Source: Clavaria fumosa (Eukaryota; Basidiomycota; Agaricomycetes; Agaricales; Clavariaceae). From it: 64,000 bases of DNA. Below the pieces are notes generated by a model. That model searched no databases. It saw only the letters and a program-made list of their open reading frames with translations, and was not told the DNA's origin. Where the stretch lies: NCBI GenBank assembly GCA_951802425.1, contig OX637795.1:868001-932000 (forward strand), given 5' to 3'. The translations under genes and the position numbers were made by a program. This document shows, piece by piece, positions 1-64,000 of the stretch (the stretch's first letter is position 1; every line of letters begins with the position of its first letter).

Positions 1-185
1 AGTCCGTGGTTCATCCTCGAAAATCTCCGGTGAAGCTTAAGAGAGAGGGTCGTGTCATGAAAGCGTCGTCCGTACTATCAGGCCAGCAAATTTCAATCCT
101 TTAACTTAAGAAACACCATGCAAACCAGGCGAACAAGGGGCTAAACCCCAACTATATTTTATCGCAAGATAAGTACAATACTTAT

Positions 186-1040
186 CTACACGAAAGAAAG
201 CCAAGACCCTTCTTCATCAAGGGAAGAGCCCGAGGTGCCGTACTCAGACCCCCAAGACTCCTCTTCCCACGACTCATCGGAAGAGTCTGAAAGGTCAAAC
301 TCATCTACGAACCCGAGAGCTACCCTCAAGGGATGGGAGGCAAACTGACCATCCCAGATTCCCGCCTCCAGGGCAGCCTCTCGCAGATCTCGCACAGCGC
401 CGAGAGAACCTCTGTCGTCCAGAGTAGGAGACGGGAGGGAGGAATAGGCGGGGGGGAGGTCAACGGTAGGAAGGGAGGGCGACGGAGGAGGCGCCACCAA
501 CGGGGTATCCAGAGGTTGGGGATCTGGACCTGGGGACGGTAAGCCGGATGTACAGGACCAGAACCGATCTCAGCCCAATCCTGCCCACCTTGGTACCAGG
601 TACCTTGGTCACCCCAGGGGGTGGTGGCCCAGACAGTTGGCGAGGGAGGACGGGGAGGAGCCCAGTCCCAATCTATAAAGAATCAGACTTACTGGAGATA
701 GAGAGAAGCAGCTCGGCTAACTCACCATGAGGGTCCTCGAGAAGGTCACAGATACGTCGGTAGGGACCTTGAGTCAAGGAGCAATCCTTGACAAGGTGGG
801 AGGGATCCCCACAGGCAAAGCATCGGTCGAGGACCCAGTAGAGGTCCGCATCGGCAGGGACAAGTTGAACCCACCAATGGAAGGTGTCACAGGAGAGCTT
901 GATCCCAGTGCGGGGAGCGAAGAGGGAAGAGCTGTGGAAGAACTCGACGAGGTGGTGATGCGGGGAGCGAAGAGGGAAGAGCTGTGGAAGAACTCGACGA
1001 GGTGGTGGCCTTGGAAACACATAGCAGGCAGACTCTGAAG
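186..1040 (-). pseudogene. Retroelement gag relic, copy 1 (zinc knuckle region)
   Basis: On the minus strand a coding remnant carries one CCHC zinc knuckle (CX2CX4HX4C, visible as CFACGDPSHLVKDC near 780-830), followed by a proline-rich stretch and an acidic serine-rich tail that ends at 186. This layout is typical of the C-terminal half of an LTR-retrotransposon Gag. A 50-bp tandem duplication (911-960 and 961-1007) shifts the frame in this copy; the second copy at 2061-2498 lacks it. No protease or reverse transcriptase is attached, so this is a fragment. The family is not resolved further. Confidence 0.6.
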
Positions 1041-1896
1041 AAACGGCGAGAGGAGGAAGACTGTCCTTTTATCCAATAACTGCCACAGACTGATCTCAAC
1101 CTCGATTGGGCAAACCCCTATCCACCAGACACGATCACCCCTAAAGAAGATCTCTGATCAAAGATCAGTTTCACTCGATCACTGCATCACACCGATCGAT
1201 CAAGTGATCATGACTCAGAACAGCTCGATCACAGATTACCTGATCCTCTGATCATATCCCCAACAAGATCAGACGCAGCCGACCGTGATGTAATGCATCG
1301 AAGCGGGGACCCTATCTGATCGTTGATGACATCATCATCACAAGGATCCCAACAAAGATCGACACTGCTCGGACTCATCATTCCAGTGCAAACGCGCAGC
1401 TTTCCTGATCATCTATCAGATTCCGATATTTAATCAATGACTCATACATCACGTACAGCCCATAGCTAGAGTATATAAGACCTGGGACCAACCAACATGT
1501 ACCCTAGCTTCGATCTTTTCGTCTATACACTTACTTGAGAGACCTCAACTAAGTCTGACAGCAAACGTCACTGCTGAGAACTTCGCACTGGAAGGATTCG
1601 TCTTCCCACCTTTAAGGTCGCAAGTCATCCCTCCTGAGAGTTTCACCAGTCACCCATCGATTGAGCAGAACCTCTATCGGTTCGAGTATTACCAAAGGTA
1701 TACGAGGACCTGGATAAAGGACCGACTACTCTGAGCCAATCCCCAGACTTATTACCAGACACTCCGACTACTGCAGGAGTATTCCTTGCACATTGAGAGA
1801 CAAGTCCGCCAGGACTATCGACTAGCGTTAGAAACTGAACAGACCCTTCGCTCTACCCTTGCACACCAAAGGGGTTTTGCTGTCACAAGCCCGACA
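509..1896. repeat. Tandem 1.39-kb duplication, unit 1
   Basis: Positions 509-1896 and 1897-3232 are near-identical direct repeats (offset 1388). Each unit holds, left to right, a minus-strand gag fragment, a TGATCA-rich LTR-like segment with a TATA box (TATATAAG near 1473 and 2813) ending in CTAAGTCTGACA, and a plus-strand gag-like N-terminus just downstream (about 1565-1890, and 2900-3225). In unit 1 the plus-strand frame has a TGA near 1731 where unit 2 reads CGA. The junction is sharp at 1896/1897. Head-to-tail recombination between LTR-flanked fragments is the likely origin (inference). Confidence 0.7.
911..1007. repeat. 50-bp tandem duplication inside gag copy 1
   Basis: A 50-bp unit starting CGGGGAGCGAAG occurs at 911 and again at 961. 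The corresponding place in copy 2 (near 2300) has it once. Fifty is not a multiple of three, so the duplication frameshifts the minus-strand gag frame. Confidence 0.85.
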
Positions 1897-3232
1897 CCAG
1901 AGGTTGGGGATCTGGACCTGGGGACGGTAAGCTGGATGTACAGGACCAGAACCGATCTCAGCCCAATCCTGCCCACCTTGGTACCAGGTACCTTGGTCAC
2001 CCCAAGGGGTGGTGGCCCAAATAGTTGGCGAGGGAGGACGGGGAGGAGCCCAGTCCCAATCTATGAAGAATCAGACTTACTGGAGACAGAGAGAAGCAGC
2101 TCGGCTAACTCACCATGAGGGTCCTCGAGAAGGTCACAAATACGTCGATAAGGACCTTGGGTCAAGGAGCAATCCTTAACAAGGTGGGAGGGATCCCCAC
2201 AGGCGAAGCATCGGTCGAGGACCCAGTAGAGGTCCGCATCAGCAGGGACGAGTTGAACCCACCAATGGAAGGTATCGCAGGAGAGCTTGATCCCAGTGCA
2301 GGGAGCAAAGAGGGAAGAGCTGTGGAAGAACTTGACAAGGTGGTGGCCTTGGAAACACATAGCAGGCAGACTCTGAAGAGACGGCGAAAGGAGGAGGGCC
2401 ATCCTTTTATCCAATAACCGCCACAGGCTGATCTCGACCTCGATTGGGCAAACCCCTATCCACCAGACACGATCACCCCTAAGAAGATCTCTGATCAAAG
2501 ATCAGTTTCACTCAATCACTACATCGCACCGATCGATCAAGTAATCATGACTCAGAACAGCTCGATCACAGATCATCTGATCCTCCGATCATATCCTCAA
2601 CAAGATCAGATGCAGTCAATGTGATGTAATGCATCGAAGCGGGGACCCTATCTGATTGCGGATGACATCATCATCACAAGGGTCCCAACAAAGATCAACA
2701 CTGCTCAGACTCATCATTCCAGTGCAAGCGCGCAGCTTTCCTGATCATCTATCAGATTCCGATATTTAATCAATGACTCATACATCATGTACAGCCCATA
2801 GCTAGAGTATATAAGGCCTGGGACCAACCCACATGTACCCTAGCTTCGATCTTTTCGTCTATACACTTACTTGAGAGACCTCAACTAAGTCTGACAGCAA
2901 ACGTCGCTGCTGAGAACTTCGCGCTGGAAGGATTTGTCTTCCCACCTTTAAGGTCGCAAGTCATCCCTCCTGAGAGTTTCACCAGCCACCCATCGATTGA
3001 GCAGAACCTCTATCGGTTCGAGTATTACCAAAGGTATACGAGGACTTGGATAAAGGACCGACTACTCCGAGCCAATCCCCAGACTTATTACCAGACACTC
3101 TGACTACTGCAGGAGTATTCCTTGCATATCGAGAGACAAGTCTGCCAGGACTATCGACTAGCATTAGAAACTGAACAGACCCTTCGCTCTACCCTTGCAC
3201 ACCAAAGGGGTTTTGCTGTCACAAGCCCGACA
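1897..3232. repeat. Tandem 1.39-kb duplication, unit 2
   Basis: Second unit of the direct duplication that begins at 509; about 50 bp shorter because it lacks the internal 50-bp repeat. Its plus-strand gag-like frame has its own stop near 3104, at a different place from unit 1, so the two units have decayed independently. It ends at CCCGACA (3232), where unrelated sequence and then another LTR begin. Confidence 0.7.
2061..2498 (-). pseudogene. Retroelement gag relic, copy 2 (zinc knuckle)
   Basis: Second copy of the minus-strand Gag remnant, 145 codons open, with the same CCHC knuckle and an upstream basic/aromatic region. It lacks the 50-bp duplication that breaks copy 1 and so preserves the older reading frame. 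It lies inside the second unit of the 1.39-kb tandem duplication and is cut off by the junction at about 1897. Confidence 0.55.
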
Positions 3233-3248
3233 GGAATTTACTCTGAAC

Positions 3249-3552
3249 TGTCAGGATTGCTTACATAAGCAGGCTGGAAAGGCCAAGAAAGGATTGCAAA
3301 AGAGTTGCGGGAAGATTGCGGATGAGTCACGTGACCCGAATGGGTGGCGGAATATGTAATGGGAAAATCACGTGACCCGGGCCTGGGCGTATCACGTGAC
3401 GCACGGGGTCCGAGCGTGGGAACGCTGGCAACTCCCGAAGCGCTCGCTATATATACTTCGTCCTTTTCTTACTTGTGCCCTTTTCCCCTTATGTTAGTAT
3501 CGTCATCATTGACCTTATGTTAAGTTGTGTGAGCATGAGACTAAGTCTGACA
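3249..3552 (+). mobile_element. Ty3-type LTR, isolated copy
   Basis: A 304-bp LTR with TG...CA ends (TGTCAGGATTGC ... CTAAGTCTGACA) and a TATA box (CTATATATAC near 3447). It is the same family as the LTRs of the full-length chromovirus at 23725-29502, in the opposite orientation. It includes repeated CACGTGA motifs. The flanking five bases (TGAAC and GGCTT) do not match, so it is either a recombined solo LTR or the left end of a decayed element whose gag debris follows. Confidence 0.8.
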
Positions 3553-4150
3553 GGCTTCCTCAGGAGGCTCCAATCCCCTGGCCCCAGTACCCCCTTATCC
3601 TCCTGCTCCACCCATGATGCCTCTGAGCTCTACACCACTGGCTAGACCACCCTCAGTCCCTGTTCATGGGTCAAGATACACACTTACACTGGTACTACCC
3701 CCACTATCCCTGCTTATGACTAACTACTCTGGAGTGCTCCCAGCACTCCCATTCCCAATACCTGGTGTTAACCCACCACCTTCAGCACATGACTCATGAT
3801 GTCCACTGCTGCCAACTCCAAACCTTCCACTGCAGTTGCCACCATGACCCTTCAAAATTCCAGGGATTCCACAAGGAATTCCACTGGTGGCACCCCCTGT
3901 CAGAAATCCACCTGCTGGTGACCAGCAGCTGGTCTGCCACAATACATCTATTACCTGGCACCCAGCAATGATGGCCCCAAGCTCAAGGAGCCTGATGTCT
4001 TCACAGGTAAGGACCCAGCACAGCTAATGATGTTCATCTCACAGTGCATTACATGGTTTCTGGGGAAGCTGCAGAAATTTGCCACTGATTGGGATTGCAT
4101 CCTATTCACCACTTTGTACCACTGAGACCATCTTTTACTTTGCTTTGATC
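3553..4150 (+). pseudogene. Ty3-type gag debris
   Basis: Proline-rich sequence followed by a plus-strand stretch near 3950-4130 that reads YYLAPSNDGPKLKEPDVFTG and continues with a KDPAQL motif. This matches the usual start of a retrotransposon Gag capsid domain (K-x-x-P-x-x-F-x-G-x-D). Frames are interrupted, and no zinc knuckle or polymerase follows. It is a different gag type from that of the full-length element. Confidence 0.45.
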
Positions 4151-4239
4151 TCACTCCTTACAGTTTCACTCTTCATTGCACAAGACAAGTTTTTTCAAAA
4201 AAATTATATACATGCAAAGAAACTTTATTTACAGGCAGC

Positions 4240-5440
4240 AACAAAGAGGGGGTGAGGGACCTAGTCCAACACATTGTATTCCCACTTGTCAATTGCCCGC
4301 TGCATCTCTCCAAAGGCATTGGTTAGCACAGTGAACCTGCACACAAGGATCATTCAGGCTGCCTGCACTGACTGCAGGCTCTCCATGAGGCAGAGGTTAT
4401 CTGCCTTGCCAGGCAAGAACCATTGCTGCCATTGCCACACTTCCCAATGCTGGGGTCATCAGGGATGGGGGTATGACCACCACCAGTCACCTTACCTGAC
4501 TCGGCCCTGCAACAGGCCCTTCCTGCCCACTTCTGGCCCCACTTGAGTGATTTGCCACTCAATGTGTTGCACAACCATTTTTGCCATGTGCACCAGTTGT
4601 ATGACATTTCTGCTACCCTGATGCACTGCATGCTTGCAAATGCACAGTTCACAGATGGGGCCCCACAGAACCAAAACCTTGTCCTGAAGACCATATGTTA
4701 GAGTTTCCTTTCCTTTGTTAATTTTACTTACCTTTCCATCCACCAATGTCCACCCATCCCACTGCATGCACATCTTGAGGAAATTGAGGCAGGTGTAGTG
4801 GTAACCATCCACATCCACCCCCTTGATTTCTGCCCCACCCATGTCATGCACTGTATGCATCTTGCTGTTGCCAGATTTCTTCACTCCGCCTGCCCTCCTC
4901 TGATGTGGAAGCACAGGCAGCTGTTGCAGCTGCTGCCATTGCCTTGCAGAAAGCCTCTGCTTCCTCTGCATTGAACCTCACATTCTGCTCTCTCTCCTCC
5001 TCTTCCTTCTGCATCTCCTCAGCCTCCTTCTCCTGCTGGGCCCACTCTACTTCCTCTGCCCACTCCATGCATGTGTTGTCAATCTTCTTCAAATAATTGT
5101 GGGCATCAACAAGCACCTGCTCCACCACCTCTACCTCTGTTGTGTTAATCCACTACTCTTTGTTCTCCCCTGTCACATCTGCACCTCTTCCTGTCAATGT
5201 GACCTGCACGCAGAATTCCTGCTCACCATTGGAATTACCACTATGCCCCTCCTCATCATTGTTTATACTTGTATTTAGGTGGAATTGACCTACTCTTGAC
5301 ATTATGTACCACTCACACCCAAGTATTCTCTTTCTAACTTGGTACTGACTCTCTGGAACCCCTTGGGGTTCCCATTGATACCTACAAATTCTTTCATCTT
5401 CAACAGTCCTGAACCTCTTGAACATTGAGCTGCTTTGCAA
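4240..5440 (-). pseudogene. Unidentified gene relic, minus strand
   Basis: Three open stretches in different frames on the minus strand look like parts of one former gene: about 5440-5153 (contains CRYQWEPQGVPESQYQVRKR), 5128-4844 (a Glu/Ala-rich probable coiled coil with runs of acidic residues), and 4971-4492 (contains GVDVDGYHYTCLNFLKMCMQ). I do not recognise the family. It borders retroelement debris on one side and the NB-ARC receptor on the other. It may be a domesticated or host gene family member, or an ORF of a large DNA element. Confidence 0.3.
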
Positions 5441-5643
5441 CCATCTAGGTTCACCCCTCAGATCACCAAATCATCTGTTTTGCTTTCTACACTTCATCCA
5501 ACAATTCTGCAACCTTCAAGGGCTGAGTATTCTCAATTGTACTCAATAACTAATTGGTCTTAGTGGGGTTAAATGACTAGTCACTAATGAATCAACTACC
5601 AACACTACTTGCAAGATGGGACAAGCCCCACCATCATATGTAG

Positions 5644-8600
5644 TCAAAGCTTCTCTGCCTCATTGTACTTTCCCTGTGTTGAATATGTCCTTGCCAAATT
5701 GGCAGTAATTGTCAGTGTGTCAGGATGCTCTGGTCCAAGCAACCTTTTCCAGGCTTTCATCACATGTAATGCCAGCTCCTTTGCCTCATTGTACTTTCCC
5801 TGTGTTGAATATGTCCTTGCCAAATTGGCAGTAATTGTCAGTGTGTCAGGATGCTCTGGTCCAAGCAACCTTTTCCTGGCTTCCATCACATGTAATTGCA
5901 GCTCCTCTGCCTCATTGTACTTTCCCTGTGCTGAATATGTCCTTGCCAAATTGGCAGTAATTGTCAGTGTGGATGGATGCTCTAGTCCAAGCAATCTTTT
6001 CCTGGCTTCCATCACATGTAATTGCAGCTCCTCTGCCTCATTGTACTTTCCCTGTGCTGAATATGTCCTTGCCAAATTGGCAGTAATTGTCAGTGTGTCA
6101 GGATGCTCTGGTCCAAGCAACCTTTTCCTGGCTTCCATCACATGTAATTCCAGCTCCTCTGCCTCATTGTACTTTCCCTGTCTTGAATATGTCCTTGCCA
6201 AATTGGCAGTAATTGTCAGTGTGTCAGGATGCTCTGGTCCAAGCAACCTTTTCCTGGCTTCCATCACATGTAATTGCAGCTCCTCTGCCTCATTGTACTT
6301 TCCCTGTGCTGAATATGTGATTGCCAAATTGGCAGTAATTGTCAGTGTGGATGGATGCTCTGGTCCAAGCAACCTTTTCCTGGCTTCCATCACATGTAAT
6401 TCCAGCTCCTCTGCCTCATTGTACTTTCCCTGTCTTGAATATGTCCTTGCCAAATTGGCAGTAATTGTCAGTGTGTCAGGATGCTCTGGTCCAAGCAACC
6501 TTTTCCTGGCTTCCATCACATGTAATTCCAGCTCCTCTGCCTCATTGTACTTTCCCTGTGCTGAATATGTGATTGCCAAATTGGCAGTAATTGTCAGTGT
6601 GGATGGATGCTCTGGTCCAAGCAACCTTTTCCTGGCTTCCATCACATGTAATTCCAGCTCCTCTGCCTCATTGTACTTTCCCTGTCTTGAATATGTCCTT
6701 GCCAAATTGGCAGTAATTGTCAGTGTGTCAGGATGCTCTGGTCCAAGCAACCTTTTCCTGGCTTCCATCACATGTAATTCCAGCTCCTCTGCCTCATTGT
6801 ACTTTCCCTGTGCTGAATATGTGATTGCCAAATTGGCAGTAATTGTCAGTGTGTCAGGATGCTCTGGTCCAAGCAATCTTTTCATGGCTTCCATCACATG
6901 TAATTCCAGCTCCTCTGCCTCATTGTACTTTCCCTGTCTTGAATATGTGATTGCCAAATTGGCAGTAATTGTCAGTGTGTCAGGATGCTCTGGTCCAAGC
7001 AACCTTTTCCTGGCTTCCATCACATGTAATTTCAGCTCCTCTGCCTCATTGTACTTTCCCTGTGCTGAATATGTGATTGCCAAATTGGCAGTAATTGTCA
7101 GTGTGTCAGGATGCTCTGGTCCAAGCAACCTTTTCCTGGCTTCCATCACATGTAATTGCAGCTCCTCTGCCTCATTGTACTTTCCCTGTCCTGAATATGT
7201 GATTGCCAAATTGGCAGTAATTGTCAGTGTGTCAGGATGCTCTGGTCCAAGCAACCTTTTCCTGGCTTCCATCACATGTAATTGCAGCTCCTCTGCCTCA
7301 TTGTACTTTCCCTGTGCTGAATATGTGATTGCCAAATTGGCAGTAATTGTCAGTGTGTCAGGATGCTCTGGTCCAAGCAATCTTTTCATGGCTTCCATCA
7401 CATGTAATTCCAGCTCCTCTGCCTCATTGTACTTTCCCTGTCTTGAATATGTCCTTGCCAAATTGGCAGTAATTGTCAGTGTGTCAGGATGCTCTGGTCC
7501 AAGCAACCTTTTCCTGGCTTCCATCACATGTAATTTCAGCTCCTCTGCCTCATTGTACTTTCCCTGTGCTGAATATGTGATTGCCAAATTGGCAGTAATT
7601 GTCAGTGTGTCAGGATGCTCTGGTCCAAGCAACCTTTTCCAGGCTTTCATCACATGTAATGCCAGCTCCTTTGCCTCATTGTACTTTCCCTGTGTTGAAT
7701 ATGTGCTTGCCAAATTGGCAATAATTGTCAGTGTGGATGGATGCTCTGGTCCAAGCAACCTTTTCCTGGCTTCCATCACATGTAATTCCAGCTCCTCTGC
7801 CTCATTGTACTTTCCCAGTGCTGAATATGTGATTGCCAAATTGGCAGTAATTGTCAGTGTGTCAGGATGCTCTGGTCCAAGCAACCTTTTCCAGGCTTTC
7901 ATCACATGTAATGCCAGCTCCTTTGCCTCATTGTACTTTCCCTGTGTTGAATATGTCCCTGCCAAATTGGCAGTAATTGTCAGTGTGTCAGGATGCTCTG
8001 GTCCAAGCAACCTTTTCCTGGCTTCCATCACATGTAATTTCAGCTCCTCTGCCTCATTGTACTTTCCCTGTCCTGAATATGTGATTGCCAAATTGGCAGT
8101 AATTGTCAGTGTGTCAGGATGCTCTGGTCCAAGCAATCTTTTCCAGGCTTCCATCACATGTAATTGCAGCTCCTCTGCCTCATTGTACTTTCCCTGTGCT
8201 GAATATGTGATTGCCAAATTGGCAATACTTGTTAGTGTGTTTGGGTGTTCTGGCCCATGCATTCCTTTCCTAATTTTCACTATGTTGACCTCCAGTTGCT
8301 CAGCCTCTTTCCAATACCCACACTCATAATGGACCCATGAGAACTTTTCTTTCTGATCCACATTATCAATTGTACATGTTGTATTTTCCTGGTGCTTGCA
8401 CATGGCAACAATGTGCTGTAGCAATGATTGCCGAAATGCAAAGGATGCACTATCCCCCCCAAAACTGATGGAGTTGCACACTAGCATTTCTACTATGTTC
8501 CATGTTGGCTGCCTCTCACTGTCAGGCAACCTTCCTTGACACCATAGATGTACCAATGGATGCATATTATATAATCTTCCAGGAGTAGTCTTCACAAGTG

Positions 8601-9713
8601 AAAATGATTCCAGCAATTGAATTGCTCTCCTGAATGGCAGTAAATCCCAATGCCCTTCATTGTCAACCTGTAGTATCTTGGGCCAATGCACAGAATGCCT
8701 TTGGAACTCATTCCAGTCTTGTTCAACACTCTCCTTCTCTACCATTGCTTCAGATGCATGTCTAAATATGCCTTCTGGAATGTTGTCATGGTGGAGGAAG
8801 GCAAACACCTGCAACACAAGCATTGCACAAGATGCTGCTTGTGCATTGTCACTTCCACTTGTTGACAAAGCCCTGGCTTGAATCTCTTTCATGGAGAGTT
8901 CCCATGTCCCATAAACTGCTTGACCATAAGCAGATGCTCCTTTGAAAGAAGGATCATCCAATAGCTCATGGTGATGCTTCTGATAGATCCCAAGATATTC
9001 ATCAAGTTCACATAGACCACTTGCAATGGATGCACCAGCTTGATCCACAGCAAGAGGCAAGCAGCACAAAGTCTTCACAATAGGAAGGGCTGCATCCCTC
9101 AGTTCCGCAGAAATCACATCACAGAAGGCAGCACTCAGAAGGAGTGAGACTGCCTCCTGATTCCCCAACTCTCCAACTTCAGTCCAAGATTCAGAACCAA
9201 CAATCCGCCGCATGCTAGGATTACGGCTAGTGATCAGGATGTTGCCCTGGCTATGTGTTGGCATGAACTGAAGGAGAATAGCAGGATCTCCTGCATTATC
9301 ATACACTAGCAACCATTCCTGTGCGAGAAAAGATATCCATTCGAGGACTGAATGCATCGAGTCTTGAACTCCAGATGCTTGTGCAGCCGAATCATTTGCA
9401 ATGTTACGAATGGACTGCTGAGTTGTTTCAGCATTGGTCGCATCTATCCAGAAGACACGCCAGAACCTGTGGGGGTTGGTCAACAATGTAATAGCTAGAC
9501 AAGATTGATGGCTCCGACGAACAGCTCTGGGTTTTTCTCAATGAATCTGAGACAAATTTGAGTCTTGCCAACACCTCCCATTCCATAAAGAAGAAAGAGC
9601 CTTCTCGAGTGCGGTTGACCTGGGCGCATACTGAAATGGGTACGCAACCTCTCGAGGTAGCCCTCACGTCCGGTGAAATTTAGGCTAAAGGGGGGCATTC
9701 GCTTGTATGTCAT
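5644..9713 (-). CDS. NB-ARC/TPR receptor (fungal NLR-like protein)
   Basis: STAND-type NTPase, about 1337 residues, likely a cytosolic signal-transducing switch of the NLR class. The chosen start at 9713 precedes an FTGRE motif that usually opens the NB-ARC domain. The Walker A loop GMGGVGKTQ lies at residues 44-52, Walker B (WLLVYDNA) near 115-122, an ITSR motif follows, and LPLAVDQAG matches the GLPLA box. An intron is inferred at 9467-9522 (56 nt, GTTCGT...CAG); it restores E-L-F-W-R and removes a stop. The C-terminal two thirds is a kinesin-light-chain-type TPR array: 20 complete 42-residue repeats plus a partial one, nearly identical. No N-terminal effector domain is visible; an upstream exon cannot be excluded. 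The stop falls mid-repeat, so the last TPR is truncated. Confidence 0.85.
5645..8290 (-). repeat. 126-bp coding tandem repeat (TPR array)
   Basis: About 20.5 copies of a 126-bp unit, one per 42-residue TPR. The bases are almost invariant between copies except at a few codons: the two before Thr-Tyr-Ser, the residue before Gln-Gly-Lys-Tyr, the residue after Glu-Glu-Leu, and the residue after Met-Glu-Ala. Because no stop occurs in the complementary frame of the unit, the opposite strand is also open for about 900 codons; that is a by-product. Confidence 0.95.
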
Positions 9714-10269
9714 ATGTAAATCTTGACGCGGAGGGGTACGGAGACCAGGTACTGTAATACTGTGTCAGCCAAACTTGGCGGGATGCTTACTCACACTCAC
9801 TTTGGTGAAGGTGAAGATGCTGGATAAAAATATTATCAGAACCAACATTTCCACCGGCATCTGTAAGAGTCGGGGTGAGGAGACAGTGAGGGAGACAAAA
9901 TTTTGAACACACATATGGTCGAATGACTGAAGTCCTGCCTCATGGGTGAGAACGACATGCTAGTAGCATTATCAACTTCTGCGAGAGACAGTATACAAAT
10001 GAGCTTGGCATTGATTATCTTATCATGAGAGGCTCACGGCTTGTAGCTGAAGGGTCTTCCATCTGCTCGCTATGCAGCGGCTATTGCTATCGTAGTCCAA
10101 GTGACGGTGGGCAGAAGACGACGATGCTCGCGCTTATCGATGGTGAGAGCCGAACCTCACTGTACTGCATTGTACTGCAATGATCATCGGTCATGTGCAG
10201 TCATGTGCAAGGTACCCAGAATCACGTGTCTACTTCTCATCCGCAGGCGGGCCTGCTGTGCGAACCATG
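9714..10269. other. Intergenic, no gene seen
   Basis: Upstream flank of the NB-ARC gene. I see no convincing coding exon, RNA gene or repeat here. It should contain the receptor promoter and could hide a short first exon. Confidence 0.4.
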
Positions 10270-10516
10270 GGTTTGGGTTCAGCTGCTTCAGCAGCACGGC
10301 GTTCAGGGTGTTCATCCTGATGGCGAGCCGCAGGCTGAAGAGCGACCGGTTCGTGGTGACAGATTGGAATGTGGAGAGATACTCGAAGAAGGGGATGAAG
10401 TGGGTGCAGGACGGAGATATGAATCAGGTGTAGAAGAGACATTATCCTAAGCTTGGGAGTGTGCTGGATGGGCTGGGTAATCGGAATGTGTTTGCGCCAT
10501 AGGAGACTCCAGCGAA
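10270..10516 (+). pseudogene. Fatty-acid dioxygenase (Ppo/linoleate diol synthase) C-terminal fragment
   Basis: A plus-strand frame reads FRVFILMASRRLKSDRFV followed by a Tyr-rich W-V segment, then a stop (TAG near 10431), then KRHYPKLGSVLDGLGN and VFAP, a second stop, and ETP. ASRRLxSDRF, RHYPxL and VFAPxETP are the conserved C-terminal end of the heme-peroxidase domain of fungal psi-factor-producing oxygenases. Only the last 80 or so residues are present and two nonsense codons interrupt it. It is a dead fragment. Confidence 0.65.
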
Positions 10517-10999
10517 GTGAGATATGTGTTGAGATAATATTGTTACTTTCTAGCTCTGCTCAGTATCAGAGTCGTCTTTCAGTGAAGTACCCCTGAAATT
10601 TCTCGATCCTCTGATGACGGTCGCTTTCCCTTTACGTGATATGTTCCCCTTCTGCAAAGTCTACACGTCTACTAATCAGAAGTTGCTCGGGACAGTAACC
10701 GTCTTTTTTTCTCTTTCCTTCCCGCTGCTCTGCGGCTGATGTTCCCTCTGCAATGTTCGAAGCATGCTGGGTCATCTTTGTCACAAAATGCCACGGAGGA
10801 GCGTCGATGATAAAGGCAGTAGGCCCGAGTAGGTGAACTAGACATTGCATGCTGCTGTAGCAGCAACAGTAGGTGGCATATATGGCTTGAATAAGATGGT
10901 TTATCTTGGGATCATGCACCTTACAACAGCCGCGGCGGACTTAGTACAACAATGCGATTCAGGACCATGTTGCAGCACATTTTGTACAAGATGAGAGCA

Positions 11000-11224
11000 T
11001 TGCAGTTGTTTGAACAGAGCGTGCGGGAAAACGTCGCCATGTCTGGGGGAACACCGAAGCGTGCGCAAAGGCGGTATGAGGGAGGGCATGTGGGACCACG
11101 TTGACGCATGGATTTGTGCAGGACCTGGGCGGAGGGATGGCGCGCCCCCTTGAGAGCGGCGGGGTGCAGCTGAGTGGTGAGCAGAGGAAGCGCCTTGCCA
11201 TTGCGCGATCCTACATCTCATCTT
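11000..11224 (+). pseudogene. ABC transporter nucleotide-binding domain fragment
   Basis: Two plus-strand frames joined by a frameshift near 11110 give LFEQSVRENVAMSGG and then FVQDLGG...GGVQLSGEQRKRLAIARS. The second includes the ABC signature (LSGEQ for LSGGQ), in the arrangement of an ABCB-type multidrug or Ste6-like half. Walker A and the Walker B DEATSALD segment are not found in frame. It is a short decayed relic close to the dioxygenase fragment. Confidence 0.6.
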
Positions 11225-12567
11225 GGTATCTACTAGCACCGCTGTTATAATTTTTGCCTCTCTTTTGGCAGATGGGGCGGCTCCTTGGCGATGGGTGGGC
11301 GTCGAGCGAGCTGTGTTCGACAGATGACTCGGCCCGATGGGCGTGATCACGCACCTGCATATCTCAGATCACTACTGGCAACTCTTCGTACGCCTTGCAG
11401 AGCGAGTCGGGTTGCAAGACCGTGCGTCGTGCCCTTGCAGCACAGGATGAGTTTTATTTTATTTTCACTCGCTGCGCACAATAAGGATGCAAAGAAGAAA
11501 TGGCCTAATCGTGCAAGTTTTCTTCCATTTGACACTATATCCTTCTAACTTTCTATTGATTCTATCCTTTGCCGCTCATAATGAAGAGGCAGAGCCGCTT
11601 CTCGCACTACTCCGGGTCTAGGACCTCCTAGATGTCGGTCGTGCAACACAGTGCCACCATACTAAACGGTCGTCGTGCATAAGAGGACCGGGCGTGCGGG
11701 CCTGAACTGTCAGATACCGCAACCGGTAGGAAGCGTTCACGTAGGCGTGGCCGCTACCAAGTTCTGCGAGAAGCCATCATGCAGAAAGGAAAGGTACGAT
11801 GCAGGCGAACAGACAACACGGGTCAGAGAGTCGCTGACGCAAGAGGGAAACAACGCGAGTCGAGGGACACCCATGGGGGCGGGCGGCGAGGAGCCGCTAG
11901 GGATGCGTGTGCCCTACCTGCAGGTGCGTAGGGAGTCTCTGTCGATTTTATTCTACAGCTGGTATGTTCGGAGAAGGAGAGTAGATGTGGTGCGAGGTGT
12001 GTGCGTGGTTGTGACGGTTGAAGGGAGGAAGGGGGGTTACTCGTCGAGCCACCGGCGGCGACTACTACCGGACGTACATCGCTTCAAGGCTGCACCTCTG
12101 CAAGTTAAACGCTGAACACCTCAATAGACGCCTGAGTGGGGCGTTGAGAGCGCGTTTAGCGCGCGTTTTCGTGATGACGGACTGCGTCGAAGATGTGATA
12201 GCCATCTTGTGAAGTCGTTGTGAGTAACGATCACTGTGGATTGTCGCACGAATGTGAGTGGAAGAGTCAGCTGGCGTCTGTTGCGTCCGGGGTGTTTGCC
12301 ATCTACGCTGGACATTGTTGACGGTTTTGCGAGGACCAAACTTGGGCTGTGGCAATAACGACGAGGTTTACAAATAGGGTGATGTATACGAACCCGTCTG
12401 ACTTATTTTTCTAACCATAGACCATCACGTCCCACCGGTGCATCTGTCCAGCCTTGCCCTCAACAACGCTCGACATTTGGCGAGTCAGTAGTTGACTGGA
12501 GCATTGGTGTCGGCGCCTGTGAGTGAATACTTCGAGTGCCAAAGCAGATACTGATCTCTGACAGTCG
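11225..12567. other. Intergenic, no gene supported
   Basis: Open frames here (for example 11675-12115 on the plus strand) have no recognisable motif, no homologous look and no splice context, and I do not call them. The first 150 bases may be further ABC transporter debris. Confidence 0.35.
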
Positions 12568-12805
12568 CTGGCATATCACGTTCCAGAAACCTCACGTCCA
12601 AGGGCCATATCAAACGCCCGCGTCCCACCCGAAGCAGTGTTATTTCACCGTATCGCTGTGGGTCTAACAGCGTGGTATTCGCCCATCGGTAACTGGCATA
12701 TGACGTTCCAGAAACCTCACGTCCAAGGGCTATATCAAGCGCCCGCTTCCCACCCCCAGCAGTGTTATTTCACCGTATCGCTGGGGGTCTGGCAGCGTGG
12801 TAACC
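12568..12805. repeat. Direct repeat, 125-bp period, upstream of small gene
   Basis: A segment starting CTGGCATATCACGTTCC at 12568 recurs at 12693 with few changes for about 110 bp. It ends about 115 bases before the ATG of the gene at 12923, so it sits where upstream control sequences would be. Confidence 0.85.
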
Positions 12806-12837
12806 CCATGACCGTCTCATGGCCTCCTCTATGGCCG

Positions 12838-12845
12838 TATAAGAA
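12838..12845 (+). promoter_or_regulatory. Putative TATA box of the gene at 12923
   Basis: TATAAGAA lies 85 bases upstream of the start codon, just after the 125-bp direct repeat. Position fits a fungal core promoter; function is inferred. Confidence 0.35.
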
Positions 12846-12922
12846 CCCCACCTCATCCAACACTTCCCCTCTGCAACACAGCAACCCAGTTGTTCTCGCC
12901 TCAGTTCACCATTTTATTCACA

Positions 12923-13666
12923 ATGTCCTCTGCTCACGCTTCGCCCACCATTGTTGACCGGGTGGTCACGCTCCCCCCGCACCCTGCCAACCCTTCTCCT
13001 ACCTCCACTGGCACCGTGGTCTCTATCGACATCAACAAGAACACCGTTGTCACTGTTTTCGGGGTAACATCTCCCTGTGCCTTTTTCCCGCTTGATTTTT
13101 TTCTCACAATTATTGCCATGCTTTTCAGATCATCAACGATACTGTCATCCACGACCAGAAAGTTACAGTTCAGCTCTACAACGCTGATGTGGAGCTCCAG
13201 GCCAGCACGAACCTTGATGGAGTGAAATACGAGTCCTACCACGTCAACCAAGACAAGAACACGAAGACCATCACCTGGGGACCATTCACAGCCAAGATGA
13301 AGGTCGAGCTCATCTTCTACTACAAGACCAACGAAGGTTGGAAGATCCACCAGCTCAAGAAAGGCGAGATCAAAGAGGTGGGTGGTTCTTTACCTTGCCC
13401 CTCCCGTGAATGCATTGAACGCCTCGTGCCGACTGTATCCAGTTCGCCGACACTAAGCTCGAGACCCATGTATCCTTGGTACGGAATATGTTGGTGCTTC
13501 AAGGGCATGCTGACTGGACTACCCGATTAGATCCCCGTCATTCACGGTCCTGGCAGCGGCACCGTGAGGACCATCGCCAATGTCACACGCATGACGTATG
13601 TATTGCGCACACGCTTACCGCCATGAACAAGTGCTGATATGATCTTGTTTCTTCAGTCTCACCTAG
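12923..13666 (+). CDS. Small protein of unknown function, 163 residues
   Basis: Five exons keep one frame: 12923-13063, 13129-13377, 13443-13469, 13531-13595 and 13657-13666. All four introns are GT...AG and 61-65 nt long. The ATG at 12923 follows CACA, a good fungal start context. The protein has no signal peptide or membrane segment. A Ser/Thr/Pro-rich N-terminus is followed by a region of alternating hydrophobic residues (VVSIDINKNTVVTVFG, ELIFYYKTNEGWKIHQLKKG) that suggests a small beta-rich domain. I do not recognise the family. Consistent splicing and codon pattern argue it is a real gene. Confidence 0.75.
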
Positions 13667-14268
13667 AGAGCTGTTGTGTTGTCTACAATAGGGATGCTCG
13701 AAGATGTGTGCTTGTCTATTTCTAGTGTCCGAGCTTTCTCGCAGACGTGTACTTGTTTTGAATGACTGAGATTGAATCATTGAATTGATGCACAAGTGTG
13801 CAATTTCTTTCCTTTTTGAGTCAGCCGACTCATGTTGTTGATGTAATGGTATGATGAGCTGCGAGTTGTATTCTACGCCTGCCACTAGTAGATAGAGTTT
13901 CTGCAAAGGCAGTGAAGGCGTGGAAATTGCAGTCCTGTACCATTTTAGTGTAGGTTCAGTCGTTTACAAGCAATTATAAATAAATTGCGCTCACGTGATT
14001 CCGGGTGTGGTGACGAGATAGCACCCGGAGGTGCTTGGCTACCTAGGCTGATTGTACGGGTCACTGCATTATTGTTAACCGACCGACCGTAGCGTCCTTA
14101 CTGTGCTTCCAGATCCCTGATACAATTTCTTTGTATTCTGCACCTTGCTCACATTTCGCGTGACGCCAGGGTGAGGCGACGAACTGGAGACCACTTTGAC
14201 AGATCAAGCCGCTTTTTGTAAGAGAACGCGCAGCATATTCTGGTTCTGAAGAGGCACCACATATATAC

Positions 14269-15939
14269 ATGTCGACCACTGCCGAGCAGGACGTCCCTCC
14301 GGGGGTACTCTCGCACGATGGGGAGGAGGACTATGATGAGTTTGACGGTGCGTGTTCCCTTCTGTTCACCCGGATCCACTGAATCGTGCCCGCTACTGCA
14401 GATGTCCTAGACCAATTTGGGAAACCCACCACCATCTCTACCACTACCGTGACCACCACTACTACGAACGCGACGACGACGGGGCGCGCAGCCTTGTCCG
14501 TGACTGCGTCTGCCTCATCAGCACCACTAGCTTCAACAGGAGGGTCGTTACCCACAGCGCTAGCCCCGATATCCGCCGAACTAGCATGGGACGCGAAGGG
14601 GTTGGGAGGGCGCCTCTCTGGTCTGGGTCTTGAGCCGGGAGGCGGTGACGCCGCAAGAGACGGAGACCCGGCGCACGCGGCCGCGGACGCGCTCGCTGCG
14701 GACTTTGCGCTCGAGCTCGCGCGCGGGATGGAGGCGCTCGTGCGGGAGCTGGGGGCAGAAAGGGGAGTGCTCGGTGGTGCTGGTGGCGGGCCCCCTGGGA
14801 GTTCTATTAGCGCTTCTCCAGCGGGTGGGGAGGAGGCGGAGAAGGGCATTGGAGATAAGGGAGGGGGAGACGGGGAGGAGAGGGAGCGCACGCTTTTGCG
14901 GGCTGCGTGGGAGGCGATGCTCGTTGAGGAGCTTGGTGGGGAGGGCGGAGAGGTTGAAGAGGGTGCGGGAGACGAGAAGGGGAAGAGGGCAGCGGCAATA
15001 GCAGCGACGACGGGCGGGACGGGGGATAAGCGGGGAGGGACACTGGAGGAGGAAGACGCGTTCCAACGGACGATTCGCCAGGCGATGGACAAATTACGTG
15101 AGAGCGAGGCGGGGCTGGCGGTGCGTCCGCTTTTGTTTGCTCACTTTGTGTTTATTTTCTTATGGCTTTGGGATCTGTGGCGATGTTATCATTGTCATAT
15201 CTTGCCGTGAATGATAGGCGAGTGCCGCGCCGGACGCGGACGCGGATGCAGGCAGCGTCGAGGGGCTTGCGCGTCTCCTTGCGGAGCTCGGGTCTGCGGA
15301 TGGGGGCACCGACGGCGGTGCGCTTTTTCTTCTCTCTGAGACGCACACCCTCAGTCCTTACGCGCTATTTCTACGTGGTACAGATGACACGGAGATCCAG
15401 GGTCTGCTGGAGGGCATGATGCGACAGCTGACGAGCAAGGAGATCTTATATGAGCCACTCAAGGAGTGGAGCGATAAGGTGGGATGGTGGTAGAGCGCCC
15501 TCTCCTCCTTTTTGACATGGCTGCGCTCACGCCTCCCCCCGTTGCGTCGGCGCGCAGTTCGGCCCCTACCTTGCGTCCCCGCCACCAGACGTGTCCCCGG
15601 CGGACATGGCGCGCTACCGCGCGCAGCAGTCGCTCGTGAGCCGGATCATTGCCGTGTTTGAGGACCCGGGGTACCACGACGCGCCGCCGTCACGGCAGGG
15701 TGGAGACAGTGCGGCGCAACCACAGCAAGCGCAGACGCAAGCCCCGGGCAAGGATGCCGAGGCTGTTTTGCAGTTGATGAGCGAGGTGGGTTTGGCCTAG
15801 ATTCGTGTGTCTTCTGGGTTTACATGCCTATCTCCGTCGTCAGTTGCAAGCATTGGGCTCGCCCCCGCCTGAGATAATGGGATCCCTCCCGCCCGGGTTG
15901 AACGTTGGGCCCGACATGGAGAACTGCTCGTTGATGTAA
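14269..15939 (+). CDS. PEX19: Peroxisomal biogenesis factor 19
   Basis: PEX19 is the cytosolic chaperone and import receptor for peroxisomal membrane proteins; it docks on PEX3. Exons 14269-14347, 14402-15120, 15218-15478, 15558-15785 and 15844-15939 give 460 residues. The N-terminus is acidic and leads into DVLDQFG, the usual PEX3-binding start. The C-terminal cargo-binding domain shows LEGMMRQLTSKEILYEPLKE, a Y-R-A-Q-Q helix, FEDPGYHD and LQALGSPPPEIMG. The last four residues, CSLM, form a farnesylation CaaX box, as expected for PEX19. The region between about residues 60 and 260 is Gly/Ala/Glu-rich and longer than in yeast. Identification is firm. Confidence 0.93.
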
Positions 15940-18295
15940 GACATAGTCGCAGCACAACAACACCTTTTAGTTATACATAGTGCAAGTCCTCCGCCAGCGC
16001 CCAGGAGTGTTTCCATTGAGAAGACTAGTACCATTGGGTTTGTCTTCAAGTTGCTACAAGTTTTCTCTTATGCAACATGGATGGTTGCGGATGCGCATAC
16101 TTCCCTCGGATCAAGTGCCATGTACCATTCACCATGTATCATTCCAACTACCAATTATTATAATATGGTAATGACTGGGTTCTTGGGTAATCATTTCAGT
16201 TAGGACTGTTTATATTCAATCAATGTTTCCACAAGTTGCAAGCAAGACACAGCATTCAGTCATTTTTCCACATAAATATCATTCTAGCTCAGATCTATAC
16301 TAGATTGTAAATACCAGCCCAGCTGTCAGCTCAATGTTACAATAAACACCATTAGATCTGCCGATCCCACTCAATGAGACTACATCGGTACAGTAGTGAT
16401 ACCCACTTTTGAATCAAAGAAGTCGGCCGCCGCCATCACAGTATGTCTTGATGAATTCCCAGTCGAGGAAGCAGCATTGCACTTACCGCTACACTGCGGT
16501 AGTATTGGCTCCTGAGTTATTTCCAGCAACCAATTGCCGACTTCTGAACCTAATCACGCGGAAGTATATCACGCTCCACAATATCCCCAATGCATATCAA
16601 GACTCACGGTTGCTCAGATAGGTGGAAACCAAGCAATTCAAGCGGTGATGAAAGCTTCAATATAAGGACTGGTGATAGTTGATAGTTGACACGACGGTGA
16701 GGAATGCCACAGAATCGAGTGTGATGGCTGACTGAGATTTATCACTCAATTTGCACTGTGCTGTAGGCATTTGATTGGAAGGCGACACTACCGCAGGGCA
16801 CAAGCTGGCCAAGATGAGAGTTGTCGTTGCTCGAATCATCGCTCGTCTGTTTAGGAAGGACGACATGAGAGGCATTCATCTGCGTTTCGTAATGGGGAAG
16901 CTACTGAATGAGTGGATATTCCGGCGCCCGAGCAAACTGTCGTAGGAGAGAGCGACCTATGCAGTACCCATTGTTAATGTTTAGTTTAGCCAACACATCA
17001 CCAGAGCCACAGTACAAACGTACTCGAGATTTCTTTGATTCGTTGAGAGGGAACATGCGCCGCCTCGTGGTCGACGTCTGATTCTGAATGATCTGAACGT
17101 CACGTCAACGTCACTATGTCAACCATAAATACGGGCGCAGGCATCACAAGCCGCATACCCCTTGTCTATTGTGATGGGACTTTGACGACAACAGTAACAA
17201 GGACATTGAGTTTCCATCCTACGGTGCCGTTACTTGGCTCTCATTGTACGTGCTCTTTGAGGAAAAAAGAGGTTTCAAGCTCAGAGCGAACCCAAGGTGA
17301 ATAATGTGGTCACGACAAATGCTGCCGTGAGAATGTGACGGGCAGGGCAGGCCTGCGCCACCAACATGTGGCAGGCTATCACTGTGGACTGCTACTTCGT
17401 GCAACCAACCAACATTATAAATGTATTGCGCTGCTGCACTGGCGCCTTCTTGCCGAACAACATTTTGGCCTTGAGTTTGATTATTTCAGGTGCGAAGACG
17501 ACAGGCCTTTCAAGTTTCAGTACTATACATATAAAAAATGGCCAAAGCACTGCTCAGCTAGTGACCTTGGTGATCTCACAGACAGGGCTATGATGCTAGT
17601 GCACAATCATTTGTACTCACCTCATCCCCTCTCACAGTAGTGTAAAAGGTTCCAGCTTTCAAACATTATGCAAATGCATAAATGACACAGGTCAACCCAT
17701 GTTGTCATGGTACAGCTATTTCTACAGGCAATGCTATGAATGCTACAGCGGATATCGAACAGCACCTCACCTGTGCATTGCTATCAAGCGAGCGAAGCAA
17801 CACATGCCTTTTTTTATCAACACAATTTGACATCGGCAAAGTTCATCAAATGAGGCGTGCCTGAGCGCTAGGGAGACTCAGTCTAGTTCCATGCCGCGAC
17901 ACAGAATGTGATGGAACCCATATGATGCTCCGACCGAGCTGACCCCTACCACCATAAGGAGGGCGGGCGTTTCGACCTTGAGCAACAAGAAACGTTCGAC
18001 AAAGAAATAAATACGAGCAAACATTCCCCCCCTACCCCAGCACAGCCACATACAGTCCGCTTTGCAACCGTCCACACGAAGCAAAAAAAAGGCCCCATCG
18101 CGACGCATTCCACCACACCCTCTTCCACAGGTCACCCCCCCTCCCCCCCGCCTCATCACCCTTCCAACACATTGCCCTCGAATTCCATCTGGATCATCCA
18201 CTGAACACCGCCTTGTAAAAACCCATCAGTTCGACAGTTGGGTTAGCACATCGTACCTGATTAAGATACCTAATCTCAGTCATCCATCAGCAGTC
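15940..18295. other. Long intergenic stretch, nothing firm
   Basis: About 2.3 kb between PEX19 and the FHA-RING gene. A plus-strand frame near 17116-17230 and another at 17335-17640 are open, but carry no motif I can name. The last 300 bases are probably 5' leader of the FHA-RING gene. Confidence 0.35.
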
Positions 18296-20469
18296 ATGCT
18301 CAACAACACCGGCGACTCCATAGTTTCGCCGATATCTGCCAACAATGACTCCCCAGCACTGCGCTCCACTATTCTTCCTCTCTTCCTTCGTCGTCCTCGG
18401 GGCACTCCCGCTCCTGGATCTCAAAACCTCTCTTCAAGAGACCTCTTTCTCGAAGAACTCACACAAGCGCCCGCCCTCACCACTCACTCTACGAATCCAG
18501 GCCACCGTCGACGTCCGCCCACTGGCACCATCCAGCCCTCAGTATCAGCCACACCCCCTCCAACTTCATCTTTAGGCTTATCACACATGCTGAGACGTCG
18601 GCGGTCAGCCGGCGCGATGCCGCCCATTAACACCTCTGCAGCGACCGCCAATGGCGGTGGCACCGTCTCTCCTGCCACTTTGATGACTCCGCCCCGTCTT
18701 GCACATAACCCATCGTCCGCCCCAGGTGGCAGCAGCAACGCGACACACCGCATCCGCCTCGTTCCTCATCTAGACACGCGCCGCTCGCTCAAATTTGAAC
18801 CTATCTCGCGTGACCTCCGGGAGGGCGATCTCGCGTTGCGCATCGGGCGTTTCACCGAACGCTCTGGTATCGGCGTCGCCGCCGTCAATGCTCTCAACTC
18901 TAACAAGCTCGCGTTCAAGTCCAAGGTCGTCTCCCGTGCGCATGCCGAGATCTGGGTCGACGCCTCTGGTAAATTTATGATCAAGGATACCAAGTCCAGC
19001 TCTGGCACCTTCCTCAACCACGTTCGACTCAGCGCAGCCAACCAGGAATCAAGAGCTTTCCAGCTGAAGGACGGCGATATTTTGCAGCTTGGCGTAGACT
19101 ATCAGGGTGGCACAGAGGACATTTATAAATCCGTCAAAATTAGAGTCGAGATCGGGAGGGAATGGCAGGGTGCTGCTAACGCTTTCAAGTGCGCTCTCTT
19201 TTTGCGTGGCCCGTTATCCACAGAGGCTGACATGGTTCACCCTGTTCACCAGTACCAACGCTTTGAAGAATCTCAGGACGCTCGCTGCGACCGGAAACAG
19301 TGCTACTTCTCCAGCCTGCCCAGTCAGGACGCCCTCCAAAACCAATATCCCAGACTGTTGTATCTGTGCGTCCTCTGATGTTTCTTTGTGCCATCCTTTC
19401 TTTGATTCTCACACTCTCCCGCATAGGCTTATTCACGGTGACGATCCGTCAGGCACTCTTCATCGCGCCTTGCTCGCACACGTTCCACTTCAAGTGCATC
19501 AAGCCCCTCCTGGACGCACATCACCCCGCCTTTTCGTGCCCGCTCTGCCGCACGTTCGCGGATCTAGACGAGGATGTTGAGGTAGAGGCGGACCATGATC
19601 TGCTTGATATGATGGACGACGAGCACAACCACGACGATGTGGCGCACCCTTCCAACGCCTCTGGCGCCGCGGCCCCTTCCGACCATGAGGGAACGGGAAG
19701 CGGCAGTAGCGATCACGGTGGCGGCGTGGTGCCACCGACCTCGGCATCGTCGGCGATGACCGTGTCTAATGCCGCGGCCCCGTTGTCCTTATCCCCGTTG
19801 GCCCACTTAAGCACGGAGCCGCACGGGGCGCTGCTGCTACCCCCACCGCCATATAATGCCGAGCGTGAACGCGAACGCGATGCAGGCGCTGAGACGGAGG
19901 TGGAGGGGGACGTGATGCTGCACGTGCCTTCCGGCGCGGGTGGTGCGCCGCGCACGCCCCGGGCAAGTGTGAGGAGTTCCGCGGAGGGAGGTCTAGCGGT
20001 TCTGTCTATGCCGTCGTTTGATGGTTCCGTCGTGGACTTGACGAGTCCCGAGATGCTGGCGTTTACTGGGGGGAGACCGTGGGATGGGATGGATGGGATT
20101 GAGGGCCATCCGGACTTCATGCATGGTAATTTGGCGGGTAGCATGGACTTGGACACAGATGAGGATGATGTGGGGGACGAGGATGATGGGGATGAACCGG
20201 AGGAGGGTGCGGACGAGGATGCGGACCCGCTTGTGTTGGACTTGACGCGCCATCGTCATCCGGATCTGGCGTTGCCCACGGGTGCCAGCGGACACCGCAG
20301 CGGGCGGTCCAATGGAGGGAGTCACGGCGGCAGCGGGTCCTCCTCGACGAATGCGCGTGTGTCGCTGCGCGTGGAAGACACAGAGTCGGGGGCGATGGTG
20401 ACGAACGGTGCGCCGTCGAACGGGCCTGGCGCGGTCGTGAAGAAGAGGCCGTCGACGTCCCTTATTTGA
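18296..20469 (+). CDS. FHA-RING E3 ubiquitin ligase, Dma1/Dma2-like
   Basis: Dma-type ligases couple a phosphothreonine-binding FHA domain to a RING and act in the septation and spindle checkpoint and septin control. Exons 18296-19188, 19253-19365 and 19427-20469 give 682 residues. The Ser/Pro-rich N-terminus is followed by the FHA domain near residues 180-280: RIGRF, KVVSRAHAEIW and DTKSSSGTFLNHVRL carry the Arg, Ser, His and Asn of the phosphopeptide site. The RING begins DCCICL across the second intron and continues FIAPCSHTFHFKC and SCPLCR, so all eight ligands are present. The tail is long and acidic with runs of Asp/Glu. The frame is open further upstream to 18062, but 18296 is chosen as the first ATG after a pyrimidine-rich leader. 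Confidence 0.88.
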
Positions 20470-21361
20470 TGTGCCGCATGACGAACGACGAATGACGCAT
20501 TTTATGGGTTTCCCTTTTTTTTTTACGACGATCCCGGGGCGATGGACGACCGCGACACTCATGACTCTTTCATTCCACTTGCATTTTTCAATCCTCTTCT
20601 CCCTCTCTCTCCCCGTTCGTGATTCCCCGGTTCACTTCAGGGAAATGACTACCCGATGTCCTCGTTCCTCAAGCATAGCCTCTGGCTTCTCAACACAAGG
20701 ACGTTTGGTCTTTTTCCCTCCTGACCCATCCATTCATTCCTTTTTGCTGTTTACGTTAGTGAAATCACCACCCGCTTAATAGTCCTTCCAAACCATGAAG
20801 TTGGATTACATTCTTTTACGCATAGGGACAGACCTTACCCTCTCTTTCATTTCTGTTTCTTTTATGTATCTCGCCTCTCACGACCATCTGTTCGCAAGAT
20901 ATATCTCGTAGGCAATTAGGAGGTAAAATAGCTTTTCTCTTCTTGATGTGTATATTGTATGTGGATTTCAAACCATGCCTTGTGAATTCCAAGTGTGTGG
21001 TTATAGTTCTTGTGTCAGCCCAGGTCCTCAGCAAAGAACACTAAGGGGGTAGAGCTTGATTTCAATGTGGGGAACTAATACTACATGGACAGTATATATA
21101 CTATAAGGTGAGGCAGTGCAGAAAGTGGGTCATGTGTGCAGGAATGAGGCTACATGCACTGAGTCACATGGGGTCAGAGAGGTAAGATCAGGGAAAGGGC
21201 AAACCAAATGAAGAAGGGAGTGGCAAGGGGAAGATAGATGATAATGACTGGAGGAATACTTGGCATGGTCTTGACAGGCTGAGGGGAAAGCTCAATTAGT
21301 CCTGATTAGGATACAGTGCCTGATGGGAGGTGTCAGTGATGCTATTGTGGATCCACCTCCA
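20470..21361. other. Intergenic, left edge of the transposon nest
   Basis: About 600 bases of 3' flank of the FHA-RING gene, then sequence with uneven base use that probably includes the decayed 3' LTR region of the old chromovirus relic. No gene or clear LTR end is identifiable. Confidence 0.35.
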
Positions 21362-22890
21362 TCATGAATTCCATGACTGAGGATACTTGTGGGAGAAGTC
21401 ACAGAGGAGCAGCATGATGTTGGTAAGGTTCTTGCAAGGCTCCCAGGTATTTTCTTTGCTCAGGTAGCCAAGCCACTTTACTAGATATTTAACACCACAT
21501 CCTACTTTCTTAACATCCATGATTTTTTCAATGTCATACTCCAAGTGGTCATCATTGATGGTAGGAGGTGTGGGAGGAGACAGGGACTGAGAGGAGGGGG
21601 GCTGTAGGGAGTCAATAATATTTCATTGAATACATCATGGATGTGCTAGGCTTGCAGTAATTTGAGGTGATATCCAGCAGGTCCCACTTTCCCCACAATA
21701 ATGAAACCAGTATGTTTATTGTTGAGTTTCTTATTAGGGCAATCCATTTTCAAGTTGTGTGTGTTGAGCCACATGAAATGTCCCTTCTCATACTTGTGAC
21801 TGGGTCACTTATCACTATCATAGCCCTTCTTCATGGCTACAGCAGCCTTCTCCATTGCTTCCTTGGCCACTCTCCATGATTCCATGAGTTTGGCCATCCA
21901 CTCATCTGCAGCAGAGTTTACTTCTGAGGGGGGATGTATCCTGCCATTCCATGAGTGTCTACCATAGTTGAGGAAGAAAGGAGTTTGCCTTGTAGCAGAG
22001 TGTTCAATGCAAACTCTGCTGTACTTCGCCACTCAGCCCAATTGTCCTGAAGATGATCAATCAACATATGCCTGTAGGTAGGTCTCAATCCCTTGGTTCA
22101 CTCATTCAGTTTGCTCATCTGTTTGTTGATGAAATGCTGTGCTTGGATTTGCCTTTATTCTGATCATACAATAGAATTCCTTCATGAACTGGGAGACAAA
22201 TTGTGGTTCACAGTCACTGATGATTTTGTGTGGGACTCCATGGTTTTGGAATATGCAGTCATGGAGGATTCTGGCTGCTCCATGTCCTGTGAGGTTGAAC
22301 CCAATTGATTTGATGACTGTTTGTTTGGTAACTTTGTCAACAATAACCAGAATAGAGTCAAATCTGTGAGATTGAGGGAGGGGTCCAACTATACCCCAGC
22401 TGATGACTTACCAGGGAGCATTTGGCACTGCATGTGGGTAGAGCAAAGCAGATTGTTTGGTCCAGTTGGGCTTGATTCTCTGACAAGTTTTGTACCCTGT
22501 CACATACTGTTCTGCATCTTTTTCCATCTCAGGCCACCAGTAGGACATGAGCAGTACACTCTTCATCTTCCTTGCACTGGGGTGTCCAGTGGTAGGGAGG
22601 TTGTGCTCATGGTCAAGCACAGTCTCATGTACTGCTGTTGGCACCCACACAACACAGCCATTCCACCATAGTCCTGCATGGTCTCTTGTCCAGCCATCAT
22701 TGAGCTCTTCTGGTTTTGTGACATGTTCCACACTGTTTTTCAGGAGCAGTGTCTCCATTTCAGAGGTGAAGGAAGTACAGATTTTTACATCAGAGGGGAA
22801 TACTTGGATTGGAGCATCTTTCTCTGCTGCATCTCCATAATCTAGCCTTCGAGATAGCATGTCAGCTTTCACATTACTATACCATTTAAG
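21362..22890 (-). pseudogene. Old Ty3 chromovirus relic, left part (RNase H end, integrase, chromodomain)
   Basis: Minus-strand fragments run in the order expected of a chromovirus pol 3' half: end of RNase H (MKADMLSRRLDYGD), an integrase zinc-binding segment (HPSARK...ETCQRIKP-like) near 22560-22450, integrase core debris near 22030-21800, and a chromodomain at 21541-21362 (DVKKVG...YLVKWLGY...ENTWEP). It is clearly diverged from the younger full-length element and full of frameshifts. It is interrupted on the right by a Tc1 element and resumes at about 29866. Confidence 0.8.
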
Positions 22891-23004
22891 TCAATTGACC
22901 TGTCATGTGTCATGCCCCCTCAAATTCAGTCAATTTTTCACCTTGTAATGTGTCATTTGAACAGTTTTGTTGCTGACAATCTTATCAGTCAAATGTGTAA
23001 GTAT

Positions 23005-23719
23005 GCCTGAGGTCCCCATCATGTTGCAATATGCTTGATCAGCTCTGGCAAGGCAGAAAATCCTGTACAGATTGCCAGGACCCTTAGTAGTATTACTAAC
23101 CAGCCTATTTCTGCACACACTGTTAGAAGGTGTCTAAGGACTGCAGGTCTAAAGGCTGTTGCTGAGGGGAAATTGCCCTTACTTCATAGTAGACTAGGAA
23201 GGAGAGGATGGACTTTGCTATAGCACATAAAGATTGGACTGTGGAGGACTGGAAGAGTGTTGTCTGGTCAGATGAGACTAAGATCAATAGGTTGGGATCC
23301 AATGGGAAGAAATGGGTGAGGCAGAAGCAGGGTGAAAATAGGGTGGTGACAGGTTGGTGGAGGGAACAAGAACATTTGTAGGTGATTCTGTGATGGTATG
23401 GGGATGTATGATGTTGGAGGGGGTGGGATATGCCTGCAAGATTGGTGGGAGGATGGATAAGCACCTTTACACTGCCAAACTTCAGGCCAGCCTCCAATAC
23501 TATGACAAGATCCCTGAAGGCATCATATTGTAACATGATGGGTACCTCAGGCACCAGAGGCACCAGGCCAAAGATGGGCTAGAGAACCATGATTTTAAGG
23601 CCCTCATATGGCCTACTCAATCTCCAGACCTCAATCCCATTGAGCATCTGTGGATTCATCTTAAGAGGAGGCTGAAAGGGCACCAGGTGGAGTGTTACAG
23701 TTGTGGGAAGGGTGGAAGA
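23005..23719 (+). pseudogene. Tc1 transposase, 5' part (broken)
   Basis: DDE transposase of the Tc1/mariner superfamily, cut-and-paste enzyme. Visible pieces in several frames are the second helix-turn-helix (PISAHTVRRCLRTAGLKA), the first catalytic Asp (VVWSDETKINRLGSNGKKW), the second (HDGY where QDND is usual) and the end segment WPTQSPDLNPIEHLW with the Glu. Spacing between the last two acidic residues is 34, i.e. DD34E. At least four frameshifts or stops interrupt it. The coding sequence stops at the GGAGT target site and resumes at 29508. Confidence 0.8.
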
Positions 23720-23724
23720 GGAGT

Positions 23725-24027
23725 TGTCAGACTTAGTCTCACGCTCACACAACTTAATGTAAGGTCAATGATGATGATACTAACATAAGGGGAAAAGGGC
23801 ACAAGTAAGAAAAGGACGAAGTATATATAGCAAGCGCTTTGGGAGTTGCTGGTGTTCCCACGCTCGGACCCCGTGCGTCACGTGATGCGCCCAGGCCCGA
23901 GTCACGTGATTTCCCATTACATAATCCGCCACCCATTTGGGTCACGTGACTCGTCCACAATCTTCCTGCAACTCTTTTGCAATCCTTTCTTGGCCTTTCC
24001 GGCCTGCTTATGTAAGCAATCCTGACA
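23725..24027 (-). repeat. 3' LTR of the chromovirus
   Basis: A 303-bp LTR, TG...CA ends on its own strand, with TATA box (complement of GTATATATAG near 23820) and CACGTGA motifs. Same family as the isolated LTR at 3249-3552. Confidence 0.93.
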
Positions 24028-24038
24028 TCACCCCCCTC

Positions 24039-26886
24039 TTAAGGCTGGGCGTCTCGACCAGCTAATTTTGCTTTGTCGGGGTGTTGCTGAAAGAAGTCCT
24101 GGAGCAACAGTGTAACGTTAGTGAGGTTGCGATGGGGCTCCCAAGTGTTCTCCTCCACTGGGTATCCCAACCACTTCACCAAATACTTCACTCCCCATCC
24201 AACCTTCTTGACGTCAAGAATTGCCTCCACATCATACTCCAAGTGGTCGTCGTCAATCATGGGGGGTGGGGGTGGAGGCAAGTTCTGGGAAGGGAAAGAG
24301 GGGGCAACATATGGAGAGAGTAGCAGCTCATTGAAAACTCGGTGAATGCGCCATGCTTGAGGGAGCTTGAGCCGGTACGCAGCTGGTCTGACCTTTTCTT
24401 CAATGGTGAAGGGTCCTGCGCATTTGTTATCAAGCTTCTTGGAGGGTCGATCCATTTTCAGGTTCCGAGTGTCCAGCCAGACTAAGTCCCCCTTTGAGTA
24501 TTCACGACTCAGGCGCTTTCCCTTATCATAGCTGGCCTTCATCGCATCTGCTGCTTTCCCCATTGCTTCCCTGGCTGCTCTTTGAGACTCTGTGAGCTTG
24601 GCCATCCACTCATCTGCTGCAGGGTTCACTTCCGAGGGTGGCTGAATTCCACCGTTCCATGGGTGCCAGCCATACTCTAGGTAGAAAGGTGTGAATCTGG
24701 TGGCCGAGTGCTCGTGGTTATTGAGTGCGAACTCGGCTGTGGATAGCCACTCTGCCCAATCGTCCTGCAGATGGTCAACATAGGCCCGGAGATACACTTC
24801 AACCTCCCGATTGACCCTTTCTGTCTGTCCATCTGTTTGTGGGTGGAAGGCAGTGCTCGGGTTTGCCTTAACCCCAATCATCCTGTAGAACTCCCTCATG
24901 AATCTGGACACGAATTGGGTTCCCCGGTCACTCACAACTTTCTGCGAGACTCCATGGTCGCGGAAGACCTGGTCTTGAAGGATCTGAGCAGCACCAAGTC
25001 CCGTGAGGTCAAGGCCAATAGCTTTGATGAGAGTTCATTTTGTAAACTTGTCGACAATGACAAGGATCACATTGTGACCACGTGAGAGGGGGAAAGGCCC
25101 AACAATGTCCCAAGAGATGACTGCCCAGGGGCTCTCAGGGACAGGGTGTGGATGGAGAGGAGCAGCACACCTGGTATGATCAGGCTTGATTCGTTGGCAT
25201 GTCTCGCATCCACCTGCATACCAATTGGAATCCTTCACCATGCCCACCCACCAGTAGGACCTCAACAGAGCCACCCTCAGCTTCCGTGGACCAGGGTGCC
25301 CTGCGATGGGGAGGTCATGCTCAAAGGTGAGCACTGCCTCACATGCTTCTGGGGGCACCCATGTGATTTCTGCCTTCCGCCAGAGTCCCATCCAATCTCT
25401 CGTCCACCCATCATCAAGCTCCTCTGGCTTCTGCTCATATACCATGCTGTTTTTCTGGAGTAGCATCTCCATCTCTGATGTGAATGATGTCTGGGTCTCA
25501 GCCTCTGGGAAGACCTGTACTGGTGCATCCTCCTCCACCATCTCTCCATAATCTGGCCTCCGTGAGAGTGCATCAGCTTTCGTGTTTGACTTCCCAGTAC
25601 AGTACTTGATCTTGAAGTCAAAGCACTGGAGCTCTCCAACCCAATGGACTTGCCTTGGTTTCAACTTCTGGGGCTTCCGGAAGTACTGGAGGTTAGCATG
25701 GTCCGTCCAGATTTCAATAGTCTCTTCCACCCCAATCAGGTAAGCCTGCCACTCACATAGTGCCTGGATTACAGCCAGGAACTCCTTGTCGTACACGTCA
25801 TAATTCTTCTCAGCTGCAGTGAGGGCTTTGGAGATATAGTCTACAACTCTCCAAGTCCCATCCACCTGCTGCTGCAAGAGAACTCCTCCAGTCGCCAAGT
25901 TGCTCGTGTCCGTTTCTACTTTCCATCTCCCTTTGTCTTGTGGTAGAGCCAAGACTGGGGCCAACACTAGTGCCAGGCAGAGATCTCAGAAGGCTGCTTC
26001 TTCCTCCTCCTCCCATCTCCATGGGACCTTGCCTGTCAGCTGGAAGAGTGGCTTTGCCTGGGCTGAGAGGTTCGGGATGTGCCAGCGGAGGTAGTTCAGC
26101 ATCCTGTTGAATCTTTGTACCTCTTTCACATTCTTTGGTCTGGGCCAGTTATGGATTGCCGTGCCTTTAGCTGGGTCATGCTCCAGATGGTTGTGGGAGA
26201 TCTTCATCCCCAGGAAGAAGACCTCACTCTTCTCGAACTCGCACTTGCTGAGTCTGAGACACAGCCCATTCTCCCCAAATTTCCTCAAGACCTGATCCAT
26301 CCAATACCAGTGGGTAGCCAAATCCTCTGCAAACACTATAACATCATTGACATAGGCTCAGACATGCCCCCCTGCAATCTCTTCCCTCAACACATGGTTC
26401 ATGAAGCGCTGGAAGGTTGCAGGCGCATTCTGCAGCCCAAACCACATAACTGCTGGTTCGAGGCATTAGGAAAGCACAGCGGTGCTGATGTTCTGGCCAG
26501 ACCTGCATCAATGGGAAGCCTCCCTTCGCATCAATCTTGGAATAGATGGTTGCCCCCTTTAACACATCCACGGTGTCTCGGACGAGGGGGAGGGGGTACT
26601 TGTCTTTGATTAGATGCAAGTTCAGCCTAGAGTAATCAATAATCGGCCGCAGCTTGTCCTTCTTGTGTTTGAAGAAGAAGGGGCTTGCATACAGGGACTT
26701 TGAAGGTCGGATTCGTCCAGAAGCTAGCTGTTCATCCACCCAGTGATTCATCTCCACCATCTCTTCTTGCGTTAGAGAGTATAGCTTAGAGGAGAGGTGT
26801 CCAGGGTCTGTTTTAAACTCGATTTTGATATCAAAGTCAGGGTGGAAGCAGAGAAGCTCATCCCACTTTGCTTCACTAAAAACCAA
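24039..26886 (-). pseudogene. Chromovirus pol: RT, RNase H, integrase, chromodomain
   Basis: Starting near 26886, RT motifs are present (LYASPFFFKHKKDKLRPIID), then a frameshift. A TGA at 26360-26358 precedes the active site, which reads YVNDVIVF instead of YVDDVIVF (Asp to Asn codon at 26348-26346). RNase H (ETDTSNLATGG, TDHANLQYF) and the integrase zinc finger follow at 25967-25035, ended by TGA at 25037-25035. Integrase core (SDRGTQFVS, a Glu in QTDGQTERVNR) and a C-terminal chromodomain (KYLVKWLGYPVEENTWEP) are open at 24935-24039. The RT cannot be active. Confidence 0.9.
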
Positions 26887-26988
26887 AGGGTAGCGGCTGG
26901 GCCAATCAGGGGTAGGGCCAGTGTTGGGAAAGCAAGTGTCCGGGATACTGGCTGAGGCCAGGGTACTCGCTTTCGGTGGAACTGAGGG

Positions 26989-28652
26989 TCAGGCAGGGGG
27001 CCGGTGGCTGTGTGGGGAGGAGGCACAGGTGTTGGGGCAGCAGGTGAGCCTTACTTCAGCTTTCACCCAGTCAATCTCTGGGTTATGACGCTTTAGCCAA
27101 TCATGCCCAAGGATCACCATGTGGGACTGGGTCTTCCCTAGCAGGAAGTGGATCTGCTCCTGGTGGTCGCCAACTGTCACAAGCAGCTCCATCCCATACT
27201 GGATCTTACCATCCCTGTTCTGTGTTCCATCCACATTATACATGGTGATTGGATTCAGCAAGGGAGATGGTTCCAGTCCCACCTTTTTTGCCCACTCCAA
27301 GTCCATAAAGCAGTTGGTGCAGCCTGAGTCGACAAGGGCTTTCGTAGTTGCCCCTTTGCCAGTGCTGAGAGCCTCCAGGTGCACCTGGATGGAGAGCTCT
27401 CGGGGCATATGCAATAGGGTGTCCTTCAGCACCTCTGCAAGGTGCTTTGTCGGCTCCACTTGGCTGCTAGTCCCCTTTTCTCTTTTCGGTATTTCACTCT
27501 TAGTGGTTTCCGTTTCCGCTTTGTCCTTCACCTCAGCCCCAATCCAGGTGTGTCTCCGCTGCAAGATAATGTATTTTGGGATACTAGCTGTGGGTACAGG
27601 GATGGGAGGGGGGCTGGGATATCTACTCCTGAGACTCCAGTTCAGACTCACTGGGCCTTGTCTCCAAAATCTGGCTCCTCAACAGGAGCCCTCTTCCCTC
27701 TCTCGAGCAAATCCAGGTGGTCTCGGAGCAGTGCGATCTCGTTCTCATAGTCCTCTGCACTATGTGCCTGGCTTTCCACAGCGTGGACCTGCGGCCTCGG
27801 GATCTGCAGACGTGTGTCCTGGAGCTGGCAATCTCTCACCATGTGACCAGCTTGGCCACATCAGAAGCAGGTGTGCAACACTCCAGGGGCACGGGCACGA
27901 TCCACCATCATGGCATCACCAGCATTGGTGGGACACGGCATGGTGGGAGGGGCAGGGGTGCGGGCCAGAGGCTGGGCCAGGAAGGGGCAGGGGGCTGGGG
28001 CAAAGCGGGTTTGTTGAGGGAGGGGGCAGCTGGTTGCAGGCGGAGCAGGACGCACAGAGTTCTGCTGTGCGATGACTCCATTGAGGCAACGCTGCTGAGC
28101 ATCTAGCCTTTCGGCGAGTGCCTTCCACTGCACGTAGGTCTCTGGCATTGGCGAAACACCATAGACCTTTCCCACTAGCCTCCTGCTCAGGTTCGACTCC
28201 AGCCAATGGACCAGGATGTCCGAATCGGCCACTTCTGTCATCCCCGCTCTTCAGAACATCGTTTCGAACTTTGCGAAGAACTCAGGTGCTGTCATGACAC
28301 CCTGTTTCAACCTCGCAATGTCTGTGAGGGCAGTCGCACAGTCATTTGGGTCATCAAACGCTCGCTTCATCTCTTCCACAAATTCTGCCCAGGTTCCAAC
28401 CTCATTGTTACCAAGGATTTCCTCTCCCTTCATATTTGCCCATTCTGCGGCAAACCCCTTGCCAGTAATTTTGCTGAGGGTGTAGAGGACCTTTGCCAGG
28501 TCCGTGGCATAGATTATCGGATTCGCCATAAACAGGAGGTGGAGCGACTGGAGGAATGTACAGAAATTTCTTTTTTGCCCATTGAATGGGGCGACAACTA
28601 AATCCAGCCTCATGGCATGGACTTCAGGCAGGGCAACGTGGTCAGCCATCAC
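26989..28652 (-). pseudogene. Chromovirus gag and aspartic protease
   Basis: Gag starts near 28652 and shows the capsid pattern (PFNGQKRNFCTFLQSL, WAEFVEEMKRAF). A CCHC knuckle follows near 27870-27830, in which a TGA codon at 27863-27861 sits between the first two Cys (C-F-stop-C-GQAGHMVRDC). Downstream, 27651-26989 is open and contains the protease site ALVDSGCTNCFMD and an ILGHDWL motif. The capsid part has at least one further frame break near 28250. Confidence 0.85.
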
Positions 28653-29292
28653 AGACCCTGGTGGTGGTGATGGGGTTTCGGGGACGTCGGTAACGGGGGA
28701 ATCGGGGGGGAGCTGGGCTCAACCCGGTCTCAGTCATAGACGCTGTAAATAAAATTCCGGGCCTTGGGCACTTCGATCTCTTAGCAGTCCTGTCCTCTCA
28801 GGCTGCTCTCTAGGTACTTTAGGTACTTATAGAACTCTTATTCTATAAAGCTGTTTGCTAGCATGGGGCCCAAATGGTGTCCCAGGTGGTTGCTCCACAA
28901 CTCCTAATGAGTTGCCTGTGCGCCCTTCTGACAATGGTCACAGAGCAAGGGCTCTGTCCACTGGACCAGGAAACTACAGAAAGACTATGTAGAGGGCCTT
29001 TCCTTGCCCTGTACACTAATGATTCACTGGTACGTAGCTGTAAAGTAAAGATCTGGGCCTTGGGCACTCGGTATCACTTGGGGAGGGTCACAGTAGACTT
29101 CCTCTGGGTCTGGTCACGTGTATCTACACACAGTAAAAATTTCGTGCAGTTCTGTTACACACCGCAGGCAGGGTAAAGAAGAAGAGGATGAGGGGGATAA
29201 GCTGTGACAGAGTGTGACAGTTTGAGATAGGGGTCCAGGCTAGCCGGGTTGGGACATGGGGCTAGGGTGGATTGGGTTGGATGTTAGTATTG

Positions 29293-29502
29293 TGTCAGAC
29301 TTAGTCTCACGCTCACACAACTTAACATAAGGTCAATGATGACAATACTAACATAAGGGGAAAAGGGCACAAGTAAGAAAAGGACGAAGTACAACATAAT
29401 CCACCACCCATTCGGGTCACGTGACTTGTCTGCAATCTTCCTGCAACTCTTTTGCAATCCTTTCTTGGCCTTTCCGGCCTGCTTATGTAAGCAATCCTGA
29501 CA
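29293..29502 (-). repeat. 5' LTR of the chromovirus, internally deleted
   Basis: A 210-bp LTR. Compared with the 3' LTR it lacks about 93 bases that include the TATA box and one CACGTGA cluster (break near 29390). The deletion removes the core promoter from the copy that would drive transcription. Confidence 0.88.
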
Positions 29503-29507
29503 GGAGT

Positions 29508-29606
29508 GGAACAAGATACCTGCTTCTATTTGTCAGGGATTAATTGAAAGCATGCCTAGAAGGATTGGGGGTGAGCTGAAGACAAAAAGAGGCCATATTG
29601 AACACT
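29508..29606 (+). pseudogene. Tc1 transposase, 3' part
   Basis: Directly after the right target duplication, the frame continues with WNKIPASICQGLIESMPRRI and a short tail to a stop, which is the C-terminus of a Tc1 transposase. It completes the gene interrupted at 23719, showing that the retrotransposon landed inside the transposase. Confidence 0.8.
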
Positions 29607-29865
29607 AATACTTACACATTTGACTGATAAGATTGTCAGCAACAAAACTGTTCAAATGACATGACAAAGAAAATGGTGTCATAACATTACCAAAAATAGA
29701 GATAGTACTTTACACTATAGAGCAAAGTTGTAGCCAAGAGGCATGGCTATCCTCACAAATATCTTCAGAATTTTAGCTATTTTACCTGGAGTGCTATAAG
29801 TGAATCATCTCAAAAGTGCAAAACATTTGAACAGTTTTGTGAGTCACTGTAAATGGTACAGTACT

Positions 29866-30450
29866 CTTGCTGGTTCAGTATCTGATCTTGAAGATGAAAC
29901 ACTGGAGTTCTCCATACCAATGTATCTGTTGGGGCTTGAGTTTTTTGAGGTTTCCAGAACTAGGACCAGAAGTACTGCAAGTTTACCCAAATTTCAAAAA
30001 GTTTCCTCCACTCTGATGTAGTGTTGCCACAGCTTAGGCTAGAAGCCAGCTTGAAGCTGTAGCCAAGCTGCAGCTACAGGCGGAGTCAGCTTGGCTACAG
30101 CTTCAGCTTGGACAAAATGGCATCAGCTTCAGCTTAAGCTGGCAGCTAGCTGCAGCTTGATCCAGCTCAAGCTGTAGCCAAGCTACAGCTCAGGCTTGGC
30201 TACAGCTTCAGCTTGACCAAAAAGAGCATCAGCTTCTCAAGCTGGCTAACAGCTAGCCAAGCTGTGGCAACACTACTCTGATGAGATACACTCTCCATTC
30301 TCTAAGGGCCTGAATGACTGCAAGGAACTCATTGACATTGTAGTTCTTCTCAGGGCTTTGGAGATATAGTCTACAAGTCCCACCAGCCTGCTGCTGGGAG
30401 AGTACTCCACCTGTGGCAAGATCACTCATGTCTGTCTCTACTTTCCCATA
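29866..30450 (-). pseudogene. Old chromovirus relic, right part (RT/RNase H)
   Basis: Minus-strand RNase H remnant that aligns with 25590-25930 of the younger element (for example the complement of TTGATCTTGAAG...ACTGGAG and of GGCTTTGGAGATATAGTCTA). It is the continuation of the relic at 21362-22890, separated from it by the Tc1 element. A 257-bp MITE interrupts it at 30019-30275. Confidence 0.75.
30019..30275. mobile_element. hAT-type MITE with 8-bp target duplication
   Basis: A 257-bp non-coding element with terminal inverted repeats TAGTGTTGCCACAGCTT / AAGCTGTGGCAACACTA and flanking direct repeats CTCTGATG (30011-30018 and 30276-30283). An 8-bp duplication and TAGTG-type ends fit the hAT superfamily. 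The interior is built from repeated AGCTTGGCTACAGCTTCAGC-like blocks, so almost every few bases contain AGCT. Confidence 0.85.
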
Positions 30451-30903
30451 AGGGTCCCCTAGGGTGAAGGGGTTCCCCTTGGATGCTTAGATAATCAGCC
30501 ACACTTATCCTACTAGTATCCATGCTGATATCTGTGAAATAAGTGTGGACATGGTTGATTTTTACAAGCTTTGGCAGGCTATTGCATCAGGAAACCTGAG
30601 CAAAATGTTTTTGAACTTGTGCAAGCTTGCACAAGTTCAAAAAGCTGAAAGTTCAAAAGTGACCTAGATTTGGTCAAAAGTCATTGTTGGTCAGGCTTCA
30701 AAAAAAGTATTAAAAAAAGTTGAAAAAAGTTGAAAAAGTTGGGAAAGGCTTAAAAATCTAGAGCATGAGTGGTTGTAAAAAAAGAAACTTATTCACTTTG
30801 TGGCTTTTTTACTTGAGAAAGTAAAAAAGTTGAAAAGTTTTTGTACAGTTTCTTGATGTGACAGACTCGAGTCATCCAATGACAGAGAACTACACTTCCG
30901 CCA
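30451..30903. other. AT-rich intergenic with a perfect palindrome
   Basis: No gene. A 36-bp perfect palindrome lies at 30608-30643, centred on GCAAGCTTGC. The following 200 bases are rich in GTTGAAAAA-like runs. Confidence 0.5.
30608..30643. repeat. 36-bp perfect palindrome
   Basis: Two uninterrupted 18-base arms, left TTTTTGAACTTGTGCAAG and its exact complement on the right, with no spacer. Confidence 0.9.
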
Positions 30904-31411
30904 TTATGATCTCCGTCCCTCTCTGCAAGTATCGTTGCTCATCATTTTGATCGCCATAGCAGGAGGTGAGATTTCGCTAGCTCCCAATCCTAAGGCTCTT
31001 TCCTCTGCATTGTTCATCGTAATAGCATCTTGGATGTGACTTAGAACACGCTTATCGGATTCCTTTTGCTCACGGCTATTTCCTTCTTCAATGCTGTAAC
31101 CTCGTGCTAATGCATGGAAAAGGCTCAAAGATGATGGACGTGTCAACACTCAAGAGTTCCTCCCTAACATAAGCATCCACGGAAACGTATTCTCGAATCA
31201 AAGTTATCAGAGGGTTGAATCCAAAAACCTGGAACGCAGAGCTCAATATGTATCCGGATATGAGCTCCAGTTCTTTCTCACTCTTGTTTTGTTTTGTCTG
31301 ACATCGATTCTTGACAAATAGTGTAATAATATATGAACGCCCTGTGATTCCGATGCCTTCACAACACTGCCTCCAACTTGCGAGCTTGGCAGCCCAGGAG
31401 TCCACGTTCAT
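30904..31411 (-). pseudogene. Unidentified coding remnant next to the peptide precursor gene
   Basis: Two overlapping minus-strand frames (31411-31088 and 31149-30904) look like one former coding region joined by a one-base frameshift near 31110. The first part contains GYILSSAFQVFGFNPLITLI and a predicted helical segment; the second contains HALARGYSIEEGN and ends in a basic tail. I do not recognise it. Part of its 5' end belongs to the direct repeats described at 31311. Confidence 0.3.
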
Positions 31412-31590
31412 CGCTTTGACGCTCCTCTCACGAGCCGGAGCGAGTCTACGCTACAACTCAAGTGACAAGTGTGAAGACCTCACCTCTGGAACGACGGTTA
31501 CACGTTTTGATAAACTCCCTACCTTCTTTTGGGTTTATCACACATCGGGGTGACTTTGTTAAGCTGATAACGCGGAATTTTCATTTAACA
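31311..31590. repeat. Direct repeat R1 flanking the precursor gene
   Basis: About 260-280 bp that recur as R2 (31597-31828) and, in shorter diverged form, as R3 (about 32395-32520). Shared stretches include CCTTCACAACACTGCCTCC, GAGCGAGTCTACGCTACAAC and GGAACGACGGTTACACGTTT. R1 and R2 lie upstream of the MSDIN-type gene, R3 downstream. Confidence 0.8.
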
Positions 31591-31596
31591 TGAATG

Positions 31597-31828
31597 TATG
31601 AGCGCTCTGTGATTCTGGTGCCTTCACAACACTGCCTCCGACTTGCGAGCTTGGCAGCCCAGGACCAAGTCCACGTTCGTCGCTGCGCTCCTCTCACGGG
31701 CCGGAGCGAGTCTACGCTACAACTCAGGTGACAACTGTGAAGACTTCATCTCTGGAACGACGGTTACACGTTTCGACAAACCCCTACCTTCTGACTTTGT
31801 TAAGCTGATAATGCGGAATTTTCTGTGA
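31597..31828. repeat. Direct repeat R2 upstream of the precursor gene
   Basis: Second copy of the repeat at 31311-31590; ends about 20 bases before the CCAAT box of the precursor gene. Confidence 0.8.
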
Positions 31829-31851
31829 TCAAAGTGAAGCTGTAAAACTGG

Positions 31852-31867
31852 CCAATATTATTATAAA
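31852..31867 (+). promoter_or_regulatory. CCAAT and TATA boxes of the precursor gene
   Basis: CCAAT at 31852-31856 and TATAAA at 31862-31867 lie about 95 bases upstream of the ATG at 31961, followed by a C/T-rich leader. Spacing fits a fungal core promoter. Recognised by pattern only. Confidence 0.5.
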
Positions 31868-31960
31868 CGCACCTTGCACCCACTCTTCAACTGCTCCTCA
31901 ACCGCACATCTCAAATCCCCCTTGCATAACCCAATCCAAATCCTTTCAGAATTTTTTACA

Positions 31961-32126
31961 ATGTTCGACACCAACGACACCCGTGTTCCTAACTGGGCTG
32001 GCTTTTTTGGCTGGCCTTGCAGCCCTGATACTGCCGGTGATACTCTCAACCGTGGCAAAGAGTGAGTCCAATGTCCATATACTACCGTCATGGCGTACTC
32101 ATGTGTCTTGCATTAGCCTTTGCTGA
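31961..32126 (+). CDS. MSDIN-family cyclic-peptide precursor (RiPP)
   Basis: Encodes a 36-residue precursor in two coding exons, 31961-32061 and 32117-32126, with a 55-nt GTGAGT...TAG intron that breaks the third codon from the end. The layout matches the MSDIN family of Agaricales: a ten-residue leader MFDTNDTRVP ending in Pro, a nine-residue core (32 bases in: Asn, two Trp, Ala, two Gly, two Phe, ending in Pro), then a follower that starts with Cys and ends Leu-Cys-stop. In this family a prolyl oligopeptidase cuts after both prolines and joins the core ends. The core has no Cys, so a Trp-Cys bridge as in amatoxins and phallotoxins is impossible; a monocyclic, cycloamanide-like product is expected. 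The leader resembles the Galerina type. Product and activity are unknown. Confidence 0.85.
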
Positions 32127-32332
32127 ACATCCTCTGTATCTCGGTCTGCCACTACGTTGCAGGCAGGTGTCATCGTCTCACCTCAACGTTTTTCGGGCTT
32201 GACTTGTATCTGAGGTCAGTGCTTGGGTCTCTTCGTAATGCTACAGGAAAGGCTGACTCGCTTGCCGGTTCTCCCCTTCATTTAGACCCTCCTGTTCTTT
32301 CTGTCTGGTTTTGTCTGATATCGATTCTTGAT

Positions 32333-32386
32333 GTGAATGTACCTTGTTCCGTGAATGTACCTTGTTCCGTGAATGTACCTTGTTCC
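32333..32386. repeat. 18-bp minisatellite, three units
   Basis: GTGAATGTACCTTGTTCC occurs three times without change at 32333, 32351 and 32369, about 200 bases after the precursor gene's stop, possibly within its 3' UTR. Confidence 0.95.
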
Positions 32387-32394
32387 GTGTTGAT

Positions 32395-32520
32395 GTTGGG
32401 GATGAATGCTCTGTGATTCCAATACCTTCACAACACTGCCTCTGACTCTGTTCATCGCTTCGATGCTTCTCTCATGGGCTAGAGCAAGTCTATGTTACAA
32501 CTCAGCCCTCAGCAGTGCAC
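32395..32520. repeat. Direct repeat R3, partial, downstream of the precursor gene
   Basis: Shorter and more diverged copy (ATGAATGCTCTGTGATTCC, CCTTCACAACACTGCCTC, GAGCAAGTCTATGTTACAAC). Sequence before it (GTTTTGTCTGATATCGATTC near 32310) also matches the flank of R1 near 31295, so the shared segment is larger than R3 itself. Confidence 0.7.
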
Positions 32521-33009
32521 TATCTGGGTGAACAGTTGCAAGGCCTCTGCTAGTACACAAAATGGGAGGTTGGGATCACTTGTCCTATGACCTTGGTGTT
32601 TGTCAGCCTGCTCTTCTATGTTGGATATTCAAACCCATGCCTATCTGTATGTTCTTCTTTCTTTCAGATACAGTGACTCAAAAAACTGTCCAGATGTTTT
32701 GTGCTTTTGGATTATTTCAGCAATATCTCAATAACAGGTCAAGATGTAGACATGTAAAACACACCATCTGATAGCCCTACTTCTTGGCTATATATCCATT
32801 TGTTCAGCTTTAATATAAGTTTGGTTTAATCTGAGGTATTTGGCCTTGTTTGTGGGTGTGTCATCCGGACAGTTTTTTTGCAGGCATCAAAAAGTAGAAT
32901 AATTGAATGAATTTGTTGAATGGATATCCCAATAAACAAAATAATGCTCCCAGACCACCTTCTAGTATATAAGGAGGGCCTTCCTTCACTTTCCTCCAAC
33001 TTTCCCACC

Positions 33010-33350
33010 ATGAAGCAGCTCCCTACTAAGGGTAAGGCATCCATCATCTCTATGGTGGGAAATGGTGATTCCTGTCACAAATTTGCTGTTAGGCTTTGTG
33101 TCAGCCACTATACTGTCTCTGGACTGTGCTATCAGACTTCTAGGACTCTTCCTGAAAGTGATTTGGTCACTTTTGACCCCCAGTTGCTATAATTCAGTAC
33201 AGCTTATCACCACAAACAAGGCTGAGGTAGCTTCCCACCTCCAAAATAAGCTTAGAAACCAAAGGGAGAGTATGTAAAACTGAGCTACAGTATGCCTAGA
33301 AGTGTTTTAAAAGTGTTGGGAGTTATGCAAAGTACAAAATTACTTGTTGT
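33010..33350 (+). pseudogene. Deleted Tc1 transposase in left arm
   Basis: Starts MKQLPTKGKASIISMVGNGD, the first helix-turn-helix of a Tc1 transposase, continues after a stop with LITTNKAEVASHLQNKLRNQ (start of the second helix-turn-helix), then jumps to YSMPRSVLKVL, which is the C-terminus. The entire DDE catalytic core is deleted. Confidence 0.7.
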
Positions 33351-33586
33351 TTACTTACAGTGACTCAAAAAATGGTACAGATGTTTCATGTTTTCAGATT
33401 ATGTCAGCAATATCTCATTAATGACTAAATGAGGAAACATATAAAATGCTTCATCTGATAGCCCTCCTGCTCAGCTATCTGTCCATATATTTAGCATCAA
33501 CACAAGTCCAGCATAAGCTAAGATATTTGCATTTGCTTGTGAGGGTGTCATCCTGACAGTCATTTGCAGACATTCAAAGTAGGTAA

Positions 33587-33927
33587 ACAACAAGTAATTT
33601 TGTACTTTGCATAACTCCCAACACTTTTAAAACACTGCTAGGCATACTGTAGCTCAGTTTTACATACTCTCCCTTTGGTTTCTAAGCTTATTTTGGAGGT
33701 GGGAAGCTACCTCAGCCTTGTTTGTGGTGATAAGCTGTACTGAATTATAGCAACTGGGGGTCAAAAGTGACCAAATCACTTTCAGGAAGAGTCCTAGAAG
33801 TCTGATAGCACAGTCCAGAGACAGTATAGTGGCTGACACAAAGCCTAACAGCAAATTTGTGACAGGAATCACCATTTCCCACCATAGAGATGATGGATGC
33901 CTTACCCTTAGTAGGGAGCTGCTTCAT
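33587..33927 (-). pseudogene. Deleted Tc1 transposase in right arm
   Basis: Mirror copy of the remnant at 33010-33350, same deletion of the catalytic core. Only a handful of substitutions separate the arms. Confidence 0.7.
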
Positions 33928-34540
33928 GGTGGGAAAGTTGGAGGAAAGTGAAGGAAGGCCCTCCTTATATACTAGAAGGTGGTCTGGGAGCATTATTTTG
34001 TTTATTGGGATATCCATTCAACAAATTCATTCAATTATTCTACTTTTTGATGCCTGCAAAAAAACTGTCCGGATGACACACCCACAAACAAGGCCAAATA
34101 TCTCAGATTAAACCAAACATATATTAAAGCTGAACAAATAGATATATAGCCAAGAAGTAGGGCTATCAGATGGTGTGTTTTACATGTCTGCATCTTGACC
34201 TGTTATTGAGATATTGCTGAAATAATCCAAAAGCACAAAACATCTGGACAGTTTTTTGAGTCACTGTACCACTTCTTGGTCCCTTTTCTATGAGGGACCA
34301 TTCTGGACAAAAATGCAAAAGTTCATGTGCATTTCATATGCACACATGTGTTCATTGATTTGCATATGCTCTCACTAATGCACACTTCTACTTACATTAT
34401 TTCAGATATGCATGTATATGCAAGTGTGCACAGAGTCAAACAGTGCATGTCTATGTGCACTTGTGTGCACAGTCTTATACATCTATGCACAGTTCTCTCA
34501 GCTAAAATGTCTGCATTATGCTGCATCATTGTGCAGCACA

Positions 34541-34845
34541 ATGCAATGTGCATTATTGTTGTTTTCAGCACACTTGGCAAGCTGCACAAAGCACACAAAT
34601 GTACAATAATTTAGAAGATGAATATGAGGTAAGACTTATATAGACAACCTTATAGTATATCATTAGGGTTACACAGCCACATTTTTGCATTGCAAAATAT
34701 GTTATATTAGGGGAGATATAGGTGAATCTTCATTGTCTATATAAGTTCTACCTCATATTCATCTTCCAAATTATCATAAATTTGTGTATTTGGTGCAGTC
34801 CACCAAGTGCACTGAAAACAGCAATAATACCACAGCCAACCAGCC
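34541..34845. mobile_element. Fold-back MITE
   Basis: Imperfect inverted repeats of about 110 bp: left arm about 34541-34648 (includes GAAGATGAATATGAGGTAAG, CTTATATAGACAA), right arm about 34733-34845 (TTGTCTATATAAGTTCTACC, CTCATATTCATCTTC). No coding capacity. Ends and target duplication are not clear. Confidence 0.6.
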
Positions 34846-35374
34846 AGTACCATATTTTCATTTTCTGGTTTCAGCTAAGAATCTAAGATTAAGATGTTTT
34901 GAACAATTTAATCATGCCCTAGCCACCTGGGCCAACATGAACCCTGTTTGATAGCATTGATCCTGGCTAAAACTAACAACTGGTAAAGGTCCAGTCTGAA
35001 TATCATGGCACATCTTCAATGAAGAATTTATTTTAACACCTTGGAAATCAATTATAATAGAATTATCAGCAGCTGGGCAACATATGTGATCTTGGCCAAG
35101 CCTGGGCCAAAATGCTAAATGTGTACCAGTGTACTTCTTGGGTGGCATGACGTTAGCATCCTTTTGGTGTGTCGGATGTACACCAAACATGTTGAACAGG
35201 TTTGTCTGGATCAGTGTTTATGTTATGTATGACCCCACATTCTCGGACGACGTCTTAGTCAAGATGTGATATCAGTTTGTGGCAATTTATTGCAAGCCAA
35301 GAAAAACCTGTCAGCTATCCGACATATAGACGAGTTGCGTCTAAAAGTTCAGTGAGTACACAGCCAGAGCCTAA
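34846..35374. other. Intergenic between MITE and oligopeptidase
   Basis: A minus-strand frame at 35190-34912 (92 codons) is open but has no motif I recognise. Otherwise 3' flank of the prolyl oligopeptidase. Confidence 0.3.
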
Positions 35375-38300
35375 TCATTTGGTTTCCACTCGAAGTTTCA
35401 GGGATTGTGCAACAAATCCCCACTTATCAACAGCATCTTTGATGCTGGACAACAATTAGCAATAGAATGATATGAAGAGCGAGTATAACTTGCTGTCTGT
35501 CGGTTGATTTGCCATAACCATGACCAAGCCAATTTTTGTCAATGCGAAGTAGTAGCGGGTTTGGATTCTGAGGCAAATTGTGCTGAAGGGTGGCAATGAA
35601 CTTGAGGGAATGCATTGGAACAACACGGTCATCAGCTGAGGATAGCCTTGCATCAAGTACGGATAAATATCGGCTTGGGAGGACAGCTCACCTGCGTTGA
35701 TCATGACTATTGTAGCCGGCAAAATCTTATCTGTCGGTACGTTATGTATGGGAGACAATGGATAGATGAAGTCAAATTCTTCAGGAAGGCGAGGATCTCC
35801 ATATTCACTTGTCCAAGCTTTCCCTGATTATGGATTTTCAATCCAACTAACCATGGAAATACAATCAATAACAAACCTCCTGTGTATCTGTAGAACTGGG
35901 GAACAGCAGTCAGAGAAACCAAACATATTGAAGGATAATCTAACTACCTTAAGGAGATCTGCGACGCCACCCTCAGAAACGGCAGCACCGAAAGTCCCTT
36001 GTGGTGCCCGAAGTATGGAAGCACTGACAACAAGTCCTATTTTGACATTGTAAGGTGAGCATCAAGGTGGAGATGGAGTGGAAATCTGACCGCCGTTGGA
36101 TGCACCGCTAATAGCCACTTTGTTCGGGGCTGCGTAATTGTTCTTGACAAGGAATTGACTTGGAGCAAAAGTCCTCAGTGAGCCTGCGAAACCACGATAA
36201 TTGCTAAATGGCGGACATACGCTGCGGCAATGAAGTCGTCGAAACTATTTTTCTATTTGAAAGCTAACTTATTGCACAGGGAGTCACAATCCTTGGTTAC
36301 GGACCTTATTTTCTCGTCTTCCGCCCCGGTGCCACTCCTCACCAAATTCTCCTCCGCCTCTGATGGCTGGAACAGCGAGGATTGCGCCATAAATTTGAAG
36401 AAACGTGAGGGTGATTGGACTGAAGAATGGATCCGCTGAGATGGCAAATCCACCATAACCTGCGACCAAAAAAAGCGGTTGTTAGATACGCCCTCATATT
36501 CACTGTTATAAACCGGAGATGGGTTACCGAACTGAATTGCAGGCGCCGTTCCATTAAATTCAGTTGATTTGTGCCGAACAATGAACATTGGAATCTTGGT
36601 GCCATCGTAGCTCTCATACCAGACTTGTGATGACTCAAAATCATCTGTGTTCAATCCATTGAGCTTCGTCGTGCGAAGGATGCTGAAACGCTGCGCCTCT
36701 GGGGCTGTGAAGTCATAGCGAGCGATGGTGCCTGGTACGTTAAACCCGGATAACGCAATAAAAAAATGGGACTGTTTCTCTCTATTTGTTATTGACGCGG
36801 TGCCGACAAAATCCTGGGCTAAACAAGCAAGCTGGATGCCTGCCTTGGAGATGAGGTATATCTCATCCTTTGCCTAAAGGGTCATATTAATACCAAAATA
36901 AGCATTAGAAATGAACTGTTTGGAATGATTACATTGCGCTTGTAGATAGTGACAAAATATCCATTATTGACGCAGTTGACTTGAACGAGCTTCGCGTCTT
37001 TCACTTCCGGGATAAAGTCACGAATTTCGGGCTCATGGTTCGATAGGTCGATAGTGATGACCTTGTGTTGGGGTGCATTCAGGTTGGTCTTGACATACAG
37101 CAGTGATCCGTGGTTCGTTATTCTGTACAAATACAAATCAGAAAATCGAGATGTGAAGGGGAGGGGAGACGTCTCACACGCTGTAGTCGGCCATATACTG
37201 GTTGATGACTTTTCGCCACTGTATCCCTGGCTTGATCGCGCCCTCGTCGAGCTCCGCAACCCACATGAGATTTTGCTGGTGAGTATGAGGGTCATTCGAA
37301 CATTGCAATAAGAATATGGATCCTTGCCTTCGAGGTATCCTTGTACAAATACAAGTAAAGATATTTGCCATCCTCGGAAGTATTTGTTCCGAATACCCAC
37401 TCTGGGTTTTCTTTGTCTCGATGCACGGTGATATCTTCCGCTGGTATAACTGAGTTAGTTTCATGAAAGCCGAAGGACAATATCATCCCGACACTGAGGT
37501 GTCCCGACCCGATGGTAACATATCATGGCATCTCTGTCACCGTGTATTTCGACATGAATATCGCGAGCAGGATAGCGCTGCAAAGCTTATAAATCATGGG
37601 ATTGGATGATCAGGAGTTGCGCCATACTTGATACAGAAGACCTTTGGAGTCCTTCGTCCACGTTATGGATGAGAACTTGAACCACTTCACTTCATCCGGA
37701 AAACGGCCGTCTTCACCCCCTGCTGCCACTGGTGGAGACAATGGAGATCTCGTTGAGCGAACGTAGATCGTTGCGTAATCTCCTCCCTATGTAGCTGTAT
37801 CAAACAACGACAACATATGCACATTAGAACATTACCCACCAAATGAGATATCGCGTATGCAAAGTGCTTGCCACAGGGTGAAAAACGACAAGTGACCATG
37901 ACTGCACCACCATCGGCAGCAAGGACGTTCGGCTTTCAGGAGCGAATTTAGAGAGATCTTGTGGATGTGGTGAAATTCTTTACATCAAAGAAGACATCGC
38001 CAACATCGTTGTCATCCTTTGAGAAATCAGGAAGTGCAGGTTCCTTGGAGCGGTAAAGGACTGCAGATTCTACAGTTTGAGCTTCTGGCACGATAGAGAT
38101 AGGTTAATAAATACCAGATTGCGGTTGCAGGCCACTATTGTAGAACCAATACCAGTGTCCGTCATCAAGTAGAGTAGGCGCGGAGAACTACAAGGTAATA
38201 GCTTTGAGTACGACCCGCACGTCCCGCGCAATCCGCGATAAGGGCTCACCTTGGCGTAATTCATACATGTACGGAACTTGTCCTCAAGCATTTGCCTATC

Positions 38301-38504
38301 GGTGTTCTGATCAAGGTACGCTTGGGTGAAACTCGCCTGAGATGTCGTCCAGTTGTCTACCTCATCAGAGGTCCCTTCCAACCATTGGTACGGGTCTGGT
38401 ACATGTACTTCTCCCTTTGACGCACTCTTGTAGAGATCAACGTGGCCTGAACGGCGTGTGGGGGGGTAGTTGCCAAGAGTCCACTGTGTAGGTGACATTG
38501 CCAA
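35375..38504 (-). CDS. Prolyl oligopeptidase, probable peptide macrocyclase (POPB-like)
   Basis: S9A serine peptidase, about 730 residues, read as 18 exons that stay in frame throughout. In MSDIN pathways the dedicated enzyme (POPB) cleaves the precursor at prolines and cyclises the core; housekeeping POPA does not. The N-terminus ([24 protein letters not shown]) is typical of the family, the beta-propeller follows, and the alpha/beta-hydrolase part has GASNGG with the catalytic Ser (codon 36100-36098), DDRVVPMHS with the Asp near 35630, and GHGYGK with the His (codon 35522-35520). Stop TGA is at 35377-35375. Two introns appear to use GC donors (after TSK near 37328, and near the last exon at 35500). 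Two Met codons lie 6 bases apart at the start. Assignment to POPB rather than POPA rests mainly on the neighbouring precursor gene. Confidence 0.85.
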
Positions 38505-39087
38505 AGCTCAAAGTTTCTGATTGAGTCAGAGCAGTCTCTTTACTCATCCGTGCATCTCATGCCCTGTGCGTCCTTTTGCCCTCGCCACACTGGCACTACG
38601 CGTGCGTCTGATGCTCAGATGCCCCGCATCTCATTTTTTTCGCCCGCGACTCAGAGGCTCTTTCTCCACCTCTCCAGCTTAGTAGTTAGTCTGCATCTCT
38701 CCTTTTCTTTCCCCTTTGCTTAGGGCCCGATCGGCTGCAACAGGTTCAACAATGAGCGTCCACCGTCCGTCGAACTTCTCGAAGCGGCGAGTTCACGGTG
38801 GGTCACGGTCACAGTACTCGTAGTCGGCGCCTCCCACTGGCAAGTTAGCGGGCTGTGCTGTATAATGCGGTTTGCGGTTTATAAGCTAGCCGGGAACCCA
38901 GATGCAGTTACAATTCAAGATCTGGATTAACCTGGAGTCCTGCCAAGCTCGAACGGTCCAGAGATGGCTAGACTTCGAAATTACACATTGACTAATGCTG
39001 GCAGTCAAAGTCACGTTCACCTTTTATCATGATATCCATTCTGAGCGAGATTCACTGGCGCTTCGTCGACTCTCAAGATAAACGACA
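38505..39087. promoter_or_regulatory. Divergent intergenic between oligopeptidase and dynamin-like gene
   Basis: 583 bases separate the two start codons, which point away from each other, so this is a shared upstream region. It is C/T-rich near the oligopeptidase. I see no clear TATA box. Confidence 0.4.
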
Positions 39088-42000
39088 ATGACCTCCCCTC
39101 TCTCTCTTCATGAGATGTTCTTGGTTCTCCTCCGAGTGGTTGGCGAGCAATACGAGCTCTTCCGCAAAGTGGAGGGTGCTAACCCTCAGTCTCTCTTGCA
39201 CTACAAGTTGCTCAATGAAGCGCTCAAAGACGACTTAGCGCTCTACAAGACTCTATTGGAAGAATTTGTCCAACTTGGCAGCGGCGAGACACTCTTCAAG
39301 CTGCTTTACACTGTTTACGCGTCTACAGCCTACGACAACTTGAAGCAGACACTCAACAATACGAGTGAACTTTTGGAGAAGTTCAACAACATGGTTGCAG
39401 GCAGTAAGCGTCAATCTTCCGCGCTAAAACTGTAGGCGCAGTGTTGATGGTTTCGATATCATAAGCCAACGCAATCACGGAGGATATCGACATTATTGCC
39501 AATTGCACTGTCCGTTTGAAGGATGCCCAGGATATGATCGGACGAGCGTTCAAGGCCTTCCACACGCTTTACCTATACCATGATATAAATGCTTCGATAA
39601 GCATACCCCAGACCGCGCAGAACACCCGTGGCCACCCCAAAGCCTTCGACGTGATCACTTCGGCTTTTTATCAGCGCCCATTTGGAATCTCTGCCGCCGG
39701 CGAAGGTACTGTCTCAGTAGATTTATTTTACAAGTTCAACAAGCGCCGGGAGGCCGCAGAAAAGCACGCAAAGGTGATGGCTGGTATCGGCAGGGCCTGG
39801 GTTAAAACCCAACTACTGGAAGGGGAAGATGTACGGTCGCTTGGGCATCTGCAAACCCGCTTGATGGAACTTCTCTGGAGTTGCAGTATTGAACAGCTCA
39901 AAGAACAGACAGATCTCTATCTAGCTGGTGACGACAGCGGAAAGGCTGACATTGTGGCCGAAGTACAGGCACTTGAGGAAACTTTAAAGCATTCAATCGG
40001 GAGAGCCAAGACGGAGAGGTTCTCTATTGCGTTCTGTGGCATGGTCAAAGCAGGGTACGTCGCTCATTTTCAGGTGTCCTTCATCCTCTCCTTCTGAAAC
40101 TCTGAGTAGTAAATCCCTCTTCATCAATTCTCTCATGGGTTGCACCATTCTTCCCTCCGATGGTAAGATAAAGGCTTCATTCGCATGGTCACCTCCTAAA
40201 TGTGTGCAGAGTTGCCCTCCACTGCCTGGCCCTGCCGTTTGCGCCACACCAAAGGCCAAACGGTGCCGAAGTTGACGTTCGACCCCGCGCCGTTCCGTCA
40301 AGGCTTGTTGAAACTGCAAGAGCATAGATACGGATACGAAATGCAAAATTATAAACCACCGAAGGATGACCCGTTCGACAGCATCTTTGCGGAGCTTGAT
40401 TTGGACGATGACCCAAGCGAGAGCAGCACGAGCGACGGCAAAGACCTTGCATTCATATTTCAATCCTGGGCTGGCCTACATCAAAATACGCGACAAAATT
40501 TATTGAAGTTTGAAGACCCTAGATTCGAGCTGCATACTCAAGCTGAAGGGGAAAATGCTGTCAGCCAATTGGTCGGTCGAGGGCTCTTTTCCATACGTTG
40601 CTTCTCCCTTCTATACTCATTTTTGACGAAAATGCAGCTCAGTGAGCTAAATGATATTGTCAGGCTCTGCCATCGCTTTCGCCTTGGTTTCAGAATGGAA
40701 GGGGTCGAGTGGCCTCTGCTCACGGTGGAATTTGACTCATTCCGAGATCAAGAGACAGACGGAATATTTGAGGTCTGTCTGTTATGTATTGGAGTAGCCT
40801 ATTAATAACAAGCGTAATAGTTTATAGATCTCCCGGTACGCAGGATAATGGAAAATTCATTGTCTCACTAATTTATCCGTTCGCTTAGGGCCTTGGGGAA
40901 GGTTTCGAAGATGTGCGGTCTTTATGTTGTCCCAAAATACGTGAAAATTGACATTCCCTGTAGTTTGATTTCGAGGATCTCATCCGACAGGTGGCGAAGG
41001 AGACACACGCGATAGTACCTATCGTCAATTTCAAAGAAATCCCGAAAGAAGACTGGAAACGCTTGCCACAGATCATATCATCTGGCCTCGAGTTGCGCAC
41101 AGACCTAGTTATTTGCACCCACCTAGATCAGGTGAGGTCCCTGTCATCATTTCCTCGCAGTCCAATGCCAATGTTAGCACCTTGCATCATGATTTGGGAC
41201 GTAGATATCAAAGGAGAACCTCCCAGAGCAATTTTTCAATGTGGCGAAGGTGTTCTTCCCGACGAACACGGGTTCAACGGACCGCATCATGGCATGCTCT
41301 TCGCTCATGGGTCTGAGCGCCTATATACTGCTGCGTAAATCCAGCCATGACATGCCGGATCTCGCAAGTTTCTGGGATCGTAAGAAAATCGAGTACCACG
41401 TGAGTCGATATGAGGACAATTCCGCCTTATTCCTGTGAAAATAACTCCCGTTCGCAGTGTGCGGAGAAGATTCTAGGGACAGGAACCACGGATAGGACCT
41501 ATGCACTGTACAATCTCGAACTATGGCAGAAGGCTGTTGGCAAAGAACTCACGGACAGTGGTTTACCGAATGTATGGCAACGACTCCGCAGAGATGTGGT
41601 TACCAGCGCCAGGCAACGGCTTCTGATGCTTGAAGCCCATCTGTTGTGGAAACATATGCACAAGATTGTAATTGAACAAACGTGAGAGCCAGGCCTTCAA
41701 CCTTTATCCCATGTGGGTTTAACGATGCGCTAACCTCAGCCGCGTCCTGCTCGAGATGCGCCGCACCATGGACGAATTCGAACAAGCAAGGCGGGATTAC
41801 CTGTTGGCTCGTCGTGACTTTGTTAGTCTACTCATCAAGTGGGAAGAGCAAGAAGCACAGAGAGATCGAGTCTATGCAAGCAAGTTACAACGTAGCATTG
41901 AGGTCCTGAATAGGCTTGGTGCCGAAGCCGTGACCAAGGCGTTGACAAGCACAATTGCGGATTTACCAAACGTATGTTTTTTTCAGGCTATTTACCACTC

Positions 42001-43183
42001 TTGACCGAGTTCTTGCTCGCTGCTCGTAGGCCACGCCCCTCGCGAGCCCATCTACCGCTCACTTTGACCTTGATCATTCTTCATTAACAACTGTCAGGCC
42101 GGCCGCCTATTTGACGGCAACATTAACGCCATTTAATGCATCGAATGACAAGGTGCACGAGGCACGCAATTCTATTTGGTCTCGATCCCAAACTGTCCTC
42201 ACCCATTTCTCAGGTATCTAATCCGAATGGCTCCGAGTCGGTGGCAGCCGCGGGGCAGCAAGGCGCTTTCAGCCCTGTTACCGATTTCAAGCCGCTCATT
42301 GTGAACTCCAAAGCTGCCGGAGAAGTTTTCTTCCTCAATAGTCAGCGAAAACTGGCTCACTCTTTGGCGGAAATAAGACGCCAGTTCGTCACCACCATCC
42401 GCAAGCTGGCGAACCATGCGCGACAGGAGCGCGTCGGGAACTTGAAGAAGGCCATCAAGTCTCTGGATGAAGAGCTCCAGCCTAGCCTCCAAGAAGAGGT
42501 CCTAATTGATCTCGACGGGATCAACCTGCAGAGCCTCGCCTTCCACAGGGTCACGAAGAGAAGAAGGGCTAGAAACGTCGTGTAGGTTTTATGATGCGGT
42601 TCATGAGTTACCGCCTCATCTCCATTCCTCCCTTCTATCAACAGGTATGGAACGAGAAATGTCCGACACGTGGGGGATTTGACTTTCTCCCACTATAATT
42701 ACAATCAAATCGAGCGCGAGGCCGTGGAAGAGCTTGGGTTCATGCTCAGTGCCCCAATCGCGGGAATCGCAGCGATACCTTTCAACATCATGGTATTCAT
42801 GTTCAAGCAGGCAAGTAGTTCCTCTGCTTTTGCCCGCCTTCTTTTCACGACGCAGTCAGGGGTTGTCTAAGAAATACCGTCTGAACCCTGACGAGATCGG
42901 CAAACGCTACATGGAGCAGATTGTGCGGCCATTTTTGAATGACCTCATAACGGAAGGTCGGAATACTCTGCATCAAACGATGAAGAAAAGCGCCGAGGTT
43001 GCGAAGGATGCGGTTGTGAGTGCACTGGAGCGAGAGGATGCTCGGTATACCAAGCAGCGGGCCGAGAATCGAAATCCGCCCAAAGTCCAACATATCGCGG
43101 AGCTTGTGGCTATCCATTCCAACTGCGTAGCTGCCGAAGCGGCGTTGCAGACAATCAAAGAGCATTTAAATCAATTCATGTAA
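39088..43183 (+). CDS. Dynamin-like large GTPase, copy A
   Basis: Large membrane-remodelling-type GTPase, over 1000 residues in many exons. G1 is GMVKAG-KS, split by an intron at 40055-40110; G2 region is LPSTAWPCRL; G3 (DLPG) is built by two tiny exons, 40821-40835 (15 nt) and 40889-40912 (24 nt); G4 is THLDQ near 41120. Long helical stalk segments with heptad patterns follow (41750-42580), and a hydrophobic stretch FMLSAPIAGIAAIPF near 42740 could be a membrane paddle as in bacterial dynamin-like proteins and mitofusins. Near 39410-39470 the frame has a stop unless a 64-nt GTAAGC...AAG intron is used, where copy B is coding. Otherwise no break seen. Cellular role unknown. Confidence 0.7.
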
Positions 43184-43294
43184 ACCATTTATGCGCTGCT
43201 GCTACAGGACAGTACATTGTATTTACGATTTGACCTATCTATCACGTGTCGCGGAAGGGATTCCGTCCAGCGTTCTACACCCGAGTCCTCACCC

Positions 43295-44614
43295 ATGCAG
43301 TCGGTACCAGCCCGAGCGTGCATTCGCCTCCAACGGCGGCGACAACCACTGTCGCCACTCTCGCTACGAGTGGCGCGATTGCAGCCGACATTATCGTCGT
43401 GGTCAGTGCGTCTCATCTCCTCGACGTCGTCGCGCCATCAAGCTGTCCCGAGCGAGAAACCTGTACTGCTGAAGGAGTTCAAGATATATCGATGGGTGCG
43501 TATATGTTCCAGCGTCACACTAGTTGATATCTGAAGCATTGTCTCTTCCTTGTTGTCGACTGGCTTGGTTTCATTGGTATCTGGACCCGCCAATGCAATG
43601 ATCAGAACCCCGACGAACCGGCGGTCAAGCCTACTCTACAGTCCTTCAACATTGATTTGAACCAGACTGGGCCTATGGTACAATTTCCGTCCGCCTTTTC
43701 CTTTTCATTGGAAGCTGACTCACCAACGATGCACGCGCACGTTCGCGACACTAGATCCTTGATGCCCTCATCAAGATTAAGAACGAAGTCGACCCGACGT
43801 TGACTTTCCGCCGCTCGTGTCGTGAGGGTATTTGCGGATCGTGCGCAATGAACATTGACGGACAAAACACTCTCGCTTGTCTTTGTCGAATCAATAGAGA
43901 CGGTAGTAAGGCTACCAAAATATATCCTCTCCCACACAGTTGAGTCCGACTTGTTATTTCTTTATTATTTCATAATTGATTGGCGACTGGCATAGTGTAC
44001 ATCGTTAAGGATCTCGTGCCCGACCTTACGTTATTCTACAAGCAGTACAAGTCTATCCAACCTTACCTACAGAACGATAAGCCCCCAGAAAAGGGGGAAT
44101 TTTTGCAGTCGCAGGAGGACCGCAAGAAGTTAGACGGTCTGTTTCGTCGATGTATTCATCTATTTACTTGCTCATGGAAAACGAAAAATGCAGGTCTGTA
44201 CGAATGCATCCTCTGTGCATGCTGCTCGACGAGTTGTCCCAGCTACTGGTGGAATCAAGACGAGTATCTCGGGCCTGCCACACTCATGCAGGCGTACAGG
44301 TGGATGGCTGACTCCAGGGTGAGGCCACTCATTTGTTCCTAACTATACTTATCAACACTTGTATCTTTTCCACCGTGGCGTCTCCTTCGCAGGACCTGTA
44401 TGGTGCGCAAAGAAAGGAGAAACTCCAGAACGAGTTGAGCTTGTATCGATGCCATACTATTTTCAACTGTACGCACACCAGTCGCTCGACTGAAGATGCT
44501 CCTGCTGAAATGGCCGCATCGATTTTCTTCTGACTAGGCGCACGTACATGCCCAAAGGGTCTCAACCCTGCGGAGGCTATTGCAAAGATTAAGATGGAAC
44601 TCGCAGCTGACTAG
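43295..44614 (+). CDS. SDHB: Succinate dehydrogenase iron-sulfur subunit, mitochondrial
   Basis: Complex II subunit that passes electrons from succinate to ubiquinone through [2Fe-2S], [4Fe-4S] and [3Fe-4S] clusters, on the matrix side of the inner mitochondrial membrane. Seven exons (43295-43495, 43606-43677, 43755-43938, 43996-44136, 44194-44318, 44393-44468, 44538-44614) give 291 residues. The start at 43295 opens an Arg-rich presequence. Cluster ligands are present: [16 protein letters not shown] with [17 protein letters not shown], and the [10 protein letters not shown] segment whose first Cys codon is split by the last intron. Ends KIKMELAAD. Normally single-copy; here it lies between two dynamin-like paralogs. 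Confidence 0.93.
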
Positions 44615-44932
44615 CGGCAATAATAATAATTTTGGGGCGCAGTTTCTCTATTGTCTGTTTCTGTACTCTTATTCTCATACACGGAATAGCGACTGCTGCA
44701 CAGTCCTTGTGTGATTTGAACATCCACGATATCATCATGCATAACCCTCCCCCATATTGGCATTTGGTGCCTGGGGGCATAATGCAGCAATGTCAAACTC
44801 GCTATGCAAGTCTTCATTTTCAAATTCGACCACACTACACGATGATTTTATTCGCGCGGCCGTAAACTGTACTGCCCGACTCCTAATACAGAATGCGAAT
44901 GGCCCAGTTGGCAAGCTTACCTCACATCGTAC

Positions 44933-46252
44933 ATGATGGCGATGTTCGCGCGAGAGTCGTTTAAGAGGGTCGTCGCAGACTACGCTTCCTTTCGGCCGAC
45001 ATATCCTCACCAACTCTTCGAGTTCGTCTTCCGGTATCACGGGCAGAGCCCGCAGGCGAGATGGGAAACGGCTGTCGATCTGGGGTGCGGCACTGGTGAC
45101 GCAGGACACTTAAGCTAACTCTTATCCACGACTCAAAATAAGCGCGGAACAGGCCAGGCCACCGTCGGGCTGGCCACCCGCTTCAGGAGTGTCGTCGGCC
45201 TGGACTCGAGCGAAAACATGATCTCTGTCGCCCGTGAACATACCGCTGCGCTCGGGATCGGCAACTGCGACTACGTGCATTCTCCCTCAGAGATGCTGCT
45301 CGACGTCGTACCAGAGCACAGCGTGGATCTCGTCGTGGCAGGTAGACGGTCGTTTCCGCACTCCCTTGCGTTGTCTAATTCGCTTCTTGTATTCCTCGGA
45401 TTGCACTTACCCCTCTGGATGACCTTTCCTTCTTGGGAGTATCCTCGCAGCTCAAGCTGCACATTGGTTTGATTTCTCCAAGGTGTGGCTCGTGGTGGCG
45501 AAAGCTCTGCGACCAGGAGGGAGCGTCGTGTTCTGGGTTAGTGGAAATCATTCATCTCTCTCTTTCTGATGTCTTTTCGTACTTGTCTGCCCGCCGCTAG
45601 CCTGCCACTACCTCCAACTCTCTGCTGTTGTCAAGTGGTCGTCAGATATCGACGACGGGCTTCTCTCTCCCTTAACCAATCATTCATTTAATTTCTCACT
45701 GAGAACACTCAGGGGTACTCCGAATTTCGCCTACCCAAGCATCCGTCGCTCACACCCCTTATCATCACGTACGCGCAAGGTTCGGATCCCGTAACCTCGC
45801 TCGGCCCGCACTGGCAGCAGCCCGGCCGCGGGATCCTCGTCAACCATTTCCTCGACGTCCCAGCCGCGACAGAGGTCGTACCCGAGGCGTATGCCCACTG
45901 GGAACGAGTATACTTCGCTGGTGAGCCGTTGTCGTTCCTTCTCCTCACTTTGAGCGTAGGATCAGACACCCCTCGCACTGTCAAAGGCAAGTATCACTCA
46001 GACCTTCCGTCACCGCGGCCAGTACTCCTGCAGAAGAGGATGACCTGGTCCAACTTGCTGGCGTATATGCGCACCTGGAGCTCATTGCATGCCTACCATG
46101 AACAGTACCCCGCTGACCGCCACAGGCCCGATGGCGACATCGCAGCCCGTTTTTGCAGGCGCTTGCGCGAGGAGAGCGGCGGTGCGGACGAGCACGACGA
46201 AGTGGACGTGGAGTGGCCTATCGCTGTCCTCTTGGCGAGGACGAAGGCGTGA
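44933..46252 (+). CDS. SAM-dependent methyltransferase (class I)
   Basis: Class I methyltransferase of the type annotated as Crg1 or trans-aconitate methyltransferase-like; substrate not predictable. The start at 44933 leads MMAMFARESF...YASFRPTYP, the usual opening of this group. Motif I (DLGCGTG) lies at the end of exon 1 (to 45095), joined to QATVGLATRF after a 57-nt intron. Motif II is VVGLDSSENMI, motif III SVDLVVA, and AAHWFDFSKVW with LRPGGSVVFW follows. The tail has a basic/aromatic region and ends at 46252. All introns are GT-AG. Its 3' end is about 90 bases from that of the convergent dynamin-like gene. Confidence 0.85.
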
Positions 46253-46345
46253 GACGACCCGCGCCAAAATGTTTGCGGAACATCGTGCAGAGTAACCCGA
46301 ATGTGAAATTCATATAGTCCTTGCCGTACTACACAGCTTTGTACG

Positions 46346-49300
46346 CTATACAAACCGGTTCAAATGCTCCTTGAGTGTCTGCAACGCCGCTTCGGCAGCT
46401 ACAAAGTTAGACTGGGCAGCCACAAACTCCGCGATGTGTTTGGTCTTGGGTGGTTTGTGCTTCTCCGCTCGCTCTTTAGTATAACGATCATCCTCTCTCT
46501 GCAGCGCACTCTCGACTGCGTCTTTGGCGATCTCGGCGCTCTTCTTCATCGTCTGATGCAGTGTCTTCTCGCCTTCAGTAATGAGATCGTTCAAAAAGGG
46601 CTGTACAATCTTCTCTGCATAGCGTTTGCCGATTTCCTCCGGGGAGAGATGGTACCTCGTAGACTGTCCCATAGCACGTCAGTAAAGGGGGTGTGATAAA
46701 GAAGGCAGCAACTTGCCTGGGTGAGCATGGGCCACACCATGACACCAAGCACGAAAGGAACGGCGGCGATCAGCGCAATAGGCGCACGGAGCATAAACCC
46801 GAGCTCTTCAACGGCCTTGTGTTTGTCTTCTTCGTCAGAATCATAGTCGTCTCTCAGCTTGATCAAAGGATGGGCAAGAAATGCCTCCATGCCGCGCCAT
46901 ACCGCTTTCGGTCCATATCTGCCAGGGAAGATTGGAAAGATGAAAAGGTAATATTTGACGGTCAAAACCCACTTCTTGTTTGAAGTCTTAATGCCTTTCT
47001 TGATCTTGCGAAAGGCGAGACTTTGGACGCTGAATGAATTGGCGTCAAGATCGATCAAGATCTCTTCTTGAAGCGCAGGCTGAGCCGCCTCATCCAGTGA
47101 CTTGATTTCCTTCTTCAGACTTTCGAAACGCTCCAGCCTCGCTTGGTCCGCCAGCTTCCGGATGGTCGTGACGAACTGTCGTCTTAGTCCCGCTAACGAG
47201 TGAGCCAGCTTCAGCTGACTGTTGTGGAAAAATACTTCGGCGGCTGCCTTGGAATCGACAATGACGATTTCGGGACCTTCTTGCCGCTCCGCAAATGACT
47301 TGAAGGCGTTTGGGTTAGAAGTTAGCGAAGTAAACAAAGAGCTCATACCTTGTCAGTCGTGTCACTAGCCGTCTTGAGCGCGTCATACTGGTTTAATGCT
47401 GTAGTTGAATTCGCAGGCCTCGAATTGAGATTAGGGGTTAGAGGAGGGTAATCATGCTCCGGAGGCAAACGAGATAATGGTGAGTTCGAGCGTGGCGTGG
47501 CCTACGAATGACGGGCATGTTAAGAACGATTGCATTGTTTGACTAACTTGAAGGATACTTACTGCCTCTAGTTCGGCGATCGCCTTATCCAATGCGTTAG
47601 TCACAGCTTCGGTGCCAAGTGTAGTCAGAACCGCAAGACTGCGACGCAGTTTTTCTTTGTAGGACTGATCCCTCTTCGCTTCTTCCTTTTCCCATGTCCT
47701 GAGTGCGTCGACAAATTTGCGACGTGCCAACTGGTACTCGTGTTCCGCTTGTTCGAGATCGGCCACGGAGCGGCGCATCTCGAGAAGGATGCGCCTAAAA
47801 ACGGTACACTGATTAGTCCATGCGGGATCAGATTGGAAGATCTGCCTCACTTTTGGCTATTCATGATCTTATAGACATGCTTCCACAGCTGATGCCCTTC
47901 AAGGATCAGAAGGCGTTGCCTAGCCTTGGCAACCATGTCTGTGCTGAGTCGCTTCCGCACATCTGGCAACCCACTAAGCAAAAGCTCTTTCTTGATGGCT
48001 TTCCTCCACATCTCGAGATCGAACAATTTGTAGTTGGTCCCCGTGTTTCCAATCCCCAAAATCTTTTCCGCGCACTGCGAGCGAGGATGACTTTCGAGGC
48101 AGCGGGTGGACGGATGAACAACGTCGACTCACGCGATACTCGATTTTCTTAGGATCCCAAAAACTCGCAAGACTTGGCATAACGCGCTGGGATTTACGCA
48201 GCAGGGTATAGGCGCTCAGGCCCATGAGCGAAGAAACCGGCAGGATGCGGTCCGTCGACCCCGGACTTGTCGGCCAGAACACCTTCGCCACGTTTATACA
48301 CTGTTCTGGCAGGTTCTCCGCAGATATCTACATCCCAAGTCACAGCGTAGGACGATGGTGTTAGCCAGAAAATGAAATCAAAGCTTGAGGGGTATCACCT
48401 GATCGAAATGAGTGCATATAACTAGGTCCGTGCGTACGTCAATGCCGGATGATATGATCTTTGGCAAACGCTTCCAGTCTTCCTTCGGAATTTCTTTGAA
48501 GTTGATAATGGGCACGATCGTGTGTGTTTCTTTCGCCACGCGCCGGATGAGATCCTCGAAATCAAACTAGAGACAAGGTCAGTGACAGCATACTTTGAAA
48601 CCAACACATGATGACTGTACGTCTTCGAAACCCTCTCCAAGGCCCTGCAATGGACAAATAAAAGAATCAGTTGGAAAGAGAACTTCAAGTTACTCCATAT
48701 CCTACATACCGGAAGATCTATGAACTTGATGCATGTCAATGGAAATGAGCTACATTCTACAGACGTAGACAGACCTCGAATATGCCCTCTATCTCCTGAT
48801 CTCTGAATGAATCAAACTCGACCGTGAGCAGCGGCCATTCAACTCCTTCCATTTTGAAACCAAGACGGAAGCGATGGCAGAGCCTGACAATGTCGTTGAG
48901 CTCGCTGAGCTGCATTTCCATTAAAGAAACAGATCCGAGATGTATAAGAGAAGTAGAAATGGCGACGGGGACTCGGACTGACCAGTTGCCTCACATATTC
49001 TTCTCCTTCAGCTTGAGTACGCAACTCAAATTCAGGATCTTCGAACTTTAGCAAGTTCTGTCGCGTGTTCTGATGCAGGTCGCCCCAGGACTGAAATATA
49101 ACTGCCAAGTCTATACCGTTGCTCGAACTGTTCCCGTTGCTGCCATTAGTCGCGCCACCCGATTCAGGCTCCGCAAAGATGCTTTCGAACGGGTCATCTT
49201 TGGGTGGTTTGTACGTTAGCATTTCGTGCCCGAATCTGCGTTCCTGCAGTTTCTTTAGGCCTTCACGAAACGGCGAGGGGTCGAATTCCAATTTCGGCAT

Positions 49301-50477
49301 AGTCTGGCCCTTACTGTGTCGCAGACGACAAGGCCAAGCAGTGGATGGCAATTCTATGTAAAATGTTTGGAGGATGTCTAAAAAAATGAGGCCTTTTTTC
49401 TGCTTACCGTCGGAGGGAAGGATGGTGCGACCCATGAGAGAATTGAGGAAAAGAGATTTCCTGCACAGAGTATCAGGGCGAGAACAAAGATAGAGTCAAG
49501 TGAGCGACCCACCCTGCTTTGACCATGCCACCGAATGCGATAGAGAACTTCTGTATTTTTGCTCTCGTGATCGAATGCTTCAAGATTTCCTCAAGCGCTC
49601 GGACTTCATCCAGGATGTCAGCCTTCCCAGTGTCGCCAGCCGTATACTGCTCTGTTGTTTCAACTTTGAGCTGTTCGACACTGGAACTCCAGAGCAATTC
49701 CATCAAGCGTGTCTGCATGAGCCCGAGCCTATGGACACTTTCCCCCTCCATAAGTTGGTCTTTAATCCATGCCCTGCCGATCTCAGCCATTTCCTTTGCA
49801 TGTTTTTCTGCAGCTTCCTGATGCTTGTTGAGCCGACAGAGCAAGTTGGTCGAGACGGCGCCTTCGCCGGTGGCACGGATCCCAAATGGGCGCCGATAAA
49901 ATGACGAAGTGACTGCATCCAAAGCTCTGAGGTATCCATGAACGTTTGGCGATGGATGAGGCATGCTTATCGAAGCCGGCGCGTCGTGGAAAAGGTACAG
50001 TGTATGGAAAAACTTGAATGCTCGCGCGATCGATTCTTGGGCATGCTTCAGCTGGTCTGCGCAATCGGCGATGAAGTCGATATCGGTCTGGATTGTATTT
50101 CCTTGGACCATTGAAGCCATCAAGACTCCACCTGCGGTTGTGGGGGCGGGCGATCGAGGTTCCTTGTCAGCAACAACTTTGTTGAGCTCTCTCAACATCT
50201 CGTCCGTTTTCTCCAGCGTCTGTTTGAGATTTTCGAAAGCCGTTGCGCCGTTATCAGTATCAAGCAGCTTGTTGAGTGTCTCGCCGTTCCCTTGATACAA
50301 CAAAGTCTCAAAGAGAGCCTTGTAGAGCGCCAAATCATCTCTGAGCGCTTCGTTGACGAGCTTGTAATGCCAGAGAGACCGACGCCGGGCACCTTGCACC
50401 TTTTGGAAGAGCTCGTACTGCTCGGTGATCGCATAACCAAGAATAAAGAGTGTGTGCAAAATAGAAACAGGATCCAT
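46346..50477 (-). CDS. Dynamin-like large GTPase, copy B
   Basis: Paralog of copy A in inverted orientation. Start at 50477 (MDPVSILHTLF) is chosen because it aligns with the start of copy A; the frame is open 15 codons further up. G1 GMVKAG-KS is again split by an intron near 49490-49440, followed by LNSLMGRTILPSDG; G2 is LPSTAWPCRL; G3 comes from micro-exons 48724-48710 (15 nt) and 48644-48621 (24 nt); G4 is THFDQ near 48415. A hydrophobic segment (FMLRAPIALIAAVPF) near 46800 is the likely membrane-inserting paddle. All key motifs are intact and I see no nonsense codon. Whether the two copies still share a role cannot be told from sequence. Confidence 0.75.
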
Positions 50478-50937
50478 GTGGTCTGCAGGAGAGTTGGCGA
50501 AGCGCCAATGGACAGTCATCACCTTGCCATATTGCTCAGAATAGTAACCAGGGTAGGTTGTCTAGAGCGTGATACAAACCGAGGCCGACGCCGACTCTGC
50601 AGATGCAAGATTTGGCTCATGGCGGCGCCGTTACGTTGCCGTCTGAGGTAAACAGTCAAGAGGCACCAGGAATGACCAAAAGTCAGCCTGTGCTCGTCAA
50701 ATGCAAATGTTCGAGGCAAAGAAGGTGAATTACATAATGCTGTGGTATTTTACACAGCCACTTTTTGACTCACGTGAGCATCAGTCAGGTGATTGCGAAT
50801 GCGGTCAAGCTGCCAGCGTTCTGACAGCCAGAATGGAAGTAACTTTATGGAAGCCAGCCACTTTGTCCGTTCAACCGCCTTGATTCGAAACGAGATGAGT
50901 TACGAGGATTTACCTACAGGTGGTTTAACTGAGTGAA
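50478..50937. other. Upstream flank of dynamin-like copy B
   Basis: No coding feature recognised. Probable promoter region of copy B. Confidence 0.35.
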
Positions 50938-51600
50938 GCTGTCGTCACCGACTGTGTCAACATCGAACTCGGCCATCCGAAGCTTTCCGTCGCGGTGGAT
51001 CTGGGGTATTGACGAAGTCACGACGCGCTGAAATGTTATTTCATGGTGACATTTGCCCATACAGTATACCTTCTCTTCCAAGCCAACCGCCATGAACAGC
51101 CCAGAAACTCGGAGACCGCTCTTCAGCTCTCTGGATCCATCTATGATGCTCCAACACTTCCCACGACGAAGTCCAACAAATGAAACTTGATAGCCTTTGA
51201 CTTCTAACGTGTCTGCAAACTCACCGTCCTGGATCCGCCTAGTCTATCGATGGAATCTATTTACCGCAGCGTGAACTACGTGCATAGCAAGGTCTACACG
51301 ACATACGCACGCCGCCCTCTGGCTTGTCCGCAGCATAGCTGCAAGCAAGATTGTCACCGCAGCACGCTGCGACCGTAGTTTTGGCGACGTGCGCATTGCG
51401 ACACAGCCCACCACCTTTTCGTCTGGTGCTTGCACTTTCAGGACTTACCAATGTTGGAGGTGTGTTAGCTTCACGCCCTAGTAGGCCTCTTACTTCCACG
51501 CCGTCTTGAGCGTGCGTCCAAGCTCCCGGCAACGCTCAACGGAAATCTCATATGTCACAACACGGCGCTGGGGCGCGGCAAGGTTGAATCCATTGTACCC
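50938..51600 (-). CDS. Unidentified spliced coding segments
   Basis: On the minus strand, consistent segments read NLAAPQRRVVTYEISVERCR (near 51570), DGEFADTLEVKGYQVSFVGL (near 51220) and RVVTSSIPQIHRDGKLRMAE (near 51030), the last two joined by a GT-AG intron at about 51070-51028 and ending in a stop near 50938. The pattern of alternating hydrophobic residues suggests a beta-rich protein. Upstream exons on the same strand (to about 52000) may exist but the frames are broken. I cannot name a family; it may be a decayed gene. Confidence 0.35.
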
Positions 51601-52900
51601 TGTGTAATTTTTTTTTGGCTTGGATTACTTGAAACTACCGCGCATATACGTTTTTCCTACCTTTCATGCATCTAATTACAGCGGTGAGCTCCACATCAAC
51701 GACCCGTATCGTTCCACCGCACAGAAAACCCGCAGTGGGACGCATATAGGACACCTTTGCCGCCAGCCTCGCGCGATGCAGATGCAGTACGCTTTTTGAA
51801 ATTTCCTTTTCTGGGTGAACTTACGTAACGTAAACATTCTAGTTCCACGCGGTGGTTATCGCGCGGTTGTCGAGTCAACTGATCCGGGCGCCGTGCTGTA
51901 CGAACTCGAAAGAAATCTGTAGCCTTCGTGTGGACGCGAGCGCCATCTGAATGATTACGACGCGCGCGATCTCTCGATGTTATCTGAACTTTCCTCTGGA
52001 CTGTGAAGAACAAGTTCGCTCGCCGCTATGAATAGCGAGGGTATATATGACCACCCCGTTTCTTGGAGATCGCGCCCATGGCATGACACGTATGGCCTAG
52101 TCTCTCAATTGATTTAGGGAATGCCTCTCCACCTGATCAATCTGTGTCGTAACGATCAAGGCACGAGCGCCCCCCACACTCTAGTCTGCGCAGTTGCCCA
52201 AGCGAAAGTTAATACGACGCTTCACCTTCGCGACCGCTCTACCGTATCTCATAGGAGCGATATTGTTTCAACCCGCCGGAACATAATTTCTTCCGTTGGG
52301 CCGCGGCAAGTTGTTACGGGTCAACCTGTTGCGTCAAATTACAGTCCCTTGCGATCTGTGATCTAGACACATGGTTCACGAACGTCATTGGACGGTTCCT
52401 TACCTACCCGTTGGACACGACGAGTGCCTTGCCCCTTTCGAGTTCGTCCACTGGAAGCAAAGCAAGGTGCGTCTCTACACCCTGATCTAGATCGTAGTAT
52501 GCAGCGTGAAGGTTGAGCGCCGCACAGATATTCCAACTCATCGCATCCCGACCAGTTATAGCGAACTGCAATTTCTTTTTCGTTCCCGTCGTAAAAGTCT
52601 TGTCGATTGAGGACCCACGTCGTCTGCCTGGTTGTATATGAATGGAAATATGTCAATGAAAATATCCACGGACAATGCCCGCCCCGAAAGGACACCTCCA
52701 CCGACGGCCATCCGATCCTACCGACACATTTCGGCAAGCCCATCAAAGTCAATATCGCAATCTTTAAGGCCGGATCCGTTGTGCAGGCTATTCTTTCCAT
52801 TGTCGTTCAATGCTGTACTCTGGTTCGGAACAGAGTTTGTGAATACCCCGGGCCGCGGAAGGGCTGTGTGTCACGTGATGACTCGGCCCTGACAGCCGTT
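51601..52900 (-). other. Possible further exons of an unidentified gene
   Basis: Minus-strand stretches near 52700-52390 (including NRQDFYDGNEKEIAVRYNWS and, in another frame, AALNLHAAYYDLDQGVETHL ending at a GTAGGT donor) look coding. Connections between them cannot be fixed by eye. Confidence 0.25.
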
Positions 52901-53358
52901 GCTTGATGACGCATTGCCGTTCCCTAAAAGTCTACAGAGAGTCACGACTGAGTCTTTAACAGCATTCGTTGATGAAAACTGCATCTCGGATCGACGGTCT
53001 TTTCTACTTGCGTTCTTGGAGTGGAAGGCTGTACAGTGCTGAAACAAACGTCTTCCTGACTTGGCATGACTCAGGTTCAATTCCCCTTTTGCGCATTGGT
53101 CGGTTCACATTCGACGGGGACCCGTTTCTTTTCACCCGCTCTCGGCGCTCAAATTACCAAAATAGGGCGCCTTCTGAGCGCAGTCCGCTCAAATCCATAA
53201 ACATGGCAACGTTAGGCGTGAAATCAACACGATCGCAAGTCATATTCACCGCGGATCCGTGATGCCAAATTTCTTTCAGAGTCGCCGAGCTTTGATACTA
53301 TAAGTATCCGCGAAATCTCTCTTTCCTTGATATGCAAACTGCTTGACTCGCCCCCCTT
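52901..53358. other. Intergenic upstream of the GST
   Basis: No gene recognised. Confidence 0.3.
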
Positions 53359-53363
53359 TATAA
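53356..53363 (+). promoter_or_regulatory. Putative TATA box of the GST gene
   Basis: A TATAATTA-like site in a C/T-rich context, about 40 bases upstream of the ATG at 53399. Close spacing makes a role as core promoter plausible but unproven. Confidence 0.35.
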
Positions 53364-53398
53364 TTATGGTGGTGCGACATACATACCCATCATACCCG

Positions 53399-54229
53399 AT
53401 GTCGCAACCTCTTATAACTTTGTATGACCTTTCCTCGCACACGCCCCAGCCATGGGCTCCCAATATTTGGCGTGTAAGGTATGTTGGCCATCTCGAAAGC
53501 ATATTCGGAGTCGTGGCTTATCGTGGTTATCCCAGGTTCATACTTAATTACAAACGACTTCACTATCGAACTGTCTGGGTTGAGTTTCCAGACGTCGAGT
53601 CTACTATGCGGTCCATCGGCGCGCAAGCAAGCTCTACACGCAGCGATGGACGACCCGTTTACACGCTCCCTGTCATTGTTGATTCAATGTGCAGTTCTGC
53701 ACCCCCTACGATCCTTTCGAATCCCAACGCCATCGCTGAATATCTTGAGGCGAAATACCCCGCTCGTCCGATCTTTCCTGAGGGCTCGAGGGCTCTCCAA
53801 ACGCTGTTCGTTCATTACATTCAAGAAGTCTTCGTCAAGCCGCTCTTTCCGATCCTGGTTCCGCTGAGCTATCATCGATTGCCTGAGCGCAGCCGGTCCC
53901 ACGTACGTGGTAACTCGCATCAAGGGTCAGCTCCGGCCATGACTGCGCACATCCCTGGCGGAGCGCAGCGTGAGCAGGCATGGGCGGCGGTTAAAGAGCA
54001 GTTTGACTTCCTCGCTTCCATTCTGGAGAAGAATTCGGGCCCTGTGGACGGAAACGGGGTGGTAGCGCAAGGGCATCATCTCACATACGCAGACTTTGCC
54101 CTGTGCTCCGTGCTGATATGGATCGAGAGGGTTGCGCCACATGACGGCTGGCAGCGGGTTCGGCAATGGAACGGTGGACGTTGGGCAAGGTTGTGGGACG
54201 CATGCCGTGAATGGATGGACGTGTTGTAA
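53399..54229 (+). CDS. Glutathione S-transferase, Ure2p-like
   Basis: Cytosolic GST, expected to conjugate glutathione to electrophiles. Exons 53399-53478 and 53536-54229 (57-nt intron) give 257 residues. The N-terminal thioredoxin-like domain opens LITLYDLSSHTPQPWAPNIW and continues across the intron with LNYKRLHYRTVWVEFPDVE, then LPVIVD and the SNPNAIAEYLE glutathione-binding segment near residue 100. The helical C-terminal domain has HHLTYADFALCSVLIWIERV. This N-terminal signature is characteristic of a basidiomycete-expanded GST group. No disruption seen. Confidence 0.88.
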   Translation: MSQPLITLYDLSSHTPQPWAPNIWRVRYVGHLESIFGVVAYRGYPRFILNYKRLHYRTVWVEFPDVESTMRSIGAQASSTRSDGRPVYTLPVIVDSMCSSAPPTILSNPNAIAEYLEAKYPARPIFPEGSRALQTLFVHYIQEVFVKPLFPILVPLSYHRLPERSRSHVRGNSHQGSAPAMTAHIPGGAQREQAWAAVKEQFDFLASILEKNSGPVDGNGVVAQGHHLTYADFALCSVLIWIERVAPHDGWQRVRQWNGGRWARLWDACREWMDVL

Positions 54230-54777
54230 TGTCTCTTCAGCTGTCGCGGACTACGATTTTCTTCCCCCGGGAGGGGTTCATTCGACATATGGAACACGGC
54301 TCCAGCTCATACCGTCCTTCTTTTTCCATCTCTCGGACTACAACTCGTAATACATCTAACGTAGAAACGATGGTACCGTAATTGTTGTAGCGGATACATT
54401 CCAATGACATTCCTTTCGCAGGCGACACCGGACTCGCCGTAACTGCAAGGTGCTCCCCTCGCGGGGATTTGAGGCGAGCGACCTTTGAACCTGAGAAACG
54501 GAGCATCGGCGCAACAGATATTGGTTACATCAGCCTGTCAAGGCAGCAGCGGACACCGACCTCAATTCCACCATCGGAATTTATTCTGCATTTGGCCTCA
54601 TGCATTGTACTCCCTGTACAGTACTACTATAATAACGAGGACCAGAACATTGTCCGTGTTGAGTGAGACTAATGACAATTACAGTACCTTTTTTTTTGTG
54701 TGCAAGTGTCGCCACTGACTACACTCGGAAGTGCCTGCAATGACGCTGTTAACCGCTCTGCAGGAGTCAGAATTTTA
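54230..54777. other. Intergenic
   Basis: About 550 bases between GST and the leucine-rich-repeat gene. No feature recognised apart from a T-run near 54690. Confidence 0.35.
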
Positions 54778-57700
54778 ATGGCCCCATCCTCGTGTTCACC
54801 GTCTTCCTCTGCCGTCACCATACCTATCCCTGGTAAATCCATCCTCAAACGTCCCCCAGCCCAGCCCCCGTCCCTCTTTTCCAGATTCACCAGGCTCCTT
54901 CCGAGCCCGAGCAACTCGCATGTCACCTCGCCAACTGACGAAGGCAAGACTCTCAAGCGAGCACATTTCATCTTGCCTCGCCTCGTCACCGTCTACCCCA
55001 TCTCATCCTTGAGCCCGCCTTCCACTCCAAACCTCAAAGAGGAGAAGAAAGCAATTGAGGAGAAAGAGGCAGAGCGCCGGAGTCGGATCGTTAAAGGCGG
55101 CAGTCCCACAGACACACCCAACATCGATGGAAACGACTGGTGGACCCTCGACAAAGTCGAATCGTTTTATCGCGAGTGTTGTGCTGGAAGCGAGGAGGAG
55201 CCAGATCCAGCCATATCGTTCGCATTCAAAGTAAGCAGAACATATCTAGGCTAATGCATGCCTCAAATCCCAGCGGACAACTGTCGCTGTGCACTTATAT
55301 GAGCCTCTTGGCCTGACTTTTCTGCCTAACTAGAATGCAATAGGCAGCCAACCGCGTGCTGTCGATCTGTCCGGCGTCCAACTAAACCCACATTCGGGAT
55401 GCATCCTATCCGACGTTTTTATGATCGAGTGGGGCCTTAAGAAGCTCGCGTTGCGCGAATGCGACCTCGACGAACATGTGAGATTCTTGTCCTTGTCAGT
55501 CACGCATAATTTTATCTGTCATTCCCGTAGTCTCTCAAACCCATCCTACACGCTCTGCTTATACCTAACTCGTTGACTTTCCTTTCCGTCGCTTCCAATA
55601 GACGTCTCAAGACTCCTGCTTTCCGTTTCATTGGTGCGTACGTTGCAAAAGTACGTGTACGTCTTCTGCAGACTTTAGAACGGGAAATGAACTCGCCCAG
55701 GCCCACACCCTTCAATTCCTCGATCTATCACAGAATGCTCTGGACAAGAAAGCGGTGGAGTATGTGACCTCAGCATTACCCACTGCGCCCGAACCTGGCC
55801 TGGCGTCTCTGAAACTGGATGACTGTTCGCTGCGACCCGCAGCCCTGGAAGCGCTCGGTGAGATACGTACTTGTCAATGACTTCCTCAATTGACCTTCTA
55901 TCAATACATTTGACAGCTCGCGCCGTGCGAACATCCTCGCTGCGCAATATCTCGCTGCGGTACAACCGCATTTCAACAAGCGGTGCCGTAGCTATCGCTC
56001 TGATGATCAGAGATTATCCCGACGTCGTTCCGCCTACTCCAACCTCCCCATCATTTACGATACCCAGCTCAACCGATCTTGGCACTCCCCCTTCAACTCC
56101 GAATATATCCGCCTCTCCGCTGCTCTCCCCCACCGCAGCTGCGGTACCGTCGTCCGCCCTTTCCAGGCCACCGCTTCCTCCACCTCGGCATCCGGCGACG
56201 CTGCCACAGACCACATACACACCCTATATCCCTCGGTCCCGCCGGAATGTAGCGACTGCGGCGGCGGCGCCCCAACAGCAACAGCAACAGCAGCAGCACC
56301 CACCAAACCCGCTGTCGACGACCGGGCAGCCGATTCCAATTATCACGTCGTCATCGCAGGGGGGTGTGACTACTCGGCATCCGGTCCCTTCTCCATTGGA
56401 TTCGCCTGCTACAATGTCGAAGCATGTACAAGGGCCAAGCGCAGCTCTGCTGGACAAGGTGCGCGCCTTGGATGCGTTGCCGCGCTTAGGCGCTTTGCGG
56501 ATTTTGGACTTGCGAGGAAATGATATACGCGTGAGTGCTTCTCAGTTGAGAACCGGAAGCATTTTGTTCTGATTACGTATGGGCGCTGACAGACCGGGGT
56601 CACGTATATCGCTCAAGTGCTGAAGCGTAATCGCACTCTGAAAGTTTTGAACCTGTCAGAAAACAAACTAGACGTACAAGGCCTTGTATATATTGCTGAA
56701 GCGCTTGTAAGTTATCCACGTTCTGACATCACCGTTGGATTCTTTTCTTACCTCAACATCACCCAGAAATATAACTCCTGTCTTGAGACTCTTGATTTGG
56801 GCAAAAATCCGTGCGCTGGCCCTGGCTTAGAAGGGGTCGGTTAAATGCTTCGCGATATCTGCATTCTGACACGCTTGCCCAGATCCAATCTTTACGAACC
56901 GCTTTCACTTTGAACACTGCCTTGAAACGGTTGTTCTTGTCTTCCACATCCATGACGTCTACAGGCGCTATAGCGCTTGCCGAGTTTCTTCCTGAGTCCA
57001 CATCGTTACTCCATCTCGACCTCACCATGAATCATATCGACCTCGCCGGCGTCATGGCTCTCAGCTCCGGTCTGAAGGCCAATCACATCATGCGGTGTCT
57101 CGACTTGAATATCCCGCCAGGTGACGAAGAATTTGCACGGTAGATTTTCTTCCGCTTAGCTGTTATCTGTGGCAACTTTTCTGAGTCGGCCAATTCGACC
57201 AGTATGTGCCGTGACATTCTCAACTCTTGCGTGCGGAATACGGAAGAGGCGGAGAAGACGACTCGAAGCGGTCAAGGGCCCGCTTTCGGTGTCAGTGGAC
57301 GTGGTCAAGGGAAAGGCGTGTGGGGTATGATCGAGGAGAGCGCGTTGGTCAAGGTGTTGCAAAAAGAGGTGTCCAAGGTGACGCCGATCCTACCGCAATA
57401 CATGCACTTAACCCAGAGTTGACGGCGTTTTTCAGATTGATACTGACATAGTCACCACAGCGATCACGATTGCATCGCAACTTAGGACGTCGGAGTCTGT
57501 TTCGGAGTCTACTGCCATAGCTGCCTCTTCGAGCGATCCTGCCGTCTTCGGCGATGCAGTCACCGAGTCCGCCAAGTCCGTCCTTCAGGAACTCGTTGTC
57601 GCCGTTCAGTCGACTACTGATCCCGTGCGGCTTCAGGAGCTGTTGGCGGCCAACGACGAGCTAACGGCCGCTCTGGAAGTGGTGACTCCAGCAGCATCGC

Positions 57701-58537
57701 GTCGCCCAATACTCACCCTCCAAGGACTGGGGAATCATGTGCCTCACATTGAAGGGTCAGGTTCGGGTGACCATGAAGACGCCGCCGGTAATGACGCGGG
57801 CGGAAATGGGCAGGCGACATGTGCCGTCGAGGAACCCGACTCATCTCCCACGACCCCTAGGGTGGACAAGGGCAAAGCGAAAGCTGAGCCACAGCCGCCT
57901 GAGCCAGAGAAGGTCCTGAGTCCGAGATATATGATTGACTCTGACGATGAGGAGGAGGAGGATCCGGAACATGCGCGTCTCGTTGAGGGCGAAGGCGTCG
58001 AAACTGCTTGTAGTCCCTCGCCAACCGATCGGTTAGCGCTGTGATCCATTTCGCATATGAGTATGTGGCTGATTGATATATTTTCAGGTCAAGGATCTGG
58101 GTCGCCGAGGAAGGTGAAGTGTTCCGCAAGGGAGCTGTACTGTTAGGGCCAGAAGAGATGGAGGGGGATTACGCGGGCGAGGAACTTCGCCGAGAGGTTC
58201 GAGGCTTTGCCTTTTGTCATAACGCTCGGAATTGATTATGATATCTTTCTAGCTTCTGGAGGCGATGGTCGAGCGTCCGCCCCCTCGTAGTTTGGACGAA
58301 TTCAGTCTCGCTGATCTTGGCAGTCCGCTTCCACCAGCTTTGGATTCCGCGCCTCCACCTACGAGTCCAGTATCACCTCCACTGCGACCGTACCTTACTC
58401 GTTCTCGATCGTCGCCATCGCCGTCACCTACTTCACCGATAGGGCAGAGTGCACCCTTGCGTGAAAGTCCATCACTGCAGAGTGTCGCTTCCGATTTAAA
58501 CTCGACAGCATCGCCCTTGGCTGGGCCAGATCCTTGA
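54778..58537 (+). CDS. Leucine-rich-repeat (RNI-like) protein
   Basis: Large multi-exon gene; clear exons are 54778-55230, 55334-55477, 55531-55650, 55701-55857, 55917-56530, 56593-56706, 56767-56835 and 56883-57140, followed by at least four more to the stop at 58537. RNI-type LRRs are visible: LKKLALRECDL, LQFLDLSQNALDKKAVEYV, LRNISLRYNRISTSGAVAIA, LRILDLRGNDI, LKVLNLSENKLDVQGLVYIA, LETLDLGKNP and LLHLDLTMNHIDLAGV. A low-complexity insert with polyGln (near 56275) splits the repeats. The C-terminal part has an acidic block and W-V-A-E-E-G-E-V-F-R-K-G, which I associate with a fungal family annotated as RNI-like, possibly protein phosphatase 1 regulators (PPP1R37-like). The N-terminal GKSILKRPP is compatible but not proof. 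Confidence 0.75.
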
Positions 58538-58909
58538 CCTACGTGCGTAACCACCACTTGAACTTGGTCGTGGAAACGTTGAGCGGTATGCTTAGCTAGC
58601 GGCCTGACATTATTACCTTACTGCTGGATATTTTTCTCAACTGTCATCTGTCGTTGTCTGTCGTAATCTTCGCTCACGCGCACTATTCTGTATACTCCCT
58701 CGAACACCGACACCATCGCCCACCACTTGCATTCCATCTGTTATCACTCCTTGTGGGAGTCGTTCTACGATGGTCGTCTTGCGGCTGCGAAACGCTCGTG
58801 TAGATCTGCCTCTCGCCGCACGCTATATCCTGACCGTGCACGCGCGTATGCTTCCAGTCACGTGATACAAACGCGGCGAGCACACGTGCTGTTTACTCAC
58901 ATGATGTAA
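58538..58909. other. Intergenic, insertion flank of the LINE
   Basis: 3' flank of the LRR gene; no gene. Ends at GATGTAA directly before the T-run, which is one side of the LINE target site. Confidence 0.4.
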
Positions 58910-59075
58910 TTTTTTTTTTTTTTTTTTTTTTTTTTTGAATCAGCATTTGTATCCCGCAACATGTGGCTAAGACAAAGACGCGGTTGTACGTGATGTACGT
59001 AAGGTGATTAAGTGGTAGGGTTATGTGGGGTTGGGAGGCGTATTGGGGGGGTTTGGTGGTTGGACTTTCTTTTGT

Positions 59076-62000
59076 CTAGTGCGGGTCTGGTGGCTCCGTT
59101 GGGTAGGAGGCAGAGTCTGATAGGTCGAGGCCAGGTAGTTCTGGCAGCGCTGGTGGTTCGTAGGGTTTGCCGGTGGCCGTGAAGGCGCCGGAGAGGTGTA
59201 GGAATTTCGCAATTGCGAGTAGGCCTTTCGTGCCGCTGAGTAGTACCGGCGGCGAGTGGTCGTGATGTACCGCAGTCAGTATATGTCGGTGCTCTTCGTA
59301 CGTGCGACAGTTGTGGAGGATGTGATCTCGAAATCGCGTCGGTGGGGTGAGGGGGATGGTGTCCCCACATGAGCATTCGGGCTTGTGAGGTATTTTCATT
59401 CGCTCGAAGTACGGCAGGTTGTAGCCGTGCATTGTGCGTACTTGGGTAAGTCGTCCGAATATTTCGGGCTGGTCTTCTAGTTGGACAAAGACTGTTCCCG
59501 GTTTGGTGGTTGGGGGTTCGAGAGCGTTAGCCTCTCCAAATGCCCCTGTAAACGGGTAAATTTTTATTAGTTTCCGCCACCTGCGAAGGACGAGTCTGGA
59601 TCGCTTCTCTGCGTGATAAGAGAGGGAGTTGGGAAGGGTCCCGCCTGGTTTTTTGCAGCCTTCTCGTGCAAGTTTGTCCGCTCGTTCATTTATGTCGAAT
59701 CCCCTGTGGCCTGGTATCCACTGGAGTGTTATGTGGTGTTCGTTTTCGGTGAGAAATTTGCGTGCGAGGTGTGTGAATAGGATGGAGAGGGCTTGAGAGG
59801 GGTGGGGCTTGGTGTCAGTAATGTTTTTTAAGGCAGATGAGCTGTCGGAGAGAAATACGATGTTTTTTATCTCTTTGTGCCTTTCGCAGTAACGGGTAGC
59901 TAAGATCATGCCTGCCGTCAGGGCTAGAGACTCTCCATCGTATGCGTTAGTGCGGGTTCCGACACTGTAGGATCCTTCAAATGCGATGTTTGGTCCGTGT
60001 CTGGCGTGTACTCCGGCTCCCGTTCTTTTGGGGCCTTTGATGCGTCTTCTGATGGGGAGGGCTTCCCTGGAAGGTTGATGTGGTCTTGGGTTGGTTGGGT
60101 GTTGGCGGTCGACTCTTTTCCTGGAGCCGTCCGTGCCTACAAAGAGGGTGTTTGTTAGCGTGTGTGCTTTTGAGAGGCATGATGAGAGATCTTCAGAATA
60201 CTGTTCTCGGAGATCTTTTTGGGGCGGGAGTATGGTGCGTATTCGGGGGTGGAGGCTTAGTGGATCTCTCCAAGGCGGGTCAATGACTGGGTTTAGCTGG
60301 GGTTTTCCAGGAGCGTTCGTCAGTTGGGAAATTCTTTGTAAAGGCGTTTGTCGGGACAGCGGGGTTCGGATTGTGAGTCGTTGTTGGTTTGGTAGAGTCA
60401 GTCATATTTTTTGGGGAGGGGGAGGGATTCGTGAGAGGACTGGAGAACTTGGTAGAAGTCTGTGTAGTCTGATCGAATATGAGTAGCACAAGCGTTGGAT
60501 GATGAATGAAATCGGCGGAATATGTGAAATGTATTGTAGCGCTGATATGGGGGTGGAGGAAAACGCGCGGCAGATGCACCGGAGGGCTAGGTTTAAGGCA
60601 GTTTGGAGGCGTTTGGTGTTGGACTTGTCGTAGCGTCCCCCCCACCAGAGTTGGCATCCGTAGGTGAGGACTGGGATTATGGTCGAGAGGGTGAGTTGTC
60701 GAAGTTGGACGTGGGACATTCCGCGGACGGTATTGCCTAGTATGCTCATGGCTCTGATGGTGGCCTTTGCTCGGTTGGCCATGGTTTGGGTGTGGTGAGT
60801 AAAGTTGAGGTGTCTGTCTAGGTAGAAACCGAGCCACCGGATGGTTTTTGGTGCCGCTATTGGTCTTTGGCCCTGCAGTCGTAGTGTCGGAGAGTTTTTG
60901 TCTGAACCTTTGGTGAAGTGCATAAGTTCAATTTTTGTCGGTTGTACCTCGAGACCGTTCGCAGTAAGCCATCGTGTGATCGCGTCGAAGGCTCGTTTAA
61001 GTCTTGTGATGTTGGTGTCGAGGGAGGAGGATGAGGTCAGGATCACCCCGTCATCTATGTACGCAAATGAGATTACTCCCTGAGTGATTAGTTGCCTAAG
61101 GTTCAATAGGTCAGCACTGTATATGATTGCGAGTATAGGCGAGAGGGGGGATCCTTGTGGGATTCCGTTTTGGATGTGGATTGGTTCCGAAGTGAAGCCG
61201 TCGAAGGAGATAGTTGTTGTGCGCTGTCGGAGAAAGGAATTGATTATTTGGATCATGGGTTTATTAAAGCCCACATGTGCCAGTCGAGCCGTTAGGCCTT
61301 CGTGATTGACTGCGTTGAAGAACCCGGTAATGTCGAAGAAAAGGGCAGTGGCCTTTGAGCCTCTGGCCCATGCACTGTGAATGTCTTGAACAAAAGCTAA
61401 GCCGGCGTCGATGGTCGATGCATGTATCCATCCGCCAAACTGGTAATGTGAGACTAGGTCATTTGCGGCGACTTCGTACTGTACCCTGCGTGCTATGACT
61501 TTGTCTAGAATCTTTCCTAAACATTCAATTAGTTGTATAGGACGGTATGCGGAAGGGACACTGTAGTCAGGTTTTTTCGGTTTGGGGACTACGGTTGTGT
61601 TTGACTTTTTGAAGGGACTGGGGTAGTGTCCAATCTCGACGCATTTGGAGTAAAGGTAGAAAATCAGGTCGGGGGCGGTTTCCCAGGTCCATCGGATCGC
61701 TGTGTAGTTTATTTTGGATGGTCCTGGGGCCGTGTCCTTTCTTTGGTGTCGGATGGCATGTTCTAGCTCTGAATAAGTGAGTGGGAAGAATGGGCGTTCT
61801 GGGCATGGTTCGTCAGTAGGTGTGTAGGGTATGACTGGGGGTGGGTCTGGGAAGAATTGTTGTACAAAGGTATGTGCACGTTCTTGATCTGTCGCAGCTG
61901 GTACGTTGGATGGGCTTGAGTAGAGGGGGCGATATCGCTTTCCGTCATGTTTGTACCATTTAGTGAAGTCCCATACAGTTTTGGAAGTGGCGCCTTCTAG

Positions 62001-63122
62001 TCGCTCTGTAGCCCATTCTCTCTTGGCGTGTCTTACCTTGCCGCGGAAGGCTGCTTGCGTGCGTTTGTACTGTTGCGTTAGTATGGGATTGTGAGACCTT
62101 TTTATTACTTCGCTGAGTTTTCGGAGTTGCGTGATCGTTTTGGTGAGATCGTCGTTCCACCAGTGTTTGGCATGGTGGGAGTGGGGGCGTGCTTCGGGCA
62201 TCGTTTGGCAGGTGGTGTGGGAGATTGCGTCTATTATGTTCTTGCTGAGTTCGTCAAGGGTTTGCGGCGTTGCGTGTGTGGGAGCTAGTTCGTAGAGGTT
62301 CATTAGGGTGGGGGAAATCGTTGTCGTTGTCGTCTAGAGTTCTTTGTATTTTTCATTTAATGAGTGGTGGGGGTCAGGTGTCTGGGTTTCTGTGTACGTG
62401 AAAATGTCAAACATGATAGGATAGTGATCAGACGCATAATGTTTATCAGTTATCACTCGTATTGGGCTGATATCGTAGCTCTCGAAAACTTTGATGTTTG
62501 CAATGACGAGGTCATCCACTTTGGAGTACTGGAATTTTGTTCCATGAAATGTGGGTTTGTCGGGGTCATTGAGTACTTGGAATTTGTTTCGGTCGAGCCA
62601 GTCTTGAAAGGTGTTTGTTCTCTCATCAGTGTGATGAACAGTTGAATCCCAGTCTGGGGAGTGAAGGTTGAAGTCGCCGCATAGGATGATGGGTTCTTCT
62701 TCCGGGTCGGGTTCTCTTTGTATTTGGGTGGTAGCGTTGAATGTGGAAGGGGAGTTGTATATAGCCGTGAGTATCACCGAAAAATTGTCTCCTATGTTAA
62801 TCTGCGTGTGTAAGGTGTGTTTAGTATTCTGTGAGCGGCGGGGGAGGGGAGTGACTCTGAATCGTGCGTTTTTCCGATAGTATATGACGACGTCGGCGTT
62901 CTGGACATCGTTTGGTGCGATACAGGTCCAGTCTGGATGATTAACGGTGCCTTTTTCTTGCGTTTGGGCTCGTATGGTTCCAATCCAGGGTTCTGTGATA
63001 ATGATTATGTCAGTTTTGGATTTGGGGCTGGCTTGGTCTTGTAGAATGGCGTGTGTGATGTGGTTTGATCTGTGGACGTTGTTGCAGAAGACAGAGATGG
63101 TTGTGTTTGGATCACTTAGCAT
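59076..63122 (-). pseudogene. LINE ORF2: endonuclease, reverse transcriptase, RNase H
   Basis: About 1349 codons in one frame, interrupted by only two nonsense codons: TAG at 62336-62334 between endonuclease and RT, and TGA at 60404-60402 between RT and RNase H. The apurinic-type endonuclease shows LCGDFNLHSPDWDS and SDHYPIM. The RT shows YRPIQLIECLGKILDKVI, ALFFDITGFFNAV, NGIPQGSPLSPILAIIYSAD and the active site FAYIDDGVIL. RNase H has VGTDGSRK, YDGESLAL and FLSDSSSAL with NERADKLA. Catalytic residues are all intact. The start ATG overlaps the ORF1 stop (ATGCTAA at 63122-63116). Confidence 0.9.
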
Positions 63123-63982
63123 GGCGCTTTACCCTTCGACGTGGGTGGGATAGGGTGGGCTGGGGGGCCTGGGGGGGTTAGTGCAGATATTAGAGCTTGT
63201 CTCTTGGGGCAGTTTGGGTCGTCTGTGCAATGGCTGTTTTCGTGGCAATTCGGGCAGCTTTGGTGGCTGCAAGCGGGGCTCGGTTCGGGGGAGCGTTTGC
63301 ACTCCTCGCAGTGCTGTGGGTGTTGGTCTTCTGTCCCAGGCTTACCGCACTTTCTGCATCGCTGTACGAGGGCGGGACATTGCTTTGTACTGTGGCTGAG
63401 TTTCCAACATTTTCGGCACTGGGTCGGTTTGGCTTTTTCTTTCCATCGTTCGATCCTTACCATTGAGCCGAACATGTAAAAGGGTTCCGTGAGTAGACTT
63501 GGTAGGATGGTAGTGGGGGGGTCAATGAATGCGAATGATACCGCTGCGGCCCTCTTTTCCTGGAGAGCCGTTTCCGTTTGGATCCATCTGGGGGCCTGTG
63601 CGATGTGGACTCCTGTTAGTATGGGGTTGACTCGGATGGCGTCGAGAAGGCTTTCAATCGTGCGTGGGTTTCTCTGGTCATCTAGTCTGGGTATGTTGTG
63701 TAAGACGACTTTTGCCCATGGCTGGTCTTTCGTTACGATCGCGTATGGTTGGTCGGAGGCGAGTGCTTCTGTGATAAGGTTTTTGTGTTTGTCTGCGAGG
63801 ATTGGGCACGAAAGTTCGGATAGGGTGACCACATAGTTGCCATTAGGGCGGCCCTCGGCGGCTATGGCTGTTACTTTCCCTTTTGTATCCGGGCATTGAT
63901 TGAGACATGTGTTGATCGCGTTCGTTGCTCGTTCGTTGCTGAGTCGCTTTTCTATGGGGGGGGGATGTCCTTTGAATCGCAC
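63116..63982 (-). CDS. LINE ORF1, Gag-like zinc-knuckle protein (5' end uncertain)
   Basis: Nucleic-acid-binding Gag-like protein. The C-terminal third has three CCHC-type knuckles: CRKCWKLSHSTKQC, CRKCGKPG...HCEEC-type and CPNCHENSHCTDDPNC. The open frame reaches the window edge region, so the Met at 63982 may be internal. The stop overlaps the ORF2 start by seven bases, suggesting reinitiation. Confidence 0.85.
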   Translation of the reverse strand: MRFKGHPPPIEKRLSNERATNAINTCLNQCPDTKGKVTAIAAEGRPNGNYVVTLSELSCPILADKHKNLITEALASDQPYAIVTKDQPWAKVVLHNIPRLDDQRNPRTIESLLDAIRVNPILTGVHIAQAPRWIQTETALQEKRAAAVSFAFIDPPTTILPSLLTEPFYMFGSMVRIERWKEKAKPTQCRKCWKLSHSTKQCPALVQRCRKCGKPGTEDQHPQHCEECKRSPEPSPACSHQSCPNCHENSHCTDDPNCPKRQALISALTPPGPPAHPIPPTSKGKAPC

Positions 63983-64000
63983 TACATATCTGATGGAGCG

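Follow-up and report, generated by a model that had tools for sequence, protein, structure and literature searches.

The patchy distribution of the death-cap family of cyclic-peptide genes among distantly related mushrooms calls for an explanation, and a locus of Clavaria fumosa has a bearing on it. The locus lies in the window, i.e. the whole stretch of 64,000 nucleotides analyzed here, and includes an MSDIN-type precursor gene and a prolyl oligopeptidase (POP) gene of the POPB type. The precursor–POPB pair has already been published for C. fumosa and is not a discovery: Drott et al. 2023 (PMC10356791) printed the identical 36-residue precursor and the POPB, and found a single MSDIN in the species. 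The passages of that paper on C. fumosa contain no statement on the distance between the genes, on gene structure or on the intactness of POPA. Added here are the close linkage of the two genes, the finding of no other intact POP in the assembly, and the probable arrival by horizontal transfer. As a whole, the locus is very probably best explained as an MSDIN precursor and POPB pair which would yield a likely cyclic nonapeptide and the POPB lineage of which probably reached Clavaria by horizontal transfer.

Structure and linkage of the two genes

The coordinates of the detected features are given in Table 1.

Table 1. Features of the Clavaria fumosa locus, numbered from the first nucleotide of the window.
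Feature	Position	Strand	Description
Partial copy of precursor 3' flank (32289-32505)	31265..31460	+	
Second partial copy of precursor 3' flank	31598..31727	+	
Precursor gene	31961-32126	+	2 exons, product of 36 residues
Precursor exon 1	31961..32061	+	leader MFDTNDTRVP, core NWAGFFGWP, most of follower
Precursor intron (predicted splice)	32062..32116	+	55 nt, GT-AG, splits fourth-last codon (stop included)
Precursor exon 2	32117..32126	+	remainder of Asp codon, then Leu-Cys-stop
Fold-back repeat between both genes	32669..34268		695-nt arms, 99% complementary, 210 nt between
POPB-type prolyl oligopeptidase	35375..38498	-	729 aa, intact; ATG at 38498, stop ends at 35375, all 18 exons open

The precursor is divided into a leader of 10 residues, a core of nine, both with Pro as the last residue, and a follower of 17 residues that begins with Cys and ends with Leu-Cys. 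This agrees with the layout of MSDIN precursors described in PMC5648786 and PMC5159998, a 10-residue leader with a final Pro followed by a core of 6–10 residues also with a final Pro. The intron, placed in an Asp codon, falls within the 52–58 bp characteristic of MSDIN introns in the fourth-last codon (stop included) ahead of a Leu-Cys end, and the passages of PMC5159998 on cDNA-confirmed MSDIN genes state the same intron position and length class. All 36 of the 36 residues were identical to the C. fumosa entry in PMC10356791. The gene model proposed in the first-pass annotation (two exons, an MFDTN...Pro leader, a follower initiated by Cys, and a 55-nt intron) was reproduced in full.

The oligopeptidase gene includes 17 introns, of which 15 are of the GT-AG and two of the GC-AG type. 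Known POPBs have 18 exons and 17 introns, as the gene in the window does, while POPAs have 19 and 18. The protein was aligned with five Galerina POPB entries over residues 1–728 (1,315–1,320 bits), and Ser577, Asp661, His698, Tyr496 and Arg663 were conserved. Also Trp695, an insertion present only in POPBs, was found, the other 114 aligned sequences having a gap at this position. The roles of Ser577, Asp661, His698, Arg663 and Trp695 in POPB are taken from PMC5648786. The sequence was 75.3% identical to the POPB of Galerina and 75.5% to that of Lepiota, these two being 71.5% identical to each other.

Two trees were constructed from the 120 nearest of 2,278 matches, among which no other Clavariaceae were recognised; the tree used for topology tests included 41 of the 121 available rows, and a larger quick tree 82 of 121. 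A POPB clade of eight rows with a support of 100/100 held the oligopeptidase of the window and left the POPAs outside, and the clade received an SH-aLRT of 100 in the 82-row tree. The gene did not show the features of a housekeeping POPA, i.e. grouping with generic POPs and 19 exons with 18 introns. The first-pass annotation was confirmed in describing an 18-exon oligopeptidase with intact Ser, Asp and His, with an end (38504) six bases upstream of the ATG, and the outcome it had named as fatal, a grouping with the POPAs and a further POP elsewhere in the genome, was not observed, as the gene belongs to the eight-row POPB clade (100/100).

The two genes are convergent, tail to tail, with 3,248 bp from stop to stop, so close together as to form a linked pair like that of Galerina; the earlier estimate was 3.2 kb. 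The accompanying claim of neighbouring precursor and POPB genes in Galerina agrees with Pulman et al. 2016, where the relevant passages report MSDIN–POPB linkage both for G. marginata and for one A. bisporigera clone. According to PMC5159998, the POPB of G. marginata clusters with one of two precursor genes. The fold-back repeat separating the Clavaria genes belongs to a dispersed family and is likely a recent insertion.

It was also considered whether the precursor could be a short open frame arisen by chance next to a common housekeeping POP. With base composition only and both strands counted, the expected number of occurrences of the leader pattern is 0.0002 for the window and 0.16 for the genome, and the latter value, taken for the leader pattern alone, leaves some room for chance. 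Without mismatches the pattern occurred once in the genome. Because the rarity of the leader is combined with the follower, the intron and the neighbouring POPB, chance is no serious account of the locus. The position of the intron, the second proline and the identity with a precursor already in print speak against it, as does the Trp695 carried by the oligopeptidase, and since the POPB clade and the published precursor already contradict it, this explanation is considered extremely improbable.

No coding remnant of a second precursor upstream could be distinguished: copies of the 3' flank of the precursor exist there, yet the scores of the three stretches tested were reached by 276, 245 and 275 of 300 shuffles. 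The window gave no Rfam matches at gathering thresholds. No pathway-like tailoring enzymes were found in the Pfam scan, which covered eight long frames, one of these partially, from a list of 35 and is weakened by introns; the frames scanned included GST-type, FHA, TPR and weak LRR matches.

Predicted processing and product

In the proposed mechanism, POPB would first remove the leader of the 36-residue precursor by cleavage behind the leader proline, and would then close the core of nine residues into a ring at the final proline of the core. The product released would be cyclo-(NWAGFFGWP), with a predicted [M+H]+ of 1063.478 and [M+Na]+ of 1085.460, and a linear product would be 18.011 heavier. 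A Trp-Cys bridge would not be expected in the product because the core lacks Cys. In Galerina, PMC5648786 describes one protein performing both steps, with the follower as a guide. The earlier proposal of a complete minimal cyclic-peptide locus is supported, as the gene content fits backbone cleavage and cyclisation of a core without Cys. Transcription, splicing and processing at the Clavaria locus, and the product itself, are predicted from these similarities.

A close comparison is provided by Galerina marginata, the precursor of which also consists of a 10-residue leader, a core ending in Pro and a 17-residue follower (PMC5648786, PMC5159998), and the enzyme of which, GmPOPB, is 75% identical to the Clavaria POPB and shares with it Trp695 and the catalytic residues. 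For G. sulciceps, too, a leader with MFDTN has been printed (PMC7318481). The cores differ, that of Clavaria having nine residues without Cys and that of Galerina eight residues with Cys. OphP of the omphalotin-type borosins (PDB 7zaz, 7zb0) is likewise an S9A prolyl oligopeptidase, listed as having a part in the cyclisation of a fungal peptide, but it matched the oligopeptidase of the window with 579 bits compared to 1,315–1,320 bits for GmPOPB. The omphalotin-type precursor is the tail of a methyltransferase, whereas that of Clavaria is a free short peptide.

It is improbable, even if less so than a chance frame, that the genes are real while the pathway is silent, or that the precursor is cut without cyclisation and no cyclic nonapeptide is formed. 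The residue following the core is Cys in Clavaria but Trp in the Galerina substrate, where it occupies a pocket next to the active site; furthermore, the 17 introns of the POP gene include two of the GC-AG type, and both the expression and the product of the pair are predicted. However, non-canonical GC-AG introns have also been reported from A. bisporigera MSDIN genes, every exon of the oligopeptidase is open, and its catalytic and POPB-specific residues are intact. The follower also ends in Leu-Cys, and a terminal Cys is reported as needed for cyclisation by GmPOPB. Production of the cyclic nonapeptide is the preferred reading.

Other precursors and oligopeptidases in the genome

The searches with leader patterns detect only precursors with a similar leader. 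With at most one mismatch, the full pattern was found in nine places in the genome and a control pattern in three; all eight places outside the window were read and none was MSDIN-like. Three of them, on C5, contained near-identical frames, which were taken by eye for antisense WD40 repeats. The short pattern with at most two mismatches was found in 45 places, compared to 70 for its control, and the five of the 45 that were read included the window's own and four that were not MSDIN-like.

In the search for generic POPs the assembly gave no intact copy but a deleted relic and an interrupted paralogue, apparently broken genes within C11:1608900-1610000 and C10:755400-769900, whereas Galerina has an intact generic POPA. 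In a tree based on 151 columns, the relic on C11 formed a long branch outside a 28-row clade of Agaricales. Neither its placement with POPB (p-AU 0.135) nor that with POPB and Tricholomatineae (p-AU 0.154) was rejected, and no conclusion on the native POP was therefore drawn from the relic. The RPB2 of C. fumosa, tried as a species marker, was placed outside a 14-row clade of Tricholomatineae and Pleurotineae (SH-aLRT 83) at a poorly resolved fork, the nearest row by path being Lyophyllum.

Descent of the POPB lineage

In both POP trees POPB nested inside the generic POPs of Agaricales, beside those of Tricholomatineae. Placing the POPB group outside all 23 sampled generic POPs of Agaricales, as strict vertical descent would have it, was rejected (p-AU 2.5E-6), and so was the grouping of the Galerina and Lepiota POPBs together (p-AU 0.002), while a clade of the seven Tricholomatineae POPs beside POPB was not (p-AU 0.27); the p-values of the topology tests lean low because the tested groups were named after the first tree was seen. 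The nested position, together with the rejection of the outside placement, argues for horizontal transfer instead of an ancient origin by vertical descent. The trees suggest that the ancestor of the POPB lineage was a generic POP near those of Tricholomatineae, and that POPB reached Clavaria by horizontal transfer, probably with the linked precursor.

The alternative is that the same pair was inherited vertically from the base of the Agaricales, MSDIN and POPB being ancient and lost in most mushrooms. An ancient origin was suggested from C. fumosa by Drott et al. (PMC10356791), who find its genes compatible with their species tree in the passages concerned, and Clavaria in the position of sister to the seven remaining POPBs was not rejected here (p-AU 0.075). 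Besides the nested position, the distance of the Clavaria POPB to those of Galerina and Lepiota does not exceed the distance between these two, and vertical inheritance is considered unlikely.

The horizontal transfer may have concerned both genes as a unit. In Lepiota venenata, the POPB of which has the highest identity to that of Clavaria (75.5%) and likewise 18 exons and 17 introns, precursor and POPB are far apart and the core peptides differ from that of Clavaria; the authors read this separation as single-gene transfer (PMC6408872). For C. fumosa it is tentatively proposed, as a possibility somewhat short of even, that a two-gene cassette with a POPB derived from a Tricholomatineae-type housekeeping peptidase was acquired horizontally by an early-branching lineage, kept its linkage and outlived the native enzyme, which would leave the macrocyclase as the only intact POP. 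Such a transfer, which is testable in Clavariaceae, is indicated by the linkage, by the position of POPB beside Tricholomatineae and by the apparent absence of intact generic POPs. If it is true, the unit of transfer would be the cassette and not single genes, and the MSDIN peptides would have arisen after the Agaricales instead of predating them.

The precursor gene and its oligopeptidase

The window was placed at C2:868001-932000 (C2, contig OX637795.1) in a genome of 48.76 Mb and 17 contigs. The two-exon precursor of the first-pass annotation, with its 55-nt intron and Leu-Cys-stop end, was reproduced on the window sequence, and the product reads MFDTNDTRVP / NWAGFFGWP / CSPDTAGDTLNRGKDLC (leader / core / follower). 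Passages of Pulman et al. 2016 (PMC5159998) place the intron of known, cDNA-confirmed MSDIN genes in the fourth-last codon (stop counted), with a length of 52-58 bp in the species treated there, and give most of these genes a terminal Leu-Cys; the Clavaria precursor agrees in intron position, intron length and Leu-Cys end. All of its residues (36/36) were identical to those of the published C. fumosa MSDIN (PMC10356791).

The neighbouring gene had been read as an 18-exon S9A oligopeptidase with intact Ser, Asp and His, convergent with the precursor, and it was recovered as such: the stop-to-stop distance is 3,248 bp, and Ser577, Asp661 and His698 are kept together with Tyr496 and Arg663 (numbering of Galerina marginata POPB, GmPOPB; alignment with 120 database relatives). 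The introns are GT-AG in 15 and GC-AG in two of the 17 cases, and the splice sites, placed by eye, are credible because the product aligns to Galerina POPB without gaps. The exon/intron count equals that reported for POPB, the MSDIN-processing prolyl oligopeptidase (18/17; 19/18 in the housekeeping POPA; PMC6408872, PMC7318481). Among solved structures the best matches were five Galerina POPB entries (1,315-1,320 bits), followed by OphP, the peptidase of omphalotin-type borosins (578-579 bits). The 41-row tree placed the gene within the 8-row POPB clade with support 100/100, and a quick tree of 82 rows gave the same placement (SH-aLRT 100). The sequence supports the earlier reading of an MSDIN-POPB pair.

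Such a pair is already known, as Drott et al. 2023 (PMC10356791) reported a single MSDIN of identical sequence and POPB in C. fumosa; no other literature report of a C. fumosa MSDIN was found. The words linked, adjacent, neighbor and proximity are absent from the main text of that paper, and the precursor-POPB distance was not found in its main-text passages; the supplement may give the linkage.

GmPOPB is a single enzyme that removes the 10-residue leader first and then transpeptidates at the last Pro of the core, the follower tail meanwhile sitting inside the propeller (PMC5648786, PMC5159998, in part). By homology to GmPOPB, the window pair would produce cyclo-(NWAGFFGWP), with a computed monoisotopic mass of 1062.471; as the core lacks Cys, a tryptathionine bridge would not be expected. 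One difference speaks against carrying the mechanism over easily from Galerina: directly after the core Clavaria has Cys, whereas the Trp found there in the Galerina substrate occupies a pocket close to the active site (PMC5648786).

Features of the window and of other contigs (C10, C11) of the same assembly
Feature	Position	Strand	Remarks
MSDIN precursor gene	31961-32126	+	two exons, 36 residues
Precursor intron	32062-32116	+	55 nt, GT-AG; Asp codon split, then Leu-Cys-stop
Prolyl oligopeptidase	38498-35375	-	18 exons, 729 residues, uninterrupted; splice sites by eye
Fold-back repeat	32669-34268		1.6 kb; 695-nt arms, 99% complementary; within the 3.2-kb intergenic stretch
Partial copies of precursor 3' flank	31265-31460, 31598-31727		upstream of precursor
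Long frame, 1,297 codons	5644-9537	-	about 20 units of a 126-bp tandem repeat, 94% matches; TPR by Pfam on part scanned
Similar copies (by eye) of an unnamed protein	39465-40805, 48839-50561	+, -	opposite orientation, beyond the oligopeptidase gene; no Pfam match at 39465-40097 and 49473-50561
Long frames	24039-28075, 59008-64000		presumably retroelement polyprotein-like, by eye
Fragment resembling these long frames	30253-30429		1.5 kb before precursor
Relic of generic prolyl oligopeptidase	C11:1608945-1609978		about 490 central residues missing, catalytic Ser included
Divergent prolyl oligopeptidase, interrupted	C10:755431-769779		spread over 14 kb

Other oligopeptidases and repeats

Genome searches with two protein queries, the window POP and Galerina POPA, score best candidates only and found two POP-like places besides the window, on C10 and C11. 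In the C11 relic the N-terminal part joins directly to sequence that begins near residue 637, and the gap takes with it the nucleophile and the bulk of the propeller. The parts of the C10 gene are split by stretches lying between direct repeats of 148-291 nt, LTR-like by eye, and tblastn left about residues 281-463 of it unmatched. Pfam PF02897 matched the window gene and C11. The ten PF00326 matches lay on C5, C6, C8 and C10 and did not include the window gene, so a family search can miss genes cut by many introns; those on C5, C6 and C8 coincided with no match to either protein query. In both protein searches the window gene did come up, as matches to its individual exons (14 of the 21 matches in one).

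The window POPB was the only intact POP found in the assembly by these searches. Passages of Drott et al. (PMC10356791) give two POPs for all known MSDIN producers, and an intact generic POP may exist in Clavaria and be absent from the assembly; in L. venenata no POPA was found, and a third POP type occurs instead (PMC6408872, in part).

The fold-back arm has at least 88 matching pieces genome-wide, its own two arms counted. As the family is dispersed and a copy on C6 is 99% identical, the element is likely a recent insertion. The 3' flank of the precursor had no genome match beyond its two local partial copies, which are likely the trace of a local duplication; no recognisable second coding copy of the precursor was present at them.

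Origin of the gene pair

C. fumosa belongs to the Clavariineae of the Agaricales. In the 82-row tree the generic POPs were arranged by mushroom suborder, and the POPB clade fell into a group of 23 rows, 13 of them Tricholomatineae POPs (SH-aLRT 99), its nearest neighbours being a Russula POP and an unnamed protein. The Russula dissimulans POP (P0019) adjoins the POPB clade in both the 41- and the 82-row tree, far from the place expected for its order.

Constraint groups were chosen only after the first tree had been viewed. When 23 Agaricales generic POPs were constrained to a group that excluded POPB, the 41-row tree became 98 log units worse (p-AU 2.5e-6); with 22 rows in that group, Pleurotus left out, p-AU was 1e-4. 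Joining Galerina and Lepiota POPB as in the species tree was rejected (p-AU 0.002). The partners of Clavaria POPB in the 41-row tree were Lepiota POPB and a fragment from A. brunnescens (92/80). Two constraints were not rejected: Clavaria POPB as sister of the other seven POPBs (p-AU 0.075), and a clade of seven Tricholomatineae POPs next to POPB (p-AU 0.27). POPB identity was 75.3% between Clavaria and Galerina, 75.5% between Clavaria and Lepiota, 71.5% between Galerina and Lepiota, and 76.0 and 77.1% between Galerina and A. bisporigera and A. polypyramis, respectively; generic POPs were 63.1% (Galerina-Lepiota) and 65.0% (Galerina-A. bisporigera) identical. According to passages of Drott et al. 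(PMC10356791), the Clavaria genes are compatible with the species tree and possibly of ancient origin; the rejected constraints are evidence against vertical descent.

Linkage of precursor and POPB is described for Galerina, where the first-pass annotation had them as neighbours, and for one A. bisporigera clone (PMC5159998, in part). Together with the linkage in Clavaria this fits a joint transfer of both genes. The L. venenata authors favour movement as single genes, and in that species the precursor and POPB lie far apart, which does not fit joint transfer (PMC6408872, in part).

Earlier papers made the case for transfer between Amanita, Galerina and Lepiota (PMC6408872, PMC7318481, in part); the difference here is that Clavaria is now included. 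What raises the locus above plain rediscovery is the absence of a further intact POP in the searches, the linkage of the two genes and the evidence against vertical descent.
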